Below are positions 1 to 48,782 of a DNA stretch of 48,782 bases, piece after piece (within the stretch, counting starts at the first letter, position 1; every line of letters starts with the position of its first letter). This DNA comes from a virus. Position numbers and translations under genes: made by a program. Location: positions 1 to 48,782 of the IMG/VR virus record IMGVR_UViG_3300021141_000014; one strand, written 5' to 3'. A model generated the notes under the pieces. The model saw only the letters and a program-made list of their open reading frames with translations. It was not told the DNA's origin and made no database searches.

Positions 1-513
1 GCCACCAAGCGTGTAGCGCTCTACGTTTGTGGCGGGGTTGTAGCCGACATGAGCTGTAAAAATGCCAGACGCCGTCGTGTTCAGGATCCCGCTGACGGTG
101 CCACCAGTGAGCAGCAGGTAATTCGACGGGGTGAAATTCCCGCTGTGCCAGATCGTGTTGTTGTTGCTCTTCAGAACATTGTTTTCGTCGTAGCCGAAGA
201 GGTTGGCGTACTTGTTGACGACATGGAACGTGAGAGCAGAGAACCCACTCTCATTCATGTTCAAGACTTCAGCAGGCTGATCCCACGGAGTTGCGAGACG
301 AGTGGTCCACGACGTGGCTGAGTTGTACTTGACCAAGAGGTCGCCAGCCTCGAGCTGACCACCTACAATCCCACCAGTAAGCGGCAGATACGAAGACAGA
401 GCCGAGGAGTTTGCCTTCGTCCCCAGCTCCGTATTTATGTTCGTGAAGTTGGCATCAACTTCAGTGTTGGTCAGAGGCGAGCCTTTTCCGGCTCGCGTTA
501 CAATAGTCGCCAT
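1..513 (-). CDS. Tail fibre-like protein (runs off the left edge)
   Basis: 171 codons are visible from ATG at 513. The N-terminus MATIVTRAGKGSPLTNTEVD is the start typical of phage tail fibre and receptor-binding proteins. Two copies of an LPLTGG/LLTGGTVSG motif follow (near residues 44 and 136), as seen in fibre shaft repeats. The frame is open to position 1. If the window is a circular genome cut here, the next two codons at the right edge are TTA TGA, giving a 172-residue protein that ends in GGL. Otherwise the C-terminal receptor-binding part is missing. It is the last visible gene of the left-hand late block, downstream of the 149-residue structural gene. Confidence 0.8.
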   Translation of the reverse strand, partial: MATIVTRAGKGSPLTNTEVDANFTNINTELGTKANSSALSSYLPLTGGIVGGQLEAGDLLVKYNSATSWTTRLATPWDQPAEVLNMNESGFSALTFHVVNKYANLFGYDENNVLKSNNNTIWHSGNFTPSNYLLLTGGTVSGILNTTASGIFTAHVGYNPATNVERYTLGG

Positions 514-534
514 CTTAAACTCGCCTCAGAAAAA

Positions 535-984
535 TTACACAGCGCCGATGGTCACCGTCCAAGTGATCGACATCGTGTCTGCGGCTTCCTTGTTCACAAC
601 GCTGAAAACCGTACGGCAAAGCATGGTGCCGCCAGTTGATGCGTTGAACAGGCCAGCTTCCGTCACAGCGCCAGTGCCAACGCCAGCGCCGAAGCTGGCG
701 ACGTAGGCGACTTGGTTGTTGGTGGCGGTGGTCGAGGTCAGAGCGACGCGACCAAGCTCAGTGCCGAGAGCGGTATTGCCTGCAGCAGCCGGTGCCGTGC
801 CTGCGCCAACTGCCATGTGCGACATTGCGGTCGCTGATGCGTCGCGGATGCGGCTTGCAATGTAGTTCAGACCAACAGTGACAACGAGGTTGTCGACGTT
901 TTGTTCTTCTTTGACCTTGCCATCGGGACCGATGATTTTGATATTCAGTCGGCCAGCGGCCTTGATCATTTCGTTCGTGTTCAT
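535..984 (-). CDS. Putative virion/tail-associated protein
   Basis: 149 residues. I chose ATG at 984, which has an AGG Shine-Dalgarno six bases upstream; an in-frame TTG two codons earlier is less likely. The middle carries MAVGAGTAPAAAGNTALGTE, a Gly/Ala/Thr pattern common in phage tail-fibre-associated structural proteins. The C-terminal half is rich in beta-prone residues (SVVNKEAADTMSITWTVTIG). No enzyme motif is visible. It lies between the repeat-rich 1,086-residue protein and the tail-fibre gene, which supports a tail or receptor-binding-complex role. That role is inferred from context and composition. Confidence 0.7.
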   Translation of the reverse strand: MNTNEMIKAAGRLNIKIIGPDGKVKEEQNVDNLVVTVGLNYIASRIRDASATAMSHMAVGAGTAPAAAGNTALGTELGRVALTSTTATNNQVAYVASFGAGVGTGAVTEAGLFNASTGGTMLCRTVFSVVNKEAADTMSITWTVTIGAV

Positions 985-992
985 GTTCAACC

Positions 993-3900
993 TCAGAATG
1001 TTCGTGTAGCGCCCACATAGTCCTCCATGAAGTAATCGATACTGCAGTAACCTTGGCTTTTAACAAAGCCAGAGTCAGATGTCACCGCCTGATCTGCACG
1101 AGATTTCCCGAAGGACTTTGACGGCAAATCAGTAGCGCGAGCTGCATCGCTATACGCTCTTGTAAAGGTAGTGAAAATAGAAATGATGTCTGACGCCCGT
1201 GCGGTGTCTGACGGTGATTTGATAATCTGGAAGTTCTGGTTGTCGCCAGCAGTCGCGCCATTGACCACATCGTTTATGACGGCGGAGTCGAACAGCGCTT
1301 TGCCGATCAGCTTGGCGCGAATGTCTGTCGCCTGAGCAGCGTCCGCCCTACCTCGCGAGAATGTCTTTGCGGCCAAGTCCTGCGCGGCCAACGCATTATT
1401 GATCGGACGGGTGAGGCTGAAGAACTCGAGGTCAGTCGCTCGAGCGTTGTCCGCAGCAACCTTGCCAATGGTTCGGATCTGGATGTCCGCCACAGTAGCG
1501 GCATCTGTCCTGCTCTTCGAGGCAGTCTTGCTGAAGATGTCGTTGGCTGTGCTGGAATCACTGACCCCCCTGCCAAAGGTCTTCGCCGCCACATCTGTAG
1601 CGCGGCCATTGTCAGCCAGCGTACGGGCAAAGTTGGTCGTCTTTGTGAGTACGTCGCCTGCGGTAACAGCTTCCGTCCGCGCCTTGGAAACGACACGAGT
1701 CCGCGTGTCTCCGGCGGCTGCTGTGTCAAATACCCCTCGCCCAAAGGTCTTGCGTGCGGAATCGGATCCGGTCGCTGCTTCAGCAAACGTCTTGCCGGTG
1801 AAGCGAGACAGCGAGTCGGATGCCTTGGGTGCTTCGGTCAGGCCTCGACCAAACGTCTTGGCGGCGGCGTCCGTTGCCGATGCGTTGTCCGACAAGCCTT
1901 TGGCAAACGAGCGCAGCAGTTGGTCGACCGCCCTCGCCGTCTCGAAGAAGTTGCGGAAGATCAGGAACTCGCCGATCAGTGCAGTGACGCGGGGGCGAAT
2001 GTAGGAGACGCCAGCCGCTATGCGCCGGTACGATCTCTGCGCAGCCAGAGTCACATACTTCGACGACGCTGCGAACAGGGCGTAACGGGTCTCTGCCTTG
2101 AGCTCGGAGTACTCCGCGTCGGTCGTAAGCTCCGAGTACTCAGCCGAGGTCTCAACCCAGCCTGCAGGCGGGACGTAGACAGACTCAGTGATCGCGGCGC
2201 TGTAGAAGGCCTGCGTGTTGTTCAGTCGAGCAGGCAGGATCGAATAGGTGGCCGTGACCTGCGGCGCGTAAAGAGCCTGCGTGTTGTTGAACCGGCTGGG
2301 CGCGAGCTGGTAGGTCGCCGACAGCGCAGCAGAGTAGAACTGGCTGGTGTTGTTCAGCCTTGCCGGAGCGACCACATAGCCGACAGTCGGCGGATAGATA
2401 GTGCTCTGGTTATTTACGCGGGATGGCGTCAGCGTGACTGTGGGGCCGACCTGAGTAGCCGTCGCAGGATAGAAGGTGTTGCTGTTCTGCAGCCTCGAGG
2501 CCGTCAGTGTGACGGTCGTCGAGATCGACGCAGGGTAGAAGACGTTGACGTTGGTCAGCCGCGCAGGCGACAGGTCGTATCTGGCAGAGACTGACGGGTT
2601 GTAAAACGAGCTGTTGTTCGTCAGCCGTGACGGCGAGATCTGGTAGCTCGTCGTGACTGCGGCGGAGTAAAAGGTGTTGGCGTTATTCAGCCGCGCAGGA
2701 GCGAGAATGAACCCTGTTATCAGCGACGCGCTGTAGAACGTCTGGGCGTTGTTGAACCGGCTGGTCTGGCTGAGCGCCTGTACAGGCCCGATTTGACTGA
2801 TCGTGGCCGCGTAGAAAGTGTTGGTGTTGTTCAGCCGCGCAGGCGTGATGCTGTACGTCAATGACGTACTTGCAGCGTAGAAGGTGTTGCTGTTGTTGAA
2901 ACGAGCGGCAGTGAGGGACTGGACTGGACCAGTCTGGGCCACCGACGCCGCATAGAAGGTATTCGCGTTCGTATACAGCGAAGCGCTGAGCGTGGCCGAA
3001 GTTGTTACCGCTGGCGCGTAAAAGGCGTTGACGTTGTTGAAGCGTGCAGCGCTAAGCGTGGAGCTCGTGGTCAGCGCCGCCGCGTAGAAGGACTGCGTGT
3101 TATTGAGGCGCGCAGGGGCCAGCGAATAAGTCGCCGACAATACCGCCGAGTAGAACGTGTTGCCGTTCGTAAACAGCGGCGCGGTGATCGCGTAGGATGT
3201 CGTCAGCGCGGGGCTGTAGAACGTGCTCGTGTTATTAAATCGCGCTGCAGTGAGCGAGTATGTCGCCGACACCGCTGCTGCGTAGAAGGTGTTCGAGTTG
3301 TCGTACCGAGCAGCCGTGAGGTTCTGATCCGCTCCACCCTGCGTTATGGTGGCAGCATAGAAGGTATTGGTATTATCAAAGCGATTCGGCGCAAGATTGA
3401 CCGCGCCGCGAGTGATCGTCGGCCCGTAGAAAGTGTTGGTGTTATTGAACCGCGCATTCTGCGTCAGGGACGCAGTGCCGCCGCTTTGGGTAAGCGTGGC
3501 TGCGAAGAAGGTATTAGTGTTATTGAACCGCGTACCTTGGTTCAGTGTGGCATTGGTGCCTTCAACCAGCGCGAGGAATATGCCCGCAGTGTCGCCAGTT
3601 TGATTAAGCGTTGGGTTTGAGGTCTGTGCAGTGGCGGTGACAACGCGGAACTCGCCGCGCACCAAGATTGCAGCGGTTGTATTGCTGGAGCGGGTCGCCG
3701 TGATTGCCGTGAAGCTAGTTGACGGCGTAATCTGTGTTGTACTGTTCGCCTCTTTACCCAAGGCGCGGAAATAAAGACGGGCAAGCGATGGAAGGCCGGT
3801 AAAGGCAACGCTACCGAAGCCGTTTGAGGCATCTACACCATTGGTGATCGCTGCCGCATTTTGTACAATGGGGACGTTTGCGGCCTTGCTGAAGACCCAC

Positions 3901-4253
3901 ATCGACGCGGCTTTTTGAACGCGAGCCGAAGCAAATGTAATTGTTGCCGGATCGTCTTGCCGTAATTCACCACCAGTCGGTGTATACAAGAAAGCGGCGG
4001 TCGTAACGCCAGCCGCAGCCGCGCCATTACCGTTGGTGAACTCAGCTAGCTTGGTCCAAACGCCGCCGTCAGCATTGGATACCGAGAGAACGTCATTGCT
4101 AACGCCGTCAGTCGTGGTGGTGTTGTCACAGGAAACGACCAGAATGGCGAACTGGCCGGTCCCTGAAATATCACGGGTCGCATTAACATTGAGGGTGGTC
4201 GAGGAGGTGGCACTTACACCTGTACCCCCCGAGCCAATACTAGCAATCGCCAT
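993..4253 (-). CDS. Repeat-rich tail/virion surface protein (1,086 aa)
   Basis: ATG at 4253 has an AGGGG ribosome site. Residues 1-235 form a non-repeat domain (start MAIASIGSGGTGVSATSSTT). About residues 240-690 hold 20 copies of a beta-prone motif, consensus ARxNNTxTFYxAxxT, spaced about 20-27 residues apart. Around residues 697-755 are six copies of a 9-residue AEYSELxxx-type repeat. From about 765 to 1055 there are 16 copies of an 18-residue repeat, consensus DxARATDxxAKTFGRGxx. The tail end is MEDYVGATRTF. Three repeat families in series suggest an elongated fibre or decoration protein. Neighbours are structural proteins. No catalytic motif is visible. The exact place in the virion is unknown. 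Confidence 0.8.
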   Translation of the reverse strand: MAIASIGSGGTGVSATSSTTLNVNATRDISGTGQFAILVVSCDNTTTTDGVSNDVLSVSNADGGVWTKLAEFTNGNGAAAAGVTTAAFLYTPTGGELRQDDPATITFASARVQKAASMWVFSKAANVPIVQNAAAITNGVDASNGFGSVAFTGLPSLARLYFRALGKEANSTTQITPSTSFTAITATRSSNTTAAILVRGEFRVVTATAQTSNPTLNQTGDTAGIFLALVEGTNATLNQGTRFNNTNTFFAATLTQSGGTASLTQNARFNNTNTFYGPTITRGAVNLAPNRFDNTNTFYAATITQGGADQNLTAARYDNSNTFYAAAVSATYSLTAARFNNTSTFYSPALTTSYAITAPLFTNGNTFYSAVLSATYSLAPARLNNTQSFYAAALTTSSTLSAARFNNVNAFYAPAVTTSATLSASLYTNANTFYAASVAQTGPVQSLTAARFNNSNTFYAASTSLTYSITPARLNNTNTFYAATISQIGPVQALSQTSRFNNAQTFYSASLITGFILAPARLNNANTFYSAAVTTSYQISPSRLTNNSSFYNPSVSARYDLSPARLTNVNVFYPASISTTVTLTASRLQNSNTFYPATATQVGPTVTLTPSRVNNQSTIYPPTVGYVVAPARLNNTSQFYSAALSATYQLAPSRFNNTQALYAPQVTATYSILPARLNNTQAFYSAAITESVYVPPAGWVETSAEYSELTTDAEYSELKAETRYALFAASSKYVTLAAQRSYRRIAAGVSYIRPRVTALIGEFLIFRNFFETARAVDQLLRSFAKGLSDNASATDAAAKTFGRGLTEAPKASDSLSRFTGKTFAEAATGSDSARKTFGRGVFDTAAAGDTRTRVVSKARTEAVTAGDVLTKTTNFARTLADNGRATDVAAKTFGRGVSDSSTANDIFSKTASKSRTDAATVADIQIRTIGKVAADNARATDLEFFSLTRPINNALAAQDLAAKTFSRGRADAAQATDIRAKLIGKALFDSAVINDVVNGATAGDNQNFQIIKSPSDTARASDIISIFTTFTRAYSDAARATDLPSKSFGKSRADQAVTSDSGFVKSQGYCSIDYFMEDYVGATRTF

Positions 4254-4264
4254 TGGCTACCCCT

Positions 4265-4699
4265 TTACAGGGCGAAAATACCCGAAGCGTTCCAAGTCAC
4301 GGTGATATTGCCGCCGTTGGGCGTCACAGGCAGGCCGGTCACACCAGTGTCGATGAATGCAACGAGACGCCAAGTGGTGTTCGCACCCGCGTTCTGACGG
4401 AAGATCACCAGTGCCTCAGCCGAGTTGCCGGTCACACCAGTGAAGGTGATGTCACCACCATCAAACGCAGTAACCGCGCCGGTTACGGTGACGGTCGGAG
4501 CGGCAAGACGAACCGGAGTACCAACGACGCCAGTGATCTGCGAAAAGAACTGGTGTGCGTCAGAGTAGGTATAGCCGCCTGCGCCAGTATCAACCAGCGC
4601 AGCGTAAACACCATCCTGCGTGGTGTCGTTGTCGAGGTCAGCGTTAGCGTCACCAACCAAGATCGAGCGCTTGTACTGCGGATAAATTGCGTTTGGCAT
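4265..4699 (-). CDS. Putative structural protein
   Basis: 144 residues from ATG at 4699, with a GAGG site seven bases upstream. The N-terminus reads MPNAIYPQYKRSILVGDANA. The remainder is rich in Thr, Val and Gly with alternating beta-prone stretches (PTVTVTGAVTAFDGGDITFT; PNGGNITVTWNASGIFAL), the composition of a beta-sandwich virion decoration or tail protein. There are no cysteines and no catalytic motif. It sits eleven bases upstream of the 1,086-residue repeat protein in the same late transcript, so the two products may work in one structure. Family not recognised with confidence. Confidence 0.7.
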   Translation of the reverse strand: MPNAIYPQYKRSILVGDANADLDNDTTQDGVYAALVDTGAGGYTYSDAHQFFSQITGVVGTPVRLAAPTVTVTGAVTAFDGGDITFTGVTGNSAEALVIFRQNAGANTTWRLVAFIDTGVTGLPVTPNGGNITVTWNASGIFAL

Positions 4700-4761
4700 G
4701 ATTACCTCAGAAAATGAATCGAACGATCACTACAGCATGACCATTGGTCATGCAACCCAAA

Positions 4762-5133
4762 TCAGAATTGCGGACGAACCTGCAGCTTGATCAGTTCGTA
4801 TACCGTCTGGATCGATCCATTCTGAGACGTGTACTCGATCTCGCCTTCAAATACGCCAGCGGTGTCCAACGTCGTCGCGTCGAACAGAAACACAACCTCA
4901 CCCGCTTCAGGGCCGACGTTGTTGCCGACTAGCACAGACTTGACCGTCTCTGAGCCGACTTCACGTACGCGCAGGCGTACGGTGCTGCCGGTGAGGTTCA
5001 CCAGAGCCCACGTCGACTGATCTTCGGGATCCAGCACCTTGCCAACTGCGGCCTGATTGCGGTCGCGGACGGTGATCTTGAGCTGGGGCAGAGTGTCACC
5101 CTGCACGAGGTAGAGGGTCTCGGAGTAAGCCAT
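4762..5133 (-). CDS. BppU-like tail/baseplate protein
   Basis: 123 residues from ATG at 5133, whose ATG shares one base with the stop of the upstream gene (TGATG). The pattern is that of the N-terminal domain of phage baseplate upper proteins: YLVQGDTLPQLKITVRDRN, then NLTGSTVRLRVRE, GEVVFLFDATTLDTAGVFEG and a final ELIKLQVRP. The GDTLP and GxFEGEIEY-type segments are the usual landmarks. In longer homologues this domain anchors receptor-binding parts; here it stands alone. A role in joining tail spikes or fibres to the tail is inferred. Confidence 0.7.
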   Translation of the reverse strand: MAYSETLYLVQGDTLPQLKITVRDRNQAAVGKVLDPEDQSTWALVNLTGSTVRLRVREVGSETVKSVLVGNNVGPEAGEVVFLFDATTLDTAGVFEGEIEYTSQNGSIQTVYELIKLQVRPQF

Positions 5134-5753
5134 CAGATGAATTCCCTTGGTTTCACGGTCAAGGGTGCGCCGCTGTGGCCAAACTTGGCCTGACGCAGCC
5201 CAGCGGTAATGCCACGCTCATAGAGCTGTCGATTGGCACCTGCTGCAGGACCGTCCATCCAAGGCTGTCCAGACATCATCTGCAGGCGGAACAAAGCACC
5301 GGCAACCAGCGTCTCACGATGCTCGAGGCCAATGGTGTCTGGGATCGTCGTCGAGCTCTGGGTCGGCTTCAGGGTGTACAGAACCTTGAGCGTTCCCCTA
5401 CCCTCCGGCTTGGGGCCGATCAGGATGTTGCGGTTGTCGTACTGTGAGTAGTAGCTCGGCGGACCAAAGCCAGTCAGCTCGACCTTCATGAATGCGTCTT
5501 CGTAGGTGAGCGCCTCCAACGGACGACCGTCGCGCAGGACCGACTTCACATGGTTGGGCTCAGTCCCCGTCAGCGCATCGAGCTCATAATCAGTGATGCC
5601 CCGAGAAACGACCAGCGTCTGGGGCTCAGCTCGATAGAGATCAGTGCGTGCGCAGAAGTCGATGCAAGTGTCCCTGATCGCACGCTCAGCGGTGAATTCA
5701 GGGCAAGACGGGACTTCGCTCAGGACGTATACGAAGAGATCGCTGTATTTCAC
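5133..5753 (-). CDS. Putative head-tail connector/tail protein
   Basis: 206 residues from GTG at 5753; the GTGA overlap with the upstream stop fixes the start. The N-terminus (MKYSDLFVYVLSEVPSCPEF) is followed by an aromatic and polar middle (PPSYYSQYDNRNILIGPKPE) and a helical end. This size, and the position between the adaptor and the tail proteins, fits the second connector or tail-tube-terminator-like protein found in short-tailed phages. No enzyme motif is visible. The precise role is an inference from gene order; the family is known to me only as a phage structural group. Confidence 0.65.
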   Translation of the reverse strand: MKYSDLFVYVLSEVPSCPEFTAERAIRDTCIDFCARTDLYRAEPQTLVVSRGITDYELDALTGTEPNHVKSVLRDGRPLEALTYEDAFMKVELTGFGPPSYYSQYDNRNILIGPKPEGRGTLKVLYTLKPTQSSTTIPDTIGLEHRETLVAGALFRLQMMSGQPWMDGPAAGANRQLYERGITAGLRQAKFGHSGAPLTVKPREFI

Positions 5754-6421
5754 TGACTGGTGCGCCTCGGCTGCTGCGATACCATGCTATCCAGCAGACC
5801 GCCATCAGCCTGAGACTTGATGCCCAGAGACGTCGTGAAGGCCTGATAGTAGACGGCAGCGCGGTTGAGATTGGCGAACTCGCTGTCCTTCTGGTAGGCG
5901 CGATACATCATGTAGTCCATCAGCGCGTTCGCGTAGATGTCGTCGATGCCGATAACCTGCGTGTCGGTCGTGAAGTTCGAAATCACGATGTCGACTGGCG
6001 AGATTGCATACACAATGTCGATCTGCGCCGCAGCAGCAGGCTTCGGAAAGACGTAGAAGTTCTTCGGATCCAGCGCGTCGTAGACGTAGTGCTTCACGCC
6101 GTCAGCGGCTGCAGCGGTCTCGTACCACGTCGGGAGCTGGACATCGAGGATCGAGCGGTCGACCTTGGTGATGGCGCGGCCACCAGTGTTCCTCAGCACG
6201 TTGATGAGACGAAGGCCGTCTGCAGGCAGCGCCTGCTTTGCAGTGTTCGTGCAAGTGAACGGCGCGTTGACAGCCTTCGCGTCGGGACGGAATAGCACGA
6301 CCTGCCGCTGTGCGTCGTTCAGGTAGTTGAGCAGCTCGCCCTGCGTCCAACGAACGTACGTAGGGTCTTGGAGCGTAACGCTCACCCGATTGATCAGGTC
6401 AACAGCTTTGGTCGTAGGCAT
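5750..6421 (-). CDS. Head-tail adaptor (DUF6682-like)
   Basis: 223 residues from ATG at 6421. The protein resembles the DUF6682 phage adaptor group: an N-terminal helical segment (AVDLINRVSVTLQDPTYVRW then ELLNYLNDAQRQVVLFRPDA), a central beta-rich part (LPADGLRLINVLRNTGG; NFYVFPKPAAAAQIDIVYAI) and a C-terminal helical part (IYANALMDYMMYRAYQKDSE). Adaptors of this kind bind the portal and complete the neck. It lies after the capsid and a small LEM-like gene and overlaps the next gene by four bases. Confidence is good for a neck protein, moderate for the family name. Confidence 0.75.
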   Translation of the reverse strand: MPTTKAVDLINRVSVTLQDPTYVRWTQGELLNYLNDAQRQVVLFRPDAKAVNAPFTCTNTAKQALPADGLRLINVLRNTGGRAITKVDRSILDVQLPTWYETAAAADGVKHYVYDALDPKNFYVFPKPAAAAQIDIVYAISPVDIVISNFTTDTQVIGIDDIYANALMDYMMYRAYQKDSEFANLNRAAVYYQAFTTSLGIKSQADGGLLDSMVSQQPRRTSQ

Positions 6422-6426
6422 TCAGT

Positions 6427-6696
6427 TTATTCCCACTCAATCACTTCGAGGTCTGGGTTGCCCTTATATAGCGGACTCCAGAACCATTCCACACCCGTCT
6501 TTAGGTGACGAACTTTTTTCGGATGACGCTCGGCCTTCTCTTCCTTCACAACCGGCTTGCCCTTGTTTGCAATCAGCGCCTTCACATGCTCGATGAGGTC
6601 ATCGATGCGGCGACGCTTGTCGAGCTCAACGCCGAAATTGTCTCGGGCGTAGATGTCGAGCTCGTCTTTGCTCATGTTTTCGATAGGTTTTTCCAC
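6427..6696 (-). CDS. Small SAP/LEM-like helical protein
   Basis: I favour GTG at 6696 because GAGGG lies five bases upstream, giving 89 residues. Starts at ATG 6717 or GTG 6729 are in frame but have weaker ribosome sites. Residues around MSKDELDIYARDNFGVELDK and RRRIDDLIEHVKALI form the two-helix pattern of SAP/LEM/Rho-N-like domains, which often occur in short proteins between capsid and adaptor genes in tailed phages. The rest is basic, then ends in WFWSPLYKGNPDLEVIEWE. The function is unknown; a head-completion or nucleic-acid-binding role is possible. Confidence 0.65.
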   Translation of the reverse strand: MEKPIENMSKDELDIYARDNFGVELDKRRRIDDLIEHVKALIANKGKPVVKEEKAERHPKKVRHLKTGVEWFWSPLYKGNPDLEVIEWE

Positions 6697-6788
6697 GGTA
6701 TCCCTCGTTCTCTGCATAGTAGAAGGCACAAACTAATGCCCTCACCTGTGAAGAGAGGGGCGAGGTTTCCCCCGCCCCCCAACTACCA

Positions 6789-7649
6789 TTAGGCAGTGGT
6801 CTTCATCTTGAGGGTCACGAGAGCGTTGGGAACAACGACCTTGTAACCATAGACCTTCAGACCGCGCACGCCGTCGCCGAAGGTCGACTCGAGGCGAACC
6901 GTTTCGGTCTTCACGAACTGCGAAGCGAAGCAGGTTGCCTTCGGGTGACCAGCAAGGCAGAACGTCTTGCCAGCGTCACCGCCCGTACCAATCGACAGGA
7001 GGTTCGACTGGTAGATCGTGAAGCGATCAACCTGACCAACCTTGCCGTTACGGAGCGGCGAAGTGCCGTCGCCGGTCAGGTAAGCCTGACGCAGTTCCGA
7101 CTTCTTCAGCATCTCGATGTACAGCGGCGAGAGAACCATGAAGCGATCCGAATCCGGAATGTTCAGTTCGTCCAGCTTGCGGCCAGCTTCGAGGATGTGG
7201 TCGAGAAGGTTCGTTGCCGAAACCGACGCCTTGTCCAGAATGGTCGTGGCAGCGGTCGGAATGTTGCCGAGAACGTCGGTCTCGACGGCAATCCGCATCT
7301 GCTCAGCAGCGTCCTTCGACGCTTCGTTCTGGAAGTTGATGTCGGCCTGAACCTTCAGGATGTCGTCGACCTTGAAGGCATACGACTTCGCTTTGTCGAT
7401 GTTCAGTTCGACGTTCTGGGTGGTCACATCAGCGTACGAAACGGAACCGTCGTAGTTACCAACGGTGATGTTCGGCACGGTGCGGATGATGACCTTGTTG
7501 CCCTGACCAGAGATCTCACCTTCATATTCGGTGTTCGAGATCTGGGGAAGGACGGACGATGCGTAGAACTTCGCTTGAAGCTTCTTCGAGAAAATCTCAG
7601 GAATGAAGTTCGCAGCGGAGTTAGCACCAGCGGTAGGAAAAGCAGGCAT
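6789..7649 (-). CDS. Major capsid protein
   Basis: 286 residues from ATG at 7649, with AGAGG nine bases upstream. Features typical of a phage major capsid protein: N-terminus NFIPEIFSKKLQAKFYASSV, then GNKVIIRTVPNITVGNYDG, a central helix region (AAEQMRIAVETDVLGNIPTA), the LDELNIPDSDRFMVLSPLYI segment and a C-terminal beta domain (GLKVYGYKVVVPNALVTLKM). This order is that of HK97-fold coat proteins of P22/T7-type short-tailed phages. It follows the scaffold gene directly, which is the standard order. The shell is expected to be assembled with the scaffold and the portal. Confidence 0.92.
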   Translation of the reverse strand: MPAFPTAGANSAANFIPEIFSKKLQAKFYASSVLPQISNTEYEGEISGQGNKVIIRTVPNITVGNYDGSVSYADVTTQNVELNIDKAKSYAFKVDDILKVQADINFQNEASKDAAEQMRIAVETDVLGNIPTAATTILDKASVSATNLLDHILEAGRKLDELNIPDSDRFMVLSPLYIEMLKKSELRQAYLTGDGTSPLRNGKVGQVDRFTIYQSNLLSIGTGGDAGKTFCLAGHPKATCFASQFVKTETVRLESTFGDGVRGLKVYGYKVVVPNALVTLKMKTTA

Positions 7650-7677
7650 GTTATTAAACCTCTACAACAGGATTGGA

Positions 7678-8592
7678 CTAGCGGACTCGCCCTTCCAGAT
7701 ACGCTTTGTCGATCTCATCCTGACGCCGCTCGAATTCATCGAGTGACATACGGGTGATCTCGTCTCGCGACCAGATGCGCTTGCCCGAGCTTGGGTCCGG
7801 TCGTCGGGCCTTGGGGAGCGAGGGTTCTGCAACCCTGCGCGCCTTCTCAACCTTTGAGACCGGCTGTTGCGGCTGTGCATCAAAGATCTCTTTGTATCGG
7901 TTAAGGAGCTCGACCACCTCATGGGCGCTGCCATCTTGGGCAACACGCTGCCATACAGGCGTCTGACGCTCGAGCCATCCAACGAAGTCATCCGACGTGA
8001 CGATGTCGTCCATGTCGGGGTGCGACTTGCGGATGGTGTCAAAATGCTCTTGCAGAGTATTCTGACTCTTCTCCGATTCAATTCGTTCTCGATACTGGGT
8101 GACTGTGTCTTCCAGCTTCGACAGCTTCTTCAGGAGCGGGGCTGCGATGTCCGGATACTCTTCAGCAAGAGTCTTCAGTTCATCGTCAATGCCGTCACGT
8201 CCCTGCTGTGCGTTGGCCAGTTGAGCACTCAGCTCCGCAGTCTGTTGGCGTAGCGCGACTACTTCTTTGCGCAAATCCGCCGCTTCTTGCGTCGCCTTTG
8301 TCATTCGAGCCTGAGCATTCTTGACACGCTCTTCAGCTACATTGAGCTGCTTTCGCAGGTCGTTGTCGCTGTCATCAGGATCTGGATCGCCGCGATCTTC
8401 GTCCTGTGGATCCGTTTCTTGGCCGTCTTCCCCAGTGTCCGCTGGATCTGCGGGTGGGTTTTCATCTTCGTCTGACTGCGGCGGGGTATCGGTTTCTTCA
8501 GCGTGTTGCTGTTCCGGCCCGTCCTGCTGTGCCAGCATCTGTTTCAAAAGTTCTTCGGCTTCTTGTTCAAGCTTCTCAGGGTCTACCTTCAT
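7678..8592 (-). CDS. Capsid scaffolding protein
   Basis: 304 residues from ATG at 8592. Strongly acidic and low in hydrophobic residues: residues 1-80 are Glu/Asp/Gln/Pro rich (EQEAEELLKQMLAQQDGPEQ), followed by a long predicted coiled coil (about 80-190: LRKQLNVAEERVKNAQARMT, DLRKEVVALRQQTAELSAQL). The C-terminus is more basic (KVEKARRVAEPSLPKARRP), as in scaffolds that contact the coat protein. Position between portal and capsid genes is the classical one. Expected to shape the procapsid and leave before or during packaging. Confidence 0.85.
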   Translation of the reverse strand: MKVDPEKLEQEAEELLKQMLAQQDGPEQQHAEETDTPPQSDEDENPPADPADTGEDGQETDPQDEDRGDPDPDDSDNDLRKQLNVAEERVKNAQARMTKATQEAADLRKEVVALRQQTAELSAQLANAQQGRDGIDDELKTLAEEYPDIAAPLLKKLSKLEDTVTQYRERIESEKSQNTLQEHFDTIRKSHPDMDDIVTSDDFVGWLERQTPVWQRVAQDGSAHEVVELLNRYKEIFDAQPQQPVSKVEKARRVAEPSLPKARRPDPSSGKRIWSRDEITRMSLDEFERRQDEIDKAYLEGRVR

Positions 8593-8657
8593 ATCTCACC
8601 AGTGTTTGCGGGTCCGCTACGGAGTGTCCGCTGTTTCAGTCTGAGGTCGGGTGTCTC

Positions 8658-8813
8658 TTACGAGGCCGATCTCGTGCTTAAAACCGCTTGCGCGGTATCT
8701 TCTAGTTCAAGGATATGGCGCAGTTCTGCTGCCCGTCCTTGTTCAAATCTGTGGTCCGGAACGGTCTCCAACTTGTCCCTGCAAGCCTCCAGCCGCTCCG
8801 TTAGAAAGATCAT
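8658..8813 (-). CDS. Small helical protein overlapping the portal gene end
   Basis: 51 residues from ATG at 8813, with an AAGGA site four bases upstream. The gene starts inside the portal gene and overlaps its last 71 bases in another frame. The product (MIFLTERLEACRDKLETVPD, then a second helix with ELRHILELEDTAQAVL) is two amphipathic helices. Small proteins of this pattern lie between portal and scaffold genes in other short-tailed phages, which is why I accept this overlapping frame. Function unknown; a head-assembly accessory role is inferred from position only. Confidence 0.6.
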   Translation of the reverse strand: MIFLTERLEACRDKLETVPDHRFEQGRAAELRHILELEDTAQAVLSTRSAS

Positions 8814-10776
8814 CAATTCCTTCCATTGGGGCTGCGCCGCCAGCCATACCACCGCCTGCGCCGCCTGCGGCGAGCATTTGCTGCTGTTGTGCTTGCGCTT
8901 CAATTGCGAGCTCCTTGTCGGTCTTAATGACTTCGTCCGGATTGATGTCCATACTCTTTGCAATCTCAGTAAGCAACTCTTTACGTTTTGTGATGGCAAT
9001 ATCCATAGGATTGCTGATCAACGATAGGAATTGCAGCAAGCGCTGTGACCGCACTTCACGCTGAATGAGCGACGTGCTGCCACGCGCAGCCACGTTGAGA
9101 TCGCCCTTGGCCTTCTCGTTGTCGCTCCACTCCATGTTCCAGTGGTAGAGAGACTCGATCAGGGGAACGATCAGGAAGTCGTCGATGTTCTTCAGCGTCG
9201 ACTTGAGCGCCACGTTGGCGTTGCCCATCAGGATGGACATGCCGGTTGCGGTCTTATTCAGCGACTGTGCCGTGTCACCGTGCGTGTATGACGGCAAAGA
9301 GGTCGTCTCGTCAGCGAAACGGCGGAACATCTCGATGATGCTGTTCAGGCCATTCGCGTTTGCCACCGGCTGGTTGAACCGGACGGCGGGTGCGTTGGGG
9401 TCACCACCACTGCGGAGGAACACCTTCCACGGATGCAGGTCGCGGGGATCCTCGCCAGCCTCGAGGAAGTCGGTGTTGACTTCGACCAACGGGCCAGAGG
9501 AGATCGCCAAGTTGTCGATGAAGATGCGGGTCGCAGCGTTCATGGTCGACTGCGAATCGCGCATCATGCGCGGCACGCCCGTACCCCAGAACTGGTGCGG
9601 GTTCCGCTCGTAGGGGAAGCAGTTGTACGGAATGCGGCCATCCGGAATCGGGTTCAGGGTGGCGCGGATCACTTTACCAGCGCAGATCCAGACGTTCGCG
9701 TCGTACTCGTCGTCTTCCTCTGAGTCCTCTGGGAGCTCAGCACCAGCGTCGAGAAGGTCTGTGCCGTTGATCGAACCCCAGTACTCGAGCACTTCGAAGC
9801 GATTGTTGGGGCCGGTGACCAGCTTGATGTTGGCGACTTCGCGGCGGATCCGCTCGTGGTCTTCCTCGACGTGGTTGCCACGCGGGTTGTCGGACAGGAT
9901 CTCGTCAATAGCGTCGGCGTCAAAGCCCTCGAGGTCACGCAAGTCGCGGAACTGGCGGCGGGTAAGAACATGGCGGCGGAACAGGCCATGCAGGTCTTCG
10001 TTCGACGTCGCGTATGGGTCGGGGTAGATGTCAAAGATCGAGACCGACTCGATGTCGGGCTTGACCTGCTCGATGACGGTCAGCGTGTGGACCTGTGCTC
10101 CGTTGGCAACAGCACGCTTCCAGCGCTTGTTACGCTCGATCCGCACTGTGCCGCCCTTGATGCAGCCGGTGCCGAAGATGCAGGACTCCATGATGGCCTC
10201 CTTGATCTTCTGCTCAGCGTTCGCCTCAACGAGCTGGTCGCGGATCAGGATGGTCATTTCGCCAGAAGCCAGCTTGGCGCGGCGGCGGACCTCGTCACGT
10301 ATCTCGTCTGTGAGCTCGTCACGGCGCTCGTTGATGATGTCCATCACCATCGTCGGGGAAGCTGCGCCTGACGCCTGCATCACCTCTGCAGTGGCCTGCT
10401 TGGTGATCTCAGTCATCTCGATGGGGTCGAGCTCGGGGATCGGGGTGGGTTCGACGCTGTAGAAGTCCTGTCCGCTCTGGAACAGGAGGTCGACCAGACG
10501 CGAAAACGCCGACATCACCTTGGTGCGGGTGAGGCCGACGAAGACTTTCGAGCGACTGCCGGTCAGTTTTGCGAGGACGTCGGGGTCATACTCGCCGAGG
10601 AATTGGCGGAAACTCGAGAGCCACTCATCTTCGATGTCGTTTCGGGCGTCCTTGTACTCTTGGAACAAAGACTGCAGACGAAGACCGAGACCCTGATAAT
10701 CCTCAAGGTCTTCATCGTTCTTCTCTACGGGTACGAATTCTCCATTTTCTTCGTCTTCAAATTCGTCTTCGAACAT
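8743..10776 (-). CDS. Portal protein
   Basis: 677 residues from ATG at 10776, whose A is the last base of the terminase stop codon (TGATG). An acidic N-terminus (MFEDEFEDEENGEFVPVEKN) precedes a typical portal body: SLFQEYKDARNDIEDEWLSS, KVFVGLTRTKVMSAFSRLVD, then PFERNPHQFWG-like motif (FPYERNPHQFWGTGVPRMMR) near residue 395 and ETTSLPSYTHGDTAQSLNKT near residue 490. The C-terminus has a Gln/Gly/Met-rich segment. The length fits P22-like dodecameric portals. It forms the DNA entry vertex and binds the terminase, encoded just upstream. Confidence 0.92.
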   Translation of the reverse strand: MFEDEFEDEENGEFVPVEKNDEDLEDYQGLGLRLQSLFQEYKDARNDIEDEWLSSFRQFLGEYDPDVLAKLTGSRSKVFVGLTRTKVMSAFSRLVDLLFQSGQDFYSVEPTPIPELDPIEMTEITKQATAEVMQASGAASPTMVMDIINERRDELTDEIRDEVRRRAKLASGEMTILIRDQLVEANAEQKIKEAIMESCIFGTGCIKGGTVRIERNKRWKRAVANGAQVHTLTVIEQVKPDIESVSIFDIYPDPYATSNEDLHGLFRRHVLTRRQFRDLRDLEGFDADAIDEILSDNPRGNHVEEDHERIRREVANIKLVTGPNNRFEVLEYWGSINGTDLLDAGAELPEDSEEDDEYDANVWICAGKVIRATLNPIPDGRIPYNCFPYERNPHQFWGTGVPRMMRDSQSTMNAATRIFIDNLAISSGPLVEVNTDFLEAGEDPRDLHPWKVFLRSGGDPNAPAVRFNQPVANANGLNSIIEMFRRFADETTSLPSYTHGDTAQSLNKTATGMSILMGNANVALKSTLKNIDDFLIVPLIESLYHWNMEWSDNEKAKGDLNVAARGSTSLIQREVRSQRLLQFLSLISNPMDIAITKRKELLTEIAKSMDINPDEVIKTDKELAIEAQAQQQQMLAAGGAGGGMAGGAAPMEGIDDLSNGAAGGLQGQVGDRSGPQI

Positions 10777-12362
10777 CAATACCCCACGACACTATCGAAC
10801 GGCTCGTACTTGTGTGCCGCAGTTGTCGTCCTACGGTTGCGCGGCATTGAGTTGAGTCCGAATAGAGCGATTGCATATGACATCACTCGGTCGTCAAAGC
10901 AACCCGCCTTCGCGTTGGTGATTCCCTTGTCGTCAATGACATAATTACGAAGCTCTTTTACAAGCTCTACGTCGGCAATTCCACTGTCTCGCTTACGCAG
11001 CAACGCAGCGAGATTATCAATGATCAATGGTTTTGTCTTACTGGACGTATAAAAACCTGCACGCTTAGTCATTCTGTCTGCATACGCATCATCGACTGTG
11101 TGCTCAACATAAATATTCGGGTAACCCAGATCCTGCATTCGGCGGATCGTGGTCAGACCGTGGTTGTTTCGCTCCGGAATAACGTAGGCGCGGTTAAACA
11201 TTTTGCCCAGATGACCGAGTTGATCGCCAAGCTCGTACGGGTCAATGTGTAAACGCCAACTGGCAACTTGCCTGCCAAGAGAGTCAAGTACCTGTGCCAC
11301 CGTGTAGTCACCGTGGGCCAAGCCTTCGGAGACGTCGACGCCAATGCAGTATCGTTCTTCAGGGTCGATGCGACGAATCCACTGCTTATAGGATCCGTTC
11401 TCGTGTTGAGTGACGATGCCATCTTTGAAGCTTCCTTCTATCGCTGGTGTGTAGCAGTTTCGCTCTGCATCCATGAGGCAGTCTTCCTCAACGAAGGCGC
11501 GGCCAGAGAACAGGAACGCCTCTTGCGGCGTGCAAGGGTACTCCTGCTTGAACAGGTCCAAGGATCCGAGCTCGTCGATCTTTGAGCGCCGCCAGTTGAG
11601 CTTCTCGTTCGTGAGGCCGTAGAGCGCGACAAGCTTCTCTTCGTCGGCGGTGCGCTCGAAATACGGGTCACACTTCTTCTCGTACTCGGGGAGCCAGAAC
11701 CAAGGGATAAACACGACCATCCAGTCGCTGTCTCCACTTAGCGCCTTCATCACCTGTTCGTAGAACCAGCCGCCTGCACCGTTTGCCGTGGACTCGACGA
11801 TCACTTCGGAGTCGTCGGCGGGAACAGACTGCAGTAGACCGGACACAATCTCGCCGCTGTTTGGATAGAAAGCTGCCTCAGATGCGTGAACGAACCTGTT
11901 TGTCATGCCGCGACCGATGTTCGTGGAACGCGCCGTACCGATGCGGTACTGGGAGTTGAGCTTCTCGAAGACCATTGTGGTGGTGGTGCTGGTCGCCAGC
12001 GGTGGCTTGAAGATCGGGTGGGCCGCGTTGTCGTAGAAGTAGCGCACCATTCGGAAGATGGCGGTGGTCGACTCTGCAAGGTGGGAGAGCACGAAGGCGT
12101 TGGCGTTCTTGGTCTTGGTGGTCTTCCAGAAGAAGCGGCCTTCCACGTAGGTCGAGATCCCCATCTGCCGCCCCTTAATCACGAGGGCGCGGATCCTGCC
12201 AGTGTCTGCGAGCTGTTTCTCGAGCTTTTCGTGGAGGATCATCTGTCCGTAATTGAGCTTGAACGGCTTCTCCTCGCCGCGCTTGTCGACAATCCTCAGA
12301 ACATTCTTCGCGTACAGGGGGAAATCCCCCAGCAGCTTCTTGGCTATTTGCTCTATTTCCAC
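10776..12362 (-). CDS. terL: Terminase large subunit
   Basis: Packaging ATPase and nuclease. From GTG at 12362 the product has 528 residues; AAGGG lies nine bases upstream. In-frame GTGs at 12392 and 12395 would add 10-11 residues. ATPase landmarks: a Walker A variant IKGRQMGIST near residue 62, with Lys two residues before the Gly-Arg-Gln, and RFVHASEAAFY around the Walker B region. Nuclease landmarks: GVDVSEG near 336, IPERNNHGL near 395, and FDDRVMSYAIAL near 490, supplying the acidic metal ligands of an RNase-H-like fold. It lies between the HNH gene and the portal gene, overlapping both. Confidence 0.93.
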   Translation of the reverse strand: MEIEQIAKKLLGDFPLYAKNVLRIVDKRGEEKPFKLNYGQMILHEKLEKQLADTGRIRALVIKGRQMGISTYVEGRFFWKTTKTKNANAFVLSHLAESTTAIFRMVRYFYDNAAHPIFKPPLATSTTTTMVFEKLNSQYRIGTARSTNIGRGMTNRFVHASEAAFYPNSGEIVSGLLQSVPADDSEVIVESTANGAGGWFYEQVMKALSGDSDWMVVFIPWFWLPEYEKKCDPYFERTADEEKLVALYGLTNEKLNWRRSKIDELGSLDLFKQEYPCTPQEAFLFSGRAFVEEDCLMDAERNCYTPAIEGSFKDGIVTQHENGSYKQWIRRIDPEERYCIGVDVSEGLAHGDYTVAQVLDSLGRQVASWRLHIDPYELGDQLGHLGKMFNRAYVIPERNNHGLTTIRRMQDLGYPNIYVEHTVDDAYADRMTKRAGFYTSSKTKPLIIDNLAALLRKRDSGIADVELVKELRNYVIDDKGITNAKAGCFDDRVMSYAIALFGLNSMPRNRRTTTAAHKYEPFDSVVGY

Positions 12363-12826
12363 AAGCCCATTCCCTTGGCTATATCCATGCACCACTGGCC
12401 AAGCTGTTCGTCCGTCATTCGGTGCTTCATCATGTTGACCGCAGAGCAGACCAGTCGCACGTTTCCGGCTGCATATGGCTTAGTTGAGTCGATCCGGTCA
12501 ATGCTGGCGTTAGCGCCATCGTGATCGCGGTGGAAGGTGAGCTCCTTGCCCGTCACTGCGCATCGGTGGTTCTGCTTCTCAAAAAGCTCGAAGACATGCT
12601 CCATCGTGAAGGTTTCATCGGCTACCGGAGCGCCCTTGCGATCCGTCTTGCGGCGTTTCGCGTTCCCGTAGATGTCTTTGAGATACGCCGACATGGATCG
12701 ATGTCTACTGTTCGGGGTCGGCCTCCCGCAGCGCAGACAGCGAAAAGAGTACCGCCCAGTCCTAAGATTGAGACGGTACTCTGAGATGGGCTTCGTTTGG
12801 CCACACTTGGTGCAGACTCTCTGCAC
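12353..12826 (-). CDS. HNH endonuclease with N-terminal zinc ribbon
   Basis: 157 residues from GTG at 12826. An N-terminal zinc-binding pair of knuckles (CTKCGQTK at 5, FRCLRCGRP at 29) leads to an HNH module: CAVTGKELTFHRDHDGANAS, then SIDRIDSTKPYAAGNVRLVC and NMMKHRMTDEQL. This is the AP2/recombination-endonuclease-like HNH pattern (His, Asp and Asn in SIDRID...NVRLVC). HNH proteins beside terminase genes can help genome cleavage during packaging; a free-standing homing endonuclease is the alternative. Its stop overlaps the start of the terminase gene by ten bases. Confidence 0.8.
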   Translation of the reverse strand: MQRVCTKCGQTKPISEYRLNLRTGRYSFRCLRCGRPTPNSRHRSMSAYLKDIYGNAKRRKTDRKGAPVADETFTMEHVFELFEKQNHRCAVTGKELTFHRDHDGANASIDRIDSTKPYAAGNVRLVCSAVNMMKHRMTDEQLGQWCMDIAKGMGLWK

Positions 12827-12855
12827 CCACCAACTTTCTTACTTCTTCGTGCTCG

Positions 12856-12990
12856 TTATGCGCACTTCCTCTTGCCCTTCATGGCCATCTTCATCTTGCC
12901 AGCCATGTCCTTGGCTTTGCCCTCTTTGGCCATTTTGCCGCCCTTGGCAGCTTTCTTGTCCATCTTGTCAGTCTTCTTACCGTACATCAT
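12856..12990 (-). CDS. Lys/Met-rich 44-residue protein
   Basis: ATG at 12990, with GGAG seven bases upstream; the ATGA overlap with the stop of the o-spanin gene fixes the start. The product (MMYGKKTDKMDKKAAKGGKM and a similar second half ending GKRKCA) is mostly Lys, Met, Ala and Gly and strongly basic. Similar tiny basic proteins are seen near lysis genes in other phages. No fold is recognisable; nucleic-acid or membrane binding would fit the charge but is a guess. Confidence 0.6.
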   Translation of the reverse strand: MMYGKKTDKMDKKAAKGGKMAKEGKAKDMAGKMKMAMKGKRKCA

Positions 12991-13235
12991 TTCAGTTCTC
13001 CACAAGCGGCCAACATGGCCTCCAGTTTTGCTTCGTACCCCTTGCGGAGTTCACGCTCCGCGAGCAGTACCTTGACTCGTTCGAAAATTCCAGCGTCTTC
13101 AGCGACGGTGGGATAGATCGGAGGGGCTGGTCGCTCCGCAATGCAGGGGACCGGCACAGGGACTTTCACCACGATGGGTTCTTTGTGGGCGCAGCCTGCC
13201 AAAAATATGGCGGGAAGGAGGGCAAGGATCCTCAT
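12987..13235 (-). CDS. o-spanin (Rz1-like outer-membrane lipoprotein)
   Basis: 82 residues from ATG at 13235. A short signal peptide with a lipobox (MRILALLPAIFLAGC) predicts lipidation at Cys15. A Pro/Val-rich segment follows (VVKVPVPVPCIAERPAPPIY), as in Rz1 proteins, then a helical C-terminus. AAGGA lies six bases upstream, inside the i-spanin gene, and the two genes overlap by ATGA. Together with the i-spanin it should fuse inner and outer membranes at the last step of lysis, which indicates a Gram-negative host. Confidence 0.8.
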   Translation of the reverse strand: MRILALLPAIFLAGCAHKEPIVVKVPVPVPCIAERPAPPIYPTVAEDAGIFERVKVLLAERELRKGYEAKLEAMLAACGELK

Positions 13236-13582
13236 TGGTATTCCTTCAACAGCTCGAACGCCGCAATGCACTGGTCACTGTTGCGCGGCTCGGACGTCAA
13301 GATGCGGGTGGCGGTGTTGGTGTGGTGCTTCTCGACGACGCGAGCATTCTCGAGCGCCTTCTGCGCAGCCTTGGCATTCTCGTCAGCAGCAGCCTTCCAG
13401 TCGTCGACCTGCCTGTTCTGGTCCTCGACCTTCTGCGCGAGCTCGTTGTACTGGACCGTCTTCGTGAGCAGATCCTTCTCGAGGCCATTCTTGCCCAGCC
13501 AGAGCCAGCCGATCACGAGCAGCAGCGCGGCGTACCCAAAATATCGGCGGAAGCTCCAAACAATCTTCAGCGCCTCAATCAT
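13232..13582 (-). CDS. i-spanin (Rz-like)
   Basis: 116 residues from ATG at 13582. Residues 16-30 are a membrane anchor (FGYAALLLVIGWLWL). The periplasmic part is a long coiled coil (KTVQYNELAQKVEDQNRQVD; AAQKALENARVVEKHHTNTA) with a C-terminal SDQCIAAFELLKEYQ. This is the design of Rz i-spanins. The start lies inside the end of the holin gene (8-base overlap), and the stop overlaps the o-spanin start. Expected to pair with the lipoprotein encoded next. Confidence 0.8.
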   Translation of the reverse strand: MIEALKIVWSFRRYFGYAALLLVIGWLWLGKNGLEKDLLTKTVQYNELAQKVEDQNRQVDDWKAAADENAKAAQKALENARVVEKHHTNTATRILTSEPRNSDQCIAAFELLKEYQ

Positions 13583-13829
13583 TACCTGACCCCTTGATCT
13601 TGCCCCACTCCCTGACGGCAAACGCTGCGGCAATGGCGGTGACAAGGAGAGACAGCCCAGTCATGTCGCTGGGAGCCTCACCCTTGGCGAAGAGCAGGTA
13701 GAGGGGAGCCACCACACCGTGGACAGCCATCGTGCCTGCGATCCAGATGCAGGTGACAGGACGCCACCACTTGCGGATCACGCACAGCGCTGTGGCTTCA
13801 AAGTCCAACAGGCGCTGCTTCAAGCTCAT
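13575..13829 (-). CDS. Holin
   Basis: 84 residues from ATG at 13829, overlapping the endolysin stop by ATGA. A charged N-terminus (MSLKQRLLDFEATALCVIRK) is followed by hydrophobic segments at about 26-49 (VTCIWIAGTMAVHGVVAPLY) and 58-72 (GLSLLVTAIAAAFAV) and a basic tail (REWGKIKGSGND). The size, membrane segments and position between endolysin and spanins identify it as the holin that times lysis. The subclass is uncertain; it resembles the 3TM-type phage holins in length. Confidence 0.8.
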   Translation of the reverse strand: MSLKQRLLDFEATALCVIRKWWRPVTCIWIAGTMAVHGVVAPLYLLFAKGEAPSDMTGLSLLVTAIAAAFAVREWGKIKGSGND

Positions 13830-14299
13830 GCCTCGTTGCTCGAGACTGCAGCGTTGCTGGCGATGTGGATCGGACCACCGACGACGGGGACGCCAGTGGG
13901 CCAGCGAATGGCCACACAGCGAGCCTTGGCGATCCGCATCACGTTGACGGCGTTCGACTGGTTTCCGCCAAGAACGTGGAAGTAGGTCTTGTCCTCGCCG
14001 ACATAGAAGCCGACGTGGCCACCGCCCTTGCGAGAGAACACAAGGATTGCGCCTTCACATACATGGGTGGAGCGCAGGTTGGATCCGTAGTCCTTCCAAG
14101 CGAGAGCTCGATACCAGTGCTTGGGAACAGGGTGGCCTGCCTCACGCAGACAGTGAGCGACGAACGTACCGCACCACGGAGTCTCGTCATCGCGATACCA
14201 AGCACCTAGCTTGGCGAGCCACTCTTGGATCTTGGTGTTGTGCTTGGGGCCGACGATCTCCTTAAGGCCAACTGCATCATGGGCGATCTTCATCCACAT
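13826..14299 (-). CDS. Endolysin (CHAP/TIGR02594-like amidase)
   Basis: 157 residues from ATG at 14299, which shares one base with the stop before it (TGATG). An NlpC/P60-CHAP type peptidase: catalytic Cys43 in TPWCGTFVAHCL, His95 in GGGHVGFYVGED and a polar third residue in HVLGGNQSNAV. The N-terminal helix IAHDAVGLKEIVGPKHNTKI is typical of the TIGR02594 group. No signal peptide or membrane anchor is visible, so release through the adjacent holin is expected. The enzyme should cut cross-link peptides of the cell wall. Confidence 0.87.
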   Translation of the reverse strand: MWMKIAHDAVGLKEIVGPKHNTKIQEWLAKLGAWYRDDETPWCGTFVAHCLREAGHPVPKHWYRALAWKDYGSNLRSTHVCEGAILVFSRKGGGHVGFYVGEDKTYFHVLGGNQSNAVNVMRIAKARCVAIRWPTGVPVVGGPIHIASNAAVSSNEA

Positions 14300-14451
14300 C
14301 ACGATTTCTTTCTGGCTGCTCTCATGTTGTCCACGAGGTTGGGGTAAGGCCGACCAGCCTTCTTAGCTGCAGCCTTGGCCGCTGCCTTCTTCTCGGGAGA
14401 GAGAGGCTTCGACTTCTTCTTCGGGTTCGGGGTGTCCCAGACCTTCTTCAT
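14299..14451 (-). CDS. Small basic phage protein (50 aa)
   Basis: ATG at 14451. The product begins MKKVWDTPNPKKKSKPLSPE and contains an Ala/Lys-rich helix (KKAAAKAAAKKAGRPYPNLV) before DNMRAARKKS. Highly basic, no cysteines. The same pattern occurs next to lysis or packaging genes in many short-tailed phages, so I am confident it is coding. It starts one base before the stop of the neighbouring gene and ends in a TGATG overlap with the endolysin. Its job is unknown; DNA binding is plausible from the charge. Confidence 0.75.
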   Translation of the reverse strand: MKKVWDTPNPKKKSKPLSPEKKAAAKAAAKKAGRPYPNLVDNMRAARKKS

Positions 14452-14711
14452 CACCACTTCACCTTGTCTGCCCAGTAAGCCGCCGACATCTTTCCCTTGT
14501 CGATGTTCTTGGCATGACGTGCCTTGAATGACGCATTGCGCTTGGAGCCATCGGGAGATCCCTTGACGCCCTGCTGACCAAAGCGAATGGTCTTCACCTG
14601 ATCACCCTCCTTCGCCACAACGACGTGCGACTTCTTCGGATGATCGGGAGTCGCCTTCGGCTTGTTGTAGCCAGAGACGCCAGCCTTATCGAGACGAGAA
14701 TCTTTCTTCAC
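14451..14711 (-). CDS. Conserved basic phage protein (86 aa)
   Basis: GTG at 14711 forms a GTGA overlap with the stop of the gene before it. The sequence runs VKKDSRLDKAGVSGYNKPK, then HPKKSHVVVAKEGDQVKTIR, FGQQGVKGSPDGSKRNASFK and ARHAKNIDKGKMSAAYWADK. The VVVAKEGDQVKTIRFGQQGV core and the SAAYWADKVKW end recur in many phages, always near lysis and packaging genes. It is an uncharacterised conserved family. Longer in-frame starts reach 14915 but the added residues look non-coding and overlap the next gene. Confidence 0.75.
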   Translation of the reverse strand: MKKDSRLDKAGVSGYNKPKATPDHPKKSHVVVAKEGDQVKTIRFGQQGVKGSPDGSKRNASFKARHAKNIDKGKMSAAYWADKVKW

Positions 14712-14860
14712 CAGCCCACCATCAGAACAATAGGTCCACACCGCAGCGTGAAGATCCCGTCGTAGAACTCCACGCCAAACGTGAAGACGTTGAACGACAG
14801 GCACAGGTCCAATTGAAACGACCCGTTGCTGATCCCGATCCCAGTGAGCTGCTCGTGCAT
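14708..14860 (-). CDS. Small hypothetical protein
   Basis: 50 residues from ATG at 14860; a TTG start at 14902 would give 64. The product (MHEQLTGIGISNGSFQLDLC, then FNVFTFGVEFYDGIFTLRCG and PIVLMVGW) is hydrophobic and beta-prone without a clear membrane helix. The end MVGW overlaps the next gene's GTG by four bases, which supports coding. No Shine-Dalgarno of note at the ATG. Function not recognised. It is the first gene after the roughly 400-base gap downstream of the small terminase gene. Confidence 0.5.
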   Translation of the reverse strand: MHEQLTGIGISNGSFQLDLCLSFNVFTFGVEFYDGIFTLRCGPIVLMVGW

Positions 14861-15271
14861 ACGCTGGACGTAGATCGATTTTGCAGGAGAGGCAAGACTC
14901 AATCATTTTTCGCATAACTCTGATGCGTGAGACATCGTTTGCCGTTTTATATTTTTTTTCGAATGACTACCCTGCAGAGAGTGGCCCCCTGTTTGGGATG
15001 GTAGGGGGGGTTAGGGTCAAAACATGGGCTATAGATTGAGATAGGCCCTATGGAACCGCAGCGGCGACGGCGGGGGTCTGGCACCACGTCCCCCCCCTCC
15101 CCCTCGGGTGTGTCGTGACGCTCGAGCGACCGGCATGGGTGGGTGTGCCTGCCCGATCTGCGCCAGAAAAAGGAAAGGCCTCTGCGCAAAACAAAGGCCT
15201 CTCAAAAAAACCCCAAAAAAACAAAGGGCAAAGGACCACAACCTAGTCAGGGTCGTGGTCGTATGCGTGCG
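14861..15271. other. Non-coding gap between terS and the lysis genes
   Basis: No gene with a convincing start is seen in 411 bases. The gap holds homopolymer-rich segments (G run at 15003-15009, C/T-rich tract at 15090-15107), a hairpin GGGCTAT/ATAGGCCC at 15026-15048 with one bulged base, an inverted pair CGCAT/ATGCG near 14911-14927, and on the minus strand an A/T-rich TATAAA-like box near 14945-14955 that could be a -10 element for the lysis block. Its place next to terS makes it a candidate packaging (cos or pac) region. That is inference. Confidence 0.4.
15166..15203 (-). terminator. Possible intrinsic terminator after terS
   Basis: On the minus strand, GAGAGGCCTTTG pairs with CAGAGGCCTTTC around loop TTTTGCG (about 12 pairs including two G-T), followed by CTTTTTC. 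It lies 69 bases after the end of the small terminase gene. It could reduce read-through into the lysis and head genes. The T tract is short and interrupted, so partial termination is more likely than full. Confidence 0.5.
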
Positions 15272-15739
15272 TCACTGCACCGTATCGCGCTCGTCATCGT
15301 CGGACAGGTCGAGGTTCGCGAGGAAATCGCCGCCATTGATGGTCTCGATCTGCTTCTTGTCCGGAGCGAAGATGCCTTCGACCTTGCCCAGTAGCTCCAG
15401 CGCCCTCACTCGTGCAGCCTCGCTGTTGTCGGCATCACCCGCTTCCTTCATCAGGCGGGAGATGATCCAGTCGGCATCTAGCTCGAGCCTCTCCTTCTGT
15501 TCCTCCTGAGCAGGTTGCATCCGCTTCTGGATTTTCTCCATCTTAAGCAGTTCGCATGCCGTCACTCGAGCGCTGCGTTCTGAATAACCAGCAGCTATTG
15601 CAGCCTTGGTCCCGTTGTTGCCATTGGCCATGTAGTGCTTGATGAAGGCCTGCTGCTTGGGCGTGATGTAGTTGGGGTTCTCTGCTGCCATGATCCTTGC
15701 CTTTCCTTCTGGCGTCAGTGGCTTTCGTTCCTTGGTCAT
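15272..15739 (-). CDS. terS: Terminase small subunit
   Basis: 155 residues from ATG at 15739, overlapping the preceding stop by ATGA. The Terminase_2-type DNA-binding part is clear: ITPKQQAFIKHYMANGNNGT then KAAIAAGYSERSARVTACEL (helix-turn-helix, residues about 25-65). A helical oligomerisation region follows (ERLELDADWIISRLMKEAGD), then an acidic C-terminus (LSDDDERDTVQ) likely to contact the large subunit. It recognises the packaging site. Separation from terL by about 3 kb of lysis genes is a common arrangement in short-tailed phages. Confidence 0.9.
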   Translation of the reverse strand: MTKERKPLTPEGKARIMAAENPNYITPKQQAFIKHYMANGNNGTKAAIAAGYSERSARVTACELLKMEKIQKRMQPAQEEQKERLELDADWIISRLMKEAGDADNSEAARVRALELLGKVEGIFAPDKKQIETINGGDFLANLDLSDDDERDTVQ

Positions 15740-15900
15740 TGTCTATGTTCTCTCTCTATGTCTGTCTCTATACCTACGGAGGACGGCATCGCTGGCCCTT
15801 GGGTTTTTCCCGCCGAAATTTTGGGGGCTGCTCTCTCCCTGATCCTCGGCTCGATCTCTGCGAAGGCTGCATCCAGCCATCTCTCTAGCTCTCTATCCAC
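15736..15900 (-). CDS. Small hypothetical protein upstream of terS
   Basis: 54 residues from GTG at 15900, directly after the TAG of the preceding gene and ending in an ATGA overlap with terS. The product starts VDRELERWLDAAFAEIEPRI, a helix, and continues with a basic stretch encoded by a dispersed T-tract/CCGCCG repeat (15801-15827). The tight packing on both sides argues for translation. No family recognised. Confidence 0.5.
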   Translation of the reverse strand: MDRELERWLDAAFAEIEPRIRERAAPKISAGKTQGPAMPSSVGIETDIEREHRQ

Positions 15901-16083
15901 CTACATGTCCCTTCGAACATGGGGACGCCGCTCTGGGGGTTTTTCCCGCCGCATTTTCGGGAGCATCAGCCGTCTGGCTGCTTCCTTGATCGCTCTCTCT
16001 GTCTGCGGCTCTGCCTGATCCGCAAACGGGATCAGATGTTCTCGAACCAGTTCGCGGTTCGTCAGCTTTCGCCAGTGCGTCAT
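15901..16083 (-). CDS. Small basic hypothetical protein
   Basis: 60 residues from ATG at 16083, with GAGG four bases upstream. MTHWRKLTNRELVREHLIPF and ERAIKEAARRLMLPKMRREK give an Arg-rich helical protein ending RRPHVRRDM. It is contiguous with its neighbours, one base before the next GTG. The 3' part contains the second copy of the T-tract/CCGCCG repeat (15935-15961). Charge suggests nucleic-acid binding; no known family is recognised. Confidence 0.55.
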   Translation of the reverse strand: MTHWRKLTNRELVREHLIPFADQAEPQTERAIKEAARRLMLPKMRREKPPERRPHVRRDM

Positions 16084-16090
16084 CGTGCCT

Positions 16091-16342
16091 CTATGCAAAG
16101 TTGATCAGTGCAAGTCCCACTGTGACCACCAGCCAGATCACCCGCTCAGCCATCTTGATCGCGCCTGATTGATTGGTCGAAGCCTTCTCGAGCGCACGCA
16201 ACCGTCCCTCGTGATCGTCGATGTCATCCCTGTGCTGGCGCAGACGTTCGTCGACTCGCGACAGAAGCTGCAACGCATCAGCGATTGCCTTGATCTCGTC
16301 TTCTATGCGCCCGAGGCGATGGTCAATTGCTGGCAGGTCCAC
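16091..16342 (-). CDS. Coiled-coil protein with C-terminal membrane anchor
   Basis: 83 residues from GTG at 16342 (GAGAG six bases upstream). Heptad-like helix from about 5 to 60 (RLGRIEDEIKAIADALQLLS; RVDERLRQHRDDIDDHEGRL) and a C-terminal hydrophobic segment, residues 69-82 (VIWLVVTVGLALIN). This layout, a cytoplasmic coiled coil plus one C-terminal membrane helix, is common in small phage proteins annotated as holin-like or haemolysin XhlA-like. It opens the left late block, beside terS. A lysis accessory role is possible; unproven. Confidence 0.6.
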   Translation of the reverse strand: MDLPAIDHRLGRIEDEIKAIADALQLLSRVDERLRQHRDDIDDHEGRLRALEKASTNQSGAIKMAERVIWLVVTVGLALINFA

Positions 16343-16436
16343 GGCAGTCTCTCAATGGTTCAATGCCCGATCTCCATATCATCGACCACGCTTCGATGCG
16401 AGAGGAATCAAATTTTATCGGCACAATTTCAGCACG

Positions 16437-16453
16437 TTATGCGTTCTGCATAA
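16437..16453. promoter_or_regulatory. Palindrome TTATGC-N5-GCATAA
   Basis: A perfect 6+6 inverted repeat with a 5-base spacer (GTTCT), 31 bases before the early promoter -35. A close relative, ATATGC-N5-GCATAT, lies at 19991-20007, again by a TTGACG. Two related half-site pairs near transcription signals suggest an operator for a phage or host regulator. The binding protein is not known. Confidence 0.4.
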
Positions 16454-16483
16454 GCCTCAATGCCACTGCATGAAAAAAGTGGA

Positions 16484-16511
16484 TTGACGCATCAAACAAC
16501 ATAACTATTTT
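16484..16511 (+). promoter_or_regulatory. Early promoter (sigma70-like)
   Basis: TTGACG at 16484-16489 and TATTTT at 16506-16511 with a 16-base spacer. It faces the early gene operon that starts at 16665, leaving an untranslated leader of about 150 bases with two stem-loops. The -35 is one base from consensus. This is the best promoter match I see in the window. Confidence 0.6.
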
Positions 16512-16606
16512 AAGGGACATCGAGACAACGCCGCCGCGAGGCTCCCACCGTCTCCGCTCTTTGACATCGTGAAACGCATGACACCCAACGGGGGCTCTGG
16601 TCCCCG

Positions 16607-16650
16607 CTGGGATCATCTCACCGCAGTCCGCTGCCGTGAGGTGATTTCAG
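16607..16650 (+). ncRNA. Stem-loop before the first early gene (related to the CGAGGAT motif)
   Basis: CTGGGATC (16607-16614) pairs with GATTTCAG (16643-16650), including G-T pairs at the same central position where the other copies have a mismatch. Inside is CTCAC-C-GCAG/CTGC-C-GTGAG. The outer stem ends two bases before AAGGAG, as in the 16793 and 18759 elements, but the CCCAGA/CGAGGAT internal loop is absent (two bases on each side). It may be a degenerate or simpler relative. Confidence 0.4.
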
Positions 16651-16664
16651 CAAGGAGAATGAAC

Positions 16665-16796
16665 ATGTCCACCTACACCCAAGAACAGGCCGACCGCGAT
16701 GTCTACGAAGAGTATCGCGCAGAGTGCCTCTACTTCGGCATCACGCCCAAGTCGTTCCGCGAATGGCTGACTGAAGACGAAGATGACGATCTCTGA
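16665..16796 (+). CDS. Small acidic early protein
   Basis: 43 residues from ATG at 16665, seven bases after AAGGAG; an ATG at 16659 is too close to the site. The protein (MSTYTQEQADRDVYEEYRAE then GITPKSFREWLTEDEDDDL) is acidic and helical. It is the first gene of the early operon. Small acidic first-transcribed proteins of phages often bind host enzymes, but no family is recognised here. Its stop codon lies inside the 5' stem of the next structured RNA. Confidence 0.6.
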   Translation: MSTYTQEQADRDVYEEYRAECLYFGITPKSFREWLTEDEDDDL

Positions 16797-16843
16797 CTTC
16801 CCCAGACTGTGGGCCTACGGGTCCACAGCGAGGATGAATTCAG
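16793..16843 (+). ncRNA. CGAGGAT-loop RNA element, copy 1
   Basis: Outer stem CTGACTTC (16793-16800) with GAATTCAG (16836-16843), one C-T mismatch. Internal loop CCCAGA (16801-16806) faces CGAGGAT (16829-16835). Distal hairpin CTGTGGGCC/GGTCCACAG with loop TACG. The 5' stem includes the stop codon of the gene before; AGGAG of the next gene follows eight bases after the 3' stem. Two further copies (17334, 18759) keep the loops while the distal hairpin sequence changes. Confidence 0.6.
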
Positions 16844-16858
16844 CACAGGAGAAAGTAC

Positions 16859-17116
16859 ATGAACACCAAGTTTGCAGACGCCGTCATCCCCCACATCACG
16901 CTGGCCAATGCGCTGGCTTGGGACGCCGACGATGAGAAGTTCCTCTGGGTCGTTTACAACGTCCTTGACCAGATCGGCTGGCCCACCACCGACGCAGCGG
17001 TCAACTGGATCGAGGATCGCTTTTACGAACTGATCGAGGACAACATCGAGCAGTGGGCAAACAGCCACGAAAGGGCGATGGTCGCAGCCACCAGAGGCTA
17101 CCACACCGATTTCTGA
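16859..17116 (+). CDS. Early hypothetical protein (85 aa)
   Basis: ATG at 16859 after AGGAG. An acidic, Trp-rich helical protein: MNTKFADAVIPHITLANALA, then DEKFLWVVYNVLDQIGWPTT and NWIEDRFYELIEDNIEQWAN. No cysteines, no catalytic motif. Not recognised. It is flanked by structured intergenic RNAs, a full element before and a 5' half (CTGATTTCCCCA) after its stop. Confidence 0.65.
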   Translation: MNTKFADAVIPHITLANALAWDADDEKFLWVVYNVLDQIGWPTTDAAVNWIEDRFYELIEDNIEQWANSHERAMVAATRGYHTDF

Positions 17117-17138
17117 TTTCCCCATAGGAGCAACCGAC

Positions 17139-17327
17139 ATGACCAAGAAACAAGCATATCTCCGCAGCCTCGCCATCCAGCCCACCGACTGGATCGAGGC
17201 CAGCGCATCCAGCCCATCCCCTCGCATGACGTGGATGCACACAGCGCTGCACAGGCTCGAACTGCGCCGCCGTGGACGCATCCAGTCGCATTACGCCGAC
17301 ATGGCCCAGCGTGAAGGCTGGCAGTGA
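17139..17327 (+). CDS. Early basic hypothetical protein (62 aa)
   Basis: ATG at 17139 after AGGAG with eight bases between. MTKKQAYLRSLAIQPTDWIE and HRLELRRRGRIQSHYADMAQ give a small basic helical protein with a possible DNA-binding character (two-helix, Arg-rich). No family recognised. Situated between two structured intergenic regions in the early operon. Confidence 0.6.
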   Translation: MTKKQAYLRSLAIQPTDWIEASASSPSPRMTWMHTALHRLELRRRGRIQSHYADMAQREGWQ

Positions 17328-17333
17328 TCGGCC

Positions 17334-17384
17334 CACTGACACCACCGGACGGCGGAGCGATCCGCCGCGAGGATGGCGCTAGTG
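17334..17384 (+). ncRNA. CGAGGAT-loop RNA element, copy 2
   Basis: Outer stem CACTGACACC (17334-17343) with GGCGCTAGTG (17375-17384), seven Watson-Crick pairs, one G-T and two A-C mismatches. Internal loop ACCGGA (17344-17349) faces CGAGGAT (17368-17374). Distal hairpin CGGCGGA/TCCGCCG with a GCGA tetraloop. Compared with copies 1 and 3 the outer and distal stems differ in sequence but keep pairing, while CGAGGAT is unchanged. AAGGAG follows seven bases later. Confidence 0.55.
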
Positions 17385-17402
17385 CCAACAAGGAGAAAGT
17401 AC

Positions 17403-17597
17403 ATGGCAAGACCAACCACCAAGGCAATCGAAGACCTGAAGAGCGAAGGCCTCTATTTCACCGCTGGCGCAATGCTGTTCCAGCTTGGCTATCCCCGCAA
17501 CTACGGTTGCCACTACGGGATGCGCTCAGACCTCGATCAATCTCGTGATGAGTTTTATCGCGGCTACGATGCCGCTGAAGCAGGAGCTACACGCTAA
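17403..17597 (+). CDS. Early hypothetical protein (64 aa)
   Basis: ATG at 17403 after AAGGAG. MARPTTKAIEDLKSEGLYFT, then GAMLFQLGYPRNYGCHYGMR and DEFYRGYDAAEAGATR. The pattern of a short helix, then aromatic/Gly-rich core, is not one I can assign. Its stop overlaps the start of the next small reading frame (TAATG). Confidence 0.6.
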   Translation: MARPTTKAIEDLKSEGLYFTAGAMLFQLGYPRNYGCHYGMRSDLDQSRDEFYRGYDAAEAGATR

Positions 17598-17695
17598 TGC
17601 CCTACCCACAGCCTAAGCACAGGCCGGTATCGCTGGCCCCATTGTTTTTTGCCGCCGTTTTTTGCGGGATCGGCATCCTCATCATCGGTAACTGA
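17597..17695 (+). CDS. Possible small membrane protein (32 aa)
   Basis: ATG at 17597 shares a base with the stop before it. The product begins MPYPQPKHRPVSLAPLFFAA and continues as one hydrophobic helix (VFCGIGILIIGN). Much of the hydrophobic stretch is encoded by a copy of the dispersed T-tract/CCGCCG repeat, so the frame could be an accident of that repeat. Coupling by the TAATG overlap favours translation. Confidence 0.4.
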   Translation: MPYPQPKHRPVSLAPLFFAAVFCGIGILIIGN

Positions 17696-17706
17696 AAGGA
17701 AGACAC

Positions 17707-17898
17707 ATGACCGACACGATTGCACGCCTCGACGATTTCACCGCCACGATGATCGCGGAGGGCGTCGAAGAAGCCACCTATGACCAACAAGTCGAAGCTT
17801 GGCAGTACCTGCACGACACCGGCTTGGCCTATCGCCTCCAAGGATGGTTTGGCCGCACCGCTCGATCCCTGATCGCTGAGGGGATCATCACCGAATAG
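17707..17898 (+). CDS. Early hypothetical protein (63 aa)
   Basis: ATG at 17707 after AAGGAAG. MTDTIARLDDFTATMIAEGV and EEATYDQQVEAWQYLHDTGL suggest a helical acidic protein; the end reads RLQGWFGRTARSLIAEGIIT. The G of its TAG stop is the first base of stem II of the hammerhead ribozyme that follows, so ribozyme cleavage would release this message 22 bases after the stop codon. Family not recognised. Confidence 0.65.
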   Translation: MTDTIARLDDFTATMIAEGVEEATYDQQVEAWQYLHDTGLAYRLQGWFGRTARSLIAEGIITE

Positions 17899-17952
17899 TC
17901 GAAACGCCCTTCGGGGCGTCTGCGAGGGGTGGCCACCCCGCACTGATGAGAC
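17898..17952 (+). ncRNA. Type II hammerhead ribozyme, copy 1
   Basis: Order of parts: stem II 5' strand GTC (17898-17900); GAAA; stem III CGCCC-TTCG-GGGCG; T and the cleavage-site C (17920); stem I from TGCG (17921) to CGCA (17939-17942) with a G/C-rich inner hairpin; core CTGATGA (17943-17949); stem II 3' strand GAC (17950-17952). Every conserved hammerhead core base is present. Cleavage is expected between 17920 and 17921. The element lies between two genes and AAGGAAG follows shortly after. Confidence 0.85.
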
Positions 17953-17976
17953 AGGCCAACCAAGGAAGGAAATACC

Positions 17977-18354
17977 ATGTCATTGAATTGGGACATCACG
18001 AACGTCACCGACAACGAGGCGATCTGCTTCTACCGCGACAGCGACGGAGATCGGTGCCTCAAACAGCAAACGCAGAACCTCCTGTTCCTGACGATGGTCG
18101 TGGGGATGAACTCGATCAACGAGCGCAACTACAAGGAGTTCTACACTCGAGTCGCCTTGTACGAACGGCTGCGCGGCGCTGTCATGACAGTGCTCAACGA
18201 TGAGGGTAAATGGGTCGACGATCCCTACACCCTCGAGGACATCCGCCAGCACATTGGTCTCTGGACCAACGCATCGAACGAGACGGCCACCGCATGGCGC
18301 AAGCGCATCCTCGGTAGCTGGGAGCACGACCTACTGATCGAACGCCTTCACTAA
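17977..18354 (+). CDS. Early hypothetical protein (125 aa)
   Basis: ATG at 17977 after GGAAGGAAATACC. The product starts MSLNWDITNVTDNEAICFYR; a middle helix region (TQNLLFLTMVVGMNSINERN; YKEFYTRVALYERLRGAVMT) and the end ATAWRKRILGSWEHDLLIER follow. It looks like a soluble alpha/beta protein of a phage-only family; not recognised. Ribozymes lie on both sides, so its message could be freed as a single-gene RNA. Confidence 0.7.
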   Translation: MSLNWDITNVTDNEAICFYRDSDGDRCLKQQTQNLLFLTMVVGMNSINERNYKEFYTRVALYERLRGAVMTVLNDEGKWVDDPYTLEDIRQHIGLWTNASNETATAWRKRILGSWEHDLLIERLH

Positions 18355-18410
18355 GTCGAAACGCCCCTCGGGGCGTCTGGCTGGGACTGACCGCCCACCA
18401 CTGATGAGAC
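18355..18410 (+). ncRNA. Type II hammerhead ribozyme, copy 2
   Basis: Starts on the base after a TAA stop. Parts: GTC (18355-18357), GAAA, stem III CGCCC-CTCG-GGGCG, T and cleavage-site C (18377), stem I TGG then bulged C then TGGG with loop ACTGACCG, closing with CCCA and CCA (to 18400), core CTGATGA (18401-18407), GAC (18408-18410). Stem I differs from copy 1 but remains paired. AGGAG follows nine bases later. Expected cut between 18377 and 18378. Confidence 0.85.
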
Positions 18411-18429
18411 AGGTCACAGGAGAATGCAC

Positions 18430-18762
18430 ATGGACGTAATTGAATTCGATCTCGACCGCTGGGCCACTAAGGGCGAAGCGACTGTCGCACGCAAACTGAT
18501 TCGCATCATCCTCGACAAGGGGTACGCCATCAGCGTCTTTGATGGCGAGGAATGGGTGGTCAAGGTCAGCACTGACCGCAAGGCAATCGTGCGAGCGATA
18601 GGATCGACCGGCGAAGACCTGATCCGCATCCGCGAGTTTGACAAGCATGTCGGCTCATTCTGGCTGGTCTACGGCAACGCAGATGACGGCAGCGAGCTGA
18701 TCGCCGATCACACCGACAACGAGCTCTGCAACGAAATCTGGAGCGAGCTGTTCCCAGACTGA
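18430..18762 (+). CDS. Early hypothetical protein (110 aa)
   Basis: ATG at 18430, seven bases after AGGAG; an upstream ATG at 18424 is too near. MDVIEFDLDRWATKGEATVA, then LIRIILDKGYAISVFDGEEW and VVKVSTDRKAIVRAIGSTGE, an alternating strand/helix protein with acidic end (NELCNEIWSELFPD). It resembles small phage proteins of unknown function. Its stop lies in the 5' stem of RNA element copy 3. Confidence 0.7.
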   Translation: MDVIEFDLDRWATKGEATVARKLIRIILDKGYAISVFDGEEWVVKVSTDRKAIVRAIGSTGEDLIRIREFDKHVGSFWLVYGNADDGSELIADHTDNELCNEIWSELFPD

Positions 18763-18811
18763 CTTCCCCAGAGGGCTGGGTCTCACGATCCGGCCCCGAG
18801 GATGAATTCAG
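18759..18811 (+). ncRNA. CGAGGAT-loop RNA element, copy 3
   Basis: Outer stem CTGACTTC (18759-18766) with GAATTCAG (18804-18811), identical to copy 1. Internal loop CCCAGA (18767-18772) faces CGAGGAT (18797-18803). The distal hairpin GGGCTGGGT/ATCCGGCCC, loop CTCACG, is unrelated in sequence to that of copy 1 yet pairs over nine positions. AAGGAG of the next gene starts two bases after the 3' stem, so the structure could also control ribosome access. Confidence 0.6.
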
Positions 18812-18825
18812 CAAGGAGAATGAAC

Positions 18826-19176
18826 ATGGAACGTCCCTTCGATTATGTCGGTCGCCACAGCGATATCTACAGGCCCGACGAAGATGACCTACGTCCTGCC
18901 AATGGCAGCACCTTTCACTATGGGTATGACGCCTGTGGTGGCAACTCTGTCACCGTCACTGGTTGGCTGGCTCCGGAAGAGTGGAGCGATGAGGACATCA
19001 GGGAGATCGTGTCCCTTAGATTTCCCGCCGAATTTTGCCAACACGAGCACGACTGCTGCGGCAAGTACTACCCAGAACAGGGGCAGGTCATCGGCATCGA
19101 ACACGATGTGCGGAACCAGTACGGCGACCGCTGCCACCTCGTGCTGGTCCGCATCCGGTACGTGCAGAACGTGTAA
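18826..19176 (+). CDS. Early hypothetical protein with His/Cys cluster (116 aa)
   Basis: ATG at 18826 after AAGGAG. MERPFDYVGRHSDIYRPDED leads to FHYGYDACGGNSVTVTGWLA and a possible metal-binding cluster, EFCQHEHDCCGKYYPEQGQV, near residue 68. The end is beta-prone (GDRCHLVLVRIRYVQNV). A zinc site is a reasonable guess from Cys-x-His-x-His-x2-Cys-Cys. No known family is recognised. Confidence 0.65.
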   Translation: MERPFDYVGRHSDIYRPDEDDLRPANGSTFHYGYDACGGNSVTVTGWLAPEEWSDEDIREIVSLRFPAEFCQHEHDCCGKYYPEQGQVIGIEHDVRNQYGDRCHLVLVRIRYVQNV

Positions 19177-19188
19177 GGGAGAGTCGAG

Positions 19189-19299
19189 ATGGAAGACGCA
19201 ATGTGGGAACCGCACAACGAGTGCGCAGACGATAACTGGTGCGGCCTCTGTGGATCGCACCACCACTGGCAAGACGAATGCCAAGACGAAGAGGAATAG
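19189..19299 (+). CDS. Tiny Cys/His-rich acidic protein (36 aa)
   Basis: ATG at 19189 after GGGAGAG. MEDAMWEPHNECADDNWCGL followed by CGSHHHWQDECQDEEE. Four Cys and four His in 36 residues (Cys12, Cys18, Cys21, Cys31; His24-26) suggest a small zinc-binding fold. Its TAG stop overlaps the start of hammerhead copy 3. Short, but ribosome site, composition and context support it. Confidence 0.55.
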   Translation: MEDAMWEPHNECADDNWCGLCGSHHHWQDECQDEEE

Positions 19300-19353
19300 T
19301 CGAAACGGGCTTCGGCCCGTCTGGCGGAGATTGCCACCCGCCACTGATGAGAC
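19299..19353 (+). ncRNA. Type II hammerhead ribozyme, copy 3
   Basis: Parts: GTC (19299-19301), GAAA, stem III CGGGC-TTCG-GCCCG, T and cleavage-site C (19321), stem I TGGCGG/CCGCCA with loop AGATTGCCAC (19322-19343), core CTGATGA (19344-19350), GAC (19351-19353). Stem III has swapped bases relative to copies 1 and 2 (CGGGC/GCCCG for CGCCC/GGGCG), a clear covariation. AGGAG follows six bases later. Expected cut between 19321 and 19322. Confidence 0.85.
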
Positions 19354-19371
19354 AGGCAAAGGAGAATAAGA

Positions 19372-19617
19372 ATGGATATTTCCAACAACGCACCCAGCGT
19401 GAAGGACATCCTCGCAGTGCCACTGGCCGAGGGCGTCCGATACAGGCTGGATGACGCCGACATCGTACGTGTCCGCGCACGCATCTACCAACTGAACCAG
19501 AACAACGCCGCAGGATGGCGCTGGCGCACGACGAAGATCGCTGCACGCACCAGATCGAAAAACCCCACGATCATCGCAAACCTTGTTCACACGCTGATCG
19601 TGTGGCGGATCAAGTAG
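19372..19617 (+). CDS. Basic early protein (81 aa)
   Basis: ATG at 19372 after AAGGAG. MDISNNAPSVKDILAVPLAE, then VRYRLDDADIVRVRARIYQL and GWRWRTTKIAARTRSKNPTI. Arg-rich helix region (IAARTR) suggests nucleic-acid binding; the middle could form a winged or HTH-like unit, but I cannot confirm it. It is the first gene after hammerhead copy 3. Confidence 0.6.
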   Translation: MDISNNAPSVKDILAVPLAEGVRYRLDDADIVRVRARIYQLNQNNAAGWRWRTTKIAARTRSKNPTIIANLVHTLIVWRIK

Positions 19618-19627
19618 GAGGCCGACA

Positions 19628-19825
19628 ATGCGGAAGTACATAACGATCAGCCTCGACTGTGAAGAAGGGGACGCCTCCCTCACGCCAGAGTCCGAGGCAC
19701 TTGTTGCGGAAATGGCAAGTCGTGGTGATTTGATGGACTGCGACCAACTCGATGACATCTTGCGCATCTTCGAAGGTGCGTGCGGCCTCGCTATGGTCCG
19801 CTTTGTCTCAAAAACCGCTCACTGA
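19628..19825 (+). CDS. Acidic early protein (65 aa)
   Basis: ATG at 19628, with AGGAGG upstream (stop-proximal). MRKYITISLDCEEGDASLTP and ESEALVAEMASRGDLMDCDQ give an acidic small protein ending GLAMVRFVSKTAH. The stop overlaps the next ATG (TGATG). Not recognised. Confidence 0.6.
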   Translation: MRKYITISLDCEEGDASLTPESEALVAEMASRGDLMDCDQLDDILRIFEGACGLAMVRFVSKTAH

Positions 19826-19983
19826 TGCAGTGGCGCGTAGTACTCATGGCGGACGGCAAAAGCTCTGTCCGCCATGTATCCGCCGAAAGTGCGGCAGCGG
19901 CTCGAGAGACTGCTGTCGCCAATTTCAAGAAAGAAACCGGCCTTGACGCAACTGTCGGCCACATCCTCCGAAACAGACGTTGA
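19825..19983 (+). CDS. Early hypothetical protein (52 aa)
   Basis: ATG at 19825, coupled to the gene before by TGATG. MQWRVVLMADGKSSVRHVSA then ESAAAARETAVANFKKETGL: a strand, a strand and one helix, then a basic end (ILRNRR). The opening resembles small phage proteins with a beta-beta-alpha unit (MADGK...VSAESAAAA), function unknown. Confidence 0.6.
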   Translation: MQWRVVLMADGKSSVRHVSAESAAAARETAVANFKKETGLDATVGHILRNRR

Positions 19984-19990
19984 TGCGTTT

Positions 19991-20007
19991 ATATGCTTGA
20001 CGCATAT
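19991..20007. promoter_or_regulatory. Palindrome ATATGC-TTGAC-GCATAT before ardC
   Basis: A perfect 6+6 inverted repeat whose 5-base spacer, with the next base, reads TTGACG, a -35-like box. No good -10 sits 16-18 bases downstream, so a promoter here is doubtful. The repeat is related to the one at 16437-16453. An operator reading is reasonable but untested. Confidence 0.35.
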
Positions 20008-20045
20008 GCGAGGGTTTATTAGGGAAAATATCGAAAGGATTCGAA

Positions 20046-20909
20046 ATGAAGCAGGATATTTACGAGAACGTCACCAACCGAGTGTTGGAAATGATGGAAA
20101 CGCATGGCACGAACTGGATCAACCCGTTCGCACGCAAGGGCAAGTCCCTTCGCCCCCACAACATCGCCAGCAAGAAAGCCTATCGCGGCATCAACGCGAT
20201 GATGCTGATGTGGTCGCCCTATGCCAGCCCCTCATGGGGAACCTTCAAGCAGTGGAACGAGCGAGGCTGCAAGGTGCGCAAGGGTGAGAAGTCCACGCCG
20301 ATCATCTACTGGCAGTTCATCGAGAAGGAAGACGAGAAGGGTAAGAAGGTGACGATCCCCTTCCTTCGCCAGTACTACATCTTCAACGTGGAACAGGTCG
20401 AGGGCGACTATGTAGATGCTCTACTGTCTTCCCCTACTGGTGGCGCGGATGAGATCGCTGCTGCTGAGGATTTTTTCCGCCAAATCCCTGCGGACGTTCG
20501 CCACAGTGACCAAGGCCGTGCCTACTACAGCCCAGTCACCGACCACATCCACATGCCGCACAAGGCCGTGTTCGAAGACACGCCGACCAGTTCCGCGACC
20601 GAGTGCTACTACAGCACCCTGTCCCATGAACTGACGCACTGGACCGGCCACAAGTCGCGGCTGGATCGCCTCACTGAGGATCGCTTCGGCGGCGAAGACT
20701 ATGCGCGGGAAGAACTGGTCGCAGAGATCGGTGCTGCCCTGCTCTGCGCCCACCTCGAGATCAGCGCTGCACCGCGCCCTGATCACGCCCAGTACCTCAA
20801 CGGCTGGATGCAGAAGCTGTCTGATCACAAGCGCGAGTTCGTGTCGGCGGCATCGGCAGCGGCCAAGGCGGTCGACCACATAATTGAACTATCAGGAAAG
20901 GAAGCCTAA
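20046..20909 (+). CDS. ArdC-like antirestriction protein
   Basis: 287 residues from ATG at 20046 (GAAAGGA upstream). The N-terminal ArdC ssDNA-binding part is clear: MKQDIYENVTNRVLEMMETH, WINPFARKGKSLRPHN, KKAYRGINAMMLMW and GTFKQWNERGCKVRKGEKST. The C-terminal part is a zincin-like domain with SHELTHWTGHKSRLDR (HELTH at 194-198) and a likely third ligand in EELVAEIGAALLC. Known relatives protect incoming plasmid or phage DNA from restriction. Position in the early operon fits that use. Confidence 0.88.
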   Translation: MKQDIYENVTNRVLEMMETHGTNWINPFARKGKSLRPHNIASKKAYRGINAMMLMWSPYASPSWGTFKQWNERGCKVRKGEKSTPIIYWQFIEKEDEKGKKVTIPFLRQYYIFNVEQVEGDYVDALLSSPTGGADEIAAAEDFFRQIPADVRHSDQGRAYYSPVTDHIHMPHKAVFEDTPTSSATECYYSTLSHELTHWTGHKSRLDRLTEDRFGGEDYAREELVAEIGAALLCAHLEISAAPRPDHAQYLNGWMQKLSDHKREFVSAASAAAKAVDHIIELSGKEA

Positions 20910-21012
20910 TGATCATCGGTACAGCCCCGCGCAGGAACAAGCTGCGCATCTCTTCTGACAGTGTCTGGCCCCTACGCAGTGCGTCGGGGCGGACCTTCGC
21001 CGAGGAAAAACA

Positions 21013-21096
21013 ATGCACGACCTCTTCATCGGCTTGCTCATCTGCATCGCCGCTCTCTACATCGCAATCCGATTCACCCCACGCTGTGACGAATAG
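21013..21096 (+). CDS. Small membrane protein (27 aa)
   Basis: ATG at 21013, five bases after GAGGA. MHDLFIGLLICIAALYIAIR is one membrane helix followed by FTPRCDE. The preceding 100 bases contain a strong hairpin (GCCCC-T-ACGC/GCGT-C-GGGGC at 20968-20990) and look like a leader. The next gene's AAAGGA follows the stop directly. Function unknown; small one-helix early proteins of phages often target membrane partners. Confidence 0.55.
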   Translation: MHDLFIGLLICIAALYIAIRFTPRCDE

Positions 21097-21108
21097 AAAG
21101 GACTGATC

Positions 21109-21366
21109 GTGTTCGTTCGATACATCCCCAAGAAGAGCGGAGAAGCGCCGCCACAATGGACTGCAACGACGCCTTGGTCTTTGTGGCCGAATGAACCCAA
21201 GGTCCAAGCGGTGGTGCCTTCATGGATCGCTGGCTCTGCATACGGCGTACCCATAACCGCAGTCGACGCCGAATGGTTCAAGGACATCATCGTTCAGGTT
21301 CGCGGCCTTCCTATCGAGAAGGCTGTCCGCATCTTGATGGAAAGCTTTCCTGATGAGCAAGCGTAG
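21109..21366 (+). CDS. Early hypothetical protein (85 aa)
   Basis: GTG at 21109 with AAAGGA six bases upstream. MFVRYIPKKSGEAPPQWTAT, then AVVPSWIAGSAYGVPITAVD and FKDIIVQVRGLPIEKAVRIL. The C-terminal helix and the central Trp/Gly segment do not match a family I know. It overlaps the next gene by 14 bases. Confidence 0.6.
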   Translation: MFVRYIPKKSGEAPPQWTATTPWSLWPNEPKVQAVVPSWIAGSAYGVPITAVDAEWFKDIIVQVRGLPIEKAVRILMESFPDEQA

Positions 21367-21622
21367 CTACAGGCTGGAGCCTCTGCCCCACTACGCACCA
21401 TCTCGCAGCACTGGCGCGTCCCACGCACTGCACCTTGGCGGTCGTGGTCAGTGCTGCTCACACGAGATCGAGTACTTCGCGATGGCGTGCGCCGACAACG
21501 ACTTCATGGAGCTTCTTGGCAAGCACTGGGTCGCGACCGGCGAGAGCCTTTTGTCATCGCACAAGAAGCCTACCGAAACTCTGATCGCCGAAATCGACGC
21601 AGCACTGGAGAAGCAACCATGA
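21353..21622 (+). CDS. Early hypothetical protein (89 aa)
   Basis: ATG at 21353 within the end of the gene before. MSKRSYRLEPLPHYAPSRST has a basic, Pro/His-rich start; then CCSHEIEYFAMACADNDFME and a helical end. Cys/His content is notable (GQCCSHEI), but spacing does not point to a standard zinc finger. Ends in an ATGA overlap with the next short frame. Confidence 0.55.
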   Translation: MSKRSYRLEPLPHYAPSRSTGASHALHLGGRGQCCSHEIEYFAMACADNDFMELLGKHWVATGESLLSSHKKPTETLIAEIDAALEKQP

Positions 21623-21696
21623 CCCTGCGCCAATTCCTTTTTGACAACTTCGGCTGGGATATTTACGACTGGGATCCAGACGACATTCGATTTTAA
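21619..21696 (+). CDS. Tiny acidic protein (25 aa)
   Basis: ATG at 21619, eight bases after GGAG, overlapping the stop before it by ATGA. The product MTLRQFLFDNFGWDIYDWDP then DDIRF is acidic and aromatic. Very short; kept because of the ribosome site and coupled start. No function proposed. Confidence 0.4.
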   Translation: MTLRQFLFDNFGWDIYDWDPDDIRF

Positions 21697-21987
21697 GAAC
21701 ACCCCTCACTCGGCTCCTTTCGATCTCGACAACCACGGCGGGATAGACGGCTAGGCAGCGGAAGCATCAAACACCTCTGAGTGAAGGGGACCATATGGTA
21801 CTAAGGTGTGAATGCCTAGCAACGTGGTAACCAGCGACGATTGATCGCAGCGGCGAACAGAAAAACAACAGCCGCATCTCTCTGAAAATACAGACCTATT
21901 TATTTCAACTCGCGTCTCTGCGTTAGTTGAAGCAACCAGTCTTTGGCCGTAAAGCCGGAGGTCCACCCCCATGTAATGGAGCTTTGA
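21697..21987 (+). promoter_or_regulatory. Long untranslated leader of the ribonucleotide reductase gene
   Basis: 291 bases without a credible gene. Besides the structured element at 21750-21820 there is a hairpin GCGGC/GCCGC at about 21851-21876, GTTG/CAAC near 21927-21936 and GGC/GCC near 21946-21957, then GGAG six bases before the nrdJ ATG. A T/A-rich segment (21885-21905) may hold a promoter, but no clear -35/-10 pair is seen. No B12-box consensus is visible. Confidence 0.5.
21750..21820 (+). ncRNA. Structured leader RNA upstream of nrdJ
   Basis: GCTAGGCA (21750-21757) pairs with TGCCTAGC (21813-21820). After an asymmetric internal loop (13 bases against 3), ACACCT (21771-21776) pairs with AGGTGT (21804-21809). 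The apical part contains the palindrome CCATATGG. Two perfectly paired stems with a large one-sided loop suggest a riboswitch-like or protein-binding leader. A candidate RNA class linked to nrdJ genes has been described by others; whether this matches it cannot be decided here. Confidence 0.5.
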
Positions 21988-23928
21988 ATGCAACTTCCTA
22001 CTGACTACCAGTCCTACATCCACAAATCACGCTACGCCCGATTCCTCGACAAAGAAGGTCGGCGTGAACACTGGGACGAAACCGTCTCTCGCTACTTCGA
22101 CTTCTTCGAGGAAGAGCTGGAGACACACCACGGACACAAGGTGTCTGCTGGCCTTCGCAGCGAGCTCGAGGATGCGGTCCTCAGTCTCGCCGTCATGCCT
22201 TCGATGCGTGCTCTCATGACTGCGGGTGAAGCCCTGCGTCGCGAGAATGTCGCTGGCTACAACTGCAGCTACCTGCCCATCGACCGGCCCAAGGCGTTCG
22301 CCGAGGCGCTCTACGTCCTGATGTGTGGCACTGGCGTCGGCTTCTCCGTCGAGCGACAGGAGATCAACAAGCTACCGACCGTACCAGAAAGCTTCGACCG
22401 CACCGCTTTCGACGTGATCGTCGGCGACAGCAAGCTTGGCTGGGCCGAGGCCTATCACACGCTTCTGACCTGCCTCTATGCAGGGACGATTCCGAACATC
22501 GACTACAGCCAGATTCGCGCAGCCGGTGAGCGCCTCAAGGTCTTCGGTGGCCGTGCATCTGGTCCTGAACCTTTGCGCGACCTGTTCGAATTCACGATCC
22601 GCACGATGCGCAATGCTGCCGGTCGCAAGCTGAACAGCCTCGAGGTTCACGAGATCGTCTGCAAGATCGGCGAGATCGTGGTGGTTGGCGGCGTGCGTCG
22701 ATCCGCTGAGATCAGCCTGTCGAACCTGTCCGACCAGCGTATGCGCGATGCAAAGTCTGGCAACTGGTGGATGGACAAGCCCTACCTTGCGCTGGCCAAC
22801 AACTCCGCTGCCTATACGGAGAAGCCCGAGGTCGGCCAGTTCATGGACGAATGGTCAGCACTGTATCGCTCACGCTCAGGCGAGCGCGGTATCTTCAACC
22901 GTGAAGGTGCGATCAACAAGATCCTCCGCCTTGGTCGCCGTGATCACCGTTATGACTTCGGCACCAACCCCTGCGGCGAGATCGTGCTGCGCCCTCGTGG
23001 CTTCTGCAACTTGACGGAAGCTGTGGTGCGGGAGCATGACGGCCTCGGTGATCTCAAGGAGAAGGTGCGCCTCGCCTCGATCCTTGGCACTTGGCAGTCC
23101 ACCCTCACCCGCTTTAATTTCATCGAGCCTGAGTGGCGTCGCAACGCCGACGAGGAGCGCCTTCTGGGCGTGTCTCTCACCGGCATCTACGACAACGCAC
23201 TGATGCGCGGTGACAACGGCCTCGACAAGCTGGCATCGACGCTCGAGAAGCTGAAGGCATCAGCCATCAAGGCAAACCGCCTCGAGGCTCACGACATCGG
23301 GATCAATCCTTCTGTCGCAGTAACGACGGTCAAGCCCTCTGGCACGGTGTCTCAGTTGGTGAACAGCCCGAGCGGTATCCATCAGGGCCATGCCCAGTAC
23401 TACATCCGGCGCGTGACTGGGGACAACAAGGATCCCATCACCACCTTCATGTCGGATGCTGGCATTCCCAACGAGCCGCACGCAGCGAAGCCTCAGCAGA
23501 TGACGGTCTTCTCCTTCCCTGTGAAGCTGGGAGACGGCACCGTCACACGCGATGAGGTGACTGCCCTGCAGCATCTCGAGCTGGTCCGCACCTACAACAC
23601 GAACTGGTCAGAGCACGCTGTGTCCTGCACCATCAGTGTGAAGGAAAACGAATGGCCCAGCGTTGGTGGGTGGGTGTTCGATCACTTCGACGACATCTGT
23701 GGCCTGTCGTTCCTGCCGCACTTCGAAGGCGATAGCTCGTACACGCAGATGCCGTACGAAACCATCGGCGCGAAGGACTATGCAGCAATGCTGGCCCGTA
23801 TGCCTGAGCACATCGACTGGTCGGACCTCGCCTTCTACGAGAAGGGTATCGACACAGTCACCGGCACCCGCGAGTTTGCCTGCGTTGGCAACACCTGCGA
23901 GATCGTCGAGTCCACTGAATCGCTTTAA
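21988..23928 (+). CDS. nrdJ: Ribonucleotide reductase, adenosylcobalamin-dependent (class II)
   Basis: 646 residues from ATG at 21988 with GGAG six bases upstream. Monomeric class II type: GYNCSYLP with Cys93 as the first active-site cysteine, active-site NPCGEI (Asn327, Cys329, Glu331), VKPSGTVSQLVNSPSGIH near 450-467 as substrate/phosphate region, and a C-terminal redox pair Cys632/Cys637 in EFACVGNTCEIVE. It makes deoxynucleotides from ribonucleotides with coenzyme B12 and needs no oxygen. It needs host cobalamin. Slightly shorter than the Lactobacillus enzyme. It supplies precursors for phage DNA synthesis. Confidence 0.92.
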   Translation: MQLPTDYQSYIHKSRYARFLDKEGRREHWDETVSRYFDFFEEELETHHGHKVSAGLRSELEDAVLSLAVMPSMRALMTAGEALRRENVAGYNCSYLPIDRPKAFAEALYVLMCGTGVGFSVERQEINKLPTVPESFDRTAFDVIVGDSKLGWAEAYHTLLTCLYAGTIPNIDYSQIRAAGERLKVFGGRASGPEPLRDLFEFTIRTMRNAAGRKLNSLEVHEIVCKIGEIVVVGGVRRSAEISLSNLSDQRMRDAKSGNWWMDKPYLALANNSAAYTEKPEVGQFMDEWSALYRSRSGERGIFNREGAINKILRLGRRDHRYDFGTNPCGEIVLRPRGFCNLTEAVVREHDGLGDLKEKVRLASILGTWQSTLTRFNFIEPEWRRNADEERLLGVSLTGIYDNALMRGDNGLDKLASTLEKLKASAIKANRLEAHDIGINPSVAVTTVKPSGTVSQLVNSPSGIHQGHAQYYIRRVTGDNKDPITTFMSDAGIPNEPHAAKPQQMTVFSFPVKLGDGTVTRDEVTALQHLELVRTYNTNWSEHAVSCTISVKENEWPSVGGWVFDHFDDICGLSFLPHFEGDSSYTQMPYETIGAKDYAAMLARMPEHIDWSDLAFYEKGIDTVTGTREFACVGNTCEIVESTESL

Positions 23929-23932
23929 CCGT

Positions 23933-23952
23933 GAGGGGGCTTCGGCCCCCTC
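23933..23952 (+). terminator. GC-rich hairpin after nrdJ
   Basis: GAGGGGGC and GCCCCCTC pair over eight bases around a TTCG tetraloop, five bases after the nrdJ stop. No T run follows, so it is more likely a 3'-end stabiliser or pause site than a full terminator. The next gene starts 18 bases later. Confidence 0.45.
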
Positions 23953-23969
23953 CCAACAGGGAAGTTGGT

Positions 23970-24260
23970 ATGTTCGTATCTGATTTAATTAAAGAGACAT
24001 GCGAAGTCTTTGACGTCTCACGGCGCGACCTCATGGGTCAGTATAGGTTCCCCTTCATAGTTCGCGCACGCTTCGCCCTGTACAAGGCTCTGCGCATGAG
24101 GGGTATGTCACTGCCCAAGATTGCTGGGGCCACTGGCCGTCACCACACAACAGTGATGAACGGCCTCGAGAAGGCTGACCTTATGATGAAGAACTGTCCT
24201 GACTACAGACAGAAGGTGGAGCGCATCGCTTCACTTTCGCGCCAGAATTTTGAATTCTGA
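23970..24260 (+). CDS. DnaA domain IV-like DNA-binding protein
   Basis: 96 residues from ATG at 23970 after AGGGA. The sequence matches the DnaA-box-binding helix-turn-helix: CEVFDVSRRDLMGQYRFPFI, then VRARFALYKALRMRGMSLPK and IAGATGRHHTTVMNGLEKAD. The HHTTVMNG segment equals the DnaA signature (HTTV) that reads the DnaA box. The AAA+ part is missing, so it may compete with or redirect host DnaA, or mark the phage origin. A near-consensus box (TTGTGGATAA) lies at 35101-35110. Its 3' end overlaps the convergent nuclease gene by 30 bases. Confidence 0.8.
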   Translation: MFVSDLIKETCEVFDVSRRDLMGQYRFPFIVRARFALYKALRMRGMSLPKIAGATGRHHTTVMNGLEKADLMMKNCPDYRQKVERIASLSRQNFEF

Positions 24261-24647
24261 GATCGGGATCTCAACCATAGGCTCTTGATCCTCCCAATCC
24301 CCACGCTTTGTTGTTCCACCGAACACGATGTCTATGGGGGTTGGGATGTTCACGTATCCCACGCAGTCCTGCCACTCCACGATCAGCAGTGAGATGATCG
24401 ACGTGTCCCGACACAGGGCAGCGAGGTTCAAGTACTTGTGCAGGGACACTTGGTAGGTGGGGTAGGTGTGGATCGGGTTGCCCCGCGACTTGAGCTCAGC
24501 CCATGCCATGACCTTCTTGTCACGCAGCAGGGCGAAGTCCACAGAGTAGCGACGCGGTAGCTTCACCACGCCGACACCCCACTTCTCTGCCAGCGCAGAG
24601 ATTACAACACGCTCATTGGCTAGTGTGTGTTCGTTCTCATAGATCAA
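24231..24647 (-). CDS. PD-(D/E)XK nuclease-like protein
   Basis: 138 residues from TTG at 24647 (TTGA overlap with the stop before). After LIYENEHTLANERVVISALA it shows the restriction-fold core: RRYSVDFALLRDKKVMAWAE followed by LKSRGNPIHTYP, with Asp in VDFALL and Glu-x-Lys in AELK. A role in recombination or DNA repair is expected. The last 30 bases overlap the convergent DnaA-like gene. The earlier in-frame ATG at 24713 is unlikely because it runs through the neighbouring gene. Confidence 0.65.
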   Translation of the reverse strand: MIYENEHTLANERVVISALAEKWGVGVVKLPRRYSVDFALLRDKKVMAWAELKSRGNPIHTYPTYQVSLHKYLNLAALCRDTSIISLLIVEWQDCVGYVNIPTPIDIVFGGTTKRGDWEDQEPMVEIPISEFKILARK

Positions 24648-24952
24648 CGGACCATCTTTCTCTCTTCCTTCCACATCGACAGCACGATGCACTCGACTAG
24701 CGACCGAGCCCAAGTCGGCTCACAATCGAGCGGAATATCGTCGATAGCTGCCCTGCGAATCTCTTTAGTAGGTAGGTGATATATGCGCTGCGCAAGGTAA
24801 TACACCATGTGATCTCGGACCAGAGCGCGGAAGTTTTCCGGCACGTTTCTTTCGATCCACTGCATTCGTTCGTCATGCGTTTCACCCTTCGATGCTTGCT
24901 CGGCCCAGACTAGAGATTGCGGTCGTGTTAGTTTTTTTCCCGCCGCCTTCAC
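24644..24952 (-). CDS. Hypothetical protein (102 aa)
   Basis: GTG at 24952 overlaps the stop before by GTGA. MKAAGKKLTRPQSLVWAEQA, ERMQWIERNVPENFRALVRD and HMVYYLAQRIYHLPTKEIRR form a mostly helical basic protein. Located between two nuclease-like genes in the replication block. No family recognised; loader or clamp roles cannot be excluded. Confidence 0.6.
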   Translation of the reverse strand: MKAAGKKLTRPQSLVWAEQASKGETHDERMQWIERNVPENFRALVRDHMVYYLAQRIYHLPTKEIRRAAIDDIPLDCEPTWARSLVECIVLSMWKEERKMVR

Positions 24953-25254
24953 TGCATCAACTCGAGCAAGGTCTTCAGCGGGATCACCGCCACAGACTCA
25001 TGTCGATCTGCACGCAGGATCAGACCTGCATTGTCGCCCAGTGCCTCGAGCATCCACGCTGGGAGCTCCTTCCTGCGCTTGGCCTCAAACACCCAAGGCT
25101 TGTCAGAGAATGTCGGTGTGATCTCGACATCCCCCTTCGCGTAGCTGGTTGCACCAGACAGAGGCACGCGCTGGGCCACGAGGCCATACTCCTTGGCAAG
25201 GTTCACGAGCTCGCGCTCGAACACAGCGCCTTTCGTTCTCGACATCTTTCCCAT
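24949..25254 (-). CDS. Holliday-junction-resolvase-like PD-(D/E)XK protein
   Basis: 101 residues from ATG at 25254, six bases after AAGGG. SRTKGAVFERELVNLAKEYG, LSGATSYAKGDVEITPTF and PWVFEAKRRKELPAWMLEAL give the order Glu (in FERELV), Gly-Asp-Val-Glu, Glu-Ala-Lys, which is the archaeal-Hjc/VSR-like nuclease pattern used by phage resolvases. It should cut branched DNA. It lies in a tight run of minus-strand genes with 4-base overlaps. Confidence 0.72.
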   Translation of the reverse strand: MGKMSRTKGAVFERELVNLAKEYGLVAQRVPLSGATSYAKGDVEITPTFSDKPWVFEAKRRKELPAWMLEALGDNAGLILRADRHESVAVIPLKTLLELMQ

Positions 25255-25256
25255 AG

Positions 25257-25502
25257 TCAGCCCTTTGCAAATACGAGTTTCAGTTCCTGCCAGATCGTTC
25301 GACCGTCGAAGATCCTGCGCAGGATGTAGCCCCTAGCTACAGAGACCACCGTAAAGATGCCGGTGATGATCAGGTTCTGGGACCAAGTGACGGGGATGTT
25401 CATCGCTGCAGCCACGAAGTACCAAGTGATCAGCGAGATCACGAACCCGACAGAGGTGTTGGTGACAGCCTCCATGAAGCTGTCCATCTTGTGCTGCTTC
25501 AC
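25257..25502 (-). CDS. Small membrane protein (DUF7220-like)
   Basis: 81 residues from GTG at 25502 (GTGA overlap). Two hydrophobic segments: residues about 17-35 (SVGFVISLITWYFVAAAM) and 43-56 (LIITGIFTVVSVAR), then YILRRIF. The ITGIFTVVSVARGYILRRIF segment is the hallmark of a phage membrane family (DUF7220), function unknown. Confidence 0.7.
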   Translation of the reverse strand: MKQHKMDSFMEAVTNTSVGFVISLITWYFVAAAMNIPVTWSQNLIITGIFTVVSVARGYILRRIFDGRTIWQELKLVFAKG

Positions 25503-25861
25503 GACACTGGATCCAGACAGTCACACACTGCGAACAGTGCATCCCTATAGCGATACCTCAAGTCATCAGGCCGCGACCACTCATCACCAGCTTCGTCTTC
25601 TTCTACGATTTGTTTGGTTATATGGCGAAGAACCTTTGGTGTGATGTCTTCCGGAATCCACTGTCTCTCTAAGCCAGCGCAGGAGCAGTGACTGCCCTCA
25701 ACCAGCCACAACGTGTTGTCACGTTTGAACAGAACCATAGCGTCTCCGCTGTAGTTTTCGTATTCATAAGCAGCGAACAGAACCTCTGGCTCTGGCTCCT
25801 TCATATCGAACGCACGCTGGACATCTTCCCAGCTTTCGAAGAGGTCGTAATAAACATCCAT
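25499..25861 (-). CDS. Conserved hypothetical protein (120 aa)
   Basis: ATG at 25861; an ATG at 25873 is in frame but overlaps the ribosome site. MDVYYDLFESWEDVQRAFDM, then EVLFAAYEYENYSGDAMVLF and LWLVEGSHCSCAGLERQWIP. The YEYENYSGDAMVLF...VEGSHCSCxGLE block is conserved in many unrelated phages, but its role is unknown. Three cysteines (HCSC, CDC) could bind metal. Confidence 0.7.
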   Translation of the reverse strand: MDVYYDLFESWEDVQRAFDMKEPEPEVLFAAYEYENYSGDAMVLFKRDNTLWLVEGSHCSCAGLERQWIPEDITPKVLRHITKQIVEEDEAGDEWSRPDDLRYRYRDALFAVCDCLDPVS

Positions 25862-25862
25862 C

Positions 25863-26588
25863 TCAAATCTCATCCTTGATCGTGTAGTGGTGCGGGTGGA
25901 TGTTGCCGTACCGCTCGAGCAGCTTCTCCGCCTTCTCGTTCAACTCCTTGTAGAAGTTGGGCGACACTGGCGGACGGTCGTCCTCGCACTTGTTCTGGAT
26001 CATCGCGTCGCGCAGCACCATAAGGCTGGCGATTGCCTTGGTGATATGGCTCAGGCCGCTGTCAGGATCGACGTCCTCGCCTTCCCAGTAGCTGAACAGG
26101 TGACGGATCGTTGCGTCGTAATAGACAGACGCCCTCACACCCACGCCACGGAAGTTGTGACGCCCGTACTTGAGAGCGCCTTCCATCATCGCGACACCGA
26201 CCTCTGCCATGACTGGCGCAGACACGGTGGAGAAGGGAGCCTTCTTGATGCCGACTGTGTCCTTGGGGTTCGTTGGTTTTTCGACTGTGCTATCAATGGC
26301 GTATGACGAAGAGCTCGTGATGAAGAAGCTCTTCGGATCCGACAGGCGTGCCGCGCTCGATCCGATGGTCGATATGGCAGGCCTCCACTTAACGATGTCG
26401 CCGCCACGGCCAATGTGTTTCCAGTGCAGCTTGTCGGCGCTTTGACAGGTTATTTCCGTGCCACCGCGCAGGACAACGTCGACCATGCCAGACGGGCGAG
26501 CGTCGTATTTCTTTGCGCCGCTCCAAGGAAGCCAGTTGTCCAGATATATGCGCTCGTTTTCCGCGAGCACTTGGTTGTATTCATCCAT
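25863..26588 (-). CDS. dATP/dGTP diphosphohydrolase-like protein with N-terminal accessory domain
   Basis: 241 residues from ATG at 26588 with AGGAG seven bases upstream. Residues 15-75 form a small domain (DNWLPWSGAKKYDARPSGMV; VVLRGGTEI; KWRPA) often fused to phage enzymes. Residues 104-215 match the dATP/dGTP diphosphohydrolase N-terminal domain: NPKDTVGIKKAPFSTVSAPV, MAEVGVAMMEGALKYGRHNF, DATIRHLFSYWEGEDVDPDS, GLSHITKAIASLMVLRDAMI. It probably hydrolyses dNTPs. No PurZ homologue is seen. Confidence 0.75.
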   Translation of the reverse strand: MDEYNQVLAENERIYLDNWLPWSGAKKYDARPSGMVDVVLRGGTEITCQSADKLHWKHIGRGGDIVKWRPAISTIGSSAARLSDPKSFFITSSSSYAIDSTVEKPTNPKDTVGIKKAPFSTVSAPVMAEVGVAMMEGALKYGRHNFRGVGVRASVYYDATIRHLFSYWEGEDVDPDSGLSHITKAIASLMVLRDAMIQNKCEDDRPPVSPNFYKELNEKAEKLLERYGNIHPHHYTIKDEI

Positions 26589-26892
26589 TACTCATCTCCT
26601 CAACAAGGCGCTGGCACTGCGCCAGCAATTCCTCTTGTGTTCCAAATCGCTCTTCGAACCGCCGCTTCCAAGGGTGGACAGATACGAACGGTCCATGAGC
26701 ATCGCCGCCTTGGTGGTGCGGATAGCAGAGGGGGATTGTCTTGAAGTGCGCGCCTTCTTTGGTGCGCCCGTCGATGTGGTGGAGCGAGATCTCTGGCGTG
26801 TAGACACCCATCCCTTTGCACGCGATGCAGCCGATCTGGGCCGCTGCGTCCATCCACCTCCGCTCCTCTGCTGTCGGCGTCCTACCCTTCAC
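26581..26892 (-). CDS. Ref-like (RecA-dependent) nuclease
   Basis: 103 residues from GTG at 26892. RRWMDAAAQIGCIACKGMGV (CxxC), then SLHHIDGRTKEGAHFKTIPL and CYPHHQGGDAHGPFVSVHPW. The HHIDGR...PLCYPHHQG order is that of HNH-type Ref proteins, named for the P1 recombination enhancement function that cuts at RecA-bound D-loops. A recombination role fits the neighbours. RecA dependence is from family knowledge. Confidence 0.78.
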   Translation of the reverse strand: MKGRTPTAEERRWMDAAAQIGCIACKGMGVYTPEISLHHIDGRTKEGAHFKTIPLCYPHHQGGDAHGPFVSVHPWKRRFEERFGTQEELLAQCQRLVEEMSNG

Positions 26893-27484
26893 GCATAGAC
26901 CTTTCGATCTGCGTGAACATCTCGTCGATCAGCTCCTTGGTCAGGGGCTCGCTCGAGTAGCTGTCGCGAAGGGGGTACTTGTACCAATCCAGCGTGAAGC
27001 CGGTCGGCTTGAACAGGAAGTTTGGCTGCACCAGAGCGCAGCTCTCAGCGTGTCCGTTCTCTGCAGCGAACGCCTGCCATTCGTCTCGGTACGCGCATGT
27101 GCAGTGGACGCCTGAGCCATGCGGATAGGGGAGCTCGTGCTCCACGCACAGCGCCTCGATCAGTACGTCAGCCTCGGCATTGTAATACCCGTGCGCGTCG
27201 CGGATCTTGCGGTACTCGGTCTGGTAGCAAGCCTCTCTGTGGCTGTGCTCCTCCAACCACTGATACTCCTTCAAGTCATACTCACAGTCGCAGTCGCCCC
27301 AGTAATAGGGCTGGATATTGAACACGTCGTTCCCGAACCCCCACGTCCACTCTGTGCCGTCATCGAAGTTACCGTAGCTATCGAAGCCAAGCTTCAGCAT
27401 CCAGTCGGAGAACTGGTCCTGCAGACTGCGGTCTACTGGGTGTGTGCCTCGGCTGTTGCCGAAGATGAGATTGCCGAATTCCAT
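26882..27484 (-). CDS. Conserved hypothetical phage protein (200 aa)
   Basis: ATG at 27484 five bases after GAGGAGG. MEFGNLIFGNSRGTHPVDRS opens a Cys/Trp/Tyr-rich protein: NIQPYYWGDCDCEYDLKEYQ, HSHREACYQTEYRKIRDAHG, GSGVHCTCAYRDEWQAFAAE, FLFKPTGFTLDWYKYPLRDS. The MEFGNLxFGNSRG start and the cysteine pairs recur in many phages. It may bind a metal. Role unknown. Confidence 0.7.
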   Translation of the reverse strand: MEFGNLIFGNSRGTHPVDRSLQDQFSDWMLKLGFDSYGNFDDGTEWTWGFGNDVFNIQPYYWGDCDCEYDLKEYQWLEEHSHREACYQTEYRKIRDAHGYYNAEADVLIEALCVEHELPYPHGSGVHCTCAYRDEWQAFAAENGHAESCALVQPNFLFKPTGFTLDWYKYPLRDSYSSEPLTKELIDEMFTQIERSMREG

Positions 27485-27494
27485 ATGCGCCTCC

Positions 27495-27914
27495 TCAGTA
27501 TTTTTTTCCGCCGTCCTTCGTGCGGTTCTCGATCTTGTGATCCTCGCGGGTCATGTTGTAGAGCAGCTTCTCGATGATGGCCGCGCCAATATCCAACTTC
27601 TTTGCGCCGCACAGATCGAAGATCCGGATGACAGCGTCGGCCAACTCGACCTCGAGGCCTGAGCGATGCGGGAGCTTGTCGTCCTTCAGATCCTTGCGGT
27701 GCGCCTCCATTGCCTCCGACACTTCGCTGACGATCAGCATCAAGACCTCGCCGACGTTGCGCGTCTCGCGAATTGACTGACCAGTCTTGAGATCCGACCA
27801 CCATCCAGCAGCGCTGTTGATGTCAAAGATCGTCCGCGACAGGGCGGTGACCACCGCAGCAGAGATGTATAGATTCCGCTGGGCTTCAGCGGTTTTGATG
27901 TCGTCCACATTCAT
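27495..27914 (-). CDS. MazG-like nucleotide pyrophosphohydrolase
   Basis: 139 residues from ATG at 27914 (ATGA overlap). The MazG-type metal site is visible: LMLIVSEVSEAMEAHRKDLK (EVSE-x3-E) near residues 60-75 and VELADAVIRIFDLCGAKKLD (ELAD) near 92-110. These enzymes remove pyrophosphate from NTPs or from (p)ppGpp-like signals. With nrdJ and the dNTP hydrolase it forms a set that reshapes nucleotide pools. Confidence 0.82.
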   Translation of the reverse strand: MNVDDIKTAEAQRNLYISAAVVTALSRTIFDINSAAGWWSDLKTGQSIRETRNVGEVLMLIVSEVSEAMEAHRKDLKDDKLPHRSGLEVELADAVIRIFDLCGAKKLDIGAAIIEKLLYNMTREDHKIENRTKDGGKKY

Positions 27915-28243
27915 GTGTTGTATGCCTTCCGTTCCATTCGCAGCGTCGCTGCCTTTGTTCTCCAGTGTTCGAAGGCGATCTCTCTCGCCTTCAGCTCTGC
28001 CTTTGCGAAGGCCAGCTCACCCCTTGCCACGCCATGCTCGAGCCGCGCATTGAAAACGACGTCGCTTTCGTCCGCGTATCTCGACTGAGCGACTGCGCTC
28101 TTGTGGCCATTCATTTCGCCTTCAACCATCGCCTTGGCTACGACGCGCTTCACGTCCGCCTCAGTCCTTGCGACGCGATACTCCGCGTCACGCAGCATGA
28201 CGGCGACCTCGCGAATTGCCTGCGCGAAATTCTCCTCAGTCAT
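27911..28243 (-). CDS. Helical hypothetical protein (110 aa)
   Basis: ATG at 28243 seven bases after GGTGG; a GTG two codons earlier is possible. MTEENFAQAIREVAVMLRDA, then VARTEADVKRVVAKAMVEGE and LEHGVARGELAFAKAELKAR give an almost fully helical protein with coiled-coil character. Not recognised. Overlaps the genes on both sides. Confidence 0.6.
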   Translation of the reverse strand: MTEENFAQAIREVAVMLRDAEYRVARTEADVKRVVAKAMVEGEMNGHKSAVAQSRYADESDVVFNARLEHGVARGELAFAKAELKAREIAFEHWRTKAATLRMERKAYNT

Positions 28244-28487
28244 AGTCACCCACCATCATGCGCAGGTACTCCTGCTTCACGATCTCCAACAGGGCGAGGT
28301 TGTCTGGCACGTAACCGTCCGTCGATCCGATGAACAAGCCACCATCCTTCTTCCAGCCGAGCAGCATCACGCTTTCGAAAGTCTCTGCATCCTCGAGCGC
28401 CGCACTCAGCACCCGCTCTGGCGGGATTGTTCCGTAGGTGATGTCGGGATCCGCATTCGGGAAACGGATTACATTGTCTTCGCTCAT
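28236..28487 (-). CDS. Conserved hypothetical protein (83 aa)
   Basis: ATG at 28487 overlaps the primase-helicase stop by ATGA. MSEDNVIRFPNADPDITYGT, VLSAALEDAETFESVMLLGW and KKDGGLFIGSTDGYVPDNLA. The VLxxALEDAxxxESVMLLGW...FIGSTDGY...LLE pattern recurs in phages and bacteria as a small uncharacterised family, typically next to replication genes. Confidence 0.65.
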   Translation of the reverse strand: MSEDNVIRFPNADPDITYGTIPPERVLSAALEDAETFESVMLLGWKKDGGLFIGSTDGYVPDNLALLEIVKQEYLRMMVGDYD

Positions 28488-30313
28488 ATAAAGTCCTCTT
28501 CCTGCTCATAAACATCGACCGGCTTGGAGAAGTTCACATACTTTCGTGGCTGATCTCCGCGCTTGCCGATGAACTGCATTGCCATGCCGCCCCAGTAGGT
28601 GCCGACAAATCCTTCCCACTCACCATTGCGCTGCTTGCTGCATGTGAGGCGCGAGTCGGGCGTGCCGAGAAGCTCATCCGGAACGTCGTCATACTCGTTC
28701 AGCTCCGCGATCTGGCGTTCCTTTTTCTTGTTGCGCCAGATCGTGAGGACGCTGTCCGCCAAGTCGGTAATAGAGCCAGAGCCCTTCACATCCATCTTGC
28801 CGGTGGGCATCTCCTCGCTCTCGCCCTTGCGCGAGTGCGTGACCAAGAAGACTGTGGTTCCAGTCGTGTTCTTGAAGTCGCATAGTTCCTCCATGAAGCG
28901 CTTCTGGGCGCTGTAGTCATCGTCGTCGATACCACATTTGGACATGTTGTCGATGAAGAAAACATCGATACCGTATTTTTTACGTGCATAGCTGAACACG
29001 TCGAGCATCCGCGTTGTCTTCGCTGTGCCGACAAGATCAAACAGCCAAAGCTTCTGCGCATACCAGTCGATGCAGGCGTTGGCATATGCCTGCGTCGGAT
29101 CCCCAGTCGCTATGCCTGCGGTCTGTCGCGTCAGCCTCGTGAGCAGTCGGCGTGCTGGCATCTCCATCGATGCGATGCACACGCGCTTGCCCTGCAGCAT
29201 CGCGTCAAGTGCGAACTGTCCTGCAAGCTGTGACTTGCCGTGGCCGTTGATCCCGTTGAGGATCACGAGCTCTGCGTCGCGGAACCGGAGCTTGCCCTCG
29301 AGGCCGACGATCAGTGGCTCGAAGCCGCGCTGATCCTTCTCATCGCTGAACAGTTCGCGGAGGATGTCCTCGCGATACTCAGTGGCACAGCGTAGTTCCT
29401 GCGGGTCGTACCCCGCCGCCATCGTCCGAATGCTGGTGATGTCGACACCGGCAAGCAGGCACTCGTTCAGATCCTTGTGTGGCAGCGGAGCTCGGAGGCA
29501 GCGGTGTATGCCCAGCCGCTCTGCAATCTCTCGTGCAGCGAGCTCGCCCTCTTCGTCCATGTCGAGCGCAAGGATGATCGTGTCGAACCGCTCGAGGTTG
29601 TCGAACTCGTTCTCGATCCACTGTTGCTTCGCACCCTTGCCGCCACCGAAGGGAACCGACAGCGCCGACACACCCATCTGGTATGCCGCCATCGCGTCGA
29701 ACTCACCCTCGGTGATCCATATCTCTCGAGCGTTGTGATCGACCGCCTGCCAGCCGAAGAGACATGGCATCTGCCCAGCCGACGTCGGCCCCTGATTCTT
29801 CTTGTCCTTGGTGTCGCGGAACTTGATCATCCGCGCTTCACCGTTGGGATCGATGAACGGGAACAGGATGCGGGATCCTTCCGCCGCAATGCGGAACGCC
29901 AACATCGTCTCTTCGTTCAAGCCGCGAGACGTCAAATAGTCTTTGACGCTTGTCCCCTCGACCTTGCGCGCACCCTCTGGCTTGACTGGTGGCTGGTATT
30001 CCTTCTTCGTCGTGACGAATGCAGGCCTCTCGACACCAAGCCACGAACGAATGTCGTCCATCGCCTCGATCAAGCTGCTGCGTTTCACAGCGCGCCACAG
30101 ATCGACAAGGTCGCCGCCACTGTCACCAGTTGAGAAGTCGCTCCACACGCCAGCCTTCGGGCCGCTCATGTGAATGCGCAGGGACTGACCCTTCTCGCCG
30201 TCAAGTCCGCCGACGCAATACTCAGCGCCGTTGACCACACCCGCTGGTAGCAGGTGGCGCAGGGTCGGGAGCATGTTGCTGTTCAGCCTCTCCGATAGCT
30301 CACGTAAATCCAT
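28484..30313 (-). CDS. Primase-helicase (T7 gp4/Twinkle-like)
   Basis: 609 residues from ATG at 30313, six bases after GGAGG. N-terminal primase part without zinc cysteines (EYCVGGLDGEKG; SDFSTGDSGGDLVDLW). Toprim domain: WITEGEFDAMAAYQMG (Glu202) and ILALDMDEEGELAAREIA (Asp250, Asp252). The RecA-fold helicase follows: Walker A LNGINGHGKSQ (Lys360), SMEMP at 382, FFIDNMSKCG as Walker B and VFLVTHSRKG. It should unwind DNA and lay primers at the fork. Downstream of the replisome organiser, with stop and start adjacent (TAAATG). Confidence 0.9.
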   Translation of the reverse strand: MDLRELSERLNSNMLPTLRHLLPAGVVNGAEYCVGGLDGEKGQSLRIHMSGPKAGVWSDFSTGDSGGDLVDLWRAVKRSSLIEAMDDIRSWLGVERPAFVTTKKEYQPPVKPEGARKVEGTSVKDYLTSRGLNEETMLAFRIAAEGSRILFPFIDPNGEARMIKFRDTKDKKNQGPTSAGQMPCLFGWQAVDHNAREIWITEGEFDAMAAYQMGVSALSVPFGGGKGAKQQWIENEFDNLERFDTIILALDMDEEGELAAREIAERLGIHRCLRAPLPHKDLNECLLAGVDITSIRTMAAGYDPQELRCATEYREDILRELFSDEKDQRGFEPLIVGLEGKLRFRDAELVILNGINGHGKSQLAGQFALDAMLQGKRVCIASMEMPARRLLTRLTRQTAGIATGDPTQAYANACIDWYAQKLWLFDLVGTAKTTRMLDVFSYARKKYGIDVFFIDNMSKCGIDDDDYSAQKRFMEELCDFKNTTGTTVFLVTHSRKGESEEMPTGKMDVKGSGSITDLADSVLTIWRNKKKERQIAELNEYDDVPDELLGTPDSRLTCSKQRNGEWEGFVGTYWGGMAMQFIGKRGDQPRKYVNFSKPVDVYEQEEDFI

Positions 30314-31189
30314 TTAGTGCCTCCATTCACTCTTGCCGTTGAGGGCTTCGTTCAGCGCCTCCACCTGCAGCTTCAACGCCTTGAACTTTTCGTACTTCTC
30401 TTGGTTCGACTTGTCCTGCAGCCAGCGGTCGTGTGCCATGTCCTTGTCGTAGGTCAGGTCAACAAGCTTTGCTCGCGCCTGCTGGAAGGACAGGCCAGCC
30501 ATCGGGTTCGATGCTGCGTTGGCCTTGCCCTTGGGTATGAACATTCCTTGCCAGCCGCCGTTGATGTTGTGATCGATGATCTGTCGAACGGTCCAGCCAG
30601 CATCAACGCCTTCACGCAGAACCTTGATCGCCAGCTTCCGCGACTGATCCGTCAGCGGCTTCTTGATCTGTCTGCGCTGTTCCTCCCAATCGGACCACGC
30701 ATCTGCATCAATCCAATCAGGGAGGATGAAGGCGTCAGCCTTCTTACTCTTCCCTTTATTCTCTTCTTTCTCTTCATTCCCTTTATTGTTCTGTGTCGCG
30801 GTGGTGTCGCGGTCCTGTCGCGCTGCTGTCGCGGTCCTGTCGCTCTGCCCTTTAGGATCGAGCTGGAAGGCGTTGTAATTGTTGATGGAAATGATGGTCA
30901 CGCCTGTCGCGCTATCTATGCGGATCATGTCGCGGTCAACGAGGCGCGTGAGAAAGCGATTGGCCCAGTCTTTACTGCGTTCCAGATGCGTTGCCATGTC
31001 CCGCACTGACATCGCGAGTTGTCCTCGCTGCAGTTTTATAGAGCGCTCTTTGTAGCGCACATCGACCTCTCTCCAAGAGGCACGCAGCACCATCCACGCA
31101 AACGCCATTGCCTCTGCATCAGTGCGAAAGACAGAGTGATCCAACATGCGACGGTAAATTAGGACGTACCCGCCCAACTCATTCGACAT
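30314..31189 (-). CDS. Replisome organiser / DnaD-like initiator
   Basis: 291 residues from ATG at 31189, seven bases after GGAGG; longer in-frame starts exist but lack a ribosome site. A winged-helix N-terminal part: LGGYVLIYRRMLDHSVFRTD, LQRGQLAMSVRDMATHLERS, KDWANRFLTRLVDRDMIRID. A Lys/Glu-rich linker (GNEEKEENKGKSKKADAF) leads to a C-terminal region for loader or helicase contact. Such proteins bind the phage origin and recruit helicase. The palindrome-rich region lies directly upstream. Confidence 0.75.
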   Translation of the reverse strand: MSNELGGYVLIYRRMLDHSVFRTDAEAMAFAWMVLRASWREVDVRYKERSIKLQRGQLAMSVRDMATHLERSKDWANRFLTRLVDRDMIRIDSATGVTIISINNYNAFQLDPKGQSDRTATAARQDRDTTATQNNKGNEEKEENKGKSKKADAFILPDWIDADAWSDWEEQRRQIKKPLTDQSRKLAIKVLREGVDAGWTVRQIIDHNINGGWQGMFIPKGKANAASNPMAGLSFQQARAKLVDLTYDKDMAHDRWLQDKSNQEKYEKFKALKLQVEALNEALNGKSEWRH

Positions 31190-31541
31190 TTCAACCTCCA
31201 ATTTCTGCGGCCCTTCACCGCGCTTTTGTTCGCTTAAAAAATGTGACGGCAGGGCCAATGCGAAATTTGGAGGTTTCGCACAAGCGAACATTGGCCGGTT
31301 CCCGTCGCGATACGGTAGCCGTCACACACTGCACATATTTCGCTCGAGCAACTCGTGCAAGAGGAAATGTGATGGCGTTCTACCTCCGCCCGTTCGATTT
31401 TTTCTACTCGGCTTTTTATGTGTGATGCAGAGATGTCACAGCTCGATTCTTTTTCCACATGTTTCGAAACACAGGAATTGACGTGCCAGATCTAGGCTCT
31501 ATGTTGTGCGTCGACACGATGACTCGTGATCGGAGAAAGGA
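31190..31541. promoter_or_regulatory. Divergent control region and candidate replication origin
   Basis: 352 bases between divergent replication and recombination blocks. Nested inverted repeats: TGTTCGCTT (31228) with AAGCGAACA (31282), GTGACGGC (31243) with GCCGTCAC (31318), GGCCAATG (31253) with CATTGGCC (31289), TGCGAAA (31259) with TTTCGCA (31274). An imperfect DnaA box TTTTCCACA lies at 31450-31458, and a T-rich stretch nearby. TGTGA-N10-TCACA at 31421-31440 may be an operator. Confidence 0.5.
31478..31505 (+). promoter_or_regulatory. Promoter of the recombination operon (sigma70-like)
   Basis: TTGACG at 31478-31483 and TATGTT at 31500-31505, spacer 16, lead to a start of transcription about 25 bases before the GGAGAAAGGA of the annealing-protein gene at 31542. 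The same TTGACG box as in the early promoter at 16484. Confidence 0.55.
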
Positions 31542-32231
31542 ATGGAAATGGAAACGCACATCGCTGGCATCCCGCTCAGCAAGTTGGTCGACGAAGCAGC
31601 CAAGCCTCGCGCAAGTGAAATCTGGAACAACCTGTCGTTTGTCAACGTCAACGACGACCTCGACAAAAAGAACGGGTACTCGTACCTGAGCTGGTCGCCT
31701 GCATGGGCGACGTTGATGGAGCACTACCCGACCTCGAACTTCTATTTCGAGAATCAGCGTGGTGAGAACGGCGAGGTCAACAACGAAGGCCTGATCCGCT
31801 TTCCGGATGGCACCGCCGAAGTTCGCTGTGTCCTGACTGTCGACGGCGTCACGCGCACGATGTGGTTGCCGGTGATGGATCACAGGAACAACGCCATCAA
31901 GAACCCGAATGCTCGCGACATCAACGACGCGAAGATGCGCTGCCTCGTGAAGGCAATGTCGCTGTTTGGTCTGGGCCTTTACATCTACGCTGGCGAAGAT
32001 CTGCCAGACGCTGCCAAGGCAAAGCCTACGCCGAAGACTGCCGCGCCTACCGATACCGCAGAGAAGGATGCGCTGATCGCCACCATCAATGCTGCGACGA
32101 ACGTCGACGAGCTGAAGGCTGCATTCAGCAAGGCCAGCAAGTACGCACGCAACCGGAACGACGAGGCACTTCTCAAGGAAGTGACGGAGCTCAAGGACAA
32201 GCGCAAAGACGTGCTGATCAACAACTATTAA
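31542..32231 (+). CDS. Single-strand annealing protein (DUF1071/Sak-like)
   Basis: 229 residues from ATG at 31542 after AAAGGA; a second ATG two codons on is also possible. The DUF1071 pattern is clear: DKKNGYSYLSWSPAWATLME, YFENQRGENGE, AEVRCVLTVDGVTRTMWLPV, MDHRNNAIKNPNARDINDAK and MRCLVKAMSLFGLGLYIYAG. Such proteins anneal complementary strands during phage recombination. A variable Pro/Ala linker and a helical C-terminus follow. The exonuclease partner is encoded next. Confidence 0.85.
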   Translation: MEMETHIAGIPLSKLVDEAAKPRASEIWNNLSFVNVNDDLDKKNGYSYLSWSPAWATLMEHYPTSNFYFENQRGENGEVNNEGLIRFPDGTAEVRCVLTVDGVTRTMWLPVMDHRNNAIKNPNARDINDAKMRCLVKAMSLFGLGLYIYAGEDLPDAAKAKPTPKTAAPTDTAEKDALIATINAATNVDELKAAFSKASKYARNRNDEALLKEVTELKDKRKDVLINNY

Positions 32232-32241
32232 GGATCAGAGC

Positions 32242-33144
32242 ATGGAACAGAAATCAGAAGAGTGGTTCAAGGCTCGGGTCGGCGTCGTAACCGGAAGCCG
32301 TGTCGGCGCAATCCTCGGGTGCAATCCCTACCAGAAGGAAGAGGATGTAATGCGTGACATGGTCCGCGAATATTTCGGCGCGGACAGGGAGTTCACTGGC
32401 AACGTCGCCACCAACCACGGTGAGCGGATGGAGCCTGTGGCTCTGGAGTTCTACGAGTACAAGACTGGGGTGTCAGTCGCTCCGACCGGCTTCGTCAAGC
32501 ACGACGACCACGACTGGATCGGCGCTTCACCGGATGGACTGATTGGTCTTGATGGTGGCCTTGAAATCAAGTGTCCGTACTGGGCCAAGGCTCCCTACTC
32601 GGTGCTCGAGAAGCCGAGCTATTACGCCCAGTGCCAGCTCGTGATGGAGGTGTGCGACCTGCAGTGGATGGACTTCCTCTGCTACATCGACGAGGACAAC
32701 TACCTGCTCGAGCGGGTCGACAGGGACGAGATCTGGTTCGACCGGCACTTCGCAAAGCTTGAGGAGTTTCACAAAAAATACATCGAGGTGATCTCGTGTG
32801 AAACCAAAGCCAAGCCTTACTTGGAATCGGGCTTCGCTGTCATCTCTGATGAACGGGCGGAGCGGATGTCTGATCTGTTCCTGCAGATCCGTGAGGCGGA
32901 GGCGGAGATAGCTCCGCTGAAGGACGAGTTCGACGCCCTGAAAAAAGAACTTGGTGCCGAGTTTGGATCATTCCAAACCGAGCGCATCAAGGTCACAAAG
33001 GCCGAGAAGAAAGGGGCGGTGGACCACACCGCTATTTATAAAACCGTAGACGTCGACGGCCTGCTTGCCTCGAAGGGCAAGACTATGGAGGACTTCCGAA
33101 AAGAAGCCGTCATCAGCTACACAGTAAAGAGTATTGAGAACTGA
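32242..33144 (+). CDS. YqaJ-like recombination exonuclease
   Basis: 300 residues from ATG at 32242. Lambda-Exo-type nuclease: SEEWFKARVGVVTGSRVGAI, NHGERMEPVALEFYEYKTGV, WIGASPDGLIGLDGGLEIKC with Asp98, Glu108 and Lys110 as active-site set, then YYAQCQLVMEVCDLQWMDFL. It degrades the 5' strand at double-strand ends so that the annealing protein can load. C-terminal residues 205-300 are a helical extension. Part of the plus-strand recombination operon. Confidence 0.9.
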   Translation: MEQKSEEWFKARVGVVTGSRVGAILGCNPYQKEEDVMRDMVREYFGADREFTGNVATNHGERMEPVALEFYEYKTGVSVAPTGFVKHDDHDWIGASPDGLIGLDGGLEIKCPYWAKAPYSVLEKPSYYAQCQLVMEVCDLQWMDFLCYIDEDNYLLERVDRDEIWFDRHFAKLEEFHKKYIEVISCETKAKPYLESGFAVISDERAERMSDLFLQIREAEAEIAPLKDEFDALKKELGAEFGSFQTERIKVTKAEKKGAVDHTAIYKTVDVDGLLASKGKTMEDFRKEAVISYTVKSIEN

Positions 33145-33145
33145 C

Positions 33146-33328
33146 ATGGGACGACCCAGAAAAGACAGCCAGAACCGACTGGTTCAAACGACCATCGACG
33201 ACCCGACGTACCGCGCACTGTGCGAGATGTCGATCAAGGAAGACCGGCCTATCGCAAGCGTCGTGCGGCAGGCAATCAATCTCTACATTGCGCATCTCGA
33301 GCGGATCCGCAAAGTCGAACTTATCTAG
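33146..33328 (+). CDS. Ribbon-helix-helix DNA-binding protein
   Basis: 60 residues from ATG at 33146. MGRPRKDSQNRLVQTTIDDP, YRALCEMSIKEDRPIASVVR and QAINLYIAHLERIRK match the Arc/CopG fold: a short strand (QTTID), then two helices with the RPIASVVRQAI segment. It is the only small, stand-alone repressor-like protein I see in the genome and may regulate the early or recombination operon. Confidence 0.72.
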   Translation: MGRPRKDSQNRLVQTTIDDPTYRALCEMSIKEDRPIASVVRQAINLYIAHLERIRKVELI

Positions 33329-33340
33329 AAAGGCACAAGG

Positions 33341-33652
33341 ATGGCTTACGAACAAAAACCAAATACCTTCTCACTCTTCCGCGACACCGAGGACCGGATC
33401 GCAGAGCGCAAGAAGTTCTACGCCGACAAGGGCTGGGATACAGATGGCGTTCCGATCTACAGCGGCAAGATGACGCTCGAGGGCGGCGAAGAGCTGAACA
33501 TCGAAGCACGCATCATCGAAGGCCAGAAGGGCAAGTTCTTTGCTGGTCGCGTGTGGAAGAAGAAGCTGGTGACTGAACCCCAGTCGAACGGCTACTCGCG
33601 TCCGCCAGCAGCTCCTGCTGCTGACGATCTCGACGACGACGTGCCGTTCTGA
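33341..33652 (+). CDS. SSB-like protein
   Basis: 103 residues from ATG at 33341. MAYEQKPNTFSLFRDTEDRI, PIYSGKMTLEGGEELNIEAR, IIEGQKGKFFAGRVWKKKLV: a short OB-like set of strands. The acidic tail ends DDLDDDVPF, the D/E-rich tip with terminal Phe typical of bacterial and phage single-strand binding proteins, used to recruit partners. The neighbouring annealing protein and exonuclease fit this role. Confidence 0.65.
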   Translation: MAYEQKPNTFSLFRDTEDRIAERKKFYADKGWDTDGVPIYSGKMTLEGGEELNIEARIIEGQKGKFFAGRVWKKKLVTEPQSNGYSRPPAAPAADDLDDDVPF

Positions 33653-33703
33653 GGCTGAACGGGGGGTGGCTGCGGTCACCCCTCAATCACATGGACGAAT
33701 CGA

Positions 33704-33841
33704 ATGACGCTCTTAATTGCTTGCCTGTTGATCTACGTCGGCGACCTGCACTACGGATGGTACGTGTTGGCAGCGTGGCTTTGGCTCGCCAAGAACTTCG
33801 TTAAATTCTGGGGTGCTTTTACAGATGTTGGTGATAGTTAG
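33704..33841 (+). CDS. Small membrane protein (45 aa)
   Basis: ATG at 33704. MTLLIACLLIYVGDLHYGWY and VLAAWLWLAKNFVKFWGAFT are two short hydrophobic segments around Asp-Leu-His. The end (DVGDS) overlaps the next gene's start by 17 bases. The GGGGTG/CACCCC hairpin at 33663-33682 lies between the SSB-like gene and this one. Likely a phage membrane peptide of unknown function. Confidence 0.5.
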   Translation: MTLLIACLLIYVGDLHYGWYVLAAWLWLAKNFVKFWGAFTDVGDS

Positions 33842-34178
33842 AAACGAAGGATCGGTTGTCTATGGAGGCAGGAACCTGACCGCAGACTTCGAACAGACCT
33901 TCGACCATGCACTGCGTGTGGACAGGATTGTCGAGACCGTTGGTGAGGAGTTTGTCGAGATCTCGATCAAGCATCGTGACGGGTATCTCGAGACTGTGCA
34001 GTTGGATCTCGAGTTCTCAGAGCATGAGATCGACGACGTGCTGACGGTGGCTCTGGTGGGCTTCGTGCGTTGGAAAGAAGGTGACCGTGGACGGCGCAAG
34101 CCAGCGGTCAGGCTGGGGTTTGATGCCCCGCGTAGCTACAAGCTGGTGCGGGACAACGCCATCAAGCGAACCGAATAA
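33825..34178 (+). CDS. Hypothetical protein (117 aa)
   Basis: ATG at 33825; GTG at 33813 or 33831 are alternatives. MLVIVRNEGSVVYGGRNLTA, FDHALRVDRIVETVGEEFVE and YLETVQLDLEFSEHEIDDVL look like an alpha/beta protein; the end (KPAVRLGFDAPRSYKLVRDN) is basic. Not recognised. It precedes the integrase gene. Confidence 0.55.
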   Translation: MLVIVRNEGSVVYGGRNLTADFEQTFDHALRVDRIVETVGEEFVEISIKHRDGYLETVQLDLEFSEHEIDDVLTVALVGFVRWKEGDRGRRKPAVRLGFDAPRSYKLVRDNAIKRTE

Positions 34179-34255
34179 GTTAAATCATCTAGGTTGTGAT
34201 CGGAATGGATTGTATGATGACGACAGTGGGTGCCTCCGACCATAAGGAGGCTTGT

Positions 34256-35080
34256 ATGGAAAAGACTTGGAATGACGCCGCTGGGCGTTGGCTGAATGGA
34301 CGGACTACCAAGCACATTAAGCAGGAGCAGCACTACGTTGAAGTGCTCACCGGCTACTTGGCTACCCTACCCCTCAGCCGAATCACGAAGGGGGTGGTAG
34401 CTGATCTTCGGGACGACATGCTCAAGACCCGAAGCGTTGCAACCGTCAACCGTTACCTGACCGTACTGCGGTCGATCCTGAACATGGCGCGGGACGAGTG
34501 GGAGTGGATCGATACCGCTCCCAAGATCAAGAGGATGGAGGAGCCCTCGAGGGTTCGGTTCATCGAGAAGGACGAAGCTCGCCGCCTGCTCAGGGAATTG
34601 CCGTCACATCTGAAGGACAAGGTTGTCTTCGCGCTGTCGACTGGGCTTCGGGACGCCAACGTCCGCGAGCTGCGATGGGACGAGGTCGACCTCCAGAACA
34701 AGATGGTGACGATCAGCGGGGGAAAGATGAAGAACGGGAAGCCGCTCTCCATTCCGCTGAACGAGACCGCTTACGAGGTGCTGGCCAAACGCTGCAGGGA
34801 CAAGAAGAAGGATCCGGAGTGGGTGTTTGCGTACGCGGGTAAGCCCGTCCACCGCAGCAACACAAAGGCCTTCAGGAAGGCTCTGAGGCGCGCTGGCATC
34901 GAGAACTTTAGATGGCATGACCTCCGCCATACGTGGGCGTCGTGGCACATCCAGAAGGGTACTCACACTGCGGCAGTACGGGAGATGGGAGGCTGGTCCG
35001 ACGACCGAATGGTCCAACGCTACGCGCATCTGTCGACGAAGCACCTGCGCAAAGTGGCGGACAACATCGGATCGCTGTAA
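34256..35080 (+). CDS. int: Tyrosine-type integrase
   Basis: 274 residues from ATG at 34256, five bases after AAGGAGG. N-terminal SAM-like core-binding domain (LTGYLATLPLSRITKGVVAD; TVNRYLTVLRSILNMARDEW). Catalytic set: Arg132 in STGLRDANVREL, Lys157 in ISGGKMKNGK, His221 and Arg224 in WHDLRHTWASWH, Trp247 in MGGWSDDRM, nucleophile Tyr256 in VQRYAHLST. It lacks a long N-terminal arm-binding domain, unlike lambda Int. The attP candidate begins about 50 bases after its stop. Confidence 0.92.
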   Translation: MEKTWNDAAGRWLNGRTTKHIKQEQHYVEVLTGYLATLPLSRITKGVVADLRDDMLKTRSVATVNRYLTVLRSILNMARDEWEWIDTAPKIKRMEEPSRVRFIEKDEARRLLRELPSHLKDKVVFALSTGLRDANVRELRWDEVDLQNKMVTISGGKMKNGKPLSIPLNETAYEVLAKRCRDKKKDPEWVFAYAGKPVHRSNTKAFRKALRRAGIENFRWHDLRHTWASWHIQKGTHTAAVREMGGWSDDRMVQRYAHLSTKHLRKVADNIGSL

Positions 35081-35100
35081 GGAAATGAGGGGTGATTATC

Positions 35101-35110
35101 TTGTGGATAA
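35101..35110. promoter_or_regulatory. DnaA box-like site
   Basis: TTGTGGATAA, whose complement TTATCCACAA fits the DnaA box consensus with no mismatch. It lies between the integrase stop and attP. A single box is weak evidence of an origin, but the phage encodes a DnaA-domain-IV-like protein, so the site may be a target for that protein or for host DnaA. Confidence 0.45.
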
Positions 35111-35126
35111 ACTACCCCTTTATTCC

Positions 35127-35260
35127 ATAACTTCCGTGAAGAAAACCACGTAAGTTATTGATTGGAGCGGGTAACGAGGCTCGAACTCGTGACCTCGACC
35201 TTGGCAAGGTTGGAGGCACCCACTGCGGGAAAACTCCTTGCCGCTCCAGAACTTACGCGA
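35127..35260. other. attP candidate (3' half of tRNA-Gly, GCC) with arm-type repeats
   Basis: On the minus strand, 35207 to 35163 reads as the tRNA 3' half: anticodon loop TTGCCAA (anticodon GCC), T arm ACGAG-TTCGAGC-CTCGT, acceptor strand TACCCGC, then TCCA. No matching 5' acceptor GCGGGTA is present, so this is not a whole tRNA. Three copies of a 10-12 base repeat flank it: ATAACTTCCGTG (35127), its inverted relative CACGTAAGTTAT (35147) and AACTTACGCG (35250). These look like integrase arm sites. CCGCTCCA at 35241-35248 inverts the tRNA end. Host target: tRNA-Gly(GCC). Confidence 0.65.
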
Positions 35261-35332
35261 TAAACCTACGGACGCTGTGATGCACTTCGGAAGTCAGTGT
35301 ATCACAGCAGCTTTCCCCAAATAAAAACCCTG

Positions 35333-35362
35333 CCCCGACCCTAGTACGGTCGGGGTTTTTTT
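35333..35362. terminator. Intrinsic terminator, convergent
   Basis: CCCCGACC and GGTCGGGG pair over eight bases around loop CTAGTAC, followed on the plus strand by seven T. On the minus strand the stem is followed by CAGGGTTTTTATTT, so it may act both ways. It ends the plus-strand integrase operon and abuts the stop codon of the giant minus-strand gene. Confidence 0.8.
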
Positions 35363-38300
35363 ATTGTTCAGCCTCTGCCACTAGGTCGTTGAAGTTCTTC
35401 ATTGCCGCAGTGATCTCTTCGTCCTTGGCGGTAACCTCCGACCTTGGGGCGTCACCCAAGATCAGCTCACGACGCTCGCGGCGAAGGTCGCTGACGATGC
35501 GGTAGTTGGATCCGACATAATCAACGAGGCTTGCCTTCGGGTTCTCCTCGTAGATTTCAGAGGTGTCAGCACCCGCTTCCTCCCGAGCCTTGATCGTGGT
35601 CTTGAGCTCGTTGATCTCTTTGACGTTCTCGTAGAACTTGCCGCCCTCAGCCGTCTTGCCGCTGGTTTCGCCATAGAAGCGTCGCAGGAAGGCGACCTCG
35701 TTGGCCTCAACGGTATCCCCAGCCAAGCCCTTCTCAAGCGTTCCTGCACTGCGGTAGAGGAACTGGAGAGGGGGCAAGGCCTGCTCGACGAAGAACTTAA
35801 CCTCCTCCGGAGTCGGAGAGAAGGTTCCGCGCTCGTATTCATCGCCGCCACTGACGGCGTTAATGACCTCAGCAACCTTGCTGTACATCGAGTACATGAC
35901 GGTGGTGTCGCCTCGAGCGCGGCTCATGCCGGTGGTCGGGTTCAGGTCGTTAAAGTCGTCGTTGTAGATACGACGACCCAGACCGTCCTCGTTCTGCCAG
36001 TACTGGACGAACATGTCGAAGACTGATGGTGAGACGAACTCAATGAACCCAGCACCGTAGGCGATTGGGTTGACGGAGTTGATCGCAACCTTGGCCGTCC
36101 CGCCGAGGAACTGACCGAAGGTCAACTGACCACGAGCCGCCTCTACCATGCGCCGACCGAAGGCGGGGAACATGTTGTAGAAGTAAGGCATCGGGATGGC
36201 GATGTACTTCTCGCTATCGGAGAACAGGCCAAGCGGGATGATGAAGGCGTGATCCTTCACCCACTCAGGCACGTCGTCCTCATCGTAGCCAGCAGCAGCC
36301 AGCAGCAAGCCTTGAATGACACCAAGGCCAATGCCGCCGATAAGTATCTTCTTACCAGACTTGCCCAACATGGTCTTCATGTTGCGGTCGGTCGATGCAA
36401 TGCTGGCGTTGGCAAAGCCGTAGAGAGCATTGATCTCGCGAGTCCACTGACCGCGCTGGTTGAAGTTTACCGTAATGCTCTTAGCAACCTCAGCGGCCTG
36501 CGCATCGGTCATGCCGTTGTCCAGACCAGCCTTGAAGGCGGAAAGGCGAGTGGCGTTCTCGAGCGCATCGTTCCATGCCGTCACCCAATTAATAACCGAC
36601 TGGGGAGCGCTTGTCTTACCAGCCTGCAGTTGCTTAATTGCCTGCTGAAGCTCTTTCTCGAGCTCTTCAGGGTTACGGTCAAAGTCCTTGAAGAACGACT
36701 CGCGAATGGCAGTTCGACCGCCAGCCTTCTCGAATCGATCAAACAGATCTGCCACTTCCTCAGATCCTTGCGGAATCGGCTCGCCGCTGTCGGTAGCGCG
36801 GATCACTCGAATGAGCTTCTTGGCATACTTGACAGACCGACCCATAACCTTGAACTGCTCGCCATCAAGTGGCGTGCTGGACAGGTTGAGCATCACGCCC
36901 CACATGTCGCGAGCAAAGTTGACGGGGCCAAACTCCGGCATGTACTGGGTGCGCAACTGCGACCAGATGCGGGTGATTGATCCCATGTTTTCGATGAACG
37001 CACCAGCCGCACCATTCAATGTGGGAAGATCGTCGTTCTTCAGGATCGACGCGATGTCCGCCGCCATCTTCTCGTCGGGATTGAAGACGATGTACTTGTC
37101 AGTGCCGTCGACGCGAGTGGCGAAGACATTCGGCTGACGCTTGAAGCCGGTGTCGACCATCGTCTCCACAGTGCCAGTGCGTTTGTTGTACGCCCTCTTC
37201 GTCGGCGACTTGAAGATCTCCTCAGCGAGATCCGGATCCATATTCATTCCAGCCAACTGCTTGCGCACCTGCTCAAGCGTCGCCTTGGAAGGATCGATGA
37301 CCATCCAGAAGGCAGGATCCTGATTGTCGAGCGCGGCCTGAAACACAGTGTTGCCAAGGCGGTTGGCTTCAGCGCGATTGATGGCAGCTTCGCGCTGCAG
37401 GATGATGTTGGCGATGATGTTGCTGACAGGCTTGCTCGAGCCAATTGCTGACTTGAGCGACGAACCTTCGACGCTTGCGCCTCGAGTGCCAAGAGCGTGT
37501 CCGCCGTCAACGCCTTCGCGGAACAGCGGCACATAGAACTTGTAGGTGTTGCGCAGGTTCTGGATCGTTTCCGCCGACTCGACGCCGGAGTCCTGCAGGA
37601 TCTGCAGAGTACCGCCAGTCATAGCGTCAACCTTCTTCGCCACAGCTTCCAGTCGAGCACGCTTTTCTGGCGACAGCGAAACCATGTACGAACGAGCTGC
37701 AGCATCGTTGATACCGGAGCCGCCATCAGGGAATGCATCATTGCGGCTGCGGATCACCCCGTTGCGCTCTTCAGCGTGGCGGTTGTGCAGGTAGGTTTCG
37801 ACCTCGTCCATAGTAAGGCCGCGCATTGTCAGCTCGCGAAGCAGCGGCTTCAGCTCATTGAGGTGGAACTCTTGCGTCTGATACGCAGCCCTGCCCCCCA
37901 TCAACTGCTCAGCGCGGTCAATGTTGGTTTTGTCGTTATAGAAGTCGTCGATGTTCTTGACGAGCTGCTTGATCGGTCGAGCCCTGTTCACCAGTCGCTC
38001 GTACCAAAGGGTAAGTTTCGGGTGCTTCGCCACAGTTGGGTCGACGCCAAGGATGGCAGGGCCAGTCCTGAACTTGGGCGCGTTGCGGCGGACGGTCTGC
38101 GGCTGGCGCAAATCAACAGGCCCAGTTCGGTTCTGACCAGTGGGTCGACGGCCAGAGAAGCGCACGCCTTCACCGTCCATCATCTCGCGGATGCGGTCGG
38201 CATTCTCGTTGTTGATCGGCACAGCTTCGTCGATGACCGTCTCGGTGTCGCCGTTGCTGAAGGGATCGTTGCGGCCAGCACGCTGCGGAGCGAGTTGAGC

Positions 38301-41300
38301 ACCAGCGAGATCCTCGATCTGAGCCGCTCCGTTCTGGCGGACAAGAATGACAGGGATCTGGTCGATGCCAGCCGCCTTGAATGCAGCCATACGGTGACGG
38401 CCTTCATGCCCCATTACGCGGCGAGGCTGCTCCTTGCCGGATGCCATGTAAGGATCCGCTATCTCGAGGAACAGCGGCTGGCTTACCCGACGCAGCTCGT
38501 CGATGTTAAGCTCGCGAGCGCGGGTCTTCGTGGGATCCATCGTGGCCAGACGATCACGACCGTCCTTCGACAGAGTCAGGCCGAGGAACTGGTCGGGCGA
38601 CATGAACGTCATCCAACCCTTGGACTTCTTGTCGTCGCGTGGGTCGGTGTAGTCCTTGATTATCTGCTCGGTGCGCTCCGGCGTGTAGGCAGCGCGGCCT
38701 GTGCGCCCAGAGTACTGGACGCCAGCCATTCTTTTTTGAGCGTTGAGTCGGTCGTTCTTGCTGAGACCGAGGTTCTCTAGCTGCTGGTCTGAGAGTCCGG
38801 CAATTTCTTCGACAACCGCCCGAGCGCGGGATGCGAGAGGTGCTCCAGCGCGAGCTCCTTCAGCCCCTCCAGCTCGCTCACTGACGGCGGTGGCCCCGCC
38901 TTCTCGAGACGAGTTGCGATTAGTGACATCAAATTCATCCGTTGCGGCCTCGACATTTGCTCGAGCTCTTCCCGTGAGCAAACCTTCAATGCCGCTTTGG
39001 AGATATCTGTCGAGGACACCGTTTCTTTCTTCATCCGTTCCGGTCCACTTCATGATGACCAACGGCGGGTAGCCATCGGTCTTCGGGTTATATCCAGACG
39101 AACTGTCCTGCCAGTATTTTACTGCGTCCGCCAGCTTTTGCTTTGAATAATATTCGGGGGCAAAGGGAACCTCCGCCACCTTTGTAAAACCAAAGACCTC
39201 ATACAGCGCGGGGAGGAAGCCGTCTGGGAACTTCTTACTCTTAACGGCGAAGCAGTCAAGGACGGTCGCACCCTCCTCAATTGCCTTCAACATAACGGCG
39301 GGACCAGCGATGCCGCGAGCGCCCTGCTCGTTATTGATGACGGCGGTTACCATAACCTCGTCTTTCCCGACCATCGGGATGTCTATGCCATAGTCTTCGG
39401 CGTACTGCGGATCGCCCTTCTTCAGAGCAAAAAAGATCTGGCCGTCCTGTCCAAGCTGGAAGACGCGCATCTTCTCAGCCTTCACGTCGGCAGTAACGTC
39501 CTTCGCGGTGTACTCGTTAAGCACCGCCTTCGCTGGCGAGTTGTTGATGGCGTCAACAAACTCTTGGATGCTGACCCCACCCTTGTTCTTTGCCTGATCA
39601 GACGTCCGCCAGTTGGACGCCGCCATGTCGCTGGCCAGACGCGCCTGACGGGCGCTGTCGATGTTCGGCGTAGAAAGGTCACCGATCCTGTCGACAAGAT
39701 CCTGCGTGACCTCAACAATGGGCAACGACTGCTGGAATTCGTAGCGAGCCGTCTCTGGGGTTGCCTTTTTGCCACGAGCCGCTGTCTTACTGTTCGACTC
39801 CTTGATGAAGTCCTGCCAAAGCAACTCATAGCTGACCGGCGTCTCGAGGCGACCAACAACCCGTCCTTTAATGCCGAGCGGAAAGTCGGGATGTGCCTGT
39901 GTTCCATCCTTGCCAAGCGACACCATGCCATCGTCAATAACTTCAACCACAAGCACGCCATCACCCCAGCGGTGACCAGCCATTGAAGGCTCTCTGGTGG
40001 CGTCGAGGATCTGCTTCATTGATGGAGCGCCAAGCTCGAGAGCAGCTTTGCTTTCGAGGATGCTCATGATGCGTTTACGGGCATCGAAGCTGATGCGGTG
40101 GATGTAAGCGTCCAGCGCCTCGACATCGCTGAAGCTAGGGAACTCGCTTAGATACTTTGCGATGCGGGTGTCTGCCTCCTTGGCCGACCGGATCATATCA
40201 GCGAGCTTGTCCGAAGCGTCGCCGCTAATGCGACCATCGCGAGCATATGCTTCCAGTGTAGCGAAGTAGGAGTTATTAACCGTCGTGTTGGACTTGTGCA
40301 TGTCTGCACTGCCCATCACGATCATCATGTAGTTCGCCCCTTCCTTGACCTTCTTCATCTTCTTGGTCAGGACGGCTCCACCACGATTGGCCCACGCCAC
40401 CATAGCGTCGATGTTCGATTGGCGCAGGGGGAAGTTCGGCCCACCAAGCAGCGGGACAGCTACTGTTTGCGAGGAGTCGATTCCGGTATACAGCGCCGCT
40501 GCTGCAGTGCGATCAGAGATCGTCGGAAACAGCTTCTTGCCGATAAGTTCCTTGAGGGTGATTACAGGAATCTGCTCGCTCGACGCCAGTTCATCTATGG
40601 TTGAAACGTCAACGATCTCACCACCAACATCGGCGATGTCTTCTTTAAGGCTCTCGATTGCGCTATCGAGCCCTTTCTCCGGATTGTATCGGCGAGCCGA
40701 ATACCGGACGCTATCGCCATCAGCAAGAGGAGCTGGCCCCTCGTAGTCGTACGATCCAGTGCGGAAGCCGTCGAAGATGTCGGCGATTGATACAACGCCA
40801 TCACGATTCAGCAGCCTGCGGTACTCTCTGCGCAGGTCGCTGAGGAAATCGACAAAGCGAATGAAGCTGGCCTTGAGCCCCTTCATTGAAGTGCCACGAT
40901 CCTTTGCATCGACCAAAGCGCCAAACGCAACAGCCTGCGCTTCATCAAGAGCAAGGGGCGTGTCGCCAAAGTTGGCGACAAGGTCGTCGTAGACACTGCG
41001 CTCGCCATCGAGAGTGATGGTCTTCAGCTTGCGAACGATGCTCGGGTCGAGATCAGCAATCCGCATCCCGTCGCGGAATGTTTCATTAATGGTGTTGAAG
41101 CCATCGGGATCCTCGACGCGCAGGATGTCCTGAATGACGTGGAATGCTTCGTGCGCCGCGTTCTCGCGGGAGATCTCCAAGAGGCTGTCGCTGAGAGACA
41201 TCGTGATCAGGCCACGGAAACCGTTCTGGCTGATCTCGTATGCACGATAGGATCCGCTCGCCTCTGATCCCAGCTCAATTCCGCTTGCCGCTGCAGATCG

Positions 41301-44300
41301 GGCGTTCGTTGCTGTGATCGACGGCACGAACAGGATGTCGACCTTCGAGTTCTTGGGCAGGACGCGAGACATGACCTCGCCCATCTGGAAGGCGTAATAG
41401 AGCTGGCGGGAGTTGTAGTTGTTCTGCTTCAGGAGCGAGCGCAGGCGGCTGGCCACGACCTTGCCCTGAGAGCCACGCTCAGCGATCTTGTCGAGCCGGT
41501 CCTTGATGACGGCGTCGTAATCGATGTCTGGCGCAGGCGTTTCTGTTGCCTGACCTTCTGCCTCTGCCTTCTTGGTAAGCGGAGTTTCCTTTACGACATC
41601 GCTGGCTTTCCGGCGTGGATTACGCACCCTGTCGCGACGGCCAGAGTAGCGAACATTCGACTCTCCTTCGCTGGCGCGCTGGTCGGCTTCGCTGTAGATC
41701 TCATCCTCGATGTCGGAGGCAAGGGTATCGCGCTGCTGCTCGATAGCATCCTCGAGCGCCGACATGCCTTCGTCCCAGCGATCTGCGGGGGGAACGTCCT
41801 TCATTCGCTCGTCGATGTCTACGTAGGACTCCTCGTCGATGAGGCCTTCCTTGATCATCTTCTTGGCAAGCTTGCGTACCTCGGTCGCGTTCTCCGTTTC
41901 AGACACGCTCTCGACGGCGTCGTCGAACCGCTGGTTGTGCTCAACCATGCGCGGATCGTTGTCGACATCCACCTCTTCCTCAGCGTCCTGCTGCTGGACC
42001 TCTTCGACCTTTGGCGGCGTGCGCCGTCTGGGCGCAGGAAGCTGGCGCTGCGCTGGAGGTGCGGTGACTTCGGGCGTGCTTGCCGCCTCAACAGGCTCCG
42101 GTGCTGGCAAGGCTTCTGCTCGACGACGCGGTGCAGGTTGTTCGGCCTCGACCGGCAACTGGTCGGTGTTCTGTTCGAAGCCAGTGAAGCGGGTGGGTGA
42201 AATGACTTCCGGCAGACCGCTCTCGGCTGGGACAATGGCGCGGGTGCGCGTGCGGTCCACCGACCGGCGCGGGTTCATGTCGCTGCCGACAACGCCGTTG
42301 TAGCGCCTTCCGGTTTTTGGATTAATGTCTGGGTTGCGCAGGTTGGACTCAAGATCCTGCGACATGCGCGGGGTGCCGCGAACGACGCGGTCAAACAGGG
42401 CGGTAGGCTCAACGTCCTCAGAGACGATCTCATCGCCCTGCTCGTACTGGATACGGACGCGACCGCCCTCTGCGCCTACAATTGTAGCAACGGTTCCGCC
42501 GAGCTCTTCGCCGTACACTTCGGGGTTAAGGAAGAACTGGGCTTCCGGTTCCGGAGCACCGGCACGCAGGTCTTCACGCTGGGTTCCTGCGCCAGTGGCA
42601 GTGTCAAACCGCCTTTGACGCACGTCTGCCATGCGGAATGCTTGAGACGCCTCGCGCTCACGCTGAGCCTCGTCGGCCACTTGATCCTGCGTCATGACGA
42701 CGCTGCCTTTTCCTCCGCGCTCTGGGCGCGCAATGAAGGTCTCACCCTGCGGGGTCGTAGGTTGGTAGTTGTTGACGATGTTGCGCAGGCCATTGACGAA
42801 CTGCTTGCCCGTACCACCCGTCTCAATCACGCTGGCGATAGACGATAGAGCTGGGCTCTCAGCCACAATGGCCGGATCGATCTTGCTTAGCTCATCGGTG
42901 ATTATCTGCCGCGACCGGCTGACTGGCGTGGTGCCGCCAATCATTCCCGAGATACGGCGCACAGCCTCGGGCTCAACGCGAGCAGCTTCCTCTTGGTTGA
43001 GGATGCGTGCGACCTGCTCAACTTTTGTCGCGTCGCTCACCGGCTGCGACATGATGTCGGCGATGCGCGGGTTGTTCTGGTTGTTGGTGGCGATCTCGAG
43101 GATCTGGGTCGGGGTGTAGTTCAGCCCACCAGCCGAGACGTTGCCCATATTGCCAAGCTCGACGGCGTTCGCGTCTTGGATGAGGCCACCGCCCTGACGT
43201 ACAGGATTGGCCCCCTCACGAGCTGCAAGGGCAGTAAAGAGCTCGTCGTCCTCTGCGCCGCGTTGCTGGGTATCAGCGTTGCCGCGAGAGAGCTCTACGC
43301 CAGCACCAACTGACGACTCGACAAAGCCTGCTGGCAGTTCGCCAGCAAACTCTGCGACGATGTCCTGTGGGCTGGTGATCTCACCATCAGCCAGTAGCTG
43401 GGCAGACGCTTCACCGGCAGAGCCAAGAGCGCCCTGAACAGGAGCTTCAACTACGCCTCCGGCAATTACAGCGCCAGCACGTCGGCCAGCTCCAGCCTCC
43501 GCTGCGTCACCAAGGACTTTACTCGCAACCCGTCCACTTCCCAGCTTACCGGCAAGACCAACAGACAGCGCGTCAAATGCGGCGACAGCAAGGCCGCGAC
43601 GGAGACCGCGTTCCTTGGCCTCAGCCATGATCTCTGGATTCTCGATGGCCGCTTTGAGGGCTTCGGGATCGTCAAGGTCAACGCCATTCTTCTCGAGCGT
43701 GTCGAGCATGGTGCTGCCAAACTCAGTCGCGAAGCTGCCAATGCCAGAGCCAAGACCACCGCCGACACGACCGCCGACAACAGCACCCGCTGGGCCTGCC
43801 GGAGCACCAGCCACCGCACCTGCGGCACCGCCGACAACACCACCCACGATGGAGTAAAGCGAAGACGGAATGCTTTCGATTGCCACATTGGTCAGCAGGC
43901 GCGGGTTCGTGAAGATCTCGCGAGCAGAGGCAAGGAAGCCGTCAGCCGACTGGAAGCGCTCGTATGCGTCCTGTTCTTCCTTGTTTCGAGCAGCTCGTTG
44001 GACGCGATTACGACCAGCAATAATGCCTTCAATGTCTTCTTGCTCAGTATCTCCGATCAGCGCCTCAAGAGCATTCTGTGTCGATTGAGCTGCGCCGATG
44101 CCGCGACGAAGAGCTGCGCCAAAGCCACCCTCTCCGTAACCGCCACTCTGATTGATCTGCTGGCGTGAGCTCTCAATGTCTTGGATGTTCGCGATGATGT
44201 CTGCGCGTTCGCTTTCCAGCTCCTCCTTGAAGCTGTCGAGGACAGGGAGATAATCACCAACCGCTGACACGGCGCGATACACGCCGCTCTTCTTGAGTTG

Positions 44301-44513
44301 CTGCTCATTCCACTTGATTTTGTTTTCTACGTCAGCAAGGCGACGACGAAGCGAATCGACGTTGGAATCGGTGCTCTTATTCAGCGGCTCTGTGCTGATC
44401 CCTCTGCTTGGGCGTGAGCTGCTCGGCGAACCGCTCGCAGGCTTACTCTGTCCGCCAGATCGAACTTCCGCAAGCAGTCGATCCATTGCGGACGTGTAGT
44501 TGCTACCAGCCAT
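35361..44513 (-). CDS. Giant polyvalent internal virion protein (3,050 aa)
   Basis: ATG at 44513, GGGA upstream. Residues about 218-260 form a Gly/Ala-rich hydrophobic zone (SIVGGVVGGAAGAVAG); about 780-860 is Pro/Arg rich. Module with zincin motif HEAFH at 1121-1125. GNAT-like segment near 1740 (GATVLDCFAVKS then YEVFGFTKVAEVPF). ParB-like segment near 2035 (MGHEGRHRMAAFKAAGI). The C-terminal 600 residues resemble the LPD38 domain of polyvalent proteins (WVTAWNDALENATRLSAFKA). A VRYSGRR-like motif recurs at 954, 1269, 1932 and 2117. Such proteins are packed in the head and injected with the DNA. Confidence 0.85.
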   Translation of the reverse strand: MAGSNYTSAMDRLLAEVRSGGQSKPASGSPSSSRPSRGISTEPLNKSTDSNVDSLRRRLADVENKIKWNEQQLKKSGVYRAVSAVGDYLPVLDSFKEELESERADIIANIQDIESSRQQINQSGGYGEGGFGAALRRGIGAAQSTQNALEALIGDTEQEDIEGIIAGRNRVQRAARNKEEQDAYERFQSADGFLASAREIFTNPRLLTNVAIESIPSSLYSIVGGVVGGAAGAVAGAPAGPAGAVVGGRVGGGLGSGIGSFATEFGSTMLDTLEKNGVDLDDPEALKAAIENPEIMAEAKERGLRRGLAVAAFDALSVGLAGKLGSGRVASKVLGDAAEAGAGRRAGAVIAGGVVEAPVQGALGSAGEASAQLLADGEITSPQDIVAEFAGELPAGFVESSVGAGVELSRGNADTQQRGAEDDELFTALAAREGANPVRQGGGLIQDANAVELGNMGNVSAGGLNYTPTQILEIATNNQNNPRIADIMSQPVSDATKVEQVARILNQEEAARVEPEAVRRISGMIGGTTPVSRSRQIITDELSKIDPAIVAESPALSSIASVIETGGTGKQFVNGLRNIVNNYQPTTPQGETFIARPERGGKGSVVMTQDQVADEAQREREASQAFRMADVRQRRFDTATGAGTQREDLRAGAPEPEAQFFLNPEVYGEELGGTVATIVGAEGGRVRIQYEQGDEIVSEDVEPTALFDRVVRGTPRMSQDLESNLRNPDINPKTGRRYNGVVGSDMNPRRSVDRTRTRAIVPAESGLPEVISPTRFTGFEQNTDQLPVEAEQPAPRRRAEALPAPEPVEAASTPEVTAPPAQRQLPAPRRRTPPKVEEVQQQDAEEEVDVDNDPRMVEHNQRFDDAVESVSETENATEVRKLAKKMIKEGLIDEESYVDIDERMKDVPPADRWDEGMSALEDAIEQQRDTLASDIEDEIYSEADQRASEGESNVRYSGRRDRVRNPRRKASDVVKETPLTKKAEAEGQATETPAPDIDYDAVIKDRLDKIAERGSQGKVVASRLRSLLKQNNYNSRQLYYAFQMGEVMSRVLPKNSKVDILFVPSITATNARSAAASGIELGSEASGSYRAYEISQNGFRGLITMSLSDSLLEISRENAAHEAFHVIQDILRVEDPDGFNTINETFRDGMRIADLDPSIVRKLKTITLDGERSVYDDLVANFGDTPLALDEAQAVAFGALVDAKDRGTSMKGLKASFIRFVDFLSDLRREYRRLLNRDGVVSIADIFDGFRTGSYDYEGPAPLADGDSVRYSARRYNPEKGLDSAIESLKEDIADVGGEIVDVSTIDELASSEQIPVITLKELIGKKLFPTISDRTAAAALYTGIDSSQTVAVPLLGGPNFPLRQSNIDAMVAWANRGGAVLTKKMKKVKEGANYMMIVMGSADMHKSNTTVNNSYFATLEAYARDGRISGDASDKLADMIRSAKEADTRIAKYLSEFPSFSDVEALDAYIHRISFDARKRIMSILESKAALELGAPSMKQILDATREPSMAGHRWGDGVLVVEVIDDGMVSLGKDGTQAHPDFPLGIKGRVVGRLETPVSYELLWQDFIKESNSKTAARGKKATPETARYEFQQSLPIVEVTQDLVDRIGDLSTPNIDSARQARLASDMAASNWRTSDQAKNKGGVSIQEFVDAINNSPAKAVLNEYTAKDVTADVKAEKMRVFQLGQDGQIFFALKKGDPQYAEDYGIDIPMVGKDEVMVTAVINNEQGARGIAGPAVMLKAIEEGATVLDCFAVKSKKFPDGFLPALYEVFGFTKVAEVPFAPEYYSKQKLADAVKYWQDSSSGYNPKTDGYPPLVIMKWTGTDEERNGVLDRYLQSGIEGLLTGRARANVEAATDEFDVTNRNSSREGGATAVSERAGGAEGARAGAPLASRARAVVEEIAGLSDQQLENLGLSKNDRLNAQKRMAGVQYSGRTGRAAYTPERTEQIIKDYTDPRDDKKSKGWMTFMSPDQFLGLTLSKDGRDRLATMDPTKTRARELNIDELRRVSQPLFLEIADPYMASGKEQPRRVMGHEGRHRMAAFKAAGIDQIPVILVRQNGAAQIEDLAGAQLAPQRAGRNDPFSNGDTETVIDEAVPINNENADRIREMMDGEGVRFSGRRPTGQNRTGPVDLRQPQTVRRNAPKFRTGPAILGVDPTVAKHPKLTLWYERLVNRARPIKQLVKNIDDFYNDKTNIDRAEQLMGGRAAYQTQEFHLNELKPLLRELTMRGLTMDEVETYLHNRHAEERNGVIRSRNDAFPDGGSGINDAAARSYMVSLSPEKRARLEAVAKKVDAMTGGTLQILQDSGVESAETIQNLRNTYKFYVPLFREGVDGGHALGTRGASVEGSSLKSAIGSSKPVSNIIANIILQREAAINRAEANRLGNTVFQAALDNQDPAFWMVIDPSKATLEQVRKQLAGMNMDPDLAEEIFKSPTKRAYNKRTGTVETMVDTGFKRQPNVFATRVDGTDKYIVFNPDEKMAADIASILKNDDLPTLNGAAGAFIENMGSITRIWSQLRTQYMPEFGPVNFARDMWGVMLNLSSTPLDGEQFKVMGRSVKYAKKLIRVIRATDSGEPIPQGSEEVADLFDRFEKAGGRTAIRESFFKDFDRNPEELEKELQQAIKQLQAGKTSAPQSVINWVTAWNDALENATRLSAFKAGLDNGMTDAQAAEVAKSITVNFNQRGQWTREINALYGFANASIASTDRNMKTMLGKSGKKILIGGIGLGVIQGLLLAAAGYDEDDVPEWVKDHAFIIPLGLFSDSEKYIAIPMPYFYNMFPAFGRRMVEAARGQLTFGQFLGGTAKVAINSVNPIAYGAGFIEFVSPSVFDMFVQYWQNEDGLGRRIYNDDFNDLNPTTGMSRARGDTTVMYSMYSKVAEVINAVSGGDEYERGTFSPTPEEVKFFVEQALPPLQFLYRSAGTLEKGLAGDTVEANEVAFLRRFYGETSGKTAEGGKFYENVKEINELKTTIKAREEAGADTSEIYEENPKASLVDYVGSNYRIVSDLRRERRELILGDAPRSEVTAKDEEITAAMKNFNDLVAEAEQ

Positions 44514-44541
44514 TTTTCATCCCAAAAGCAGTCAGAGGTGA

Positions 44542-45873
44542 TTAATTACCAAGAGCTCGCAATACCTTGCTCGGGTCAAAAGCGCCAGCACTAGATATGC
44601 CAGCCCCCTTCAAAATGCTGTCGTAGTACTTGCGGTCACGAGCAGCGCGGTCGAGGACGGTGTTGATGCCGGTGATGACCGCATCCGGATTACCACGCCC
44701 TTTCGTCATGCGCCCTTCAATGCCGTCGTAGGCACGAGTTGTCGGCGACTGAACATACTCACGACCGACCTTTTGCATACGTGGGAAGATGACGCTTCCG
44801 ACTGCGTTGGAATCGTTGTTCTGAAGGAGCATTACCTCTCGCTGCAACTCCGTCATGTAACCCGTTGTATCGGCAACCTTGATCGTTCCTTCCTTCAAGC
44901 CCTTGATTGCCTGTTCACGACGGCTGATTTCGAAACTCAGCATCTCGGCATATTCATCAGGTACAGCCGCACGGAAAGCGTTCACCATCGAAGCTCGCGC
45001 CTGCGGATCATTGGTGATCTTGTGCATTGTGTTGGCAAACACAGCGGCCTTGTCGAAAAGTCGGTTCGCGTCCATGTTGCCGGAACGCCTTTCGAGTCGA
45101 CCAGTTCTTGGATTTATCCCAACAAAGTCGATGTTCACTTTGCCCTTAACATTCGACGGACGAAGGTCTGCAATAGACACGCTTCCTCGACGGAAGCCGA
45201 GATTGTCAGCGGTTTTTCCGAGATCAACAGCCGCCACATTGAGAACGGCGCGCTTCTGCCTCGGATCATTTATCCAAGAACCAGTTGGGTTTTGCATGGC
45301 CGCAAGCAATGCGGGTGCGCCAGCAGCAGCCCCAGCCATACGAAGAACAGCAGTTCCTGCCTTGGGATTGTTGGCAATTGCGTTGTAGTCCTGCGTCTTT
45401 ATCGCGCCGACAAGCATTCGAAATGCATTACGGTCGTCGCGCTCTGCCTGCACTGCCGCTGCTTCACTGCGAGCAAGAGATATTCTGGCTTGCTCATTGC
45501 GGATACCAGCCCAGCCGCGTGCAGATGCGTCTCTACTCGAGCGAAGGTTCTCTTCCTGTATTCGGGGATACCACTCGTTCTCAAGTGCTTGTCCCTTGTT
45601 GTTGAGCTCGAAGCCCTCGAGCTGCGTCTGGTCAACCTTCTCTTTGAAGGGACGGCGCGAGATGTCGTACCTGTTCTGCTCTGTAAGCATATTCTGCGTC
45701 TGAACGGCGCGCTGCTCAGCACTCCTAGCGCGATCCTCTGCGTTCAAAGCAATCCTGCGGTTGAATGCGGTTTCTTCGTCAAGACGCGCCTCGTCTCGAT
45801 AGGACTTGAACATGCCAAGCCCTTGGCCGAGCGCTTTGGAGAAGGACTCTGCGGGATCAATGAAAGCGCTCAT
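44542..45873 (-). CDS. Putative internal virion protein (443 aa)
   Basis: ATG at 45873, eight bases after AAGG. MSAFIDPAESFSKALGQGLG, long helical stretches (RRIALNAEDRARSAEQRAVQ; RSEAAAVQAERDDRNAFRML), Ala-rich middle (LRMAGAAAGAPALLAAMQNP) and end ISSAGAFDPSKVLRALGN. Size, helical content and position next to the giant protein fit a second ejection protein of a short-tailed phage. No enzyme motif is visible. Confidence 0.65.
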   Translation of the reverse strand: MSAFIDPAESFSKALGQGLGMFKSYRDEARLDEETAFNRRIALNAEDRARSAEQRAVQTQNMLTEQNRYDISRRPFKEKVDQTQLEGFELNNKGQALENEWYPRIQEENLRSSRDASARGWAGIRNEQARISLARSEAAAVQAERDDRNAFRMLVGAIKTQDYNAIANNPKAGTAVLRMAGAAAGAPALLAAMQNPTGSWINDPRQKRAVLNVAAVDLGKTADNLGFRRGSVSIADLRPSNVKGKVNIDFVGINPRTGRLERRSGNMDANRLFDKAAVFANTMHKITNDPQARASMVNAFRAAVPDEYAEMLSFEISRREQAIKGLKEGTIKVADTTGYMTELQREVMLLQNNDSNAVGSVIFPRMQKVGREYVQSPTTRAYDGIEGRMTKGRGNPDAVITGINTVLDRAARDRKYYDSILKGAGISSAGAFDPSKVLRALGN

Positions 45874-45883
45874 AATCTATGCC

Positions 45884-46456
45884 TTAGAAAATATCGAAGA
45901 TGGAGTCGAGAAGGAGTGCCGCTCCCGCACCGATCAGGAGTGGAGTTGCTACAGTACCGATTGCGCCAAGAACGCCGGTCGCGCCGGTCGAGCCAGCGGC
46001 TGCTGTTACGCCTTCAGTTGCAGCGGCGGCAATTTCGGGAGCTAGTGCGCCAGCAGTCTCTCCAGCCACCGCCAGTGTTTCTGCTGCAGCAGGAAGAGCA
46101 GACACCGTTCCAGTTTGTCCCAGCGATGTCATTGCACCCGCTTCGATTGTGCCGAGTGCGCTGGGTCCGCTAATCGGAACGGCCAGCGTTTCGGCAACAG
46201 GGATAGCAGTCGCGACGGGGGCTGCAGCAGGAGCCGCTGCTTTCGCACCAATGCCGCCTGCCGCTGCCAACTTGTTTGCACCAACTGACGCGCCAAGGCC
46301 TGCGCCAGTGGAGACCATGCTGGAGCGCTGTGCAGCACGAGCTGCTGCCAGTTGGTCCGCCATCGCCATACGGCTGGTCTCGAGACCAGCAGTCTGCTGG
46401 AAACCGACCGAAGCCTGACCGAGCGTGTTACGACCTACACCAATAAGACCCGCCAT
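45884..46456 (-). CDS. Ala/Gly-rich virion protein (190 aa)
   Basis: ATG at 46456 with AGGAGG upstream; the A is shared with the stop before it (TAATG). MAGLIGVGRNTLGQASVGFQ; then low-complexity Ala/Val/Gly stretches (AAAPAAAPVATAIPVAETLA; ATPLLIGAGAALLLDSIFDI). The C-terminal 20 residues are a membrane-like helix. A role in the DNA ejection channel is possible from hydrophobicity and position; not proven. Confidence 0.65.
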   Translation of the reverse strand: MAGLIGVGRNTLGQASVGFQQTAGLETSRMAMADQLAAARAAQRSSMVSTGAGLGASVGANKLAAAGGIGAKAAAPAAAPVATAIPVAETLAVPISGPSALGTIEAGAMTSLGQTGTVSALPAAAETLAVAGETAGALAPEIAAAATEGVTAAAGSTGATGVLGAIGTVATPLLIGAGAALLLDSIFDIF

Positions 46457-47160
46457 TACTGACCTCCTGCGGTACGGCCAGATCCAGACACGAGCGACAG
46501 TGCGCGCTCTTCGTCCGCCATCCGAGCCTGATTCATTGCAGCCACACGACCGCCAGTGATCTCATTCGAGTCGGCCATCGAGGGGCCGCGATACTGAAGG
46601 CCGAAGCGACCCATCGCACGCTCCTGCTGGCCCTGCATGTTTGCGCCTGCATTCATGACAGACTGGTTTGCTCGAGCAAGATCGAAACCAAGATCCTTGG
46701 TGTTCCGGCCATCGACTTGCCCAACGAGGTAGTTCTCGACCGGCGCAAACCGATTGAGATAGTCCTGATACTGGGCGCGCTGGACGGCGGCGCTCAAGTT
46801 CGAGGCACCCTTGCGTTTGTCTCCGAGATACATCGACGGATCAATGGAGCCGTACGCGCTTGCGCTCGGGTTGAAGTCGACGTTGCCGCCATACAACCCG
46901 CTACCGCCGCTGGTCGTGATCGTGTTCGGATCCGCTTGGGTGAAGTTGTTGGTGAATACCGGCGCTGCAAGGCCAAGGAAGCCCTTGCGCGGAGCGGGGT
47001 TATTTGCGGCTTCGGTGACAGGTGTCTGGCCGACCATGCTTGACCGAGCTTCCGTCGCCATAGGCGCGGGAGGCGCAAAGGATTCGTATGTCTGCCTAAA
47101 TGCTGGGGTGATCTCTGAGTCACCGCCCATCACAAAAGCGAGGTTGTCAAAGAAGCTCAT
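46456..47160 (-). CDS. Putative internal virion/tail protein (234 aa)
   Basis: ATG at 47160, seven bases after GGGAGG. MSFFDNLAFVMGGDSEITPA, a Pro/Thr/Asn-rich middle (FTNNFTQADPNTITTSGGSG) and a helical end (LARANQSVMNAGANMQGQQE; MNQARMADEERALSLVSGSG). The gene order (small helical proteins, then giant protein) is that of the internal core genes of T7-like and related phages. Family not identified. Confidence 0.6.
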   Translation of the reverse strand: MSFFDNLAFVMGGDSEITPAFRQTYESFAPPAPMATEARSSMVGQTPVTEAANNPAPRKGFLGLAAPVFTNNFTQADPNTITTSGGSGLYGGNVDFNPSASAYGSIDPSMYLGDKRKGASNLSAAVQRAQYQDYLNRFAPVENYLVGQVDGRNTKDLGFDLARANQSVMNAGANMQGQQERAMGRFGLQYRGPSMADSNEITGGRVAAMNQARMADEERALSLVSGSGRTAGGQ

Positions 47161-47163
47161 CTA

Positions 47164-47790
47164 TCAGCCTCCCGTTTGATTGTTGTTGGTCGGCGTGCCG
47201 CTGAATGTAGGCATCGGCGTTTTCGGTTTGCTCAGCTTGCTGTCGACAAACGGCGACGCCATGTAGCCAAGGCCAGCCGCCACGCCTGAGCGAATAGCGC
47301 TGCTCCTCGAGAATGCCGACTCCGCCGCTGCGTTGGCGCGCTCCTGTGACTGGCGAGCAATACCGCCAAGGCCATCGATTGCATCAGCCGCCTGTCCCTG
47401 ACCAATCGCCGTCACGCCCTGCAGGCCTTTGTAGAAGCGGTCGGTGTTGGCCACCTTTGCGGCAGATACGCCCAAGCCCTGACCAACGGCCTGAGCTCGA
47501 CGCAGTGCAGCGCTGTTTTCTTGGAATGCGCCCGACGAGGGATCGACGCCCTGCTGGAACATCTCGTTGGCGAGGTTCTCCTGCCCCTTCTGGAATCCCT
47601 TCTGGAATTCAGCAGCAGCAATACCGCCAGCGGTTTCGTAGTTCGGCTGATCCCGCACGTCGAAGACCTGCTGGATGTACTGATCCTCAAGGGGAGCGAA
47701 GACTTCCTTATAGCGATTGAAGCGCTGAGCCGCGATCTCGGCCAGCGCACGCTGCTCTTCGGTCTCTTTCGGCTTACTACCTTTACCCAT
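47164..47790 (-). CDS. Putative virion protein (208 aa)
   Basis: ATG at 47790 shares a base with the stop before it. MGKGSKPKETEEQRALAEIA, helical (RFNRYKEVFAPLEDQYIQQV; EFQKGFQKGQENLANEMFQQ; ALRRAQAVGQGLGVSAAKVA), ends in Pro/Thr/Asn-rich TPMPTFSGTPTNNNQTGG. Resembles internal virion or tail-completion proteins of short-tailed phages with an AAEF-Q-KGxxxG pattern. Exact role unknown. Confidence 0.6.
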   Translation of the reverse strand: MGKGSKPKETEEQRALAEIAAQRFNRYKEVFAPLEDQYIQQVFDVRDQPNYETAGGIAAAEFQKGFQKGQENLANEMFQQGVDPSSGAFQENSAALRRAQAVGQGLGVSAAKVANTDRFYKGLQGVTAIGQGQAADAIDGLGGIARQSQERANAAAESAFSRSSAIRSGVAAGLGYMASPFVDSKLSKPKTPMPTFSGTPTNNNQTGG

Positions 47791-48188
47791 CAGAGTTTCT
47801 TCCTGTACGTCGTGCAAACAGTTTCATAGCCATGAGTTGCGGCTACTCTCTTGAATCCCGAGCGCGGGGAAGAGAATTCGAGATAGCTTGATTCCGCCGC
47901 TTTTGCCAGCATTTCTAGCTGCGGCTGGTACTTGGCTATCGCATCACCAGTCTTGTTGTAAGCCGCCTCACAGACGAGGACAGACTCCTTCAAGTACGGG
48001 TGCTTATATTGGCTCAATACAACAAAACTGCCGCTATCGGAAGGATCCATAAACAAGAACAGTTTTTCCTGCTGCAGAGCCTCGAGAATGTCCTGTGCCG
48101 ACCACTCAGCGCCGGTCTTTTCCGCCACCTCGTTCAAGCCCTCGATCAGCCAAGGGCCGCAGTCGAGCGCTTCAATCGATACGAGCAT
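47790..48188 (-). CDS. GNAT-fold-like virion accessory protein (132 aa)
   Basis: ATG at 48188; longer in-frame starts lack support. MLVSIEALDCGPWLIEGLNE, AQDILEALQQEKLFLFMDPS, VVLSQYKHPYLKESVLVCEA and EMLAKAAESSYLEFSSPRSG, then FKRVAATHGYETVCTTYRKK. The order of strands and helices is like the small acetyltransferase-like proteins (T7 gp13 type) placed before internal virion genes. Catalytic acetyl-CoA loop residues are not evident. Confidence 0.55.
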   Translation of the reverse strand: MLVSIEALDCGPWLIEGLNEVAEKTGAEWSAQDILEALQQEKLFLFMDPSDSGSFVVLSQYKHPYLKESVLVCEAAYNKTGDAIAKYQPQLEMLAKAAESSYLEFSSPRSGFKRVAATHGYETVCTTYRKKL

Positions 48189-48339
48189 TCTTCGGATACC
48201 TTTCCTTGACCTCCTGCACTCGCTGCCGCATTTCCTCGAGCGCCTCCCCGCCCTTCCACAAAGCATCGAGCTGCTCTGCGATAGGCGGGTACTCGCGCAC
48301 GCGCAGTTCGCGGTAGTCGGGTTTAAGCTGCAGCTTCAC
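48172..48339 (-). CDS. Small conserved phage protein (55 aa)
   Basis: GTG at 48339 with GGAGG six bases upstream. The sequence MKLQLKPDYRELRVREYPPI, EQLDALWKGGEALEEMRQRV and KERYPKN is the pattern of small tail-assembly-like proteins found in many phages (REYPPIAEQLDALWKG). It overlaps the next gene's start by 17 bases and starts within the end of the gene before. Probably a structural accessory protein. Confidence 0.7.
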   Translation of the reverse strand: MKLQLKPDYRELRVREYPPIAEQLDALWKGGEALEEMRQRVQEVKERYPKNARID

Positions 48340-48691
48340 AGAGCACCTCCACTCGCTTCATGTAGTGGCGCGGATGGCTGAGTATCACCGTCACACTGTG
48401 CGTGACACTTGTTTCCAGTTCGATGGATCCATCGTCAACGACAGTTTCAATTCCGCCAACCTCAACGACTGTACCGGCTGGCAGGTTGCCGATCCCATTC
48501 GGTATCAAGACTTCCTCAAACTCTGTGCGGTGCGACATCCGATTATTGTCGAAGTCATACCAGACGTCGTTCGCGTTGAATTCATCCGCCAGATGCAGCA
48601 CTTTACCAGCGTCCGGATATGCTTCCGGCGTGACTTGATAGCTGATCGAGTAGAGGCAGCGGCCCTCTTTGTCGAAGACGAGTGTGTTCAT
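48323..48691 (-). CDS. Hypothetical virion-region protein (122 aa)
   Basis: ATG at 48691, seven bases after AGGAG. MNTLVFDKEGRCLYSISYQV, YPDAGKVLHLADEFNANDVW, NRMSHRTEFEEVLIPNGIGN and a beta-rich end (GGIETVVDDGSIELETSVTH). It lies between the tail-fibre end and the internal virion genes. Short beta-rich proteins here are often fibre-associated or assembly helpers. Family not recognised. Confidence 0.6.
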   Translation of the reverse strand: MNTLVFDKEGRCLYSISYQVTPEAYPDAGKVLHLADEFNANDVWYDFDNNRMSHRTEFEEVLIPNGIGNLPAGTVVEVGGIETVVDDGSIELETSVTHSVTVILSHPRHYMKRVEVLCEAAA

Positions 48692-48780
48692 CGTTTGGCT
48701 CCTAGCACGGACAATGTCGCATCGCGCATAAAGGAAGAGTTATTTGTTGTTGCACTAGAAATAATTGATTTACCAGTCAT
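48688..48780 (-). CDS. Short reading frame at the right edge (30 aa or 3' end of a gene)
   Basis: ATG at 48780 opens a frame of 30 residues, MTGKSIISSATTNNSSFMRD then ATLSVLGAKR, ending in an ATGA overlap with the next gene. If the window closes on itself, the tail-fibre gene ends TTA TGA here with an ATGA overlap and a GGTGG ribosome site from the left edge. Without closure it could be the end of a gene lying off the window. Confidence 0.45.
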   Translation of the reverse strand: MTGKSIISSATTNNSSFMRDATLSVLGAKR

Positions 48781-48782
48781 AA

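Follow-up and report, generated by a model that had tools for sequence, protein, structure and literature searches.

The DNA analysed here is IMG/VR record IMGVR_UViG_3300021141_000014, positions 1–48,782 (hereafter referred to as the window, meaning this whole stretch of 48,782 nucleotides). It contains genes for a major head protein, a portal, a terminase, a primase/helicase, a ribonucleotide reductase, a RecE-like exonuclease and an integrase, and on the basis of this gene set its source is a tailed and probably temperate phage. The large terminase displays only about 34% identity to those of the nearest named phages, including Roseobacter phage CRP-7, which likewise has one type II hammerhead. 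Three elements, well supported by their sequences as type II hammerhead ribozymes, are found within a run of small + strand genes, all on a single strand and within 1.5 kb. The upstream genes end at 17898, 18354 and 19299, and the genes following the elements start at 17977, 18424 and 19372, respectively. The features of this region are:

17707–17898, + strand: gene before element 1, 63 aa, DUF7417/phrog_3908; its TAG stop shares one base with the ribozyme
17898–17958 (core 17898–17952), + strand: element 1, supported by RF02276 (58.1 bits), pairing counts and the pseudoknot
17977–18354, + strand: single gene between elements 1 and 2, 125 aa, no family found; its TAA adjoins element 2
18355–18416 (core 18355–18410), + strand: element 2, supported by RF02276 (37.6 bits) and pairing counts
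18424–18762, + strand: first gene after element 2, 112 aa, phrog_22565, unknown function
18826–19176, + strand: second gene between elements 2 and 3, 116 aa, no family found
19189–19299, + strand: third gene between elements 2 and 3, a Cys/His-rich ORF of 36 aa for which a Pfam search gave no family; its TAG stop shares one base with element 3
19299–19359 (core 19299–19353), + strand: element 3, supported by RF02276 (45.3 bits) and pairing counts
19372–19617, + strand: gene after element 3, 81 aa, no family found

This gene run is plausibly an early operon, because its genes are small and of unknown function, an antirestriction gene of the ArdC type accompanies them, and the run is divergent from the head and packaging genes. 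Scans for promoters and terminators gave results at chance level. The antirestriction gene (ArdcN plus MPTase-PolyVal, 20046–20909) lies downstream of the ribozymes. One gap in the same operon (18763–18825) is without a hammerhead and contains a 10-pair GC-rich hairpin (z −1.74) with no Rfam match, which could be a processing site cut by a protein. Elsewhere in the window, a 3050-aa ORF on the − strand (35361–44513) has a large polyvalent protein domain (LPD38), and its product is probably a giant virion protein injected into the host.

Identity and structure of the three elements

The original prediction, made from the sequence alone, had read the elements as type II hammerheads and named a covariance-model search as a means of checking this assignment. 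In an all-Rfam search of the window, all three exceeded the gathering cut-off of RF02276 (Hammerhead_II; 37 bits), with + strand matches at 17897–17960 (58.1 bits), 18354–18418 (37.6 bits, barely above the cut-off) and 19298–19361 (45.3 bits). The same search of the whole window yielded no other family over threshold and no further Hammerhead_II, and a looser RNA-family search of positions 16500–25500 gave no further credible match. An independent descriptor found exactly these three elements in the window and had no match in 8.6 million shuffled strand-bases, which rules out a chance match.

All three elements share the core GUC-GAAA ... UC / CUGAUGA-GAC in type II order, with stem II open and stems I and III closed by loops. 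The predicted succession of parts (GTC-GAAA, stem III, T and C at the cut site, stem I, CTGATGA and GAC) was thus found in each element, and the putative cut sites fall where they had been expected, at 17920/17921, 18377/18378 and 19321/19322. Position H17 is a C in all three, as it is in 144 of 146 related elements, and the A15.1-U16.1 pair is always present. In element 1, stem II is formed by GUC (17898–17900) and GAC (17950–17952), and stem III by 17905–17909 and 17914–17918, with a UUCG loop. Stem III has five base pairs plus A15.1-U16.1, and it covaries as claimed, with two C-G to G-C swaps (element 3 has CGGGC/GCCCG); stem I also behaves as described, its sequence varying between elements while its pairing is kept. 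The UUCG-type loop attributed to stem III is present in elements 1 and 3, but the loop of element 2 is CUCG.

Each element also forms a 5-bp pseudoknot, overlooked in the original prediction, between loop I and bases beginning one nucleotide past stem II: UGGCC (17930–17934) with GGCCA (17954–17958) in element 1, UGACC (18388–18392) with GGUCA (18412–18416) in element 2, and UUGCC (19331–19335) with GGCAA (19355–19359) in element 3, the last being followed immediately by AGGAG. Such pseudoknots are critical for fast cutting (Perreault et al. 2011, PMC3088659). With the pseudoknot included, 17 of 17 pairs are kept in all three copies (51/51 cells). Five pairs, distributed over stem III, stem I and the pseudoknot (two of them in the pseudoknot), have changes on both sides, and stem II is invariant among the three copies. 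In the three-way alignment, only 2 of 500 shuffles matched this level of pairing and covariation, and pairing fell to 29–39% when the partners were shifted by 1–3 columns. The folding energies, calculated with the pseudoknot ignored, were ordinary with respect to shuffled sequences (z −0.65 to −1.25).

The pseudoknot is a recurrent feature of viral type II hammerheads: one of at least 5 bp was detected in 62 of 146 viral elements, versus 8.5 on average and 18 at most when the tails were shuffled. Among the viral elements lacking a pseudoknot of at least 4 bp, 45 of 49 have a fourth stem II pair. The viral loci (L001–L120) contain two type II classes, one with a 3-bp stem II and a pseudoknot and the other with a 4-bp stem II (GGUC/GACC), the latter mostly without a pseudoknot and with a short stem I loop.

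Placement between genes and arrays in other phages

The elements begin at the stop codon of the preceding gene, as first proposed: in the TAG codons at 17896–17898 and 19297–19299, the final G is also the first base of GTC, and the TAA at 18352–18354 abuts element 2. At the other end, the cores terminate where the original prediction had placed them, a few bases before the next Shine-Dalgarno sequence, but when the pseudoknot is counted the elements extend 6 nt further, to 17958, 18416 and 19359, at or near that sequence. The distance from the end of the pseudoknot to the ATG is 18, 7 and 12 nt for elements 1, 2 and 3, respectively.

Placement was measured over more than 250 elements in total from viral and genome contigs, collected by pattern scans with at least 120 matching stretches in viral contigs and at least 118 in bacterial and archaeal genomes. 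Among the matches listed, 99 of 142 viral elements (70%) start within −4..+1 of the upstream stop codon, versus 1.8% at random positions and 4 of 136 in the antisense control; for the genome contigs, the corresponding figures are 44 of 127 elements and 1.7% at random, again among the matches listed. These fractions are probably lower bounds, because the count was based on ORFs of at least 40 codons, a threshold that leaves out small genes like the 36-aa one ahead of element 3. Downstream, a start codon supported by a Shine-Dalgarno sequence was found within 60 nt for 121 of 144 viral elements (21% in the control), at a median of 24 nt after GAC; most elements lie some 20 nt ahead of the start codon. 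Likewise, 23 of the 29 elements examined in annotated named phages end 9–20 nt before the next annotated start. For pseudoknot elements with a start found, the 3′ end of the pseudoknot lies within 20 nt of the start codon in 59% of cases and within 5 nt of the Shine-Dalgarno sequence in 42%. An A before GUC is conserved in the pseudoknot class (147/200). A tight fit of stop codon, ribozyme, Shine-Dalgarno sequence and start codon is, therefore, a general habit among phages.

Arrays of up to 8 type II hammerheads were present in the viral contigs compared, and the pattern scan listed up to seven matches in one stretch. The three Streptomyces phages counted whole, VieEnRose, Thestral and Puginator, had 10, 11 and 10 matches, respectively, at E ≤ 0.001, not all of them over the family cut-off, and the Rhodobacter phages RcSimone-Hastad and RcRudolph have two type II hammerheads each. 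In the cultured Arquatrovirinae VieEnRose, Thestral, Puginator, Alvy, Celia, Tefunt, Pablito and Janus (L244, L245, L253, L258–L265), the arrays occupy one genome arm, and Thestral has two elements head to tail within one gap. The distance to the next start in the Streptomyces phages is narrow (mostly 9–20 nt), and the upstream gap extends from −1 to 45 nt and beyond, often being 15–45 nt. A literature search covering few subscription journals found no paper on these Streptomyces-phage arrays.

A search for orthologous elements in relatives yielded one near-identical contig only (L124/L266/L273); it has the same three elements and thus adds no variation. No ribozyme was found near a homologue (L267, 53% identical) of the gene that follows element 2, or near weaker relatives, so element 2 is not required for its downstream gene.

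Possible roles and relation to known hammerheads

We consider it likely that the three pseudoknotted type II hammerheads serve as processing sites built into a single polycistronic transcript of the phage. Once RNA polymerase had passed a gap, the element would fold and cut itself once. With the cut after C17, the upstream message would keep its stop codon and end 22–23 nt past it in the stem III hairpin, which would carry a 2′,3′-cyclic phosphate. The downstream message would begin with a 5′-OH on the stem I hairpin, and its leader would close with a Shine-Dalgarno sequence of its own. In this way, the operon would be split into units, each of one gene or a few, translated and decaying independently, and the message ends should resist 5′-monophosphate-dependent and 3′-exonucleolytic decay. 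From the chemistry of the hammerhead family, self-cleavage is expected here, as are these end groups and cut sites, and message stability and the uncoupling of genes are the presumed benefits. The single-gene messages originally predicted would arise between elements 1 and 2, which enclose one gene (17977–18354), but not between elements 2 and 3, which enclose three (18424–18762, 18826–19176 and 19189–19299). Several points count against processing: 4 of 18 consensus hammerheads were inactive in vitro, the other 14 being active (Perreault 2011, PMC3088659), element 2 barely passes the Rfam cut-off, the folding-energy z-scores are ordinary, and no ribozyme was found near a homologue of a downstream gene. 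A role in tRNA processing, like that of gut-phage theta ribozymes (PMC10879173), was ruled out, the window having no tRNA gene.

The squeezing of each element between two ribosome sites would also be compatible with cutting gated by ribosomes, in which the RNA cuts only when the flanking ribosome sites are free and cutting reports low translation rather than being constitutive. Given the usual ribosome footprint sizes, a terminating ribosome on the stop codon would cover GUC-GAAA, and a 30S subunit on the Shine-Dalgarno sequence would cover the pseudoknot strand and stem II. The 70% of listed viral elements starting at the stop codon, the proximity of the pseudoknot to the start codon and Shine-Dalgarno sequence, and the short distances from pseudoknot to ATG in the window all agree with gating. 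Nevertheless, phage genes are packed anyway, so that genome economy by itself would bring stop codon and element together. TAG and TAA are also convenient as stops given the conserved A ahead of GUC, the upstream gap in Streptomyces phages is often 15–45 nt, and fast cutting could precede the arrival of a ribosome. As a compact genome and a conserved A would produce the same placement, placement alone is no proof of gating, which we regard as unlikely; we give no better chance to its extension, according to which type II hammerheads are a phage-wide, protein-free switch from polycistronic to separate messages when translation is low.

The narrow spacing to the next start in the named Streptomyces phages, beside an upstream gap of −1 to more than 45 nt, would suit an element acting mainly on the leader of the downstream gene, with the upstream 3′ end incidental, as would the halovirus HF1/HF2 element located 13 nt before an early helicase start (Perreault 2011, PMC3088659). 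The upstream fit is tight too in the wider viral set, and a comparison of homologous upstream and downstream genes, biased in that the loci were chosen for carrying ribozymes, revealed no clear difference as to which gene the ribozyme travels with and favoured neither side; we regard a pure leader function as quite improbable. The presence of elements beside many unrelated genes in mosaic phages might even indicate boundary repeats, either inert or promoting recombination, which spread as DNA but have no activity as RNA. However, the stems and pseudoknots change in compensating ways around a fixed catalytic core and only one locus among those compared has elements on both strands, which argues for selection on RNA and renders such repeats very improbable.

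The processing reading, which we prefer, has precedents. A series of three hammerheads in one operon had been thought new in the original prediction, but was reported earlier by Perreault et al. (2011, PMC3088659), who described prophages in which successive hammerheads flank single genes or short gene blocks, an Agrobacterium tumefaciens array of three that was cleaved in vivo in E. coli, and hammerheads near ardA genes. The type II elements of RF02276 and that study have the same part order, core, short stem II, loop I-tail pseudoknot and clustering between (pro)phage genes; here, the phage and sequences are new, with no difference in kind. With three on one strand within 1.5 kb, in a record containing capsid, terminase and integrase genes, the elements are clustered hammerheads in the sense of Perreault 2011, and they are a new example of the kind described in that year. 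As in the A. tumefaciens array, three lie in series along a short gene block with an antirestriction gene nearby, but here that gene is of the ArdC type (20046–20909) and does not directly follow an element. The HHphage hammerhead of haloviruses HF1 and HF2 likewise directly precedes an early gene's start codon, and the early transcript has a 5′ end within 3 nt of the cut site (PMC3088659); this hammerhead differs in being a single element of an archaeal virus, with a variant core and a mapped transcript end. The VieEnRose, Thestral and Puginator arrays similarly place several type II hammerheads among small same-strand genes, shortly before the next start, but with 10–11 elements per genome, in actinobacterial phages, and often with a longer upstream gap.

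The role of hammerheads in prokaryotes is an open question according to a review (Molecules 2017, PMC6155905), and the three elements add one case to the question of why self-cleaving ribozymes are present between phage genes. The placement rule (stop codon, followed by ribozyme, Shine-Dalgarno sequence and start codon) is a more useful result than the elements themselves and may be a new generalisation, since the phrase “stop codon” does not occur in Perreault 2011 (PMC3088659). The arrays have named cultured carriers, the Streptomyces Arquatrovirinae (10–11 elements) and the Rhodobacter phages (two), so ribozyme function, and cutting during infection, can be tested there.
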